Below, piece by piece: positions 1-64,000 of a stretch of DNA of 64,000 nt. The stretch comes from Sphagnum magellanicum (taxonomy: Eukaryota; Streptophyta; Sphagnopsida; Sphagnales; Sphagnaceae): NCBI GenBank assembly GCA_021904315.1, contig CM038924.1, positions 1,550,001-1,614,000 on the forward strand. Reading direction: 5' to 3'. The notes beneath the pieces were generated by a model. It was not told where the DNA came from, searched no databases, and saw only the letters and a list, made by a program, of their open reading frames with translations. A program made the translations under genes and the position numbers. How positions within the stretch are numbered: the first letter of the stretch is position 1; every line of letters begins with the position of its first letter.

Positions 1-2760
1 TAACAATTGGCCTGCTGCTTCACCTTGTTTCAGTCATACTATTGCTTGACTGACGAGTTGCTTGGACATTCTATTCTACGAATATAGAACACCACTTGTT
101 GGTAGTTCAATTTTGTTCATTAGTAGTAGCTGCATGATTCTGATTTATTAAAAAATCAGTTAGCAACCAGTACAAGCAAATTACCTGACATGGTTTTCTT
201 GTGGAGATTGGGGAATTTAATAGGTTGAGCTCATCTTTACTTGGTCATTGTTGGGGGGTCATGCTCTGAATAATTGATTTAGAGATTTGTGGTATCACAT
301 GCTCTTTCTTAAAGGACCAGCAGATTACAAATTCTTGGCCTGTCTTGTTCACAGATTGGATTCAGTTTTAGTTGTTATATTGTCTTGAATGCTTTTGCTA
401 GATAATAATCAAGGCCTTTTGGTGTTGTTGGATAGTGTTGTTTGGTTGCAATGGTTTCATTCTTTTCTGGTGTCAGGTTCTTATTGTGTTTTGAAAAAGG
501 ATGCAATCTGAATTGTTACATTTGGAGGAATGATCAATATTATTGATCACTTGTAGGTGGTGTATGTTTCAGGCCATGCAAAGTTGAGTATGAACCTGCA
601 TTTGACAAGATGTGGCAATTGGAGGACATTCATGGTAGCATGTATGGTTTGTTTTCCTACTACCATGGGGTTTAAGGCATCTGTTCATGTGGGCATTCAC
701 TTTGGGTGATGAAACTTGAGCTTAAAAGCTGTGCTGGTTTCTAGGGTTCCAATTGGATTTTTTGGTTCATTTGTTTTGTTGTTTATCACGGTGCTTGAAG
801 CTTGATTTGTTTTCTTCCAGAAACACATGGATTCAGTCATTAATTAGGGCTTATAAGACAACAGCAGATGAGAGGGCAGTGGTGGCAAAGCCACAAAAGA
901 ATGTGCAATCCTATGCAATGCATTCAAGGGCAATGATCAGGAAGCATTCTAGAGAAAAGTATTGGATACTTGGGGTTGATGTTGCTGCTGGATGAGCAGT
1001 AGGAGGTGCTGATGCTGGTCACAGATTCTCTCAAATGTTAGCGTTTACAACATTTTGTTGTATGTGCCATCAATTTGTCTCTTGAAAACAACAAACTAAA
1101 AGTCTGTTTTGGGTTCTTTGAGATCAACATTCAAACTCCAGTGTGGTAGCTGCCCTGTTGAACAAATCGGTTTGTTGTAAAGGGTCTCAAAGTACTTTGC
1201 TAAAGATAACTCTCATATCTTCCTTGATTATTGATACAGTGACTTCAATCTTTCAAACCAGTTTTTGTTCAGGTAGCAATTTGTGCACTTGGGAACATCT
1301 GCATGGCAGAAATGGTGTGAGAACTTGCCCTTCAAATGGAGATACTTTTGCACAACTCCTCTTATGTAGTCATCCAAGAAGGTGCCTGACCATGCCAGTT
1401 TTTACTTTTTCTCCCCACAAAATTTTCAAACATTAAGAATAAGGAAATTGTCTTTGATCTTTAATGTTATAGTCGTAATACCCATTTTATATGGGATCCA
1501 TTAAATTCTTTGTAGCATTAATCTAGAAATTTTTTGCCAAGATGAACCACCAACAAAGACCATATAAAAACATCATATGAATACCACCAATAAAAACCAA
1601 ATTCATTTGGTACCCTGGCAAGAAAACAGAACCCTTCACTAGTTGCAAGTTGCAACAGGACAAAATCAATTACCTATTATGTTGTGCACAGTCAAATGTT
1701 GGGCAACATGAAAATAATTTTGTGTGCCCCCTTATCTGCTCTAATTGCAAGATAGTGGCTACCAAATCATTGGTTAGCCATCAATAAAAAAAATCCTTCA
1801 TTTTTGCTGAATATGGAATCTGAAACCAGCCACCCATTTCAGTTTTAGACTAAGCACCACCTAATTAGACCTAATTAGTTGATCAAATCCAGTCGCCTGC
1901 AGACTGTTCACACAAGATCAACACAAATCTAATTAGATCTAATTATAAGCTTTAGGGTTATAGCTTCAGAGGTGGTAAGTCATGGGGGTTGGTTTGGGGA
2001 AGAGTACCTATACAGAATGTAGAATGAGATCAACACCCCAGTAGTGTCTCTATTTCAGATCTTGTTTAGTTTTAGATGATGTTTGAACCTGTGAAATTTC
2101 TCCCAACTGCAAGTTTTGTATTCTACAAAATTTGGAAGTGGATTCAGAGTTTTGATGCACTTTCATGATACCCTTTCAAAGCTGTTTGTCTTCAAACCCA
2201 ACCTCTTGATTTCCCTCAATTCATGACTCTGTTATAGCAGCATCCTCCTGGGTTTGCCTCCCAACTCATCATCAGCTTTGTGTTATGTTTTGCAAAAGAA
2301 CTTATCTCAGGTTGGAAGAAGCTCAAGTTCTATCCTTTTTAGAAACTGAATTTTTGTGGGCAATTGTCAAGTCAATAACCAGGTCTTTCCTCTCACCATC
2401 ATTGGTAATGTATGTCCTCATCTGCATCACAACAGAGTTTGCATGAGGAAATGTTACGAAAAAGTTTCAATTTAATGGAGAACAGCAATCAGGCGTTTCA
2501 CAAAAGTTCCAGTCAATACCTGTACCAATCAGATGACAATATATCACCATTGGCTATGGGTCTGACAGGTGAAACAAGATTCTCTAATCCACAACTGACA
2601 CACTTCATCAGAAACAAATAAACAAGGCGGTGATAAGAAGCAGACCCTGCAGGATGCCACCAGATTCCAAACTCTGCGCTGAAATTAAAATAAAAGTGCA
2701 CATTTAGATAGCAGCTGGATAAGAAAAAAGTTGAGTGCCATCATGGAGCTTGTGGATTAT
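1..2760. other. unassigned flank, no supported gene
   Basis: No protein family is recognisable here. On the plus strand two short open stretches have splice-like edges: 573-634 follows a TTTCAG and runs into GTAGCA, and 821-992 follows a pyrimidine-rich TTCTTCCAG and ends at TGA 993-995. The second encodes a basic peptide (ending KYWILGVDVAAG) that I do not recognise. They could be exons of an unrecognised or decayed gene or a non-coding transcript. A further 69-codon open frame at 2412-2621 is also unrecognised. Confidence 0.3.
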
Positions 2761-2763
2761 TCA

Positions 2764-3016
2764 CATTCATGAAACAAGTTCCACATCAGGCAAGAAATTG
2801 AGCTTTCTGGACTATTCTTACATTCATGAAACAGAGTTCCATACTGATCAAGAGATTGAGCCTTTGGCACTATTTACAATCTCTTTACCTGATATGGAAC
2901 TTGGCTCACAAAATGCAATTTCCATATCCAGGCAAGAGATTGAGCTTCTGGACAATTTACATTCACAAAATGCAAGGTTCCATATCAGGCAAGAGATGGG
3001 AGTGAAAACTTTTGCT
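2764..3016 (+). repeat. 57-bp degenerate tandem repeat (19 codons per unit)
   Basis: Units start near 2764, 2821, 2903 and 2960. The first two and the last two are exactly 57 bp apart, with a 25-bp partial unit between the pairs. Each carries a block resembling CATTCATGAAACA followed by TTCCATATCAGGCAAGAGAT. Because 57 is 19 codons, a plus-strand open frame at 2735-3154 (139 codons) keeps register and encodes a repeated peptide around HSQNARFHIRQEIELLDN. No known family is recognised. The array lies just 3' of the minus-strand kinase, so it may instead be part of that gene's 3' untranslated region. Confidence 0.55.
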
Positions 3017-3130
3017 TATGAAACCAAAGAGCTCTGGCAAGAGATGGGAGCTAACATACTATATGTATGTGAAGCTGAGGGACAAATGGCTGACCTCCAA
3101 GAAGATGTGTTTCTGCAGCTGATCTCCTTG

Positions 3131-5128
3131 TCAACCTGTGGTTGCAGAGCATGATCCTGAAGCATTCCGCCACACTAATTTTCTTCTGAGTAAAGCTTCC
3201 TTACAGCTTTGAAGCTCATCACAGACCTCGAAGATATTGGGCCTCTCATCAGGGTTAGTTGCCCAACATCTCTGGATGAGATTTGCAAGCTCTTGCTGAC
3301 AGTTCACTGGCAAACATGGTCTCTCACCAGTGCACAGTCGATCATATGTAACAGTGGGTACATCCCAGAATGGGTGCTTACCGGACACAATTTCATAGCT
3401 TGTCATTGCAAAACTGTAGGTGTCTACAGCCCAGTTGTACTTGTCAGGATTCTCCTTGAACACTTCTGGTGCTCTCCAATTCGTTGATCCTTGCATCTTG
3501 CTTGAGCACAAGGAATTCTCTGGCAGCTTGTGGTGCCCCAAACCCAAATCCATAAGCTTGATACGATAGTACTGGAGCTGCTTTGAGGAGGCATGATCAA
3601 TGCCCCCCAGAAGAGAAGGAACAACCCTATCAGTAGAAAAAGCTATAGATTGCTGCAGATGAGAAGAATTGACAAGAATGTTTTTGGACTTGATATCTCT
3701 ATGCGTCGCTCGCTGGATGCGGAGGAACTTGAGAGCTTCTGCAAGTTGTAGAATGATGTCCAGAGCTACAGGGGGAGGGAAAGGTACATGGTGTTCCAGT
3801 TCTTCAGGATGTGCATGCTCCTTGTTCTTCAGAATCTCCTCCATAAGCATGCGAAGATCTTTTTCCATCTTCTCCATCACCACTTTGTTTTCCGTCCTTG
3901 TTGTTTTTCCTCCGCCGCCGCCGCCGCTGTTGCAAACCTTGAACCCGCAGTCTCCCACCAGACGCACCACATGCGGATGTTCCACTCTCGCAAGCAGTGC
4001 GACCTCCTCATAAAACTTGGTGTCTTGAAGCAATTCCAAGTGCATTGTCTTGACTGCCACTGCGATCTTGAACCACTTCCTCTCTGTCACCTACCCAAAG
4101 GCTCCCTGCGCGAACGGATCGCTGGTTCCGACCAAGTCCTCGTTGTCGATGCGAAGAAACTCCGGATTACGACGATGATTAGGATTTGAATCTCCTTGAT
4201 CAGGGTTAGCGTTTAAACCTCCTCCTCCTCCTCCTCGTCGCAGCACTGGTGGATGAACATCCCTGAACTTGAGCTTGTTGAGCATGTAGTTTGCGCAACG
4301 AGACTTGGTGCTCTTCTTGTTGTTTCGCTTCGCGAGTTGTGTGCATTCTTTGAGGAGGTTTTCCGTATCTTTGACAGCATTCAACCAACAGTATCTCTTG
4401 TCTTTGTTGAAGCGATGATCGCGTGCGTTCTTGGCCACCTCTGGTGAAATGCAGTTGAAGGTGAATCCGCAACTCTCCTCCAATTCTCCAATTGCTTTCT
4501 CCAGCCGAGTGTGGGCGATGTGAAATTCTCGAAGAACAAGGTAGAACGGAGACCAAAGAGGCTTTTCTGGGTTTGTCGCCACCAAGTCGCTCCGCGATGC
4601 TAGAATGCTTTCCAGAACCACCAACTGCGACCAATCTTTGGAGGACCCAGCGCAGTCGACAATGAGAGCCTCCCCAATTCTCATGATCCGGCTGAGCTCT
4701 CCCAAAATATTAGCACAGAACAACAAAGCCTGGTTGCACTCTGCTCTCCAGCTTGCGCTTCTTCAGGAAATGGATGCTCCCGTTTGTTCTCGCAACAAAG
4801 AAATGACATTGGCGTGAGGATCCAGCATGGGTAGGTTTGGTAGTCCCCACAACAACCTTTGCTTCAGGTAAGCAGCTTGTTCTCCATTGATCTTGAACTC
4901 TCTCTTCTCAGTCATCAGCCGTGTCTGTACACGCAGGCAGGAATCTCGCGCTTCCGCGATTGGAAGCAACAACTTATGGGTGGTATCGATCCCATGAGAT
5001 TCCTCTTCTTCTCCCAATTCACATAGTTCCCAAATGAAATCGTCCCTCGCCTGTCCATCTGCTTCCGGCACTACATCTGAACTTCGACTCCTGTTAAAAC
5101 TCCAACCCTTCATCGTCCACATGGCCAT
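3131..5128 (-). pseudogene. protein kinase with helical N-terminal region, two in-frame stops
   Basis: A single reading frame without introns runs from ATG (5128) to a stop at 3131, 666 codons. It is interrupted by TGA at 4763-4765 and TAG at 4091-4093. The C-terminal half is a clear protein kinase: the glycine loop ends QGAFG then TAG then VTERKW, followed by the VAVK lysine (codon near 4051), HRDIKSKN catalytic loop, DLG in place of DFG, an APE motif and a final RCWATNPDERP block typical of tyrosine-kinase-like/MLK-type plant kinases. The N-terminal half (5128 to about 4150) is helical and charged with no transmembrane segment. Its position suggests a HeLo/MCAfunc-like adaptor as in plant MLKL-type proteins, but I cannot prove that. 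A poly-Gly stretch follows the beta4-5 region. Codons on either side of both stops align in one frame, so these are point nonsense changes, not frameshifts. Either it is a young pseudogene, or the stops are sequence errors or read through. The frame is open 5' of the ATG back to TAG near 5197. Confidence 0.75.
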
Positions 5129-5640
5129 CACTAGTAGTTGTAGGCAACCGTCACTCCTCGTCCATTCAATCTTGCAGTCAACCAGCTCCTCCTAAATCAG
5201 CACCAGCGTCATCATCACCATCATCCTCCTACTTGCTCATCATCATCATTTCTCTCTACGATATGTTGTACAGATCTCTCTCTCTTGTTTCTTTAAAACA
5301 CTATCACTGCTGCTGCTGCTGCTGCTGCTGCATGTGATGTCTCTGGAGCTCAGTCATTTGGTCTCTCTTTCCCTTGTTTCTCTAACGTATCAATCCTTTA
5401 GCTGCAGCAGCATGTGATATCTGGAGCCTCCTCCTCACTTGCTGATCTCCTTCCACTTCCGGTCCTGCAGCTGTTTCTAGTCCTGGTCCTCCCCAATTAT
5501 CTTCCATGCTGGAACTCACATGGTCAAAGTCCAAATTCCCATAAACGTATCACCCGAATCCAAGAGCTTCAAATCCCCCAAGTCTAGCTTGCTTCAAATT
5601 CAAACCCAAGAACTTCAAATCCTTTCTTTAGCTTAAATGG
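5129..5640 (-). other. 5' flank of the kinase gene
   Basis: This is the upstream side of the minus-strand kinase. It is rich in pyrimidine tracts on the plus strand (purine-rich as a leader on the minus strand), with short trinucleotide runs (ATC, CTG) and no open frame of interest apart from the in-frame extension just upstream of the ATG. It probably holds the promoter and leader, but no individual element can be fixed. Confidence 0.35.
5307..5330. repeat. (CTG)8 microsatellite
   Basis: Eight perfect CTG units (CAG on the minus strand) in the 5' flank of the kinase gene, about 180 bp upstream of its ATG. A second short CTGCAGCAGCATG stretch lies near 5401. Confidence 0.95.
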
Positions 5641-5976
5641 ATTGCACAACAGCAAATATCAAAATCTCTATCAGTAGTACATACACCTTCTTCATATGTA
5701 ATCACACAGATCATCAAAAACCGACAACAAAACTTCAACAACAAAACTCCAAACAACAAAACCTTCAACAAACAAAACTTGAGCAACTATTGAGAGAGCA
5801 ACAAAGAAAAGACAAGGAAATTATTGCGTATATTTTTTAATGCACATTTTCCTTGCCACCATCCATCTCCTTTTACAAAAATTAGAAAGGGGCGCCCCTT
5901 TTGTGAACCCAAGTAAATGGGGGAAAAACCATTTCTTCCTGACTACGTTGTCGTTTGGTCAAGACTTTGAGCAGTT
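5641..5976. other. AT-rich spacer with low-complexity frame
   Basis: A plus-strand open frame at 5637-5840 encodes a Gln/Lys/Asn-rich peptide from CAACAAAA-type low-complexity sequence. It is judged non-coding. Confidence 0.4.
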
Positions 5977-6002
5977 GGGGGGGGGGGGAGGGGGGGGGGG
6001 GG
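5977..6002. repeat. interrupted poly-G tract (G12-A-G13)
   Basis: A run of 12 G, one A, then 13 G. Similar long G or C runs occur at 17431-17450, 49251-49259 (as C) and 61621-61631 (as C), all in repeat or intron sequence. Confidence 0.9.
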
Positions 6003-6027
6003 ATATTATTGTCTGCATAATTTTTTT

Positions 6028-6273
6028 TATTGGCCTTGCATACTACCAAGGCAAGGATATTGTGTTTAGATTCATTCTAGAGTATAGTAGCATAATGGAT
6101 TTTGGCCCTAGGTAATAATAGGTCTAACTTTTAATATGAGGATTTTTGAAAGATTATATTTTGGCTTGTGTTGAAACTTGAGATTAGTTATAATAGAGTT
6201 AGAATAATATCCTGAGGGATTTTGGAATTTCTTTTAGAGGATTTTTTGAAGATTATATTTGCATTATGAAATA
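6028..6273 (+). repeat. dispersed repeat, pair of 63320-63563
   Basis: About 245 bp beginning with TTGGCCTTGCATACTACC and ending near GAAATATTTGAG, repeated in the same orientation at 63320-63563. Several blocks are near-identical (CAAGGCAAG, AGAGTATAGTAGC, ATATGAGGATTTTTGAAA), with small indels. No coding capacity. Confidence 0.8.
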
Positions 6274-8597
6274 TTTGAGTTTTCATAATTCTTTATTTTG
6301 CCTTAAGATACTTTTTAATGTAAATGGCAAGGCCACAATGTGACACACCCCTTGTTCTTTGGATTTATCCAAAGTCTAATGGTTTTAAGCCATGTATATT
6401 TGTGCGCCTCAATGTTTTTAATGCAAGAAGACACATCTTGGATTAAATTACATATGAAAAGACACATGGTTTGATTTGATTTTTTCAAAATGCCTTTGGT
6501 TATTGCACGTTCATCTTCCTTAAGAGGAGGAGACAAGAATTTAAGCTTTTGCGATTTTAGATACTCATGTTGTGATTTTTGTTGTGGATTTGAGCAAGGG
6601 GAAAAAACTACCTCCCCAACTTTCTTGTATTGGTTGCCATTCAAAGTTAAAGCAAAATAACCGACCTATGTTGAATAATACAACATGATCATTTGGTGCA
6701 AATTATATGCACTAGAATCAAGCAAGAAATGCATGCATGGTATTTTGTACCAAAAATTAAAAGAATACAAAGCACACAAATGCATCAAAATGATATTAGG
6801 AATTATCTCCACATCTTTGATTTCATGTCATGAGCCATCGAAAGAATTCATGGATAACACATTAAAGTTAAGACACATCATCTATATTGATTTGTAACTA
6901 GTTTTGTAATGTTGTGGATGTCATTCATGCATGAAATTTGGAATATGAAATCTCATTGTCTTACTTGTTAGTCTTGATATTCACATAAGTTGACATTTGT
7001 CATTCATAACCATGGCATTAATACACATGTCCACCATGTCATTTGACATCATCAAACATTTCACCATTTTCTACACACCCAAATTCAATAACAAATTTAA
7101 TGACAATACTGAAATATGTAATATGTTATTGGGGTTTTTAATTTGCATCAACAAATTGTGAGACATTGAGCTTCATAACTTGCTAAGTTGGGCTTGAGTG
7201 ACACTTGTATTGTAATTCTATATTAGTTTGCACCAATCAAAATTTTAAAGATTTTCTTAGCTTGAAATGTTGCAACAACCATGGGGTTTGGCTTTCATGT
7301 AATTTTTCATCATTTTCATTAAAACTAATCAACATCATGAAATTACCATCATCATAATTATAATGTTTTTAATTCATGTGTGTTAACACCACCAACTTGG
7401 CCTCATCATCCATTCATCCATTGAAAATTCACAAATGAAATTTCTTGGATATTCATCCATGGAATTGGGATAATTTTAATGCTAAAAACTTGTGGAGTTG
7501 GCAACTTGGGAATGCAAGCTTGCCAATGTGCCTAGTTCATGACAACAAGAACAAATTTCTCCAAAATAACAATACATTTTACAATTAGCGTCCTTTTCAT
7601 GCTTCATTTTTACGAAAACACAATGGGTTTTTTCAATATATATTTTTTGACTTTTGTCAATAGATATTTTGATTGTCTTGCAAGGAATAATGTTTAGAAA
7701 TGGTCCTTATTTAAAGGATGTGCATATTTGCATGTAGCACCATTTTATCTCTTCCGAGACTTCTTTAAAAAATAATAATAGTGAATGAAAAAAAAAAATG
7801 AAACCTTTGAAAATCACTTGTATATGTTTGTGCTAAAATAGAACTTGGATTTCGAGGTTTTAAGATCAAATGTTTGTGGGTTTAAAATAACATGCTCTTT
7901 TTACTTCAATCATAAATTTTTTGTTAACAAATAAAATCATTACTTCTAATTGTGAGATTCTTAAATAACTTTTGATTAATCCAAAGCTTTCCCTCTTCAC
8001 AGGGTTCTAGTTATTATTGCTTGTATTATTTTATTTATTATACTATTATTATTTTCTGCTGCTATTATTATTATCATTATTATCTGCTCTTGTTCCAGTA
8101 CCCCCACTCTTCCCCAACACCCCATGCCAAAGTATTGAAATAACATCAAATTAATTAAAAACATTTATATCTCAAAAACGAATTTCATATTCAAATTTTA
8201 ATTTATTTGAAAATTGATGTGTTTTATTTTAATCAATTCTTCCACAACCTTTCAAATAACTTTTTTAAGAATCTCATTTTAATAAAATTTCAAGGAATTG
8301 AAGCTAATTATTTGCACGTTTATAAAAAAAATCATTTAAAAATTTAGTCATATGATTTTTTTTTACATTCCATAGTGATATAAAACCTTGTGATACAAAA
8401 AGGCAAGTGACAACCTATAAAAACAAAATGATATAGAGGCATAATTTAATCTTCTAGAGGCATATTTTTATTCTATTCCAGTAGCTTGTCCCTAAAAAGA
8501 ACCTTAGGATAAAGCATGTGAGGAGAGCCAATTGGGTGGTGCCAGCATGCCCCTCAGGGGTGTTTCTTTATTTTGAAGGGGTGAGGGGTTGTTGAAT
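6274..8597. other. AT-rich spacer, no gene seen
   Basis: Only short spurious open frames. A TTA/TAT-rich microsatellite-like stretch sits at about 8020-8095. No RNA gene or recognisable mobile element is visible. Confidence 0.5.
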
Positions 8598-8790
8598 TCC
8601 CATCAAGTTCCCATCAAATTCCTCTTGTTCATATCAATAACCCATCAAAATCCTTTTGTTCTCATCAAGTTCTCAAACAGTTCCTGTGGAATCCTTCTTG
8701 TTCTCATCAATAGCCCATCAAAATCCGTTTGTTCCCATCAATAGCCCATCAAAATCCTTTTGTTCCCATCAACTTCCTTTTGTTCCCAAC
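8598..8790 (+). repeat. 31-bp minisatellite
   Basis: Degenerate units built on CCCATCAATAGCCCATCA followed by AAATCCTTTTGTT. The clearest two are consecutive, at about 8702-8732 and 8733-8763. Flanking units are more diverged (for example TCATATCAATAACCCATCA at 8630). Confidence 0.75.
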
Positions 8791-11700
8791 CCAAACCCTG
8801 CATACACCCACACAAAGCTCTAACCTTTGTGAGAAAGACGAAAAAAATGCGATTTTTAAAATTTAGAAACACGTTGCATGTGTGGTGTGCAGTGAGAAAA
8901 TGGTTATGGGGGATGGGCACAATGGTTTTTTGTTTTCATTTTTTTGGGTATCAAAGTTTGGTGAAAATTGACCCAGAAATAGCAAATTTAGTCAAATTTC
9001 CACTTGAAAAATTCAAAAAAAACAAAAAAAAATCTTTGTCGAAAAATGCTGAATTTTCACCCCCAAAAAAAAAAAACACTGGCTGCTTCAAGAACTAAGC
9101 AGGTGAGCACAAAGGTGAATGGTGAGACTCATGAGAAACTCAGGCACAGTGCTAAAAAGAGCTTGCCAGTTCATGGGCAGGCCGGAAAGGGAAGCTACAG
9201 TGATTAGTGCAGGTGCTAAGAGAGATTTGTCACTCACATGAGTTTTCCGATCATCACCAAAACATTATGTCTGTTAATAATGTGGTCAAGAAAATAAGAT
9301 AATTTGCCAAAACCCTAATCTGTTAAAGGAGCTTTGGAGTCAAAATGTCAACCACAAAAAAATAAATACCAACCTATGTAGATATGTTCTTGAATGTTGA
9401 AATTATTGGGAAAATTTGGTGTGATATATTTGGATCTTAATAATAGAGTGGTTGGAGTTAGTGTGATGATGTTTAGCAATGCATTCTATACATAGTTATG
9501 TGGAAGGGTTTATTCATAAGAAGTATTGACTAACATTAAATTGAAATTTTGTACCATGTTAATGATAATTTAATTCAATTTCATTGTGTGATGACTTCTC
9601 ATTCGCTCGTAATTAGATGAAGGGACATGGTTTCAAAGTAGAAAGGAAAACGTAAATTGAAAATTAAATATCCTTGAACCTTACACCATGAATTTTCATT
9701 TTTGTGAATATGTGAGGAATCTTTGGTAAGGAAGGCATATCAAGTTGAGATTCATATTAACTTTAAAAGTTTAATCAATCTACTTTTGGTATTGGGTCTT
9801 GAAATTAGTATGATACAAATACAAGGATAGTATTACCTCAAATCCTTACTAGGCTAATATTACCTTAAACCCCTACTATGCTAATACTAGGATAAAAGAT
9901 GATTCACACCTAGTACTAAATCAATGGTAAGTAAATATTATATTTTCTTGATGTTTTTGGGTGCATTCACATATAGATAACACTAAGAATGATGTGACAT
10001 CCTCATTGGCAAATAATGTTACCTTGGTGTTAATGTCTTTAATAATTAACATCCTTGATATACCCTAAATCTTATATTTGATGTTCTTGCAAATTTATGT
10101 AAAGAGGGTAGAAACAAGTTTTAATTCAATGTTACAAATCACATATAAGATTTGGGGGCTACCTCCTTGCCCTTACAACCTTTCCTAAAACAATTATAAA
10201 CCTCATGCTATCGAAACCTCATTAAACACATCAATACCAATGCATGGTTTTTACACTCCTAATATTGCAACTGCAATGACTATTAAATTAACCATACTTG
10301 TTCATAATGATGAAATATAATAATTGTTTTCAATAAACCTACAAGTAGGTGTGTCTAATTTAACTAATTTTGATTAGCATTCTAGTTAGACGGACATGTC
10401 AAATTACATTTGGAATATTGTGTGTTTATTTGAATTATGTATATGTATTATTTAGTGATTAAAAATAGTCATAGAAATTTTGACTTAGATTATTACATGT
10501 CATTTTTTACTACAAATAATCATATTTTGACACCAATAATCTTATCTTTATTTACAAAATTATACAATATACAAAAGTATTTTATATATTGTCATTTTGT
10601 TTGGTTTTATAATCCTACAATCTAATCACATAATAGAATCCTTGCCCATTTCAATCAAGCTAACAAAATACATAGATTTGTTATATTATTTGTCAAGTAT
10701 AAATTCAATGGAATATAAGATACATTTGGCACTTAGGTCAAAGCTTGGACTAATTGCCATCATTATAAAAGGTTGTCACATATTACTCTATTTTATTTGC
10801 TTCATCATCTTCCCCTCCATTAGAAAGCACAATAACAACCAAGTCTACTACAACAATAATAGAACCTTTAAGAATGATGATAGATTGAATTGACTTATTA
10901 ATAGATATTGAAGCTTGTGAACATACAAATGCATCGTCATTTTTTAACTTGAACATATCAAACTCTATAAGGCCAATATAAAACTTGATCATTTACTTAA
11001 CTCCTAAAGTTCCTTTTGCAACACTATTTTCCATCCGCTTTCCTTTGAGTCATTAGAAAAAAAAATTTGTTTTACATGTATTGGAAAAAAAATGGATTAG
11101 TTTAAAATATGAATTAAAGAACCAAAGTTTATAAAAAATGAAACCATATTTTTCTCACTTTATTATTGTGTTATTTCGAATGTAATTTGTTTTTTCCTAA
11201 TTACATAAAAGAACATGTTTAATATTCCATAGTTTGGTTCCAATATCTCCTCAACCCATCCTAATTATTCCAATTTTGTAGTAATTTAGTCTTTAATTAT
11301 TTGGTTTTGACACATTTTCTTGTTCAAAATTTAATTCAACACCATTATCACTTGTTGTCGAATGTTCAACATTTGAAACACAAATATGGTTACCAACATA
11401 ATACATCATTCAATAAGACATTATTTAAATTAAATAGTTGGCATGGACATGTGCACCACATTTTCTTTAATTGGGGTTTCCTTTTTTTTAATAGTTGTAG
11501 CAATTCAAATATGTATCCACATTGGAAATGGCAACACTTTGTTAAGGTGATTTGGGAACACAACCACCTTTACTCAACATTGACCTAAAGTAAATAAGAA
11601 TGCACTCTTATCCTAGTTTTGTGTTTATATTTTTCTTACATATTTCATGTGAGAATTTTCATCACTATTTTTTAGTTTTGGAACAAATACAAACAATGAT

Positions 11701-14389
11701 GGCATGTTAAAGTAATCCAATTGATGTTCAATTAATTATTTTTATATTTTTGATATCTATGTTTAACATAATTGATAATATTAAAAAATATAATATAAAC
11801 AATTTCATTGATTCAACATAAGTATAAAGGAGGTTATGTGTGCCACATTTCCATCAACTTCACATTTTGTAGCACAAATGAATGTGCCATGTCTTAGAAA
11901 TATGCATTCATGATTTGTGTGTGCCAATTTCCTCAAAGCATTTCATCATTTATGGTTGGGTTTCTTTCTCGTCCCATAACCTTTACTTTGTGGTTGCAAA
12001 ATCATATAAGTATTATGTGCAAACCTAATCCCTCTTCTAGTGCATACCCTACTACCATATGTCATTATAGATCATTTATTATATTTTTCATCAATGACAA
12101 AAATAGTTGGAATTTAATTCTTTATGGTTGGCCTATAATTCATGTTTCGCATTTTCATATGGCCATGATGGCAACTTCAATATAGTTAATCTAAATTGAT
12201 TTTTGGACCCTAATCCTTATATGAAACATGGATTATCACATTCAAAAGAAATTACTTTCAATTATTTGGTTTCATGTTGGACATTTCGTCATGTTTATGT
12301 TGAATATTTGTTTTCACATTGTGGATTTGAGATATCCTAGTTTTCTTGTAAGCTTATTTACATTAACAATGGTTAATGTGTTGTTTTTTCACACCATTAA
12401 AACAACTTTGGAGTTTATGACCTTTACATTTAAGGTTGCGAAGGTTTGGTGGTGATGGTATTTTTTATTGAACATCAAGGAAGGAGGGAATATGTTATAG
12501 GTACATGGATAAATTTAATAGCAAATGGAACTACAAGTACTCTAAAACCAATAGTAATTCCTTTTATTCCAATTCCAACAATAAGAAAAGGAGGCACAAC
12601 TATGCTTATTATGTTTATCCCCACACCTTTACTAGGAATCATATTGAATGAATGACATTACTATCTAGTGTTTGGGTGTGTAAATTTTATGAACTAATCA
12701 ACTTTAATTTGGTCAAAACTTGTAATGTTCAAATCCTATAGTTCATAATTGGCAAAACCTACATGATGTTTGAGTTTTGTAATAAGCATCTTTTCATCTT
12801 GCTTGCATTGTTTGTTAGGTATTCTATTGTTCTATTCAAAAATTTGTATTGGATATTGAATCAACATTTTGTGTAACACACTGGAAGAAATTTTCCTAAT
12901 GAATATGAACAAATGTTGAAATGTTGAATAACTTATATTGGGTATCATGGCTTTATTTTCTATGACAAGGTTGATTCAATGGACTTTGATGGGTTTTGAT
13001 TAAATAATTACAAGTTGAATTTGGATCCCCAAAAAATAAATTTTCACATTCATTAGTTTTATTATACTCTAAGTTATAACTTTTTTTCATACATCATGTA
13101 CATTATAACCCATTTATATGTGGTAAAAGACTTTTGAAGTTCTAAAATTTTGAAGCAATTTTGAAACATTCTTTGAATTTTTAAAGTTTTAGAATTCCAC
13201 ATTTTTAAAAATATAAATGTTTTTTGAATGTGGCTAACATATTCTTATCATCTATATTTTTTCATGAATTTTTAAATATTATATGAATCCTTTTGATAGT
13301 CCTTTGCAAACTTGACTCATTTGACGCAATAGTTGTACATTTTCAAATGTTTTGAATTAAAACCAAAACTTAAAATTGAATGAAATGAATTTTTACTCTA
13401 AATTCCTTGACATTCATATGAGGGAAAAAAGACTAACTTGTCATGATTATTATGGTTTTAAATGGTAATAAAGAAATAAATGTTTGATTTTGATTGATTA
13501 TGTCTGACATTTGACACCCTTTTTGGCTCTTAGTTACGTGTTTTGACTTGATCGTCATTTTGATCACATCACAAAATCTTTGAAAAGAACCCTGACCTAC
13601 CCCCAACAACTTAGAATATGTCATTAATAGGTAGTAAAAACAACCTTGACCTATCCTTGTGTTTTTTTGTTGCAAACTTTTGCAACCTAGCAAAATACAA
13701 ATTCAAAAAAAGAAAAAAAAGAAAAAGAATTGTGATTTTTACAAATTATTTTCGATTTTTTTGAAATAAAAATAATTAAATTAACCACATTTAGACCTAG
13801 GCCTTCCTAGGTTGCCATTTGTTGTACCACACTTTTGTAAAAATGCTGCAACCCTGATAGGAAAGTGGCCATTTAATGTTAATTAATCCAAGGGATTTTC
13901 AATAGTGGATGTACTTGAGGAATTTGAAAAAAAAAGGTCATTACCTATGCATAAAACATCTAATAATTACCCAATATGATAGTCCTTTGGTAGTTTCAAC
14001 ACTAATTAAATTATTTGTAGAAATATTTGAAATTTTCAAAAAGTATTTTTTTCAAAGAACATATAAATTGTGAAGGAAAATAAAGAATCTATAAAAATAT
14101 TTAATTTCGACATGGAATTTTCAAATTTAATTAATTTTTTAACAAACATATGTTAAAGGCTACCTTTCTACTATGATACCATTTTCTTGTGATGTATATC
14201 TTCATATAACACCTTTGCTCATAGAATGGGTTATGAAAAGGAAACAAGGTTGAAGTTAAGCCACAATTCAAACATAATAAGCATCTAGTGGATCATGTGT
14301 TAATGTGTGTTGGTTCACGCTAACCCAAATAACTTAGTTTGCATTTTTGCAAAGTTATCGGTGGTTTTACCAAGTTCAAATTAAAATAT
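8791..14389. other. AT-rich spacer, no gene seen
   Basis: Long A/T-rich sequence with only short, compositionally random open frames on both strands (the longest are under 115 codons and unlike any family I know). No tandem array, RNA gene or structured element stands out. At about 13980-14160 there are fragments shared with 38600-38730. Confidence 0.45.
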
Positions 14390-15790
14390 GAATAAATGCA
14401 TGTTTTAAGGCACATCTTGCTTTTTGGACAAATTTCAAACCTCGTATGTGCATTGTGGGAATTCTCAAATCTTGTACCTTGAGGAACTTGTTTGACATAG
14501 TTGTCAATTTAATTATTTAATGTAATATATTCCAAATTAATTAAATTACTTGTGAACAAAAAATAAATTAGGGATAGTTAGGTTCTTTTTTTTTCCACTC
14601 TATGATATCAAAAATTTGGCAACTTTTTCAAAAAAAAGAAACATACATAGGATAATATATACATTTAAAATATTACATAAGATTATACCCCATGTTGATG
14701 TTATCCTCCCTTTCTAAAGGTAGCTTTTCTTTATTAGGTGAAGTAAGTAAAAATAATTTAATTTCATGTGGGCAATAGATACACATGATGTTTAAATTAT
14801 GCATTTTGATCTAAGGTCCATAAGCTTCAATTCAAACCAAGATAACAAAATTGAAACTTGGTTTGGGTACTTCATACCTATTGTGATTCATATTAAGTAG
14901 TTCATGGGTGCTTTCATAATTTATTTATTTTTGGAAGACCCTTATTCATTAGCCCATCATCAATTTTTTTGGAACATTGGGGCCTGATTCCCTTTAATGG
15001 GAATACCTCTTTGGACCCCAATTGCAAAATAGAAACAAAAGTATTCCCCCATAGCCCACCTTTTCAATTTATATACATGGACTTTGGGCAAACAATATGG
15101 GATAAAACCAAGGTGCTATTGGGAACATCTTGGGGAATATATTTGAAAACATTTTGGGAATATGATAAAAACACAAAATTGAGAACAAAGAAAAAAACAA
15201 AAAATTCTTCTCCCCTTCACCCTTTCAAATAAAAAATAACTAGACCATTCATGAATCCATGCTAAACATTCCCATTGACTACATGATATTTTTCTAACTA
15301 AATATGTTCATTAACATTTTTTGCTTAGGCTAATGCCCTTTTTAAAGAACTAGGATACCTATTGACTTGGTTAGTCATTAGAGTAGTCTTGTCTTTGAAG
15401 TTAAATTACATTTAAATTTTTACTTGTGGCATTGAAGTATCATTTTTATCGACTTTTTAACATTACAAAAGGTGAGTTTTTCATAGTGGTATGGTGTGGG
15501 TGCTAATTCACCCAATTAAACCAATTTCCAAGTCATCAAGCTAGGATATATTATAAACATTTTACATGTAGGTTTTCACTTTTAATTGGTCTTTTAACTA
15601 TGTTATTTTTTAATTGATATTTTTGTGATGCATTTCACATTACTTTCTACTTTTAATTCATGTAGTCAATTGGTTTTTTATGTTTTATGATCAAATGGCA
15701 TTTCACAAGCATGAATTTGAACCCAACTCATTGATATTCAACCTTTCATGGCCAAGTAATGAGGTTTCAATGCCTATTGCATTGAATTGT
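14390..15790 (+). repeat. modules of the dispersed repeat family also forming the 30-45 kb array
   Basis: Three blocks recur elsewhere in the same order. 14390-14560 matches 38430-38590 (block around CATCTTGCTTTTTGGACAAAT). 14940-15160 matches 42190-42255, and in inverse orientation 17525-17705 and 22260-22430 (block around GGTGCTATTGGGAACATCTT). 15480-15790 matches 31045-31350, 42735-43030 and 53060-53310. No open frame of note. The conserved order suggests one long, unclassified mobile element family. Confidence 0.6.
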
Positions 15791-17400
15791 TTTTTTTTAG
15801 GGGTGAAAAATCATAAAAGAGAGACATTATGACAAAAGTGAATATTATGTGACAAATTTTTCCTAGATTTGTGTTTTGGGGAGAGTTCACTCCAATTTCC
15901 TTCAAGATTTAAGTTTTGATTTTGTTTTTGTTTTTTAAAAAAGTGATTGAATATTCAATAACTCTCACACCATAAGTTTAAACAATATGAAATCACCTCT
16001 ATGCACCCCTACTCACCAAGGGTTTTCCAACAATACCAATTGTGCAATGGGAGGCATGACTTGGTTTAGGGGATTTCAAGATGAAAAAAAAACAAACAAC
16101 CTTTCTTAATGGATAGATTTTTCTATTGCCCTTTATTTCATTTTATTTTCATGTCTCTATTAGTCACCTTGTAAAAAAACTTGATGATTTGGAATTTATT
16201 TTCCTTATAATTTGGCAAATTTAGGCCCTTTTTTGTGTTCAAATTCCTTTGCTTACATCCAAATGCCATTTTTTTAGGCTTTAAAATGGCAAAAATTTGG
16301 CCGCAATAAAAGCACTATGGTTATGATAGGCTGAACTAAAAGCTATGTTTTATGTGATAGGTGCAATTTGTTTTCCATGTTTTAGATTATAATGGCTTAA
16401 GAATAAATATTTAATGGGTTTGATTGTAATACATGGGCTTTGATTCCCTAGTCATTTGATTTTCTCTATTGTGTGGAGTTCCTTTTTACTAGGTAAACAT
16501 AAAGAGGTGAAACTCTTCTATGTAACAACTTTTTTTTTTTCACATTTCATGTGAAGAGCTCAAAACCAAATTTTTGACTTTCACTTAGGAATTTTATTTT
16601 TGTTGACCATGCTCTTTTTATGTCAAATGGTTTGTGAAAAGCTCAAATCAAAACAAGCCTAGATTGTTCAATTAGGTTTTTTCATAGGGCAAGTTGGTGT
16701 GCTTTGCGTGAAAAAACATTATTGGTAGGAGTAAGGGAATTTATAAAAAGAACTGATTCTTTTTTCCCCTAGATTTATCATGTGTTGTATGCAAGAGCAT
16801 CCTTGGAGGAATTTAAAATTAAACGGGGGTATTGGGTTTTTACAAGCTATTCAAAAATTTAAAAATATGCTATTAAAAAAGGGCCCCCTTTAAAACCCAA
16901 ATAGAAATGTGGTGAACATTTTTGAAAAATAAATTTTATTCTTCAAAGTTTGACAATTCCTTCCTTGTATATGAAGAATATGTGAAATAATATTCCTTTT
17001 ATTTCTATTTTTGACATTTGTGTATAATTTCACACCAAAGAAAGGTTGAGGAAAATTCATTCCTTTGTTATAACGTGCAATTATTCTTATGCAATATCCT
17101 TCAACATATTGTACCTAGTGTCTCATATTGAAAGATATTATTTGGTATGGCATTCATGGGTGGCATATATGAAGCTTTTCGACATGTGTTCCATTACAAA
17201 CATGATTAGTACAAACTTATGAAGTTCATAAAAAGTTCTATGCAAATCTCATTAACGAATGCATAGTGAACCATCACCCAATAATGTGAAGTAATGAATA
17301 GGAAAGAATTAGTTTTATGAATTTGTCAAGGATGAATCTTGCCAAAACTTGTGTTTTCAATATAAGATGTGTATTTATTGCAAAAATTACATCAATTTTG
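15791..17400 (+). repeat. dispersed repeat, pair of 56240-57900
   Basis: Roughly 1.6 kb collinear with 56240-57900. Matching landmarks include TACCAATTGTGCAA (16036 and 56457), TCCCTAGTCATTTG versus TCCCCTTGCACTTG (16445 and 57026), AAATGTGGTGAAC (16906 and 57360) and CACACCAAA (17030 and 57480). Divergence is substantial, with indels. No coding sequence. Confidence 0.65.
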
Positions 17401-17430
17401 TAAAATAATTTTGAAAAGAAAACTCTTTTT

Positions 17431-17450
17431 GGGGGGGGGGGGGGGGGGGG
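17431..17450. repeat. G20 homopolymer
   Basis: Twenty consecutive G, followed by AGGGAAGGGAGGG. The equivalent place in the duplicate (22166-22185) has a shorter G-rich tract, so the run has expanded in one copy. Confidence 0.9.
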
Positions 17451-17870
17451 AGGGAAGGGAGGGATTTTTTTAAAAAAATTCCTTGGTCCCATGGGGTTAC
17501 CATCAAATTCACAAAAAGCTCCCCAAGATGTTTGGAATAACACCTCAAATTTATCCCATATGGTTTGCCCAAAGTTCAACTTTCATGTATATAAACTAAA
17601 AAAGTGGGCCATAGGGGAACATGCATGGGTGTAAAGAGGTTCTCCAATTGGGGGATGCCCAATGTTCCAAAAAAATCAATGATGGGCCAATCAATATGGC
17701 TCCTTCAAAAAAAGAAAAGTTGTGAGCACACCCATGAACTAATTAATATGAATCACACTATATAAATAATTGATAACAATGTTGGATTGTATTCTCAATA
17801 CATACAAAATTAAATTAAAACTAGTTTAATATTTTTGCAAAAAATTCAAAAGGAATTATTTTTTATGCAA

Positions 17871-19690
17871 GTAAGCTGGGCAATCCTGTAGTGTGCCTTT
17901 ATGCAACCGTTTCTATCTATGGTGCGGACATACCCATTGAATAGTTGAGAAATCTCCATGGCTATTATCCATTTTAAGATATTTCACCTTATTCAAACGA
18001 AATAATTTAAATATGTTTTTCCTTCTCAAGAAGTCCATAAGCCATTGTAGCAACCTTATGTTCTTCAACCAATGCATCTTTCGCAATAGGCAAATGGCTT
18101 GTATTGCTTTGCCTTACAATTGGTCCTCCATGTATTCTTGGATCCTCGATGTAATTAGTTATGTCTTGTGCATCATACGCCAATGCAAGTCCTGTGCAAA
18201 ATTGGGTACCAAGTTACCCACTCCTCCTACAACATGGGCACCCACCTTCAAAAGGATTGACACAATTTTGAAGCCAACAATGACCAAATGGGCAATTTTG
18301 TGCTTGTTTTCATCTTTCACATACCTAATTTCATCACCTTTTTTTATCATCCACAACATGAATGCCATCAATACCTTCACACAAAAAGTGGAAATAAACT
18401 ATTTCAATCCCCATTAACTTATCAACAAGTTGACATTGTTGTTTGGTTCCTCCAATGGTGAAGAAAACATTGCATGGTACTTGTTATTGTTGCAATTGAA
18501 AAAGTTATTTTGTCATCCCATCCAACTTTTTTGTTAAGTTTCGATATAATTGTTGTTTCATGCATTTGATTTCTTGGTTTGTTTTGCAAACACCTCCTCC
18601 AATTTTGTTGATATTTCTACAACAATTTGCTTTTCGGATGATCAAATTTCAGCTTTCATGTTGCAAATTTCAACTTTTATCACTTCAAACTTATCGTGAA
18701 TGAATTGCTCCAAGTTTGTAGGTTCTTGCAATGACATTTGATGAAAGGATTTGTGCAATTGAAAATCATCACTTTCAAAGGTTTCTCCTTGGGTATGTTT
18801 AAATTCTTGTTTGGCACTTGGTAAATTGATTTCCACATCCTTGAAGCTTTGGAGGTGTCACTCCAACACAACATGGGTAGCCACTTCACCCAAAAGGGTT
18901 ACAACCTTATCCTCCATATTTTGTTAAGGAAATCATGATCATTTCTTTGCACATCTATTTGTGGCCAAGGATGCACAAGTTCCAAATCAAGGCTTGTTGC
19001 CAATAACTCCTTTTTCAAATTTTCAACTAATTCCACTTGTTTTGTTCTGCACAGCCCTTGGCCTCAACACACCTTTCATTAGTGTAACCCCTTGGCAACC
19101 TTGGGGACTATTACACAAGTCTTCAATTGGGCTTAGCACATGGTCATGGACAAGTTGAATCGTTTGGATTTTAGTCTTGGAGGACTTCACCAATATGTCA
19201 ATGAAAACATGATGGAGCATTTGATTACCACTTAACTCCACAAAAATCTCCAAGCCATTCACACAAATCTTCATGAGATTCTTTTCATTTTCACAAATTT
19301 CTCCCATTTTCAAGTTGGCAAAATGGTGTTTCAACACCACCTACAAGCATACCAAATTCCAATTAACAATGCATCTAAATGTGAAATATGATTCAAAGCA
19401 AGTGTAAGTTGGAGAGTTCAAAATGATTATCTTACTAGTTCATGATTAGGTTGTAACTACATTACATTAAATGTTGAATGTGGATTGAAAAGTAAATATG
19501 TTTTGAAAGACCTTTCACTTGAACTCATGGAAAGAATCCTAGGGTAAAGGTCGTGACATCTTCATCTCCACATTGTAACCTTCGTCCAATGTAAATGGCT
19601 TGCACATCAAATTCTATTGACCATTGCAAATGTCTTTCACCTTTTGCTACAACATCTTTGAGCTCCAATGTAGCGGGGACAAATAACCTA
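17871..19690 (-). pseudogene. truncated duplicate of the Roco gene 3' part
   Basis: Collinear with the intact Roco gene at 22589-24448. It contains the end of the second exon (19517-19690), the intron and a decayed copy of the last exon (19340 down to 17871). Open pieces survive at 19525-19707, 19023-19340, 18642-18836 and 18159-18380, in shifting frames. One deletion of about 20 bp is visible near 19048, where the intact copy has an extra stretch encoding KLLLCKN. The position matching the normal TAA stop reads TAC. No LRR or GTPase part is present; similarity ends at about 19690, where a tandem array begins. Because the intron and 3' flank are included (similarity continues to about 17455), this is a genomic segmental duplication, not a processed copy. 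Confidence 0.85.
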
Positions 19691-20185
19691 GTGATTAAAC
19701 TTAACAACTTACACTAATAGCTAAAATCTAATGGTTAAATTTAGTGACTTAAAGTAATGCCTAAACCCAATGGCTAAATTTAATGGCTTGAAGCAATGGT
19801 TAAACCTAATTGTTAAATTTAGTGATTTAAATTAAAAGTTAAACTTAATGGTTAAATTCAATGACTTAAAATAATGGTTAAACTTAGTGGTTAAACTTAA
19901 CGGCTAAATTAATGATGTTAATTAATAACTAAACATAATGATTGAACATAGTGACAAAACTTAGTGGTTTAAAATAATGGCTAAACATAGTGATTATATT
20001 TAATGGTTAAACTTAAGTTATACCTATTGGTCAAATTTAATGCTTCGATTTAGGCTAAATTTAATGGTTAAACATAATGGCTAAAATTAGTGGTTAAATT
20101 TAAATTAAACCTAATGGTTGAAATTTGGTTAAACTTAATGGTTAAACATAGTGGTTAAACCTCATGGTTACACTTAGTGATAAAA
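19691..20185. repeat. 39-bp minisatellite made of 13-bp subunits
   Basis: Subunits resemble TGGTTAAACTTAG. Landmark TGG/TTG-TTAAATTT motifs sit at 19732, 19771, 19810 and 19849, exactly 39 bp apart, and the 13-bp subrepeat shows directly at 19875 and 19888. The array starts exactly where the Roco duplicate stops. Confidence 0.85.
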
Positions 20186-20395
20186 TTAAGTAGGTAAATG
20201 GATGGATAGGTAAATAGATAATAGGTGGGTAGGTGGGTAGGTATGTAGGTAGGTACGTGAGAAGGTATAGTTAAATTTGTCGTAGGTAAATAATAAGTAG
20301 GTAGGTAGGTGGGTGGGTAATAAGTAGGCGAATAATTAATTAAATAATAGGTCAATGAATGAGAAAGAAGTAGATACATAGGATAGTAGACCATG
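20186..20395. repeat. TAGG-type tetranucleotide array
   Basis: Degenerate TAGG/TGGG/TAAA tetranucleotides, for example GGTGGGTAGGTGGGTAGG at about 20224. They give an open frame on the minus strand (YPPTYLPTYY) that is not a gene. Similar TAGGTAGG motifs occur inside the MITE copies at 35240, 36820 and 62690. Confidence 0.8.
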
Positions 20396-20399
20396 TCAT

Positions 20400-20640
20400 A
20401 TTTGATTAAGGATTATTGACCATCTTAATTAAATGTTCAATTTGATTAAAGACCATTAGTTATTTTTACTAAAGATCATTGGCCATTTTGAATAAATGTT
20501 CAATTTAATTAAGGAGCATTGGTCATTTTGACTAAAAATCTTTAGCTATTTTGATTAATTGTTCAATTTGATTAAACACCATTGGCCATTTTGACTAAGC
20601 TTATACAACTTGACTATGTGTATTTAGTCAAATAAACCAT
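20400..20640. repeat. 63-bp minisatellite with 21-bp substructure
   Basis: GTTCAATTTGATTAA motifs at 20435, 20498 and 20561 are exactly 63 bp apart. Each unit contains variants of CATTGGCCATTTTGACTAA spaced about 21 bp. It is the third unrelated tandem family within 1 kb. Confidence 0.8.
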
Positions 20641-22588
20641 TATAGTCAAATTGATCAATCAACACATACATTTGTCATTCAAGCCTTTGATTTTTAATCA
20701 AATGTACATGTTTATTAATCAAAATAACAAATTAATCAATTTGAACCTTTTTAAAAAACATTATTTGTAGTAGTGTGAGGCCTTATGGTCGTTTAAAAAT
20801 CATATGTTATATACCCTATGTACATTGATTTTATGCAATCTTTTTCATCTAACCGTTAGATCAAATAAATTTTGATTCAAAATGAACTTTGAATTAAAAA
20901 TGTTGTTGTGCTAATTTTAAAATTTTTTAATTTGTGTTTAGGATAACCAAAGTATGCCATAAAGATTTTAGTTTATAGTGTACTATAATATTTGTTATAC
21001 ATCACCTTTTTTGAACAAAAATGGTTCACCTTTAATGTGCTTTCACCTATTAGTATGTAACTTTTAATTACTCATACATGGATTTGATAAACTATATCAT
21101 TAACAAAATAGTTGGGCCCCATAAGATGTATTACATAAGGAGGATCTAGTTTGATTCTTGCCATTTAATAATAATAAAATTTATAAATGCATTAATAAAG
21201 GTGTTCAAAGGTTTACCAAAAATGAAATGCATTGATGGTCATCCCAATAAAGAATAAGGCAAAAACACATTAAAGTGTTAGAAAATCAATAGATTGTTGT
21301 CGCTTTTCAAAGCCCTTTTCTAGTGTAGTTGAAAACTGGCTTAAAATATGAATATTTAGATGATATTGAAAGTAACATTTTTTTCCATTTCCAATTTCAA
21401 GTCATGATGTTATAAGACATATAAAAATATCGCAAAATATTTTTTTTGAAAATAATTATTTTTAAATGCTTAAAAAGGTTTTTAAAATAATTATAGTTTC
21501 TGGGATTTTAAAAAGTTCATAACATAATAAATTAAAATCACATTCCATTCATTCAATGGATCTTTATTTTTGAGAACATAATTCATTTTATATCCCAAAG
21601 TTTCAAACATATAAAATTAACACATTGTAAAATAAAAGTTCATATCCATGAGTTTTAAAGGTGTGAAAAAAAGTGTGGGAAAAATTCAAAAGTTCATTGC
21701 TCATTGGTTATCAATTATTTTGATTTTTTTTTCATTTTTGGAAGGTTGATTATGATAGTTTTAAATAAAGGAGTCCTTTTTTTATTATTTCAATGAATTT
21801 TATTTTATTTATTTCCTTGTATTTAACAAATATAAGAAAAATTGCCATTATGATGTCCATATAAGATCACCATAGTGTGCAAACACCCAACATAGTAAAT
21901 ATAATATAAAAAAATTTAGAACCCAAGCTTTCATAATCATTTTTCTTTCATTCACATATTAGAAATCATTTAGGATTTTAATATTACAATGAATATGATA
22001 AGATTGACATATTAATATGTTCAACACATTAAATTGTCCCATAATTTCTGCCCCTACCATTAATTTAAGCCAAAAGTGGTGACAAATAATTTTGGAAATA
22101 AAAGTTTCATGTAGCTAATAAGAAGGTTCAACATGCATTCATGAGGCATCCAATTTTTCTCTTTTGGGGGGGAGGGAGGGGAGGGATTTTTTAAAAAAAT
22201 TCCTTGGTCCCATGGGGTTACCATGAAATTCACAAAATGTTCCCCAAGATGTTCCCAATAACACCTCAAATTTATCCCATATGCTTTGCCCAAAGTTCAA
22301 CTCTCATGTATATAAGTTGAAAATGTGGGCCATAGGGGAGCACATGGGTGAAAAAACATGTTTCAATTGGGGGATGCCTAGTGTTCCAAAAACTTTGATG
22401 ATGGGCCATTCAATATGGCTCCTTCCAAAAAAAAAATTGTGAGCACACCCATGAACTAATTAATATGAATCACACTATATACATAATTGATAACAATGTT
22501 CAATTGTCTTTTCAATACATACAAAATTAAATTTAATCTAGTTTAATATTTGTACAAAAATTTCAAAAGGAACAAACTTTTATGCAAA
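20641..22588. other. AT-rich spacer; 3' flank of the Roco gene
   Basis: 20641-22160 shows nothing but AT-rich sequence. 22170-22500 is the 3' flank shared with 17455-17770, including a G-rich run followed by TTTTTTAAAAAAATTCCTTG. It also carries an inverted copy of the 14940-15160 block. Confidence 0.5.
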
Positions 22589-25500
22589 TTAAGCGGGGCA
22601 ATTCTCTAGTGTGCCACTATTTAACCCCTCGTTTTTATGGCGTGAACACACCCATCGAATGGTTGACAAATCTCCATGGCTACTATTAAGATATCTCACT
22701 CTACTCAAACCAAACAATTTGGATATGTTTTTCCCTCTCAAGAAGTCCACAAGCCATTGCGTAGCAACCCTATGTTTTTCAATCAATGCATCATTTACAG
22801 TAGGCAAATGACTTGTACTGTTCTGCCCTACAATTGGTCCTCCATGTATTTGGAGATCTTCGATGTAATCAGTTATGTCTTCTGCATCATATGCCAATGC
22901 AAGTCCCTGTGCAACATTGGGTACCAAGTTACCCATTCCTCCTACAACATGAGCAGCCACCTTCAAAAGGACTGACATAATTTTGAAGCTAACAATGACC
23001 AAATGGGCAATTTTGTGCCTGTTTTCATCCTTTACATACCTAATTTCATCACCTTTTTGATCATCCACAACATGAATGCCATCAATATCTTCACACAAGA
23101 AGTGGAGATAAGTTACTTCAATCCCCATCAACTTATTAACAAGTTGACGTTGTTGTTTGGTTCCTCCAGTGGTGAAGAAAGCATTGCATGGTATTTGTTG
23201 TTGGTGCAATTGTAAAAATAATTTTGTCATCCCATCCAACTTCTTTGTTAACTTCTTATACAACCACTCTTCCATGCATTTGATTTCTTGCTTTGTTTTT
23301 TCAAACACCTCTTCCAATTTTGTTGATATTCTTGCAACAATTCGTTCTTCGGATGATCGAAGTTCAGCCCTCATGATGTCACGAATGAGTTGCTCCAAGT
23401 TTGTAGGTTCTTGCAATGACATTCGATGAAAGGATTTTTGCAATGGCAAATCACCATTTTTAGAGGTTTCTCCTTGGGTATGTTCAGATTCTTGTTCAAA
23501 ACTTGGTAAATTGTTGATGTCGATTTCCACCTTCTTAAGGCTTTGAAGGTGTTGCTCCAACACATCATGGGTAGCCACTTCACCCAAAAGGGATGCAACT
23601 TCATCCTCCATCCTTTTGTTAAGGAAATCATGATCACCTTTTTGCACATCTACTTGTGGCCATGTATGCAAAAATGCGAAATCAAGGTTTGCTGCCAACA
23701 ACTCCTTCTTCAAATCTTCAACCAATGCCACTTGTTTTGTTCTGTTTTTACATAACAATAACTTCTTCACAGCCCTTGGCCTCAACACGCCTCTCATTAG
23801 GGTAACCCCTTGGCAACCTTGGGGACTACCACACAAGTGTTCAATTCGGCTTAGCACATGGTCATGCACAAGTTGAATTGTTTGGATTTCACTCTTGGAC
23901 GATTTCACCAATATGTCAATGAAAGCATGACCAGGCATTTGATTGCCACTTAACTCCACAAAAATTTCCAAGCCATTCACACAAATCTTCATGAGATTGA
24001 TTTCATTTTCACAAATTGCTCCCATTTTCAAGTCGACAAAATGGCGTTTCAACACCACCTACAAGCATACCGAATTCCAATTAGCAATGCATCTAAATGT
24101 GAAATATGATTTCAAAGCAAAGACAAGGTTGTAGAGGTCAAAATGATTATCTTGCTAAATCATAATTAGGTTACAACTACATTATATTAAATGTTCAAAG
24201 TCGATTGAAAAGAAAATATGCTTTGAAGGGCTTCTCACTTGAACTCGTGGAAAGAATCCCGGGGTAAGGGTTGTGACATCTTCATCTCGACATTGTAGCC
24301 TTCGTCCAATGTAAATGTCTTGTCGATCACATTTAATGTTTTGTTGATCACATCCAATGTCTTGCTGATCACATTCTGACCATCGCAAACGTCTTTCACC
24401 TTTTGCTACATCAGCTTTGAACTCCAATGTAGTGGGGACAAATAGCGTGTCATTTGGATGTAAATTTGCAACATGATCTCCTGGATGATCCGCCATGTCG
24501 TCCTTGTATGCAAGATCCATCTTGATCATCAATTGTATAAGATTTTGAAAGATGCTAACCTCATTCATTCCCAACCAATGAGTGGCATTTTTCAAAGACA
24601 ACTTGAGAAGAGATTCAACTCGACTCACCGTGATCAAACCATCATGAATTGTTTTTGTTAACTTCCATTCTTCCACATGTCTTCGAAGCTTGATTAAGTG
24701 GCCCATCACTTGGTGACAAAACCAATGAGGGTTCACAACCACAAAATTTGTATCTTTGAAATAGATGATTTCACCCGCATCATGTAAAAATAATGCCACT
24801 GCTTCATGAGGGTTTAGATTTTTGTCATCAGTGTCTGTTGGTGATCCAGGTTTCAAGCTTGACTCTTTCTTGGCCACAATATCATTCTTGAAAGTTTCCA
24901 TGGTAACAATGGGTTGGTAAGGATGTTCCTTAATCCAATCACATAGGCCATGTTGCACATTCACACATGCCTTAAACACATGTGGCAATTTGTGAAGGAC
25001 ATTTGTACAAGTTGTGGTCACATCTTCCACAATAGCCTTTGCTTGTCGAGAAGAATGTGCATTGATTGAATGCAATGTCAAAGACAAATTGATATAATCT
25101 TGAAATTGACTGGCCAACTCTTTCACATCAGATTCCACAAATTCTTTGTGTATGAACCCCTTGTCTTCATTAGTGATCACAATTGTGATGTGTGGTGGAA
25201 AGTTGAAAGACCTTTTGGTGTTTGATGAAATGAATCTCAACCAAGATCGAAGCTCCTCCTTGATTGTTTCTAGAGATTTACTTTCCCCAGATTCCCTATC
25301 AAATGGATTGCATACCAAAAGAAAATAACTCACATTTCCTTGACTGCTCAAATCTGGCATCATCATATCGTGAAAAGCATGGTATTCTTCTTGGCCCGCA
25401 AGATCCCATAAAGAGATCTTTTGGTCTGTGTCATCAAGAAGGACATTGATCTCTATTCCTCGTGTTCTTTTGCTCAATTCGTCTGGATCATTGGAGCAAA

Positions 25501-28500
25501 ACTTGAAAGGTTTGCGTAATTCAATCACCTCCATCAATGGAAGAAACAAATTTGATCCGTAACTAGTTGCGAAAGCTCTTTTCATTGACCTTCCCAATGT
25601 TGTTTTGCCTACATTACAACATAGGATTTAGTTCTACATTCTGTTGCTTGCAAATTCAACCACATTTTCCATTTCAAGAAATTAATAGATGATAAATCAT
25701 TCCCTTGCATATGTTAATAAAATAAACAAAGCCACAACAACTTGTCAACAATACATGTTACCAATAAATTGCCTAACTAATGGTTTTTAATACCATATTG
25801 TACATGTATATTATTTGAACAACCAAACCTTGTAAATATTATGCCTATACAAATTAAAATAACTTTATATTTTCATTTGGTGTTAAAATTGTGTTAAAAC
25901 TAACAATTGCAATTGGAATAAAATGAAACTAGGGTGGTCATATTCATAATTGAATTACCAATAAAAGATAAATACATAAGGAGTTTTACCTTTTGATAAA
26001 CTTGTGCACATTATAAACATTGCACATATTAATTTCTTTTTACATAAAATTATTTTATATTGTATACATGTAAAATGTAAAAGGTGGGATTTTTTCCCCA
26101 TTATCATGGTCAAAGTTATTTACTTTCTTCATTTCCACCTTAAGGATTAAAATATTAGAAAGGTGCCAAAATTTTGGATGACCAAATTAGATTGATCATG
26201 ACCAATATTATACTTTGGTAAAATATTGTGCCTACTAAATAATGGTCCACTTGGCAATGGATTATAGTTGCATTGACAATTTACAACTGATGAATTTTTT
26301 CCCTCAAAATTTTTCATTCTTTCAACAAAATATTTGGGGTAATATAATCGGTATTTTAGTGTAAATTTTACCAACTTTGCTACTTGTGTTTGAAAAAATT
26401 CGTTTAAAAAGCTTTTGGACACAAATTTGGAAAGAAAAAACCTAGCTCGCAAGGTCTTCACAAGTTTTAAGGATAATTTAGTCATCATTTGAAAATTTAT
26501 GTATCCATTATCAAAATTTGAACAGAAACATATGTGATAAATGTTTAAAATTTTTTTTTTATGGATGGTTGGATTCAAGTGAAAACTGCAGATTGAACAA
26601 TTGTGTGAACCTAATTAGTTAAACATATTAATCTTAGATTATGATAACATTGTCATTAATAGATGATGGGTATTACATTGTTTAAGCAATCTGACCAAGA
26701 GTTTGAAAATCTAATTTGTTGAATTTGACTTGCAAATAAACATATTCAATATATGGAAGTTATAAATCCATTTATCACCTTGAAATGTGAGAATTCAATA
26801 TATTTTCTTTGAACATTAAAATATTCAAGAAATTTTTCTTTTTCAAATGACATGTGATTCAAATTCAGAAATGAATAGGTATGTGAATGTTGGAATTGGA
26901 TTAAACACCACTGTGGAGTCATTGCAAAAACATTTATGTGATTCACACAATTCCAGAGATGTGAGTAATGAAAACAGAAGACAAAAATTAGTGACAGTGA
27001 AAAGGCTGAGTTACCTGAGTATGCATTGCCACACAAGAACACTCGCACAAACTTGGGCGGCACTCGAGGCATGCCCCTCAAAACTGCCATGTAATCCTTT
27101 GCATTGTTTTCCAATTGTGCCTTCACTTGTGCAGCTTGCCCCTCCTCGTACAATGGCGTTCCAGCCAAGGCAATCTCCATCAAGCAAGGATGCATGCGAA
27201 CAAGATCCATCATCTTAGCCAGCACATCAGGCCCTTTAACACCTTTGCAGTAGGAGAGGCGGAGGGAGCGCAAAGTCTGATTTTTTTGTAATGACTCCAA
27301 AATCTTACACACATCTGATTGTTCCAATGGAGTGTTAACCAAGTTAATGTGGGTCAACGAACGATTCATTTGGAAAAGATCCATCAGCTTAGCCGACACA
27401 TCAGGCCCTTTAACACCTTCACAGCCCGCTAGGCAAAGGGAGCGCAAAGTCTGATTTTTCTGTAATGACTCCAAAATCTTACACACATCTGATTGTTCCA
27501 ATGCAGTGTTAGGCAAGCCAATGTTGGTCAACGAACGATTCATTTGGAAAAGATCCATCAGCTTGGCCGACACATCAGGCCCCTTAACACCTTTACAGCC
27601 CCCTAGTTCGAGAGAAAGCAAGGTGTGATTTTTCTGTAATGACTCCAAAATCTTACACACGTCCGATTCCAAGTTGCAGCACGGAAAGTCAAAATGTGTA
27701 AGGGTGTCGTTGGTGCGTAGCATGTGAGCGATTGCTTCGCCTGCTCCTTGTCCCATTTCAGAAGAATCTCCATCAATTCGGAGATGTGTTAATGATTTGT
27801 TACGGGGTCGGGCTGTAGCATGACCTGTAAGGGGCTCAAGCAGCGCTTCTACTCCATTGGGGCCCAAACCAGTGCAGCTCAGATCCAAAGAATCCAAGGT
27901 TGAATTTACTGCCAACATTGATCCCAATGACGCACCTGCATTGGACAGGCTCCCATGATAGTTGCATAGAGCAAGCTTTTTGAGAACGCAATTGTGTGCC
28001 ATCTTTTCACACACAATTTCAACGCCATCATTGTCCAATGCTCCGTCCAATGTGAGAGAGTTCAATGCCGGAAGCAGATTTTGGCAAAGTAGTTGAACCT
28101 CCTCAATACTCAACTTTTGATGCCAGTCGGTTATGGTCAATTTCTTCAAGCTTTGGCATGTACTGACAGCATGAATGAACTGATGGCGATGCTCTTTATA
28201 TGCTTCATCATATCCATCCACTTCTCGTTTAAACCTGAAGCGTAGCTTCTCCGGTTGCGATTCATTTAAGCAACGGATAGCCTCTTCAAAACTTACCTCC
28301 CCTCGGTCAGGTTCGTACAACCACACCCGATGGTTTTGAGGTGGAGAGGCAGGCATATCGTTATGAATGAGTGGATCCAGGGTTGAGAGACGATCACTTT
28401 CTACTGAGCCTTGTGATTCTTCGCTTAGGATTCGACCTGGTTGATGAATCATTTCACCCTGCACGATGATCTCTACAGGCAAAATTTCTTGTGCAGTTTG

Positions 28501-28590
28501 CTCGCATGAGCTGTGGCCACACTCGCTTGTGCTCCTACCTTGTCCCGTATCCGCTGCATCTACCGCCATTGTCAAACCCTCTGACTCCAT
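22589..28590 (-). CDS. Roco family protein (LRR-ROC-COR), three exons
   Basis: Join of 28590-27015, 25608-24239 and 24058-22589 gives 1471 residues plus TAA. Donors and acceptors are canonical (CAG|GTAAC...GTAG|GCAAA; CAA|GTGAG...GTAG|GTGGT). The first intron splits the P-loop, and joining restores GNAYSGKT (residues 521-528), which strongly supports the model. Domains: acidic N-terminus; ribonuclease-inhibitor-type leucine-rich repeats (about 130-490); ROC GTPase with P-loop, DLAGQEEY (594-601) and TNED at the G4 site (671-674); COR with NPHWFCHQVMGHLIK (818-832); then a plant-specific C-terminal region with a likely coiled coil (about 1212-1262) and a Val/Gly-rich hydrophobic stretch (about 1331-1363). 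Length is close to the plant TORNADO1-like Roco proteins. No kinase or WD40 domain follows COR. The first ATG lies at 28590; no upstream in-frame ATG precedes the stop at about 28640. Roco proteins are GTP-dependent dimeric switches. The partner and pathway here are unknown. Confidence 0.88.
24059..24238 (-). other. intron 2 of the Roco gene
   Basis: 180 bp, GT-AG, phase 0. The same intron is recognisable in the duplicate at about 19341-19516, showing that the duplication copied genomic DNA. Confidence 0.8.
24311..24373 (-). repeat. three 21-bp in-frame repeats in the Roco exon 2
   Basis: Residues 938-958 read CDQQDIG, CDQQNIK, CDRQDIY, a perfect 7-residue period. The duplicate at about 19590 has only one diverged unit (the sequence runs from WSIEFDVQAI straight into YIGRR), so the expansion happened in the intact copy or was lost from the other. 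Confidence 0.85.
25609..27014 (-). other. intron 1 of the Roco gene
   Basis: 1406 bp, GTAACTC at the donor and AATGTAG at the acceptor, phase 1, interrupting the P-loop glycine codon. AT-rich, with no gene inside. A 143-codon open frame at 26147-26578 is non-coding by composition. Confidence 0.8.
27145..27666 (-). repeat. three tandem 174-bp units encoding LRR pairs
   Basis: Residues 309-366, 367-424 and 425-482 are 58-residue copies starting SDVCKILESLQKN and sharing KGVKGPDVSAKLMDL. They are far more alike than neighbouring LRRs, so they arose by recent tandem duplication of a two-repeat block inside exon 1. Confidence 0.9.
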
Positions 28591-30261
28591 TTCCCCAGCA
28601 GCTGGCACTGAATCACAATGGTAGACCCTGCAACACTAGAACACACTATAAGTAAGCTTCACTTGATGTGGCAGAGGCCATCCACGGAGAAATTATCTTT
28701 TCAGAAGTGCATAGTCTTCCGGCAATCAAAGTCATCTAGACTCATGTCGTACTTATTGTAGTGTGTTGTTTGGTTTCTATTAGTTGCAGTTCTAGCGCGA
28801 CCTGGAAAGATTCTGATTTCTCACTTGGAGCTCAAGCCATAACTTTCCAACTCAATTTCTTAGTCTTCAATTTTGTGAATCACTACACGACATGCAGGTC
28901 TCTCACTGATTGGGACATTATATATATGATAAGGGAATCCAAGCTGAATATCAATGTTGGTGCAGGTCATATAGATCCATGTTTGGGATGCGAAGCGTGC
29001 TGCTGTGAGGCACGTACCTGCTACTTTTTGCGAAATTGAACAATTGGTGGCTCAAGGACTGGGAGTCCTTTTGTTCCGAATAGGCAGGGTATCCTTAGTG
29101 ATGTGCAATAACAGCAGCAACTCACACATCCCGCAGGCAGAAAATTTGTAACACTGGCTCCTTTGATGCCAATTTGAACCAAGCTGTTCAAAGAAGGACC
29201 CATTGTGGGATGAGTATTTAAACTACTCCAGATTAATGAGTAAAGTTTGCTAGAGTGAGAACTCAAATATGGCGAATAATGGATCTGCAAGTGATTTTTC
29301 CCGCACTGGAGCGCGCGGTGTCACCAACGAAAATTGAGGATGGTTGGAGCGTTATGGTGGGATACCCACCTTAGGACTTTCCTCCAACGACTACTATTGC
29401 ACAACTTCAGGCTTCTTTGACTTGTGCATGTTGTCTTTGGTTATTTTCAACTCTTGTTCAGGACTCCATTTGATCTTGTAGCTAGCCTTGAAAGAGCGCT
29501 ACCCTGCAGTCACCGAATATCACACATTGTCAGCTGTAGCTGGGTTCAGAACATTGTTTCGTCATAATTGAAGGGTTGCTAGCGTTGAAAACTAAGAAAC
29601 AACTCGACTTGAATATGAGATTCCTTGTGTGTCTACCAACCTGATCAGCTTTGCAGAATTGGAGGATTGAATGAGTGTGCAAAATAATGTCAAGAAGCTT
29701 GGACTTTGAATGAGATGATTTTCTTTTGTACTCGTTAGTTTTATGTTTTTATGAAGACAAACCTCCCGGGAAGTAATCTGCATGTCAGGAACTCGATTGA
29801 AGTGTACCACAACACGATGCTAGGAATTTTGAGTCTAAAAGTATAGTGAATGGATAATAGCAATTCTATTGGTGCATTTTGAAAATGGGGAATAAATTCT
29901 GAGATTCCAACTTGAATGGGTCTCGAGCGGAGAGAAACAAGGAGAGTAGGTGTGCACACGTAGTCCGGGTGCTAAGAGAGACAATGAAATTCCAAAGGGA
30001 GGCCTCGAGAAGAGAGCAAGCTAAATTAAATTAAACACAAGTGTGGGTCTTCCTCAGTGTAGTGAAAGACAACAGAAAGACATTGACCCTGAATATTACA
30101 GATCCAAGTTGTTGAAGCCTCGTCCACCAATAGTGCTAATAATGGAAGAAACAACAAGCTTGGGTGTGAGGATTGGAGAGAGTTAGTACCGTCGGGCTGT
30201 GCCAAGGGCCCCAATCGGCTTAGTAGTGGACTCGTAAACGAGCGTGTAGTTCCTAGTTACG
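28591..30261. other. 5' flank of the Roco gene, no gene seen
   Basis: Less AT-rich than the spacers and probably contains promoter and leader. Several open frames under 92 codons on both strands match nothing I know. No repeat from the 30-45 kb family is evident before 30260. Confidence 0.4.
28918..28927 (-). promoter_or_regulatory. possible TATA box of the Roco gene
   Basis: The minus strand reads ATATATATAA about 330 bp upstream of the Roco ATG, followed by a purine/pyrimidine-mixed leader. The position is plausible, but such motifs are common in AT-rich DNA. Confidence 0.25.
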
Positions 30262-30500
30262 GACCACCGGGCTTGTGGCTCCCACTCTCCATCTTCCTGC
30301 ACGCTTGCTTTGAGAGCTTGCACGCTTCCAGTGCACTACAAACCACGAGGCTTCTGACCCACTCCCTCCTCCTTGTCAAGACTACCTTCGAACCCTCAAG
30401 TTTTCAGTCTCTACAAGTTACTGACCACCAGGTTCGTGGCTCACACTGATCTCCATCTTCTTGCAAGCTAGCTTTATAGAACTTGCAAGCTTGCAGTCCC
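30262..30500 (+). repeat. local duplication at the start of repeat unit 1
   Basis: GACCACCGGGCTTGTGGCTC (30262) and GACCACCAGGTTCGTGGCTC (30422) start two related blocks. Each continues with CTCCATCTTC and a TGCAAGC-rich part. The second block leads into the 5-kb unit. Confidence 0.6.
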
Positions 30501-33500
30501 TTAGCAGGTAAGAAGCTAGAGCTTAATGGGTGTTGCGTTGAAAGCATCCTGTGCAACAATCTACTGAGAACGCATCTCTCAAACCACTTCTTGCCTTGAT
30601 GACCAATGTCAGACCCAGTACACTGAGCCACTCAAATGATAGATATCGATATTCACACATTGACAGGCCCCTCAGGTCTGCCGTACCTTCAAGCCCAGCT
30701 CATTGAGTTTGTTGCAAACGCTTGGCAGGTTGTACCGACTGTCCTGACCTTTCATCACCCTCATTGAGTATGCGTCTAGTGGCAGATAGCGATCTCTTCA
30801 ATGCTAATTAGCGCATGGAAAGTACAACGGGACGCGTGGGAAACAAGCTTACAAGAGAATGCTGATCTCTACTTCATCACAAACTGCAGAGCATGAGATG
30901 GTACTGAGGTAGGTTGGTTAAATCAAATTTTGTGAATGTAAGAGAAGAAATGAATCTTTAAAGGCATATAATAAACATTGCGACATTCAGTAGTGACATA
31001 CATCAGACATTATTTAGAACTTCCATGTGAGCAACAGATGGGCTTTGTTTTTACCATGGTGCCAGTGTGGGTGTTGGTTCACCGAAAGGGAGTCTTCAAG
31101 TGATGAAGGTAGCAAATATCTCAGAGTCAACTTACATGTACATTTTCACTTTTAAATTATCTCTTGACAGGTCTTTTTTTGGTTGGCCTTTGTGTGATGG
31201 GTTCAAGATTATTTCATGCTTTCAATTCATGAATTCAGGTTCCTTTTTCCTATTTTATGATCCAGTGGCTTTTCACAAACTTATTTAGTCTAAACGTCGT
31301 TCAATGATGGACATTTCAAGTAAGCTGCTCAATGCCTGTTTTGCATTAAAAAGTATCATCACCAGCAAGCTTCCAAGGTAACAAAGGTTTTCTTAGTTTT
31401 TCTTTTTTTTTCCCCAATTTTGTGATGGACCTGAAGTGGGAATCATCCACACAAAGTTAAATTAACCAAATTTGGTTATAAAACAAGTAATAGAGGGATT
31501 ATTGTTAGCTTGTTGAGCTTGTTAACTTAGAATGAACTTTTCAAGCCACTTCTTGCCTTGATGTCAAATGTCAGACTTGAAACAATATTTAATCTGGTCA
31601 AATGACAGATATTGATCATCATACATTAGATGTTATATTTTCAAACATAAATGATTGATTTTATTGTTCCAGCTTAGCATATAATGCTAACTTTTCTAAC
31701 TTTTGATATGTTCATAATTTGGCATGTTTTTATTGGCAAGTGAGTAAGCTTTTTAACTCTAACTAATGCATGCTACATTAAAAGAATCATCAGTACCCAT
31801 ATTACATGTTCACTAAGCTTTTTCCCAGTACATGGGGCTTCAAGTTGAACATATCTTCAAGTGTGGCTTTTTGACTACCTCCCAAATCATTGACATGTTG
31901 TACCCAGGGTAAACTTGGTTACATACTAGATATGAAAGTAGGAAAAAAAGTAAATCCTTTTATATTCTTGGATCTCTGCTGCAATTTATTCATAAAAATT
32001 TGATGATTTGAAAAAAACTCCTTGGAAATTTGGGGCACCTTTTTCCATGAGAAATCCTTTGTATAGGTTCAAATCATATTATCAAAGAAACATGGTTGCA
32101 AGGGCTCTCTTGACTTTTCGTAAACCAGGACCCATGTCCTTCAGCCAGTATTTTTTCTTGGCAAGTAGAAAGCTCTTCAATGTGAATAAATCCATGTTGA
32201 ACTAGAAGGTTTATTGGTACCGATATTAAATGTGTATGTGCAACTGTTCACAAGGGCTTTCAAATGAATTAATTATTGAACGCACATGTGTTGAAGCTGT
32301 GGTTGTATATATGGAGTTGTCCAACTATTTAATGCAAAATATATGAAATTGATTGAAGTGCTTGTGGACAAAAAAAGTTATGGGTGAAATATTTGAAGAT
32401 TGGATTTTTTGTGCAAATGTACATAATGGGAATGTAAACAGAGCTCCTTCCAGCCCCATTATTGGGCATGTGCAAATCCTAACCTCTTCAGAGGACTAGG
32501 TCATTTGGGCCATGTGCGAGCCCATTCTTTACAACTTAAAAAATTTCAGGCAAAGTTTTGCATAATAATTATTTTGGCAAATACAAGAAAAATTCAGTCA
32601 AATGTGGCAGTAAAGGCAATTAAATTGGGATGTGACCAGCTAAAATAATGTTTTGACAACCCCTGCACTTGTCCATCATGATTGTACACCCATTACGCTT
32701 AATCCAAACTGATGTCAGCAATAAGTTCATTTTTCTGAGTTTGCTCATAAACTGGTAGGTAGCATTTTGTATGGTTGACAATTATGACACGTTGTACCTT
32801 GAAGAACCTAACAACTTACAATACCCATTTCTAATGATACATGACAACATATGTATTGTTGGTGCCCCTAAACTTCATCCTTTAAGTTTGTGTGTATCTT
32901 GGTCTAACTTGGTTCAGACCTTTGACCTGGTGCTGTGTTGGTGGCCAAAGGTAGACACATGCCATTGCTTGAGAGCTTCCCCCCACCACAAAAGATCAAA
33001 AATTGAATATAGGGTAAGGGCTGATACCAGCAACCACATCTTGTGCAATATGTACATGAAAAACGTCAAACTCCATAGCCTACCCATTCATTGATATTAT
33101 AGTTATGAAAACACCTTGGAACTCTAGCAACTTGAAATTTTCCAACCAAAAAAAAAATTCACATTTTTTTTTCTAGTTGTGCTATGCAATAAAATGTTGC
33201 TTCATACTAGCATAACGGCCTCACATGATGCACACAACATGAAATTTAAACTTTTGGTGGTGGGCCTTTTTATATGTGAAAATTAATCCAGGTCCTTAAA
33301 ATCATAATTCAGTGTTCCTCCAGACTTTTAATGTCCAAATTATAATAATAATGAATGCATGTTTGAAAACACTTTTTGGAGGATTGTCAAGCTTTCCACA
33401 TTGGGTCCATGCAGGCGAGGTTACTTCCATTTCACTCCAGACAAAACCCAAAAAAATATAGGGTTCAATTTTTTGGAGTTTTTAAAAAAATAATTTATGC

Positions 33501-35620
33501 AAATTGGGTGTCTATAATTTAGTATTAAAATAAATAATTTTTTTTTCATTATTTCTTAGCATATCAAAAAATATTTTTTCGTTTGAAGTGCTTGCTAAAA
33601 TATGCACGGAGTGGCCTCCCCGTGGTTCCATGAACATTAAGTTGAATTTGTTGGGAAATAGCTCAATATGTTTTGTAACATGTCTAGCCCTTTCATGGGT
33701 GTCATTAAAGGTGTTCAAATATCACAAATTTCAATTGAATCTTTGGTGACATGAAAATTGCATTTTGAATGTGATAGATCCAAAAGACATTTGCCTTTGG
33801 AATGAGTGGGTAAAAGGTAGCATTGTCAAGCTAAACCACAATTTGTTGGATGTGATTGCACAGTCCATGCAATGGTCCATTTCTAAAGGTAGTTCTTGCT
33901 CTACTAGCTAAAGAATTTGAGGCTCAACCATTGTACATGTATGACAACTTATATATTTAACAAAACACCAAATTCCAACAAAACTATAACTTGCACCAAA
34001 ACAAAGTAAAATGAGACATAAAAATTTAATTAGAATAGACCCTTGAAACTAAATGAAATAAGGAGAATGCATTGAGCCCTTTCCTATGGCATGCACTAGT
34101 TTTTGCTTTGCTGCCAATGTGTCTGACTTTTTAAATCCTGAATGATTTGCCAAGCTCTCCAATGCATGTCCAATGCATGCCCAGTTAAATTAATCATTGG
34201 TACCAAGTGCCAAAAAGGCTCCAAGCCAAACTTGCCAAATTAACAGTGTTTTCATTGCCAATTTTGTGATGTAGCCAAAGTGGGGGTTGGCCAAATCTGG
34301 CTATATACCGGATATGAAAGTTACCAAAGAAAAAGTCTATCCACTTGGTTACCCACTGGAATTTATCATTAAAAAAATGTGATTTGGATTTTTAGGAATT
34401 TGGTGAATTTGAGTTAGTTTTTCCATGAATGTCCCTCATATCAGGGTTTGTTTTTCAATTTTTTCCATAGGAGAATTGGTTAATTTCCCGCACCCTAATG
34501 GCGAAATTGGTTGAATTTATTCTAGAATAGCACATTTTCCAAAGAAATTCTTAACTGTTTTGTTCAAAATTGACCAGAATTTTTGGGAAAAGAAGAAATC
34601 AGTACTGTGTATGGGAAGAAACCATATTCTTTTCAAGTTGGACTTTGGTGAAAATTCACGGGTAGAAAAATCACTGCCAAATCAACTAGTTTGCATTTTC
34701 ACAAAACATTTTGCCTATTGTTGCAAATCCCAGTGCCCACATCTTAGATCAAGTAGTGTTACTATGTATTAGCTAGCACTAGTGTTGCCCAATTTCACAT
34801 CATATTTTGGTTTTTAGTCTAATTCTGTGGCCCAGATACTAGGTTTTCATTGGAAAAATTGGAACTACACCTAAAGCAACATCCTACTTGAACCAAATGA
34901 CATGCCCCTTTCATTCATCCTTGTGCTCTTGTGCCCCCAAGCTCCACACACCTTCTAACACCTAACTCCTATCAACCTACACATCTTGCAACACATCGGG
35001 TTGGCACAAAGTCTTCCAACTTTTTTTGGATTTGATACGCCACCCTATAATAGATGAGTGAAGACAAGCTAGGACTTAGTCTAATGTGGACCCTTTCACA
35101 GGAGCCAACTCCCCAGACAACTCAGGCACAGTGAACCAACAACCCCATCCACTGGATGCCTGTTATTGCTCCGTTGTGGATGAACCTCAACTGAGTTAAT
35201 GTTTGGTTTCACCTTGGGAAGCAATTTTGTAGGAAATATATAGGTAGATAGGTAGGAAAATAGGAAACTACTAGGTAAGTAGATGGTTATTCATAGGTTA
35301 GGGCTATTTTTAGTACCTACTAACAACCTGCTTGTGGGTTCTTAGTAGGCTGCTGGAGAAAAAAGCGGCTGAGCTAACCAGCATGGGAACTCAACAGAAA
35401 ACTATTTCATGACCACTTCTCATTCATCCTTCATGGTGCACTGGTGGGAGCTGGTTCACTGTGGCCAGACAAGTCCAAGTTGTTCCAAAGCATCCAAAGA
35501 AACAACAATTAATGGATGTGTCAAGATGACACAAAGCCAACTGTTGTTGACAAGAAACAACTTAGAAGCTTAACTTCCCATGGCGCCATGGTGACCAAGT
35601 ATGGGTGAAGTTAATCTAAG
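30460..35620 (+). repeat. 5-kb repeat unit, copy 1
   Basis: Begins near GCTAGCTTTATAGAACTTG (30468) and is collinear with 37045-41900 (copy 2) and, in its first part and centre, with 42255-44705 (copy 3). Matches include 32740-32850 with 39375-39460, 33480-34080 with 39690-40320, and 34230-35060 with 40340-41460. It carries an internal MITE (35124-35466). No open frame exceeds about 107 codons and no transposase, reverse transcriptase or integrase motif is visible. Nature unknown: an unclassified non-autonomous element or a diverged tandem duplication. Confidence 0.75.
35124..35466 (+). mobile_element. Mutator-type MITE, copy A
   Basis: 343 bp with imperfect terminal inverted repeats: the left end reads AGGCACAGTGAACCA and the right end GGTTCACTGTGGCC (in reverse GGCCACAGTGAACC). 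It is flanked by 9-bp direct repeats AGACAACTC (35115-35123) and AGACAAGTC (35467-35475). The matching place in repeat copy 2 (about 41526-41535) has a single uninterrupted AGGACAACTCC, an empty site. Long inverted ends and a 9-bp target duplication fit Mutator-like elements. No coding sequence. Confidence 0.8.
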
Positions 35621-36643
35621 AATTGAGTAAAACTATTTGATGGGAAGGGTGGGAGGGGGAGCACCCTTTTCCTTCAAAGTTTGAGGCAATTAACAACATT
35701 GAAGACAATTCATAAACTCAAGATTGGAAACCATAGACACCGATAACAGCTATTAATCTTCCTAAGCTTCTAACATTGGGCATTCCTACAATAGATATAG
35801 TATATAGCACAATAGAATGGCATGACCAGTGTTTTTCTTCAATTTTGTCATATTGAAAATTTGGTGATTTTTTCAAGAAATTAACAAAATTAGCTGAATT
35901 TACACCAGAAATATATCCAAAAAAATTGTCAATTTTTAGTTTTGTAATGACAAAAATTGTTGAGTAAAATGACAGTGGACATGACCTCATCTAAAACTTT
36001 TGTATGTATGGGTTTCGTACTGCTGTATTGCTGTTTTTCTAGTGTTGCAATATGGCACATTATAAATGCAATAGTTCACCTGCTTGGTGGAGGAGCTTTT
36101 CAATTCCTAAAGTTCCTCCACAATGGGGGTGTACGTCTTGTTTTTTTAAAGTTCCTACCTAGCAAGTATGGTATCACAAAAAAAAAAAACTTGAACAACA
36201 AAATTTCATGCATGGTAAGGCCATCATGGGAGGGTGTTACTAGTGGCAAGGTTGCACTTAGCTCCATCTCATGCAGTCCCCTGATTTTGGTAATGCCGTC
36301 CCCCTAGGGCCTTATGTACCATGTAAAAGACATTGCTTGGGGGATTCTGTGAACCAGCATTCACCAGTGCACCAACCATTGGAAACCCAATATGAGGAGC
36401 CAAATGTTTTTGGAGCAAAATTTCAGCAAATTGTGATACAAATCCAAATTCCCCATCACAAAATTCCTTTCTTCTTTACAATAATTTGTCCTATTAAAAA
36501 AATTTCAGGCATGAATCACCAGGATTCTATCTCTGGGTGAAGAAAGTGAACCCTTAAAATTTTCAACTTTCCTACTTTGAAATTGCCAAATTTGCCTAGA
36601 TCTTTTTATGGTTGATGGCCCTAAGTAACAATCTATGGAGTAG
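35621..36643. other. spacer between repeat units 1 and 2
   Basis: Contains AT-rich fragments with tails like those of the dispersed family. Open frames up to 116 codons (35957-36307) have no recognisable homology. The two flanking MITE copies (A and B) lie in opposite orientation around it. Confidence 0.4.
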
Positions 36644-37039
36644 CCCCACAGCAAACCAGCACCAGCCAGCGCACCATGAAGGATGAATGGTAAGTGGTCA
36701 GCCGACAGTTTTCTGTTGGGTTCCAGTTCCTTAGCTAACCATGGGGGTTAGCTAAGTTGCGCTTTTTTTCTACCTACCTACTAACAACCTGCACAACAAC
36801 CCACAAGCAGCTTGCCAGTAGGTAGGTAGTAAAAACAGCCCTCAACTATGTATAAACTATCTACATATCTAGTAGTTACCTATTTTCCTCCCTATCTACC
36901 TATACATGAGACCTATTTGCTACAAAATTGATTACCCAGATGAAACCAAATATTAACTCAGTTGAGGTTCATCCACAACTGAGTAATAAGAGGCATCCAG
37001 TGGATGGTGCACTGGTGGGTGATTGTTTAATGTGGCCCC
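36644..37039 (-). mobile_element. Mutator-type MITE, copy B
   Basis: 396 bp, inverse orientation to copy A. The left end is CCCCACAGCAAACCAGCACC, and the right end, read in reverse, is GGGGCCACATTAAACAATCA then CCCACCAGTGCACC. The interior shares the ACCTACTAACAACCTGC and AACTGAGTTAATATTTGG-type blocks (in reverse) with copies A and C. No convincing 9-bp target duplication remains. It abuts the start of repeat unit 2. Confidence 0.75.
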
Positions 37040-37044
37040 TGTAG

Positions 37045-40000
37045 GCTGGCTTTATAGAACCTGGAGGTTTGCAGTCGCTGAGAACGCGACTAGCTACTCG
37101 ATGGGTGTGTTGCATTCAACGCATCCTATGCAACAAGCTTCCTCAAAATGGACCTGTCAAGCCACTTGTTGCCATGATGCCAAATGTCAGACCTCGAACA
37201 CAAATTAACCCACTCAAATGACAGAGAATCATCATACATGAGATCCTTTACCTTCAAGGATTCGCTTTCTTGTTGAGGCTTGGCGTGTAGTGCCGACAGT
37301 CCTGACTTTCGACAGCCCTCATAGTTCAGTATGTTTTTATTGGCAAGTGCGCAGCTTTCTAGTGCTATTTAATGCATCTTGACCTACAAGAATCATCGGT
37401 ACCGATCTTACATGTGAACAATAATACCTGTTCAACAACCGTTTTTTCCCATTACTGGGGCGACACCTTCAACAAACCTTCAAACATAGCTTTTTCACTG
37501 TGTTGCACACATCCTTGACATGTTGTACCCAGGGTTTCTTTTAAGGAATTTGTGGTGTAGCCAAAGTGGCCGTCATTCACAAAATGATTTAGCCAAATTT
37601 GGCTAGTTACTAGATATGAAAGTAGGAAAAAAAAAGAATCCTTTTATATTCCTGTCTACCTACTGGAACTCATTATAAAAATCTGGTGATTTGAAAACCA
37701 AATCCTTCAAAATCTGGGGAGTTTAGGTAATTCTATGAGTAATCCTTTGTATAGATTGAAATTATATTTTTAAAGAAACACTGCTCATACCGGCTCTCCA
37801 TTCTTTCCATAAACCAGGACCCATGTCCCTCTAGACAGCTTTTATTGGCAAGTAGAAGGCTTTTAAGTGCGAATTAATGCATGTTGAATATAAGAATCAT
37901 TGGTACCCATATTACATGCACATGGTAATAGTTGTTCACAATGTCTTTTGCCCATACCAGGCCATATGAAGAATTGTTCTTTAACACTGGCACAGATTGT
38001 GTTGATTGTTTTGATAATGTTAACAAAGGGGTAAAAAAAAAATCATCTGTGGTCGAGGATCATAGGGGTTACCAGGCAAGGCCCTCCTGTTCCTCTTGAC
38101 TCTCACCTGTCTATTAGGTAGTTATAGCAATGGTCAGTCACCCAACCTTTTTATAGGCCCACCATAGTAGTGACTTTTTTCCACAAAACCTTCAGAGTAA
38201 AATGTGGGGAATTTTGGGTCGTTTTAGTGTAAATTTGATGTTTTTCAAAAGAATGGCTTCAATTCTGATTGTCACAGAATTGAAAATCAAAACCCTGCTT
38301 GCCAAATCCAGCTTTCCTCTGCAGGTAACAGCCTACAAGCTCTAATTTCTCTTCTGGTGCAGGAACGCATCTCATTGTACTAACTCATGTACTGAAGCAT
38401 GCAGTTGTGAGTTGGTTCACACTAAATTGCAGTAAAATATAACGGAATACATCTTTTGATGAACATCTTGCTTTCTGGACAAATATTCAGACCTAGTACA
38501 TCCCTTGAGGGATTTCTAAAATCTTATACCCTAAGTAGTAAGGAACTTATTGGCATGCCATAGTTACTAGCTGTTTTCACCAAAAGTATATTATTTGTAG
38601 AAAAGTTGAGTTTTTCAAATATATATTTTGTCAAAGCAGAAAATTTTGTGAACAGATATAGAGAATCTCATCCACTATTTGATTTTTTGGGCATGGAATC
38701 TTCAAAATTAATTAATGTTTCAACTGACATGTGTTGAAGCTGCCCTTGTGTATATGGAGTTGTCAAACTATTTAGTGGAATATATTCCAGATTAATTAAA
38801 GTGCTTGTGCATGAAAAAAGGTTACAGGTGAAATATTTGAAGTTCAGATTTTTTGTGCAAATGTACCTAAGGGGAATGTGAAGAGAGCTCCTTCAAGCCC
38901 CAGTATTGGGCATGTACAAATCCTACGGTGTCAATATGAGTAGGTACTTTGGACCAGGCGTTAGCCCATGTTTTACAATTTTTAAACAATCAGGCAGAGC
39001 TTTGCAAAATAATTATTTGGGCAGAAACAAAACATTCAAGCAGCTGTGGCAGTATAGGTAGGCAGTTCATTTGGGATGTGGGTAGCCAGAACAATCTTTT
39101 CACAACCAGTGCATCTGTTTGTAAAGGTTGTAGATCCCTTAAGCTTAGTCTACACTGATTTCAGTTATAACCTGAGTTTTGTAAGTCTGCTCACAAAAGG
39201 GCAGGAGTTTTTGTTTCAATAACCAAAAAACGTCATCCATGATTTGGTACCAAGCTTCATTTACTAAAGGGGAATCCATATTCTCTCACACTCCGTGTGG
39301 ACTTTCTAACAACAGCACGGCATAGGGTTAAATTGGTAGTTTTAATACTAAAAAACAAAATACACATATCTTAAAGCACATTTTGTATGGTTGACAATTA
39401 TCACACCTGCTCCCTAAGGAAGGACCCAACAGCTTACAATACCCATTTCTAATGATGGCGAATTCCAAATTCTAGTAGTAGAGTTCTCCTTGGAATAATT
39501 TGGGTTCTAATGTAGAGGGTTATAATGTAGTTACATGTGGGGTTAACCCTCTAAATTATAGTAGTGGTGAATGCATGTTTGAAAGGATTGCATCTGGCCT
39601 TATTTAGCCCTTCTACTTCAGAGGGTTGTGGAACCTTCCACCATGCTCTACGATGGGGAAGTTTTTTCCATTTTATTCCAAACATCAGGTTCAAATTAGT
39701 GAAAAAAACTTAATTTATAATTTACTTAATTTATGTAAATAAGGTGCGTATAATTTATTATTAGAATGCATTTAGAATATTCTTCAAATATCTCATTATT
39801 TCTTAACATATAAATAAATATTTTTTAATTTTTAAGTGCTAGCTAAAATATACAAGGGACCTCCCATGGGTCCATGAGGATTAAGTTGAATTTCTTGTCA
39901 AATAGCTTGACATGTTTTATCACATGTCTAGGCTTTTCATGGGTGTCATTGAAGGTGTTTACATATCACAACTTTCAATTGATTTTGTGACATGAAAATT

Positions 40001-41900
40001 GCATTTTGAATGTGATATATCCAAAAAACATTTGCCTTTTGGAATGAGGGGGTAAGAAGCAGTATTGTCAAGCTAAACCACAATTCGCTGGATGTGATTG
40101 TGCAATTCATTTGTGCAATCATCCATTTCTAAAGGTGGCTCTTTCTCTCCTAGCTAAAGTATTTGAGGCTGAACCAGTGTACATATATGACATCTTATAA
40201 AGTTTAAGAAAACAATAAAGTTTCAACTAAACCAGAACGTGCACTGAAACAAAATGAAATGAGCCAAACAAAAAAAATTAGAATAGACCCTTAAAAATAA
40301 CTGAAGTAAGGAGAATGCATTGAATTAACCAAGCTCACCAAATTAACAGTGTTTTCATTGCCAATTTTGTGATTTAGCCAAAGTCAAGATCAGCCATGTG
40401 TGGCTATATACCAGATATGAAAGTTACCAAAGAAAAACTCTATATGCTTAGTTACCAACCAGATTTTATTTATCAATAAAAAATGGCAATGTAGAATTTT
40501 TTCCATTTTTGAAATTTGGGAAATTTGGCTGAAATTTTCCTTGAATATCCTTCATATAAGGGCTTTTTCCCAAAATTTTTTCATATAGGAATTGGCAAAT
40601 GTTTCCCCCAAAATGGGAAAAATAGTTGAATGTACACTAGAAAAGCACATTTTGCGAAAAATTTCTTAATTTTTTGGTCAAAAATGGCGAAAGGAAGAAA
40701 GAAACCACTACTTCGTAAGGGAAGAAATCATACTTTTCAGGTGGAACTTTGCTGAAAATTTGCCAATAAAAAAAATCACTACAATTGAACTGATTTGCAA
40801 TTTCACAAACAATTTTTCCTTTTCTTGCAAATCCCAGTGCCCACATCTTTTAGATCAAGTAGTGGTACTATGTACTACCCATAGTGTTGCCCAATTTCAC
40901 ATCATGTTTTGGTTTCTAGTCTAAGGGTGACTTTAGACGAGTGTCCAAGGTCCAGGGGCCAATGAGCTCAAGCAATTTTATTGGTCGAAAGGTTTAAATT
41001 GGTTCCAAGGCCTTTAGACGACGGTCGAAGATTAAAAAGTGGCAAACTGAAGCTGAACCTACATGGCACCTGTTTTGGAGGAAAAATCAATTGGTTTCGT
41101 CCAAAAAACAGCAAAGGAGAGCTCCTGTTTTGGAGAAGCAAGAATCAGGCTAGGGACCAAGGTACATTCCAACTCAAGGATTCAATTTGCTTCAAATCAG
41201 TACAAATTGGTTCTTAGGAAATTGGACCCTGGACCCCTGATTAAATGGGCCTAATTATCTGGCCCATGGATAATAGGTTTTCATTGGTAGAATTGGAATT
41301 AGACCTCAAACCAACATCCTACTAGAACCAAATGAGATGTTCCTTTTGCTTGTTCCTGGTGCTCTCGGAGCCCAAGCTCTGCACACCTTCTAACACCTAA
41401 CACAACACACTAGGTGAGCCAAAAGTCTTCCGACTTCTTCCAGACTTAAATCATACCTAAGATAGATGAGTTTAGACAAGCTAAGTCTTAATGTAATGCA
41501 GACCATTTCGCAAGAGTCAATTCTCAGGACAACTCCAAGTTAGCCCAAGGCACCCAAAGAGAGAACACTTAATGGATATCTCAAGACAGCACAAAGCCTT
41601 CTCTGAGACAACACCAAGTTGTCTCAAAGGGAAGTATGAGATAACACCCAATGTTGCCCCAGGACAACCCGGTGGTCGGCCCCAAAAACGTTTTGCAGGG
41701 CAACATGAAGTGTCACCTCGGGACAAATTCACACCCCCCCTCCCTAACCCCAAGAACCTACTTTTAGTTCCTCACTAGCACTACTTACTTTCAACCATGT
41801 TCCCTCAACCACAAGGTCCAATCCCATAAGATGCCTTAGAGAGTCAAACCCAAACTTGCCATGGTTTAGCTTCCCATGCCACCATGGTGGTCCCGGCACA
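37045..41900 (+). repeat. 5-kb repeat unit, copy 2
   Basis: Starts right after MITE B with GGCTGGCTTTATAGAACCTG, the counterpart of 30468. Collinear with copy 1 through to about 41900 (CTTCCCATGCCACCATGG versus CTTCCCATGGCGCCATGG at 35573). It lacks MITE A and contains an extra 326-bp insertion at 40925-41250. No coding potential recognised. Confidence 0.75.
40925..41250. mobile_element. 326-bp insertion with CTAA duplication
   Basis: Copy 1 reads TAGTCTAATTCTGTGGCC at 34817. Copy 2 reads TAGTCTAA, then 326 bp, then CTAATTATCTGGCCC. The insertion starts GGGTGACTTTAGACGAG, ends TTAAATGGGC, and is flanked by CTAA on both sides. It contains TTTAGACGA twice and GGTCCAGGG-like motifs in opposite orientations near its ends, but true terminal inverted repeats are not evident. 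Family unassigned. Confidence 0.65.
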
Positions 41901-42254
41901 AGGCCCACCTTGAACGAGATGAACTCACCCAAAGTGGCATGTTACTGGACATTAGCTGCAAACCTTTTGTTAGCTTTGGCCTTCAAAGTAGAAATGCTAT
42001 GAGGGACCCAAAAAGGGCCAAAGTTTTGTATCCCTACATTGTAGGGTGATGTGAAGTCCATTATATTCCAAATTCATTAAACTGCTTATGAATAAAAAAC
42101 AAGTTGAGGACAAAGTTTTATTTTACCACTGTGTGATATCAAAAATTTGGCAACTTTTTTCTTAAATAAAAATACATCAGGTATGTAGCATACCAAGATT
42201 TTTATTTTATGGGACAAAATTGAGGTGCTATTGGGAACATGTTGGGGAATGTAT

Positions 42255-44705
42255 TTGAGAATGCATCGCTCAAGCCATTTCTTTCTTGCATTGATGACAA
42301 ATGTTAGGCCTAGTACAGCGACCCGCCCAAATGACACACATGTATCGTCACACATTGACAGGCCCATCAGGTCTGTTATACCTACGAGCCCAGCTCATTC
42401 ACTTTGTTGTAAATGCTTCACTTAGCATGTTGTATTGACTCTCCTGAGCTTTCTTCACCCTCATTCAGTGTGCTCCTAGTGGCAGATGGCAAGCTCTTCA
42501 ATGTTAAATAGTGAATGGAAAGTACAATGGGACGTGTTAGCTAGAAGAGAATGCAGATCTCTACTTCATCACAAACTGCAGATCACGAGAGGGCACTAAG
42601 GTAGGTTGGTTAAATCAAATTTAGTGAAAGTAACAGAACAAATGAATCGTTAAAGGCATACAACATATATTACAATGTTGAGTACAAACATGCATCAGAC
42701 ATAATTTAGAACTTTTATGTGAGCAACAAATGAGCTTTAATTCCACCATGGTGCCAGTGTTCCTTCACTGAAAGGGAATTTTCAAGTGATCAACCCAACA
42801 CAAATCTCCAAGTCCACTTACATGTATTCACTTTTAATCTATCTCTTGACTGGTCTTTTTCGTAGTTAGCCTTTGTGTGACAGGTTGAAGATTATTTAAT
42901 ACTTTCAATTCATGAATTCAGGTTCTTTTTTCCTCCTTCATGATCCAATGGTTTTTCACAGGGTTATTTAATCTAAACATAACTCATTGATTAAACTTTC
43001 AGGGGTACCAAGTAAGCTGCTCAATGCCTGTTTTGCATCCAAAACGTATCATCACCAGCAAGCTTACAAAGTAGCAATGGTTTTCTTCACTTTTCTTTTT
43101 TTCCCCCAATTTTGTGTGGGGATCATAAGAAGGTTTCGCCAAATTTGGCTTTAAACCAGGTAATAGACAGAAAAAATATTATAAATCCCTCTGTATTCTT
43201 GCCTGCCTTCTGCCACCTACTATAGATAGCTGGCTATTTGCAGAATATTAAAACAAAAAATCTGGCGAATTTGTGCTATTCATTTTGTAATTAAAAATCC
43301 TTTCCACAGGATGAAATGTGATTTTTCAGATTCAAACATGGTGAAAATTCACCAAAAGAAATCATTGCAAAGGATGGAATACCTTTGGAATAATTGCACA
43401 CCCTGTGGTAGATGGCCAATTAGCTTGAGAACACAAGAACAAAATAATGCATCTTGTTACTTGTAAGTAAGCCTTGGTTTCATTACAAACTTTAGACTCT
43501 GTACACGGATTACTCACCAACATAATTGTCAGATCACTTTGCATTTTGTGCTCAAACCCAACCTTTTTACAGGCTCATGGTTGCAGTCAGTTTTTCCCAA
43601 CAAATTTTTACATTTTTTCTGAATTAAAGTTGGGGCATTTTTGGAAATCTTGGGTTTTCTCATGTAAATTTGAATAATTTCTTGGTTTTTGGAAAAATTC
43701 ACCAAATTTCTGGTTATGACAAAATTAAAAATTCAAACTCTGTTCATGATTGCCATGACTTTTGTTCAACAAACTTTGAGGATTTTTCGGTAGAGAACTT
43801 GGGAATTTTTTAAGAAATATGGGTTTTCTAGTGTGAATGACGTATTTTCTAATTGTTTGGAAAATTTGCAAACTTTTCAATACCACAAAATTGAAAAAAG
43901 AATCTGTGCTCACCAATCCATATTCAGACCTTGTACAAACCTTGAGGGATTTCTAAAATCTTGTATCCAGTGTTTTTTTAAAGAATTTATGTTTGTAGCC
44001 AAAATGGTGATTGGCAATAGGAAGATGTAGAAAAAGTGGCAATCATCTTCAAATAAGGCTATAAACCAGATACTAAGTAGAAAATTTAATCATCCTTCTA
44101 CATCTTTGGCTACACACTCCTTTCTATAGAAATTTGGCAACTTTTTTCCCCCCCCTCACTTCTGGCGACTGAAAACCTTCAAAAATCACATCATGTTTTA
44201 ATTTTCAATTTTTTATTTCGGATTTTCATGAAATTTCACAAATGAAAAAGAGGCTGCTTCTATCCTATGTACTAATGAGTTTTGATACAGTTGTCAAACA
44301 ATTTTAGTGGAATATATTCCAAATTAATTAAACTGCAAGTGCACAAAAAAAAGGTCAGGCGTGAAATGTACATAAGGGGAATGTGAAGGAAGGTCCCTCA
44401 AGCCCCATTATTAGGCATGTCTACAACCTAAGGTGTCAAGATGGCTAGGACATTAGGGCTGGGCTGTAGCCCATGTCTTACAATCCATTAGGAGAGTTTT
44501 ACAAAATATTCATTTGGGCGCACATAAACATTTCAAGCAGGTATGGCAATAATACAGACAGTTCATTCCAGATGTGAGTAACGAGAATAAATTTTTGGCA
44601 ACTCGTGAACCTGCCTGTCAAGCTTATAGCCCATCACGTTTAGTCTACGCTGATATTGATAATATCAGCTGTAAGCTGACTCTTTTGAGTTCTGCTCATA
44701 AATGG
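42255..44705 (+). repeat. 5-kb repeat unit, copy 3 (truncated)
   Basis: 42255-43110 matches 30560-31470 of copy 1 closely (for example GATCTCTACTTCATCACAAA in both). 44290-44705 matches 32280-32760 and 38720-39200. Similarity stops at about 44705, where a segment of different composition begins. A perfect GCTGATATT/AATATCAGC palindrome at about 44650 is specific to this copy. Confidence 0.7.
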
Positions 44706-45790
44706 TAACCCGTCCATCGATGAGCATCATCGATAAGAGTATTGGGAGATGCTCAATAGCCTCAGCGAGCTCTTTCCGGATCCAAGCTCTTTCTGCTTGG
44801 TTCTATGCAAAACGATTGTGTGCAGTTCTTTTTGTACCTTGCCGTCAAGACGAACGTCAGGCCTTGAAGGATGTCAGATATTAAAGATATCCGTAAAGTC
44901 AGGAAAAGCCAGCACCAGTACCCTGAGGTTGGTCATACATAAGGTGAGATTCAAAAAAACGTGCCAAAAAGTACATGAGCATTCAATGGGAGTTGAAACT
45001 TTAGGAAACGATCAAAGAAAATCAGTCCTGAGCGCCTCCACTGCTGCTACATAAATTTTCACTGCTCCTAGCTGTACAGATACTATAATTCCCCTAAAAC
45101 CTCGTGCATTAAATGCTGAGATTCAGCATGTCGTACTGAGTTTCAGCATTTCATACTGAGATTTAATAAAATTTCCTTACTTTGCTAATACCACTAAAAG
45201 AGGGGTTAGGGGGTGAAAGGACGCCCAAAGACAGGGTGACTTTAAGCATAACTCAATTGTACTTGCTGGAACTCATAAATAACTTATTTTGTGTCAGATT
45301 ATTTACTGTAATGTTCAGGCCGTAATGTACCTGATTTCCTGATGGAGCCGTATTGGCGAACATCCCTAGGCAGATTTCGACTCTAAGTGGTGACAAGAAT
45401 CCAAAGAATTCTTTCACATTATAGCCGATACATTGAATGTGGCGATACCCTCCCCAAAAGAACTGTTTTCTGTTGCGATTTTGTGAGTTATTTTTTAAAA
45501 AGGAAATTCGTGACCGAATACCCCCTTTTCAAAAACCTGTATCGCCTTTTGGCGATTTTTCGTGGAAAAACAAAGGACTGTCTAACTTGGTGTCCGTGAT
45601 TTATTTGAAATTTACCCTGATTTCAGGTGATACAAAACAAAAATTAATATTTTGCCAAAAATTTCTTTTTTAAATGAAAACTCATCAAATTCTGAGGGAT
45701 TTCATTTTTAGGAGCCTGTCATCAAATTTACGTCTACAAACCTTTCTGCTAATGGGAACTCTGTATTGAGACATTGGTGACCTTTTTTAA
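44706..45790. other. CpG-containing segment of unknown origin
   Basis: CpG dinucleotides (GCGATT, CGTGAC, CCGAATA, CGTCAAGACG) are frequent here but rare in the repeats on either side, and no part recurs elsewhere in the window. A minus-strand stretch near 44705-44800 could encode AWIRKELAEAIEHLPILL but has no defined ends and stop codons beyond. A short tandem repeat (GAGATTCAGCAT / GAGTTTCAGCAT, about 21 bp) lies at 45117-45170. No family recognised. Confidence 0.4.
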
Positions 45791-46786
45791 TTGCTGAAAT
45801 TTTCCCATAAAGAGAAATTCAATTTTTTTAAATGACTTGATTTTGTAGGTTTTTAATTGTCTGAAGTGAGTGAGACAATAGTAAAAGTCAGCACATCCTA
45901 TATTTGGTTTGAAGTGTTAGCCAATAATATAGAAGGATGATTAAAAATTTACATTTCATCTCAGGTTTATATCAATATTTGGCTAAATCTTCCTAAGGAT
46001 GATTGGCACTTTGGCTACAAACAAAACTTCTATTAAAAAACATGGCTTTGAAGTATGGCTGCAACACAAAATTGAAGAAAAAAAAGTTCGCTTGGCATAT
46101 GAGTGATGACTTGACAAAGTCCTCGTAGATTGCTTTTCCGGGCAGCTGGTCAGAGCTGTAATGTATGCTGCAATAAAAGGGTGATCAGCACTGATTTTGG
46201 TTGTGAAGAGTATTGCCTGTTCAGAAGGCTTCTGCCCAATACTAGGCCTGAGGGGCCCCAGTTCTTAATAATTGTATAGAATGTGCTGATTAGTTTGATA
46301 AAGTGAAAAAAATTTAAAATTGAGAAAGAGCGTCTTTCACCGCACATCTTTCTGTTGTCACACACACACATCTTAACTAGTAGGTGTACCCCAAGACAGT
46401 CCGTTTCACCTTATTCTCACCTTTCTATTGGTCATAGTAATGGCGAGTCAGCGTTTTTCTGTTCAATCAATGAGTGATTATGCCAAATTTGCAATCATCC
46501 AGCAAAGCATTAAGCCCAAATTTTTGTATACACCATATATGAAAGTAAAGAAAGTTATATGCATCCTTGGCTACCTAGTGCAGCCTACTGTAAAAAGTCT
46601 GACAAGTTGGAATTTTTTCCCTCCAATTTTAGCAAATTGTTTTTAAAAAAAGGATATGCATGTCATATTAATTCATATTTTGGGAAGGGAAAGATGTCTA
46701 GGGTTTAAGGTGTAGGGTTAAATTGTAGCTTAGTATAGTAGGATAAATTGGATTGATGCAGGTTTTGCAAATGACTTTGTTTGCAC
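45791..46786. repeat. dispersed repeat fragments
   Basis: An inverted copy of the recurrent 150-bp module lies at about 45930-46060 (TTTGGCTAAATCTTCCTAAG) and a direct copy at about 46470-46610 (CATATATGAAAGTAAAGAAA, then CATCCTTGGCTACC). A CACACACACA run sits at 46360. No gene before the IFT144 pseudogene. Confidence 0.5.
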
Positions 46787-49637
46787 CTTGAGAAACTGCT
46801 GCATGAGAGCTCAGAATTTGCAATGGGGACATTGGCTCCAAGTTCCAAGCACCATATGTTGACCTGTTGCAATGCAAAATGGCAAACCTCAACCTACATT
46901 ACAACCACATAAAACCATTCAGTTTGCATATATGCAAACAGGTATAACAGATGGGTGAAGATGGGTGCTGAGCAAATTAGTCATCACAAGTGTGCCAGAA
47001 ACCCAGGACCTTCAGAAGGGCAGATTCATGTCCCTCATAGTTTGAATTGGGTTGTTGAATTGAAGTCAGGTTTTGTGATATAGTATCATGAGTTGAAAAG
47101 ACATGCTACATGATACTCAAAAGTTTGGTGAAAGTTTGCCAATACAAGCATTAACTTAGGCTTCAGAATTTAAGTATCTATGATTGTATTCTCATGAAAG
47201 CATTAGCAAGCAATCTTAGTATTTTTTATCAATTTTAATAACTTTGACATGTTGGTATTAAAAAAGTTTGCAACTTTGCACTTGAAAATTGACATCAATT
47301 GAGTGTAAGATCAGCTGCACATGAAGTATTGGAAGGAATGTGAAATGAAAGAGGGAGAGTGATGGTTGGTTGGAGAGATTTGTTTTATTTACTGGGATGG
47401 TGCAATGGCATGTAGGACAATTGAGCTGTGTTTCTGGAATCTCCAGAGAGCAAGTTGGGCATGGCACCAAAGACACCTCTTCCTCTGCTTTCTCTGGCTT
47501 CATCACAATGTTCTCATCTTGTGTTTATATGCCACAGATATTGCACTCCTGTACAGATAAGACCAAGGTGATTGGTTTCATCATCAATACCTCCCAAATC
47601 CAAACCTATAATGATATTCAATAAATCGTAATGCGTCTGATAATGTAATCCTCAAATGGTGCAATATTAATCTCCCTTTGTATGCATTCAACAGACTTGC
47701 ACAGGTTGAAAATATAATATCCCATTATGGGTTCAAGCAGGTGATCTGATGATTCTGATTAAAGCAATCTAATTCAATTTACAACAATTGAATGTATATA
47801 GGTGTGCCATTGAGTTCAAATAGCTTTGAACAAACATAGACAAGAATTGGGTGTACCAGTATTCAGGTCGCATAACCATGGAGGCATATTCAAATGTTGT
47901 TCTCTTCAAACCTGAGCGTTAGCATTCAATAACAGTGGCGGTGAGGATTGGGGGTCACATGTACTGGAAACTTGTTTAGTGAGGATGTTCTTGAGAGATA
48001 ATGCAGAGATTGAGGAGGAACTTATAACATAAGCATTTTGAGTTGAGTTTTTCGATTCTCAATCTTGTTACCTCAGCTACTTCATATGCAGTAGTAGTCT
48101 CTGCAAACTTCTTGTCAGCTTCCATTGTTTTAGCATACTGTGTACATGCAAATCCCAAAACTATGAAATTCAAAATGACTTTTCCTTTGGTAAAACACAT
48201 TGAGGAACTAACGATATGGAAGGATTTGGTGATTGAACTTGTAGTGGCGTTGGACGTACAAGAAGGGAAATTCTAAGGCAGCAATTTTTTTTCGTGTCAT
48301 GGCCACTAACCTCAATTTGAAGCTTTGGACTAGCAATGCGGTCCAAAAGTGGATGCACTTTTGTGTAGCTTTTGATAGTAATATAAAGCCTTGTTGCTTT
48401 CTTTATCTGTCCTCCTCAGTCAAACATCTCCTTTGCATCCTGCAATTCAAAAGAATTATCCCATTCATCATACCTCAAATTTTTTTCAAGTTCTTAAGAT
48501 CTTTATATATATCTTTGCCTAATGTTTTGATCACATTGAGAAACTCATACCTGAAGCAAGTTAAGGCCTTTGAAAATCCAAGCACAATCCATATACAACT
48601 GTGTATTGTTGCATTAGATTGCCATTTGTCGGCCCTTCCACAAATCCCCAAGTTGAATGCACATTTGTGCAAATCCAACTTGCCACAAAAAAAGTTATAT
48701 CCGAATCTCAAAGAAGAATATGCATTGGGTGTTTTGTTTTTTGTACCTTGGAACTATATTGTCTTTTTGGCAAACTTTGGTGTTTTGTTTTTGTAGAATT
48801 GCCCCATGGTCTTATGAAGTTTGCTTCATCGAAATGATGGTCATTGGAAATTCAAAAAAAAGGATAGGAATTTCATGGAGTAGACCTCGGCAATATAGCG
48901 ATTTGTCTGTTTGGATACATCAAACTTCAAGTACTCCTCATAATGAGAAAGTGCCAAATGATGATCACCATGCATCTCCAACTGTTGTGCATACTCCCTT
49001 ATTATTTCAGTCATTGGAAAATTCAACTACTCAGCTAGCTCTAAAGCCTAATGCAGACACAACAACCAATCATCCACCCCCTAGCTCCCCATCATTACTA
49101 AAGCTCAGGTTTTCATTACAACAAAAACAACAAATATGCATGTAGCCTTGGGATTGGACCTTATCCCATTGTTGCAAATGACACCGCATGTCACAAGTAG
49201 CTTCTAGATGGGATGACTTCAGAAAAGCCTCATATACACAATTCAAGCCCCCCCCCCCCAAAAAAAATAATTAAAAAGTTTTGTTACATACTTCTCATGT
49301 CAGTGCCCTTCTTCAAACTAGAACTCAGGAAAAAGAAGAATCAAAAATGGGTTTTTTTCATTATGGCATCCTAAAACATTGACAGTAAACAACATGTGCA
49401 TAAGATAATACAAATATACATACATATATACCTAGGATGCATCATACAACTGAAGAAATGACAAAATATGACCAGCCAACAAAAAATGTTCTTCAACCTA
49501 CTATATTTGGGTTAGCTCCATAAGGAGTGTTGCATTATAGGAGTCTTGGCATGCCTTCATTGCTCTTTTTATCTTCATTTGCTCCATTGCCTTTTTTGTA
49601 AAGATGTCCCACACTTGGATTACATTTGTGCCCATCA
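46787..49637 (-). pseudogene. WDR19/IFT144 pseudogene, C-terminal half
   Basis: Exon-sized blocks with GT-AG-like edges follow the order of IFT-A subunit WDR19/IFT144: about 49620-49505 (AMKACQDSYNATLLMELTQI); 49245-49160 (CDMRCHLQQWDK); 49047-48886 (ALELAE, stop, then EYAQQLEMHGDHHLALSHYE); 48678-48551 (FAQMCIQLGDLWKG); 48439-48311 (LLDRIASPKLQIE); 48137-48072 (YAKTMEADKKFAETTTAYE); 47989-47857 (LNKFPVHV, ATVIEC, MVMRPEY); 47548-47393 (PCPTCSLEIPETQLNCPTC); 46879-46787 (CIATGQHMVLGTWSQCPHC). The last two are the cysteine-rich zinc-binding tail. In-frame stops occur at 49027, 48614, 48416, 47919 and 46811; frameshifts near 47950 and 47515. Exons for roughly 280 residues between the sixth and seventh blocks are missing, as is everything N-terminal (the WD40 repeats). 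IFT144 works in retrograde ciliary transport. This copy cannot make the protein. Confidence 0.85.
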
Positions 49638-52600
49638 TCAATGCATGAAAATCAACTCCGGTGACTTGAACCTCTCAATGTCAAATGAACAACTAAAAAG
49701 CAAATTGTAAAAACACTGGAAATTTCCTCCTGTGCCCCATTCAATTCTTAAAAGCAATAATGTGAAAGCATAAAGGAAGAAAATGGAAAACTGGTGCCAT
49801 AATCACAAATAGCACAATATAAATCAAACATGAAAATTTTCATTCCTATCTTTTTCTAGGCCAAACATACTCCCCATAGGCATACAAGCCTACAAAAAGG
49901 CTCACAACCAAAAAAGACATAAAAGGAACAAAAATGCACCTATAATTTCACAATCACAACCCATTCGACTAGATGCCAGTAAAGAGGCCAACAACAATGC
50001 CATTGGCAATGCCAACCCCACATAAGTTTATGGCATACCAAGACAACACTAAGGATTCAACATCCAAATTACATAGAATATACATGTTGGTCAAATTAAA
50101 GATGAGAAGTATGAAGCTAAAATTTCAGTCAAAAATATATATCTATGATATTGTAGAGAGATCTCCACAACAACACTTTGAAAGATAACATGACACTTGG
50201 GTGTGCTTGAATCACTCATAGAAGTGTCAAACATTCAACTTTGAAAAACACAAAACATATGTTCAACTTCAAAACAAATTCAAGAAACCAACTCCCTTTA
50301 GAATTTTGTGCTTTCGCACCTGGCTCAACATCACTAAAACACAAACATCTAAGTGTACTTTATGAACTATTACCCCAAAACACTACACAAGGAATGTTAA
50401 ATGCTAGTCCCACAAATAATATAAGAAGTTAAAATAAACCCTTTGAGGATTTGTGTCTAAAGAAAAATCAATATGCTATAATCTATATTGGCTCCCACAA
50501 GACCATGGAAATAATCACTTTTAAAACCCAAATTGCCTCTTCCAGATTAAAACCCAAATTGCCTCTTCCAGAGCAGCTCCTAGTTCTTTCTGAGAGCTGC
50601 CACCTAAACTTTTAGCATTGGGAAGAAAGGCAATCACCCTTTTCTCACACCCCTAGAACACCAAACAAGGTTTAAAAGTTGATGTAGACAAGTTAACTTT
50701 CTGTCCTAAATATCCAAAAGATTATAGAGAAAACTCCACAAAAACATTTTGAAGGTAAACATTATGTCAGTTCCAACCAAGCCAAAACAAACACAAGAAT
50801 AAATAATGCAGTCATAACCTTGAGAATGTCATTTATAATGTAACAGAATATCACCTTCATTATGAACAATAATGTTTAGCTGGTATCCAAGTTAGATTCT
50901 CTACTGACTATATGAGCTCCTTACAATGGGTATATTTAGGGCAACAACACCTTTTAAGTGCTAACCAACATGCTTGATTATTCTTGTTGCTTTTAAAAAT
51001 ATGATAAAACCTGAGGACATAAATTTTTGTATGATTATTGTTTGCCCCAAGTTGAATGCACTTTCATTACATACTAAGTACACCCATTGTACTTTGGACT
51101 ATTTGTTTTTTAACTATATACAGACCTGGTGATTGATTTTGACTTGCAGTTCAAAACTTCAATGTCGTTCTTCTGCAAAAACACACATTGTAGCCTAGCA
51201 ATTCTATTATACAACCTTCACTAGTTTGCAAAACTCCTCCATACGATCTCTCAAGTTTTCATATTCACCACTAGTGCACCCAGTGATAAGCAAGTGTCCA
51301 AATTAATTCACAAGTTTGTGCTCAGCAAGTTCATTCAACAAAGGTAAAGGGACCAACTTCAATCTCATTCAAGAACTGTAATGCCAAATGATTTTTTGAA
51401 GACATCTGTCAAGAATGCCAATCATGACTTTACTTATTTCATCCTTGGATTGTTGTTTACGCACTGATGATTCACAACTTTCAACACAAAGATGTTTCCA
51501 TAGGGCTTGTTTGGATGAGAAACCAGAGACACTAGTGCTTGGCACTCCATGCACCATCTAAAATTGTCACAATGCCTTTATTGTCTCTAGTCCAAAATAC
51601 ATGCACAATTTAATTTACAGCCACCAAATCCTAACATTAGAGGATTTGATTGCCTTTGCAATCAAGGTTTCAAAGGGAGAGAGACTTCTGCAAATAGCTT
51701 CCTATAAACACTATGTATACACATCAAACAATGTAAGTAATAGATTGCTTATTCTATCACACAAGTTCGAGTAGGAAGATGGCCAATCCAGTACAATGTT
51801 TTTTGCACAGATACAAAGAAAATTAACACTAGAGTGGGGTGGACAATTTAATCAAAGAAAAGAACAGAAAGCCTTGTGCAAAGGATAAATTCTAAGGCAA
51901 ATAATGTGCATGTTTGTTGCAGTGGGAGCAACAATATTGCAAGTTGGGGTTTCATCAACCCTAAAATCACCTCCCAATGAAAAATTATCATTCTTTCAAA
52001 GGAGAGCTCTTGTCCAAGATCTGATGTAACAAAGTGCATGCAATTCTTAGGAGGTGTCGCATTTCCCTGAGTAACTGAATGGGAATCATCACCAAGCAAG
52101 CAAGTAGCCTATGCCATTTCATCCTCAACCCTCTCAACATCCTCTTTCTCTCCCAATCCAAAGGCATTTTTGAAGAAACATGTGAAATTTAACCCAAAAA
52201 ATAAAACATGCACACACGCACCTGCAGATCCAACACTTGAGGTCTAGAATCTCCTTCCCACATGTCTCCAGAGTATTTGGTTCCTAAATCTTGGTCAGTT
52301 TTGACACAAGGTTCTCATCCACCCTTGTTCGCTTTCTTTTGTATTGTCAGTTTTGTGCTACCCTAGTTCCTGATTCGCATAATCCAAGCTTCTTGCACCA
52401 CCGCTCTCTTTCATCATTAGATTCTTATAGTGGTTCATTATCATGTATCCTAAGTCCTCGCACTTCAACCCCGTGCAATTTCTCCCTTGCGACAACTTGC
52501 TCCTAATTTACTATTGCTGCCACCATCGTAAAAAAATGACGATAAAACAAAACTGTTCAAACTTTCATCATTCCAAATAATTGTCAAAAATAGTCATTTT

Positions 52601-53059
52601 GATGCATAATTGTTGACCAAGTGACCATTTGTAATTGTTATGATTGATGACTATGATGTAACCATCTGAATGATGAAAAAGAATCCTATATCTTATTTAT
52701 ATAAACTAGTTCGATTATCATCATCACTCGAATAAGAGAATGTGACTTTTCTCACACTAAAAGCCATGACATATGTGAATGTGAGAAATTTTGTGTTTTC
52801 ATCCATTACAATATACAATTTAATGTGATATTTCTTGTGGCATATAGTACATTGAAATGTCAAGTTGACATGAGGTAATGACACACATGACACAAATGTA
52901 ATATATGTCAACCACATTCTCTTGTAGTGATCCGATGAACAAGTGGAAATTATTATTTTCATGTCAAAGCACATGTGAAAATTTTGCCCCAAACAAATCA
53001 TTGTGGTGATTATGAGGACTGACCAGAAAGTTGTGTTACATTTGACAACGAGATGTTCC
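49638..53059. other. spacer upstream of the IFT144 pseudogene
   Basis: No further IFT144 exons are recognised. A minus-strand stretch near 50020-49960 could encode a hydrophobic peptide (CGVGIANGIVVGLFTG), but it is followed by a stop and I cannot identify it. Otherwise AT-rich with short random open frames. Confidence 0.4.
50521..50572. repeat. perfect 26-bp tandem duplication
   Basis: Two identical 26-bp copies (50521-50546, 50547-50572) starting TTAAAACCCAAATTGCC. Their identity marks a very recent event. Confidence 0.95.
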
Positions 53060-55124
53060 CTTTTGTTTACTTTTCTTATTTCATATCCAATGGCTTGTGA
53101 GGAATCTGCAGCTCAAATCAAGACTCACATTAGGCTACATCATTTTTCTCTTCAATTTATGCAGTCAGTAGATTTTTCCTATCTGATGATGAAAAGGCTT
53201 TTTACAGTTGTAAATTTGAACCCAACTCATTGATCAAGCTTTCATGTCAACTTTCATGGGCAAGCAGTGAGCTCTTCACTCCCTGTCCCACTAAAAGCAT
53301 CATCACCAGCAAGCTTACAAAGAAAAAATGGTTTTTCTTTGAATTTGTGATGTAGCTTGCAGTGGCATTTATCAAAAAGATTTGACCCAAAATTGGCTAT
53401 AAATCAGATATCAAAGGAAAATAATCCTAATGTCCTTTTCTGTTCTTGCCTACCTACCCCAGAACCTATTGTAGAAATCAGACAATTTCTCCCAAAAAAA
53501 TCAAAATCTGGTGAATTTGGACCATTATAATTTCATTACAAATCCTTTGTGCCTAGGTCGAACTCAGATTTCTCAGGTAAAAAAAAATTCACCACAAACA
53601 GGAAAGCATGTGTGTGTAAGATCTTAATAACTAGAAGTGGAAAGAAAAAATTAGCAAAAATCCGCATATTTTTATATTTGGTTTTCAGTATGTAGCCAAA
53701 AATATGAAAGATCATTTAACATTTGACTGTCATAAACCTTCCTAGGCATGGTTGTCACTTTCTCTACATTCCTTTGGATGATCCCCACTTTGGCTGCATC
53801 AAAACATGCTCTTTAAAAAAACACTAGCTTTGCTTGAGGGAATTCCAAATTATCCTGTACATCCTTTGAGGAACTCATAGACATATTTGTCAAATTGTTT
53901 AGCATAATGTGACTGGTTTTTTACATTAAAAAGTCCTCATAGATTGCTTCAATGGGCAGGTAATAACCAAGATGAGACAGGGTCTCAATGGGAGTGGGGA
54001 CCCATACCTCAATACCGATATGAGAGACATGTTCGGTACTAAGATTGCATTTAGTGACTGGGATGGTATTGTCTTTCAAGCTATGAGTCTTTCATTATAG
54101 CACTTATGTTTCATCTTTATCCAACAGTTCATTAAATATTGATGGGCTCCAATCTAAATGGAGAGGTCCCAAGTGATCAAGTTAAGAAAAATATTTTATG
54201 AGTCTTAGATCTTGGTCCATGGCATGTGACTAGTTCTTTACAAGTTTATGTTTCATGCATGTGAGAAGTTCAAAATGAAAATTTGACACCCTATTGGATT
54301 GTTCCCTTTGCTTAAGGGTTTTTCTTTTTTGCTTTCACAGTGTTTTGACAAGTTCAAAGTTCAAACTTAGACCCAGCTCCTAGATTAGGCTTGCATGGAC
54401 ATGTTATAAACTCTTCAATGGGTGTTCCATTCAAGCGATCAGCAACCTCAGGCTTAAGGGTATGGACTATGCACTTATATGTCATGACTGTGATGGATGT
54501 TTTTGGTAGCCCAGTAATTCCAAAATACAATGAAAAATGAATAACATATTGGAAGCCACATCTTGTGATCATATGAGTGTCAGACTTGGTATCCTTTTCT
54601 ATTCGTTGATTTAGTTATGAAACAACTTGAAGTTTAATTCCATTCATTGACTAAGGTTTCAGTGGCACTTAGCAAGTCTCAGGCCTTGACATACCTGTTG
54701 CCTGAAATGCATCATCTGTAGCAAACGTAGAAGGGAACCTAAGTATCTTTTGTAGGACATGGAGTCATGGGTTCCTTCACTTGAAAAATGAAATCAAGGT
54801 CCAGTACATTCCTTAAATCGCATCTTGTCTTGTCAAATGGTATAAGCATGTTGCACTGCCTGCCTCTCATGGAAGTACACTGACGGTCATGAACAGTGCC
54901 TGGCACCACAAATGTCACTAAATGTAATGGAAGGGAAATTGCATTTCATGGGTCACAGGTTCCAAACCGCATTTCTAATGCTGGGTTCAAATCAGTGTTG
55001 AGTAATGACAAGAAAAATCACAACAATATATTGAGTATCAAGTACCATTTTTTGGGGGGATGATTCTTGTTTTCTAAAGAATTGTTTTATCTACCAGGTA
55101 AAGATTGTGAGACTGAGGCCTGCA
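53060..55124. repeat. fragments of the dispersed repeat family
   Basis: 53060-53330 matches 31200-31400 and 42900-43080 (ending CATCATCACCAGCAAGCTTA). 53345-53480 is a direct and 53670-53820 an inverted copy of the recurrent 150-bp module. Further diverged fragments follow to about 54700. No gene. Confidence 0.6.
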
Positions 55125-55480
55125 TTACACCAGGAGTCAGGGCCCAAAAAACTTGGGGCCAACGGTCACATTTTTGGCTTGTTGTTTGGCCCCAACTTCC
55201 TAATACCTGCTAGAACTTTGACGTCAGGATATTAATAAATGCTGGAACATTGGCCCAAGGCTTGCAAACTGGCTTCCCAAATTTGATGGTATCCTTCTTT
55301 CAGCCTTGGGGACAATACAAGGCCATAAAGTTCAGCATTTACTAGTAGCCTGGGGCAAATTGAAAATATTTTTTCTAGTTCAGCCTTGACTCCTAGTGTA
55401 AAGACCTTGGGACCAATTTCAACTTTTGCACCAATAGGAAAGCGATTTGGGTTGAACATTGGCCCTGACTCTTAGTGTAA
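55125..55480. mobile_element. 356-bp inverted-repeat element (MITE-like)
   Basis: The left end TTACACCAGGAGTCAGGGCC and the right end in reverse TTACACTAAGAGTCAGGGCC match at 18 of 20 positions. An internal copy of the end motif (GACTCCTAGTGTAAAG) lies at about 55389. No target duplication could be fixed, so the superfamily is open. No coding sequence. Confidence 0.7.
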
Positions 55481-55670
55481 AGAAGGGCTCAATCACATTA
55501 TGCATTGTTCGTGCCCCTAAACTTGATCCTTTAAGTTTGTATGTATCTTGGTCAACTTCCATAGATTTTCTTGGATATTAACTTTGAAAGATGGGGGTGA
55601 CACAATTGGCAAGAGTCAGTTCTGGAGGCAACATAAACAAGCAAATTAACAGGTCCTCAAGTGTTTTAGA

Positions 55671-56133
55671 CCAGTGCTACCTGGTTTTTCTTTCGTTTAT
55701 TAACCACTGGATACCTAGTTTTTTTTTCTTCAATTTTTTTTGGAAACCACACAGGTTATCAATATATTAAAATTTTGATTGCCAGGTAAAATATTTAAGA
55801 AATTGGGTAATAACTATTAGTTATGCATAAGGGTAGGCTATCAAATAATTGGCTGATAGCCACCTCATTTTTGTTGACTATTAACTGAATGTAAGGTTTT
55901 TTTAAAAATAAAATGGAGGTATTTTTTATTTTTTATTTCTTAATTTTTTGTATCGGTGCCTACAGATTAATAACCGACCTGGATGATAATCAGGTCATCC
56001 AGGTAGGTTATTAGATTTCTGAGAATTCAATACCAGGCAGTTATCAACCAAACTGGTTGTCAAAAGATCAAGAACAAACTGATAGGTTATTAAAATTGAC
56101 CTGGGTCAAAAATCAACAACCAGCCAACACTGG
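55671..56133. mobile_element. 463-bp inverted-repeat element (MITE-like)
   Basis: The left end CCAGTGCTACCTGGTTTTTC and the right end in reverse CCAGTGTTGGCTGGTTGTTG are related. TAATAACC / GGTTATTA and ACCTGG motifs recur inside in both orientations. Target duplication not evident. No coding sequence. Confidence 0.5.
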
Positions 56134-57900
56134 TATGATGATTAAAGATTTGGCCTTCATATTCAGTTTACAGCCAGATTTGCCTAAATCTTCATAGGCA
56201 TGAATGCCACTTTCTCTACATCTTCCCATGGATGATCTTCAATCGCCATAGGTTCAAAATTTATAAATTCAAGTATCAGAAAACCCAATCATCAAGGGCT
56301 TTCCAATATTACCAAGAGTTCATTTAAATGTTTTTTAATTTTTTTGATTATTTTTTTTGTCAAAATTGTTGAATATTCAATAACTCCCACACAATAAGTC
56401 TAAATAATATGACACCACCTCTGTGCACCCGTACCCAATTAGGGCTTTCCATCAATACCAATTGTGCAAGGGAGGCACTTGGTTTGAGGGATCTCAACAT
56501 GATAAACAAAATAACTACCTTCCTTAATAGATAAATTTATCTATAGTCCTCTATTTCACTTTATATTAATCTCACTATTAGTCATGAGGTTAAGCTTTAG
56601 TGATTTAGTGTTATTTTTTCTTTTTCCAATTTTGTAATGTGACCAAAGGCTTGATCATCCACAAGAAGAATGAGCCAAACTTAGCTTATTCATGAGATAT
56701 GAGAGTGAAAGAATTTATCCTTCTACATCCCTGGCTACTTACTGGATCCTTGTATAAAGACCTTGTGATTTGAAATTTCTTTTCCTTGCAATCTGGTGAA
56801 TTTAGAACTTTTTCTTTTCATGCAAAATCTTTTGCTTCTGTGAAAATGTCATTTGCAGGTTTTAAAATGGCAAAAAATCAGCCCTGATAAAATCATTGTG
56901 GCTATGATAGGTTCACCTAAAAGATGTGTTTCATGTGATGGGTTCCAAAAACATTTTTTCTGTTGGGGATTAATGGCTTAAAAATAAGGGCTTGATGGGC
57001 TTGACTGCAGGACATGGGCTTTGACTCCCCTTGCACTTGATCCTTTCTCTAGTGTGGAACTTCTCTTTTTATCAAGTAAATGTAAAGAGGTGGAATTTTT
57101 TTATGTCAAAACCTTTTTTCTTCAAAATAAGGGCAAGGCCAAGAAAAATGAAGCCCTCAAATGAAAATCAAATTGAAAACATCATTCCAAGGAAATGTAT
57201 AAGGAAAATTAGTGGTTTTTTCCTCCAAAATTCTAATGTTGCATCATATGGGAACATCCCTAGAGAAATTTAACATTAAATGGAGGGTAGTTTTTTACAA
57301 CTTGTCCAAAAAGATTTTTAAAACTCCTACAAAATAGCCCCCTCTAAAGCCCAAGTAGAAATGTGGTGAACTTTTTTCAAGAATTTTTTTCAAAATTTGA
57401 AGATTTTTTCCTTAAAAAAAAGAGCAATATATAGAAGAACATTCCTTTTTATTTATATTTTTTCATTTAAGAAAAATTCCACACCAAATAAAAGTTGAGG
57501 TGCTAAGGAAAATGCATTCGTTTATAATTTATTATAACACATGGCAATTATTCTTGTTTGTTGTAATAACATTTCGCATACTCACAAAAGCTAACAAAAG
57601 GTTCCATGCCAATCTCACCGACAAATCACCAAAGTGCACTAGTACTCAACAGTGCACCAGGAGTGATGGATTCTAAGACCTGCGCATGATACAAAACTTG
57701 ATATCACTAGGTTCTTGTCATATTTCTAAACAAAATGTTTAACATAGTTCCAATTTTTTTTATTCTAAATTTTTTATTTATGGCAAGTGTGAGGTAGTGG
57801 GGTAGAAAGGAAGTGATCTGATGAATTTGTTAATGATGAATCTTTCACTATTTTTCAAAAGCAGTTGAAAAAATCTTGTCAATTTTTTGCATTTTCATTC
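56134..57900 (+). repeat. dispersed repeat, pair of 15791-17400
   Basis: 56240-57900 is collinear with 15791-17400. It also contains an inverted (56160-56240) and a direct (56628-56780) copy of the recurrent 150-bp module, the latter with TTTTGTAATGTGACCAAAGG and TCATGAGATATGAGAGTGAA. Confidence 0.65.
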
Positions 57901-60130
57901 TAAATATGTTTTCCCTCCAAATTTTTGTAAATTCACCAAAAAACCAATATTTTGAACCCACTAATACTACTGTCTTATTGAGATGTACCATTAAACTTTC
58001 AAGATTTTATGATTGTTCAATGTGAGAACATGATTTTCTGTTTATTCTAACCATAAAGTGAAATACTCCTCGTTACCCATTTCACACATTGTAGTGCAAT
58101 TACTAATGTGAAAAAAACAGAAAGCTTTTAAATCACAATAGTCGCAATTCAAACACACACAGAACAGACACAATATTTTGTATTTTATTTCTTTCCTTGC
58201 ATTGATTATTAAGAGAAAGAGTGTGAGTCGTGACCTTATACCTTTGGAAAGGTTTTAATTTTGTGCTACCATTTGCCATTATACAAATGCCTTGAATGCA
58301 TTGGGATACAAATTGAGCACCCACACATTCCAAGTACCCAATTGTGTGAACAACCCTCCATCAGTGACAAGCAAGCAACCAAGCAGTCCATTGGGAAAAA
58401 GCGTAAAAGAGAATGCAGGGAGATAAATGAGGAGGAATGAGAAAGGAGGAGCTAACTTAGTAGCTAGGCTACCAATGTTTGATTTAATCATAATGTGCAA
58501 ATTTCATGAAAGAGATCATATTCCCAAAGTAACAACATGGGCTCCAAAAGGGTTGCAAGTTTGCTCTCTCTCCAAGTTGATAGGTTTATACCTCTTTTGC
58601 CCTGGGGGCTGTTACAGGGCCAAAAAGTGTCAAATTAAAATATTCACTTTGAATTTAACCTACACCCATTTACTTGGGCTTGTATCAATGTTCACCACAT
58701 ACAACATACAGCAATCATTATTGGCCCATCTCCACACATTATAAGTATGAAAAAATGGACAACATAAAGAGAGAGGCTAGGTATTTAAATGTCACCATGG
58801 GAACCAATCGTTATGACTGGCCAATAAAAAATAGTCATTTCCTCTCACTAGCTACTCTGACCAGACCTTTGGTACTGGTGGAAAGCTCTCTATGAGTAAA
58901 GGGTGCATGGAGATGGTTTTGTAATGTTTTAGACATACAATGCAGGAGTTATTGAATATTGAACAATTTTGTCATTGAAAATATAGTAAAACTAAAACAA
59001 AAAATTGGAAAGAAACTGAGGTGTGCTTTTCCATACTATTGGAAAGTGCTCAATGAGTAGGATCTTATGGGGGTGATGTAAGGTGCAGGAGAATTTGAAT
59101 AATCTTTGCAATTGGAAGTTCAATAGAAATTCAGAATTCTATTTTAATTGAAATTTTCAATTTTGTGATGTATTGGGTCAATACAGTGGTGGTCATCCAC
59201 AAGAGGAATTACTCAAATTTGGCTACAGGTTAGAGAGAAAAGTAGAATTTAAAAAAGAATCCTGCTATATTTTGGCAACATGTTGGAACATGGTGATTTC
59301 GGAATATTTTTCCTCAGAATTTGGCTCTGATAACTTCACTCTTGGCCCGCCTGCACAGGCCACACCACTGATTTATTTGGTGGCGAATTTTCGCCATTTT
59401 GCAATAAATAATTTGAAAATAGAGTACTTTACCACAAATTCCCTGCGTTTTTGGAAAAGAAAAAAACCCAAAACGCCAAAAAGCGAATGAAAAAAATTTC
59501 CCAATTGCGTAAGATATGAAAAGGTACATAATTTTTTTCCAATCACATATTTTGAATATTGCGAAATTTCAGTAAATCTACTTAAGGGAGGATCGCCAAG
59601 TAATCAACATTACAAAATCAAAATAAGAACCCATGCAACCTATTAAGTTCATGTTCCAAGTACACACGATGAAGCTTTCGAATGGCATCGACAAGTTCGA
59701 AAACTACAACTCGTAATTTAAATGGGTTTTACTTTCCGAATTGTGTTTATTTGGTGGGGGCCGCGCGAACGCGAGCCCCCTCTGCCACAAATTACGACGT
59801 GCATGCCCCCCTAAGGAAGTTGCTAGGGTCACCCGTTCCTTCGTGCAATGGGATAGGATGTCCTAGGCCATCGGCCATCTTGACCACCGATTGACCCCGC
59901 CCAGGTAAGTAGATTCAAAATCTTATCTTGCCGTTTTTATACCCTTTCTTCCGTCTCCAATGCCAAAGCCTATGGGACATCTCCCAACAGCTTCCCTTCC
60001 CTTCCCTTTCCACGCTGCTTGCAGATCTATCTCTTAGCGACCAGCAAAAAAAACATCGCACTCCTCGTGCGCACAATTGAGATCCTTTTCTTGTTTTTGT
60101 GTGTGACACTCTCTCTCTCTGCCGGCGCAG
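57901..60130. other. spacer, becoming CpG-richer after 59.6 kb
   Basis: 59160-59290 is another copy of the 150-bp module (GGTGGTCATCCACAAGAGGA). From about 59600 the composition changes, with several CpGs, a GGCCGCGCGAACGCGAGCC stretch at 59759, and pyrimidine-rich runs (CCCTTCCCTTCCCTTTCC at about 59995, CTCTCTCTCTCT at about 60110). This resembles a plant gene's 5' region. A 70-codon open frame at 59682-59894 is unrecognised. Confidence 0.4.
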
Positions 60131-60292
60131 ATTGGTGTTCTTCGAAGTCTTGCTTTCGGCTGGTGAATTTTCTAGCAGCTTATGAAGCAAATGCTGCCTC
60201 CGGTAGTCACTTTTGCCAAATTGCAGAGAGACTCGATGAGGGAGAACAAGATGGTGGGAGTTTGGTACACTTTGCTGACGCTAATTTAACCG
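60131..60292 (+). pseudogene. isolated exon of an ankyrin-repeat protein
   Basis: Between a CTGCCGGCGCAG acceptor and an ACCG|GTGATT donor the frame reads LVNFLAA... then HFCQIAERLDEGE... HFADANLTG. Spacing of F..IA..LDEG...DAN equals that at the start of plant ankyrin/TPR proteins of the Arabidopsis At3g04710 type, where the next residues are ALHFAA. No stop interrupts this exon, but no following ankyrin exon could be found in the next 1.1 kb and no start codon exon is evident. It is therefore probably a stranded fragment; an intact gene with long introns running past what I recognise is a less likely alternative. Confidence 0.45.
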
Positions 60293-60720
60293 GTGATTGT
60301 CAACTTGGGTGTTGGGCTAGCTCATTGATGGTATAGTATTTGAATTTTGCACGGGATTTCTCCCACTCCTGCTGTAACTGCTCATTCTGGAACTGCTCTT
60401 TCTTTCATTGTGTACACTCTAGCTTGATGAAGCTAGTACTTTTTGTCATATAGTATGCATTTGAGACTTATGATTTGTTGGTTCAGGTCTGTAGGTGATT
60501 TGTGGGCAGTGGTGATCAAGGAAGTCTCTCTTCTAAGGCAGCATCCCCTCATAAAGATGCGGTTCTTCCAAAGGCCTTGATTTCACATGGTGGGTTTAAA
60601 ACATCATTCCAGAGACAGATCTAAAGTGCTGCCAAGAAACAACCATTTGGACATCTGATGTGCCTTTGTCAAGGTACATCCACTTTTCTCACCCAGGAAG
60701 AAACACCACAATATTCAGCA

Positions 60721-60742
60721 CCCTAAACCCTAAACCTAAACC
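60721..60742 (+). promoter_or_regulatory. telobox-like CCCTAAA repeats
   Basis: CCCTAAACCCTAAACCTAAA: two plant telomere-type units plus a diverged third. Such teloboxes occur in plant promoters and 5' regions; two units are too few for an interstitial telomere. A role here is unproven. Confidence 0.4.
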
Positions 60743-61051
60743 AACCTCGACTCTCTCTCTCACATCCTGCTAAATGTCTGATCAGAGCTTGGTGTACCAC
60801 TGTTAGCTGAGCAGGTTCTCAATTTCCTTGCCTCCTGGAAATTGATTGCAAACTTGCAGATCCCTGTTTGAATTACATTTGTGTAGATTAGAAGGTTGTG
60901 GGTTTGGGTTTAGAGCTGAATCAATCATTCACCTGTTTTTGTTTCTTTTGCTGCTACCTGCACTTGTCAGATGGTCACGTTGGAGATGAATGACTTCTTA
61001 TTCTATGGCAAGTATGAGCCCATCTGGATCATCAACACCACCTTGAGGAGA

Positions 61052-61092
61052 ATGGCACCCTATAGCTAGCAGTATCTATCCTAGGGTGCCAT
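61052..61092. other. perfect 11-bp inverted repeat
   Basis: ATGGCACCCTA (61052-61062) and TAGGGTGCCAT (61082-61092) are exact reverse complements around a 19-base loop. It could form a small hairpin. No terminator or RNA gene context is seen. Confidence 0.7.
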
Positions 61093-61136
61093 GCCAAGGT
61101 TATCCTTATTCCAACAATAGTGATTGTTATGTCTTG

Positions 61137-61344
61137 ATTCCCATACTGGAGCTAATGGTGCCCATGTGTTGTACCAGATGCAACAAGAAGGTGCATGAGC
61201 AGATTTTGGAGCTGGAGGGTGTCCACTGAGTCATATGTGATCAGAGCATGCACAAGGTGATCATCACTGGTTTCATTACAGAAAGTACTGAAGAAGGCCA
61301 GGCACATGAAGAGGAGATCTCAATTCTCGACTACATTTAGGTAG
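61137..61344 (+). pseudogene. HIPP-type heavy-metal-associated domain, broken
   Basis: Frame from 61137 reads LMVPMCCTRCNKKVHEQI... LELEGVH, then TGA (61227-61229), then DQSMHKVIITGF. After a one-base shift near 61275 it continues QKVLKKARHMKRRSQF to TAG (61342-61344). This is the HMA fold of plant isoprenylated/heavy-metal-associated plant proteins, with the metal-binding CxxC present as CCTRC, the GV turn, the VTG-type strand and the basic KVLKKARxMKRRS end. A C-terminal CaaX box is absent. The combination of a stop and a frameshift makes it a pseudogene. An N-terminal part upstream is not identifiable. Confidence 0.8.
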
Positions 61345-62560
61345 ATAACCATTTTGTTGGATTCCAATTACCCTTCTTCACCCAGGCGCATTGTTTTGCC
61401 TTTAGTATTAGCTCGAAGCACCACAGGAGAGAAAATTTGTCATACCTAGCACAGACAGTCAGAAGATTGGTAGTCTTTGTTGCTTATAAGACTGCTTATT
61501 ATTATAGCTGTGATTTGTGTGAAAACATTTGTAGAAAACTATGAATTGGATCAAAAATGTGTCATCTGAGTAGGTTGTTGCAGACACTGTTTTCATGAAC
61601 TTATAATCTTCTCCAACAGTCCCCCCCCCCCTTTTGCTCAGGGTAAACAATGAATGTGCTCAATGCTTTTTCCCAATGCTTTTTTGCACTGAGCAAGTAC
61701 TCTGAATTCCTGACTGAAAAGGTCCACCCATTTGGGAGTTTTAAAATTTTGCAATATTGGTGAATTTTTTGTGTCTTGCAAAAAAGAATTTTACATTTTT
61801 GAAAACCATGTTTTTGGCAAGGTTTTTCACCAAATGGTGAAAATTCAGCAAAAGAATTTCACTGATTTGATTCCACCTGTAGCAATCTAGGACTTGTCTC
61901 ACCCTTGTGTGCAAGTAATGCCTGTCTTTCTGGTGGATTTGTAGTGTAGAATGGTTGACATCCCATTCTGAACAAAGATGGACATTCACAAAATTTTAAA
62001 CTGCTAACTCAGACCATTAAAAACAAAGATCCCAACTTAGACAAATTCTGGTATTAATCTGGCAAGGGAAGTGGCATGATAATCTAGGACAACTGGTTAT
62101 GTACAAGAGAACAGGCCAGCCAGGGCCAATCCCAGACACCAGCCAAGCCTGTACGTGAGCCTGGGAGAGCAAGCTCTTTGAGTCCAAAATGAGCTCTAGC
62201 TGGCCTGTTCCCTGGCATTAAGGACTCTGAGGAAAGAATTATGGAAATGCAGCACATTCCAGAAGCAACAGATCTGGCATATTCAGCAGTCCGAATGTTC
62301 CACGTAGGAATGTGGTGGGCCTGGTGAGCAATGCCATCCAGTGATAACTGGTTATTCCAAGGCCTGTTCCAGAACATATCCACTGTACTGTTGCTTCAAG
62401 TCCGAAGCATGGTCTCCACTAGGGATTCAGTGTACAACTGAAAATTGGCCAACCAAAAGTGAAACTAGCAGATGGCTGCCATTCAAAATGCTGATAAAGC
62501 GTTGGAATAGACACCGAATCCTGTTATGTATGGAGGATGGCAGAGCTAGCAGGCCTTTGT
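61345..62560. other. spacer, no gene seen
   Basis: Contains a C11 run at 61621-61631. An imperfect inverted pair GAACAGGCCAGC (about 62110) and GCTGGCCTGTTCC (about 62199) is followed by AACTGGTTAT repeated at 62091 and 62346; this may be an old foldback element. No coding sequence is supported. Confidence 0.4.
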
Positions 62561-62944
62561 GGCCGCAGCACCCACCAGCACATCATCCACTGGATGTCTG
62601 TTATTACTCAGTCCTGGATGAACCTCAGCTGAGTTAATATTTGGTTTCATCTTGGTAACCAATTCTGTAGGATATAGGTCTCATATATTGGTAGATAGGT
62701 AGGAAAATAGGTAGCTACCAGGTAAGTAGATAGTTTATACATAGGAAATGGCTGTTTTTTAAAGTTACTTACCTTCTAACAACCTGCTTGTGGGGTGTTA
62801 GTAGGTAGGTAGAAAAAAAGGCAACTCGGCTAACCACCATTGGTTACCTAGATAGCAAACTGGAATGCGACAGAAAAAACTCTTTCTTGACCACTTACCA
62901 TTCATCCTTCATGGTGCACTGGTGGGTGCTGGTTCACTGTGGCC
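62561..62944 (+). mobile_element. Mutator-type MITE, copy C
   Basis: 384 bp in the orientation of copy A. The left end is GGCCGCAGCACCCACCAGCA, and the right end in reverse is GGCCACAGTGAACCAGCACC then CACCAGTGCACCAT. The flanks GGCCTTTGT (62552-62560) and TGCATTTGT (62945-62953) agree at 7 of 9 positions, fitting a decayed 9-bp target duplication. Confidence 0.75.
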
Positions 62945-64000
62945 TGCATTTGTATGTTTTCAGACAGAGGGAACTTGGAACCACACTTGTTTCTTGTGCC
63001 TTCAAACAAAACAAATGGCCTCTGGCTCTGCACTTCCACTATGTTAACAAACTGACCTGACCCAAGTTTAGGTATGAATCTTCTGTGTCAGGAACGGACT
63101 TTCCAGGGAATCATACAGATTTGTAAGACGCAGCCCACTGCATCAACACTTAGGAAATATTTAGGTCAGGTCTTTACATGTAAGTTAAAGCCCTGGGGGA
63201 GCAGGCTTCGTGAGGGCCTTTATGGGAATAAGGACCTCACGAGGCGGAGCTGAGTGTGGGCCCGTTTCCCGTAAAGCCTGCCCCTGAGGACATTACACTG
63301 CATAAAAACCGCTCACACTTTTATCGGCCTTGCCTACCAAGGCAAGTATATTGTGTTTAGGTTCAGTATAGAGTATAGTAGCTTAACGGATTTTGACCCC
63401 TAGGTAAGAGGTCTATTTTTATATGAGGATTTTTGAAAAACAACGTTTTGGCTTGTGTTGAAAGTTGGGATTAGTTGTAGAGTTATAATATTTTGAAGGA
63501 TTTTGGTTTCTGTTAGAGGATTTTTTTGAAGATTATATTTTTGCATGCTGAAATATTTGAGAAACACACTACCATAGTACCTTGGCCATTTCAACACATG
63601 TCCATTGAATAATTAATTAATTCTGAAAAATTCATTTCAACAAATGAAATGTTCTTACAAATTCACTATTATCCTTCACAATATTTTTTGATTTGGAAGA
63701 AATATTTTTTGAAAATTTCAACAATTCTGAAAATCATGTTGCATTAAAAGCACTTTTTTTTTGGGGTGAAAAATCACAAAAGAAAGACACTATAACAAAA
63801 GTGAATATTCTATGACATTTTTTTCTTTTTAATAAAGAAGTTGACAAATATTTCCCAAATTTCATACTAAGTTGCCATTTGATCTTGTAGATTGCCACAT
63901 CATACATATTAATGGGTTTTTGTCAAAAATTTTATGTAGCCTAAGTGGCCATCATGCACACAAAGATTTAACCATATTTAAGGATTTTTTTGAAAATGCA
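62945..64000. repeat. end of window: hairpin and dispersed repeats
   Basis: 63208-63242 is a near-perfect hairpin (TCGTGAGGGCCTTTAT against ATAAGGACCTCACGA) within a CpG-containing stretch, 63190-63300. 63320-63563 is the pair of 6028-6273. 63755-63820 matches 15785-15850. 63925-64000 is the start of another copy of the 150-bp module. No gene. Confidence 0.6.

Follow-up and report, generated by a model that had tools for sequence, protein, structure and literature searches.

Results and discussion

A disrupted IFT144 fragment in the window

The window, i.e. the whole stretch of 64 kb from Sphagnum analysed here (C18:1550001-1614000), holds on its minus strand at positions 46696-49662 a fragment derived from WDR19/IFT144. 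Comparison of human WDR19 with the entire window by tblastn gave seven matches at E<=0.1 (E 1e-8 to 0.006). They are collinear, lie without exception on the minus strand between positions 49614 and 46793 and correspond to human residues 677-1304. Chlamydomonas IFT144 produced five matches. As a control the reversed window was searched with both queries and yielded no match at all, which rules out chance similarity to IFT144. Thus, the nine ordered exon blocks of the C-terminal half of WDR19/IFT144, including its cysteine-rich tail, that the original prediction had seen in the bare sequence are real. The zinc-finger piece alone finds IFT144/WDR19 among the PDB entries (E 0.0012). With the TPR piece alone designed TPR proteins come out on top and WDR19 is fourth at E 0.57; taken singly, this piece proves nothing on the identity of the gene. 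In Pfam, two tail pieces have sub-threshold matches (Zf_IFT144_1st and Zf_2nd_IFT121) and nothing specific was found for the five other pieces.

Elsewhere in the window there are a full-length match to U1 spliceosomal RNA (59754-59912, minus strand, 116.8 bits), open reading frames of the ROCO type with LRR, Roc and COR-A matches (22592-28635, minus strand; Roc and COR-A below the Pfam cut-offs) and a reading frame with a protein kinase domain (3134-4090, minus strand; PK_Tyr_Ser-Thr, E 8.7e-34). A tRNA scan of the window found none.

By homology the fragment corresponds to C6:23735314-23740716 minus an internal deletion (blastn, two pieces, 91% and 89%; 91.1% identity for the fragment). Compared with the gene on C6, from which our own exon numbering E6-E20 is taken, nine exon blocks (E6-E11, part of E18, E19 and E20) remain at 46787-49614:

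49432-49614, minus strand: E6, start of the TPR part; three stops, acceptor AG changed to AA
49160-49231, minus strand: E7; no stop, acceptor AG changed to AT
48886-49047, minus strand: E8; one stop
48551-48679, minus strand: E9; one stop, acceptor AG changed to AA
48311-48439, minus strand: E10; one stop
48072-48137, minus strand: E11; no stop
47976-47978, minus strand: scar of a deletion of about 2.4 kb (E12-E17 and 32 bases of E18), common to copy e at C18:16.14 Mb
47857-47978, minus strand: E18, 3' part; one stop, 1-base insertion
47393-47548, minus strand: E19, first zinc finger of IFT144; 1-base deletion
46787-46879, minus strand: E20, second zinc finger; one stop, acceptor AG changed to CA

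Eight in-frame stops are distributed over six of the nine blocks, and seven blocks are disabled once the single-base insertion in E18 and the deletion in E19 are counted. Damage in every region, as stated originally, is a slight overstatement: E7 and E11 have neither a stop nor a frameshift. Of the 17 splice dinucleotides still present, 13 are intact and 4 are changed; the other 13 of the total of 30 are gone with the deletion. The middle block of exons, already noted as missing, was removed by this one deletion, which corresponds to C6:23736604-23739030. Five of the eight stops (codons 39, 61, 161, 190 and 522) recur in other copies of the fragment.

The IFT144 gene on C6

The searched genome comprises 438,994,042 bases in 31 contigs; for 28 of these the lengths are 17–36 Mb (C1-C19), 4.7 Mb (C20) and below 0.23 Mb (the other eight). 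A whole-genome search with the C-terminal part of Chlamydomonas IFT144, the kind of protein search by which the original reading was to be checked, resulted in 22 exon matches. Stops occur in none of the six matches on C6 versus nine of the 16 elsewhere. At C6:23735404-23740668 there are 15 consecutive exons, E6-E20, with a total of 1878 nt and no stop. All 30 splice dinucleotides of these exons are AG/GT; as the borders were chosen to be AG/GT and in frame under guidance by homologues, what counts is that every exon allows such borders. Pfam matches to PF24762 and PF23145 are above the cut-offs, that to PF23146 is below its cut-off. The open frame includes the C-terminal TPR solenoid and the zinc fingers. 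By these criteria, the C6 gene appears to be an IFT144 gene by descent that comprises the C-terminal two thirds of IFT144. Its present role would presumably be in the intraflagellar transport of sperm flagella.

A family of partial copies on C18 and C23

With window positions 46701-49750 as a DNA query, the genome search returned the fragment itself, six further partial copies, one locus on C6 and a short piece on C4 consisting of flank only. Counting the window copy there are seven partial copies, six on C18 (f at 1.14, b at 1.52, window at 1.60, c at 15.99, d at 16.08 and e at 16.14 Mb) and one on the unplaced 119 kb contig C23. All derive from the same internal piece of about 5.4 kb of the C6 gene and lie within longer duplicated blocks. 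Their stops number eight in the window copy, 17 in b, 11 in c, 16 in d, three in e, none in the short copy f and 15 on C23. Five of the seven copies reach a common border at C6:23740716 (all except e and f) and five a common border at C6:23735314 (all except c and f). Since at each border the copies that reach it stop at an identical C6 base, the copied fragment starts within the intron that precedes E6 and finishes in the one that follows E20. In a tree, the window copy is grouped with e, and b, d, c and C23 form a second group, each with 100% support, while f remained unplaced. On C18 (18.3 Mb) the copies lie near 1.1–1.6 and 16.0–16.15 Mb; two of the three left-hand copies and all three right-hand ones are oppositely oriented.

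Beyond the fragment, the copies resemble one another over kilobases and have no match to C6. In the window these flanks are:

41734-46637, no strand: left flank, duplicated block common to b, d, e, f and C23 (about 92–95%); no counterpart at c or C6 within the stretches fetched
49663-52449, no strand: right flank, duplicated block common to b, c, d and C23 (about 85–86%); absent from e, with pieces on C2, C4, C5 and C10

For the 1.4 kb beside the left junction, only places on C18 and C23 match beyond about 270 bases (among 40 of 1897 candidates scored), and right-flank DNA is found also on C2, C4, C5 and C10 (among 40 of 662 candidates scored). Two further duplications were observed in the window. 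Positions 30565-31498 constitute a nested older one, resembling the left-flank block of other copies at about 76–81%, and 52926-59849, adjoining the U1 match, has a 96% duplicate near C18:16.14 Mb that extends as far as the piece fetched there.

Instead of segmental duplication, a transposable element (Pack-MULE, Helitron or similar) might have captured the piece and distributed it. The identical C6 borders of the copies would fit such an origin, as would the right flank, which is present elsewhere in the genome without a listed IFT144 match and on C4 breaks off no more than about 15 bases from the IFT144 junction. However, the flanks which the copies have in common extend over kilobases and are patchy. 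Inspection of the junctions by eye revealed no terminal repeat, target-site duplication or Helitron ends, only about five shared bases (ACCAG) at one junction, and six reading frames in the flanks contained no transposase, with sub-threshold Pfam hits only. Capture by a transposable element thus appears rather unlikely to us.

Decay of the copies and constraint on the C6 gene

Relative to C6, the window copy has transitions at 15 of 50 CpG and 50 of 216 CHG sites and C-to-T changes at 44 of 467 CHH sites. In the seven copies together, 30 of the 70 stop codons are CAG to TAG changes. This pattern fits putative plant methylation at CG and CHG followed by deamination, and the copies look non-coding and silenced.

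Selection was analysed on 1071 coding and 1766 intron sites which are covered by both copy groups, with copy f left out. On the branches leading to the copies we counted 21 synonymous, 62 nonsynonymous and 9 stop changes, against a neutral expectation of 29:65:6.5% that was computed from the base changes on the same branches. The substitution check foreseen in the original prediction thus speaks for an absence of constraint. On the C6 branch, to which the stem shared by the copies belongs and from which it is inseparable without an outgroup, the corresponding figures are 15:13:2, different from the copy branches (Fisher p=0.010), and here the exon rate is half of the intron rate (30/1071 vs 96/1766, p=0.0009). 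The copy branches show the opposite, a higher rate of change in exons than in introns (92/2142 vs 92/3532 branch-sites, p=0.0006). This is not what plain neutrality would lead one to expect; the CHG-richness of the exons may be the cause. Notwithstanding this exon excess, the copies appear to have evolved without constraint since their duplication, and the C6 gene seems to be a conserved IFT144 under purifying selection. The original prediction had offered an intact paralogue elsewhere as one of two possibilities, and the C6 gene takes this place, with the reservation that its N-terminus of about 437 residues was not found.

The N-terminus of the C6 gene

Matches of the C6 gene to IFT144 begin only at about human residue 438. 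The first ~437 residues remained undetected in four genome searches and one local search. In the 21.6 kb upstream of the gene no N-terminal exon was found, and the C6 stretches contain no runs of N. Whole-genome searches with the first-propeller family and with the N-termini of the Chlamydomonas and human proteins gave only other WD40-type matches: three loci, two of which we take to be Cdh1/FZR-like and one WDR5-like, besides a match on C9 and a weak one on C1. From the second beta-propeller (PF15911), positions 76-263 of 275 are found in open C6 exons, with one weak hit also on C12; positions 1-75 were not found in the genome profile search. As a positive control, the next 224 residues of the Chlamydomonas query detected three C6 exons (E 2e-4 to 9e-4). 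Among the matches listed, no exon could be assigned to a short stretch that lies between exon three and the exon preceding E6. The region in question is C6:23742397 and upstream; an RPL23/uL14-type gene (Ribosomal_L14 match) is located 1.5 kb upstream of the IFT144 gene on the same strand.

The absent N-terminus may have been truly lost, may have diverged strongly or may fall into a gap of the assembly. We put forward only tentatively, and with more doubt than conviction, that the IFT144 of this moss works although it is shortened at its N-terminus, where the first beta-propeller and the beginning of the second would be missing, and that the gene begins just downstream of the RPL23-type gene; our reserve is due to the fact that a cut in the middle of a propeller would be structurally odd. 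If true, sperm flagella would operate with a trimmed IFT-A in a group of land plants from which other parts are already reported absent: non-seed land plants are said to lack some IFT-B, BBSome and transition-zone components (PMC4092220). This raises the sharper question of whether IFT-A can work with an IFT144 that has no N-terminal propellers, for which mosses, belonging to these plants with reportedly trimmed cilia, would be well suited.

Flagella and other IFT genes

Sphagnum belongs to a group with swimming sperm, in accordance with the plant lineage with motile sperm that had been deduced from the fragment. The second possibility offered at that time was that this lineage is in the process of losing flagella, or IFT-A, with the window copy as a sign of it. 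One may cite for it that a full-length IFT144 was not found, residues 1-437 being undetected in genome and local searches alike, and that non-seed land plants are reported as devoid of a number of IFT-B and BBSome components (PMC4092220). But the C6 exons have open frames and proper borders and are under constraint, and five of the eight stops of the window copy are found in other duplicates. Furthermore, two other IFT genes were matched over nearly their whole profiles. In the genome profile search, IFT122 is represented by four exon matches on C16 spanning positions 2-381 of 381, one of them containing a stop, and an IFT140/IFT172-type TPR gene by nine matches on C3 spanning 1-485 of 486, two of them with stops; the latter profile covers both IFT140 and IFT172, and C3 is the only locus among the matches listed. 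The stops in these matches may result from introns that were read through. Because a conserved C6 copy is under selection, the decayed IFT144 is not evidence for a loss of flagella. An ongoing loss is therefore very improbable, and a false lead is removed: what the window copy appears to represent is an ordinary family of duplicated pseudogenes with a well-defined parent.

Origin of the window copy

We conclude that the window copy is very probably a duplicated (unprocessed) pseudogene, a passenger copy of a piece of the C6 IFT144 gene. The parent is present in the same genome, introns are retained, the frame is disabled and constraint is absent since duplication. Not a gene decaying in place, it would rather be an internal fragment lacking the start and the last exon. 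According to this scenario, an internal piece of about 5.4 kb of the C6 gene, with 15 internal exons and their introns, would have been copied into C18-type DNA, probably in a single first event. Carried along in larger duplicated blocks, presumably by segmental duplication, it would have given rise to at least seven partial copies, which became silenced and decayed by C-to-T changes at CpG and CHG in the absence of constraint. The window copy has the deletion of about 2.4 kb in common with its nearest relative e, and the C6 gene would have been kept under purifying selection. Homology, shared borders, copy number, decay pattern and the constraint on C6 are shown by the data. Against full confidence stands that the C6 gene itself looks 5'-truncated, so that its own function can only be presumed.

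Highly improbable is an assembly artefact with duplicates or stops as sequencing errors: the unplaced C23 (119 kb) does resemble copy b on C18 (95%), but the copies differ from one another by 3–12%, their derived stops and the deletion are distributed in a tree-like manner and the stops follow the C-to-T pattern. A processed (retro-) pseudogene is hardly conceivable and was rejected, as the introns still stand where they do on C6 (in the window copy, 1842 sites of the C6 fragment outside the exons could be aligned) and nothing was found in its favour.

Comparison with known systems

A literature search found no relevant report on IFT144 pseudogenes in plants and, judged by the titles listed, no study of WDR19 in mosses; what exists on IFT-A in bryophytes and on flagella and gymnosperms provides general context only. 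Compared with WDR19/IFT144 itself, a subunit of IFT-A (PDB 8fgw, 8bda, 8f5o, 8hme), the window copy is collinear with human residues 677-1304 and both zinc-finger regions are recognisable, but it is disrupted by stops, frameshifts and the 2.4 kb deletion. With duplicated pseudogenes spread by segmental duplication the copies share the kept introns, the present parent, unconstrained decay and blocks of common flanks; unlike typical cases, only an internal piece of a gene is involved, with a single pair of borders for those copies which reach them. The downy mildew Hyaloperonospora is comparable in that its genome, too, is reported to hold decayed remains of flagellar genes (PMC3471859). The moss case differs in that a conserved gene is kept and that the plant group makes swimming sperm.
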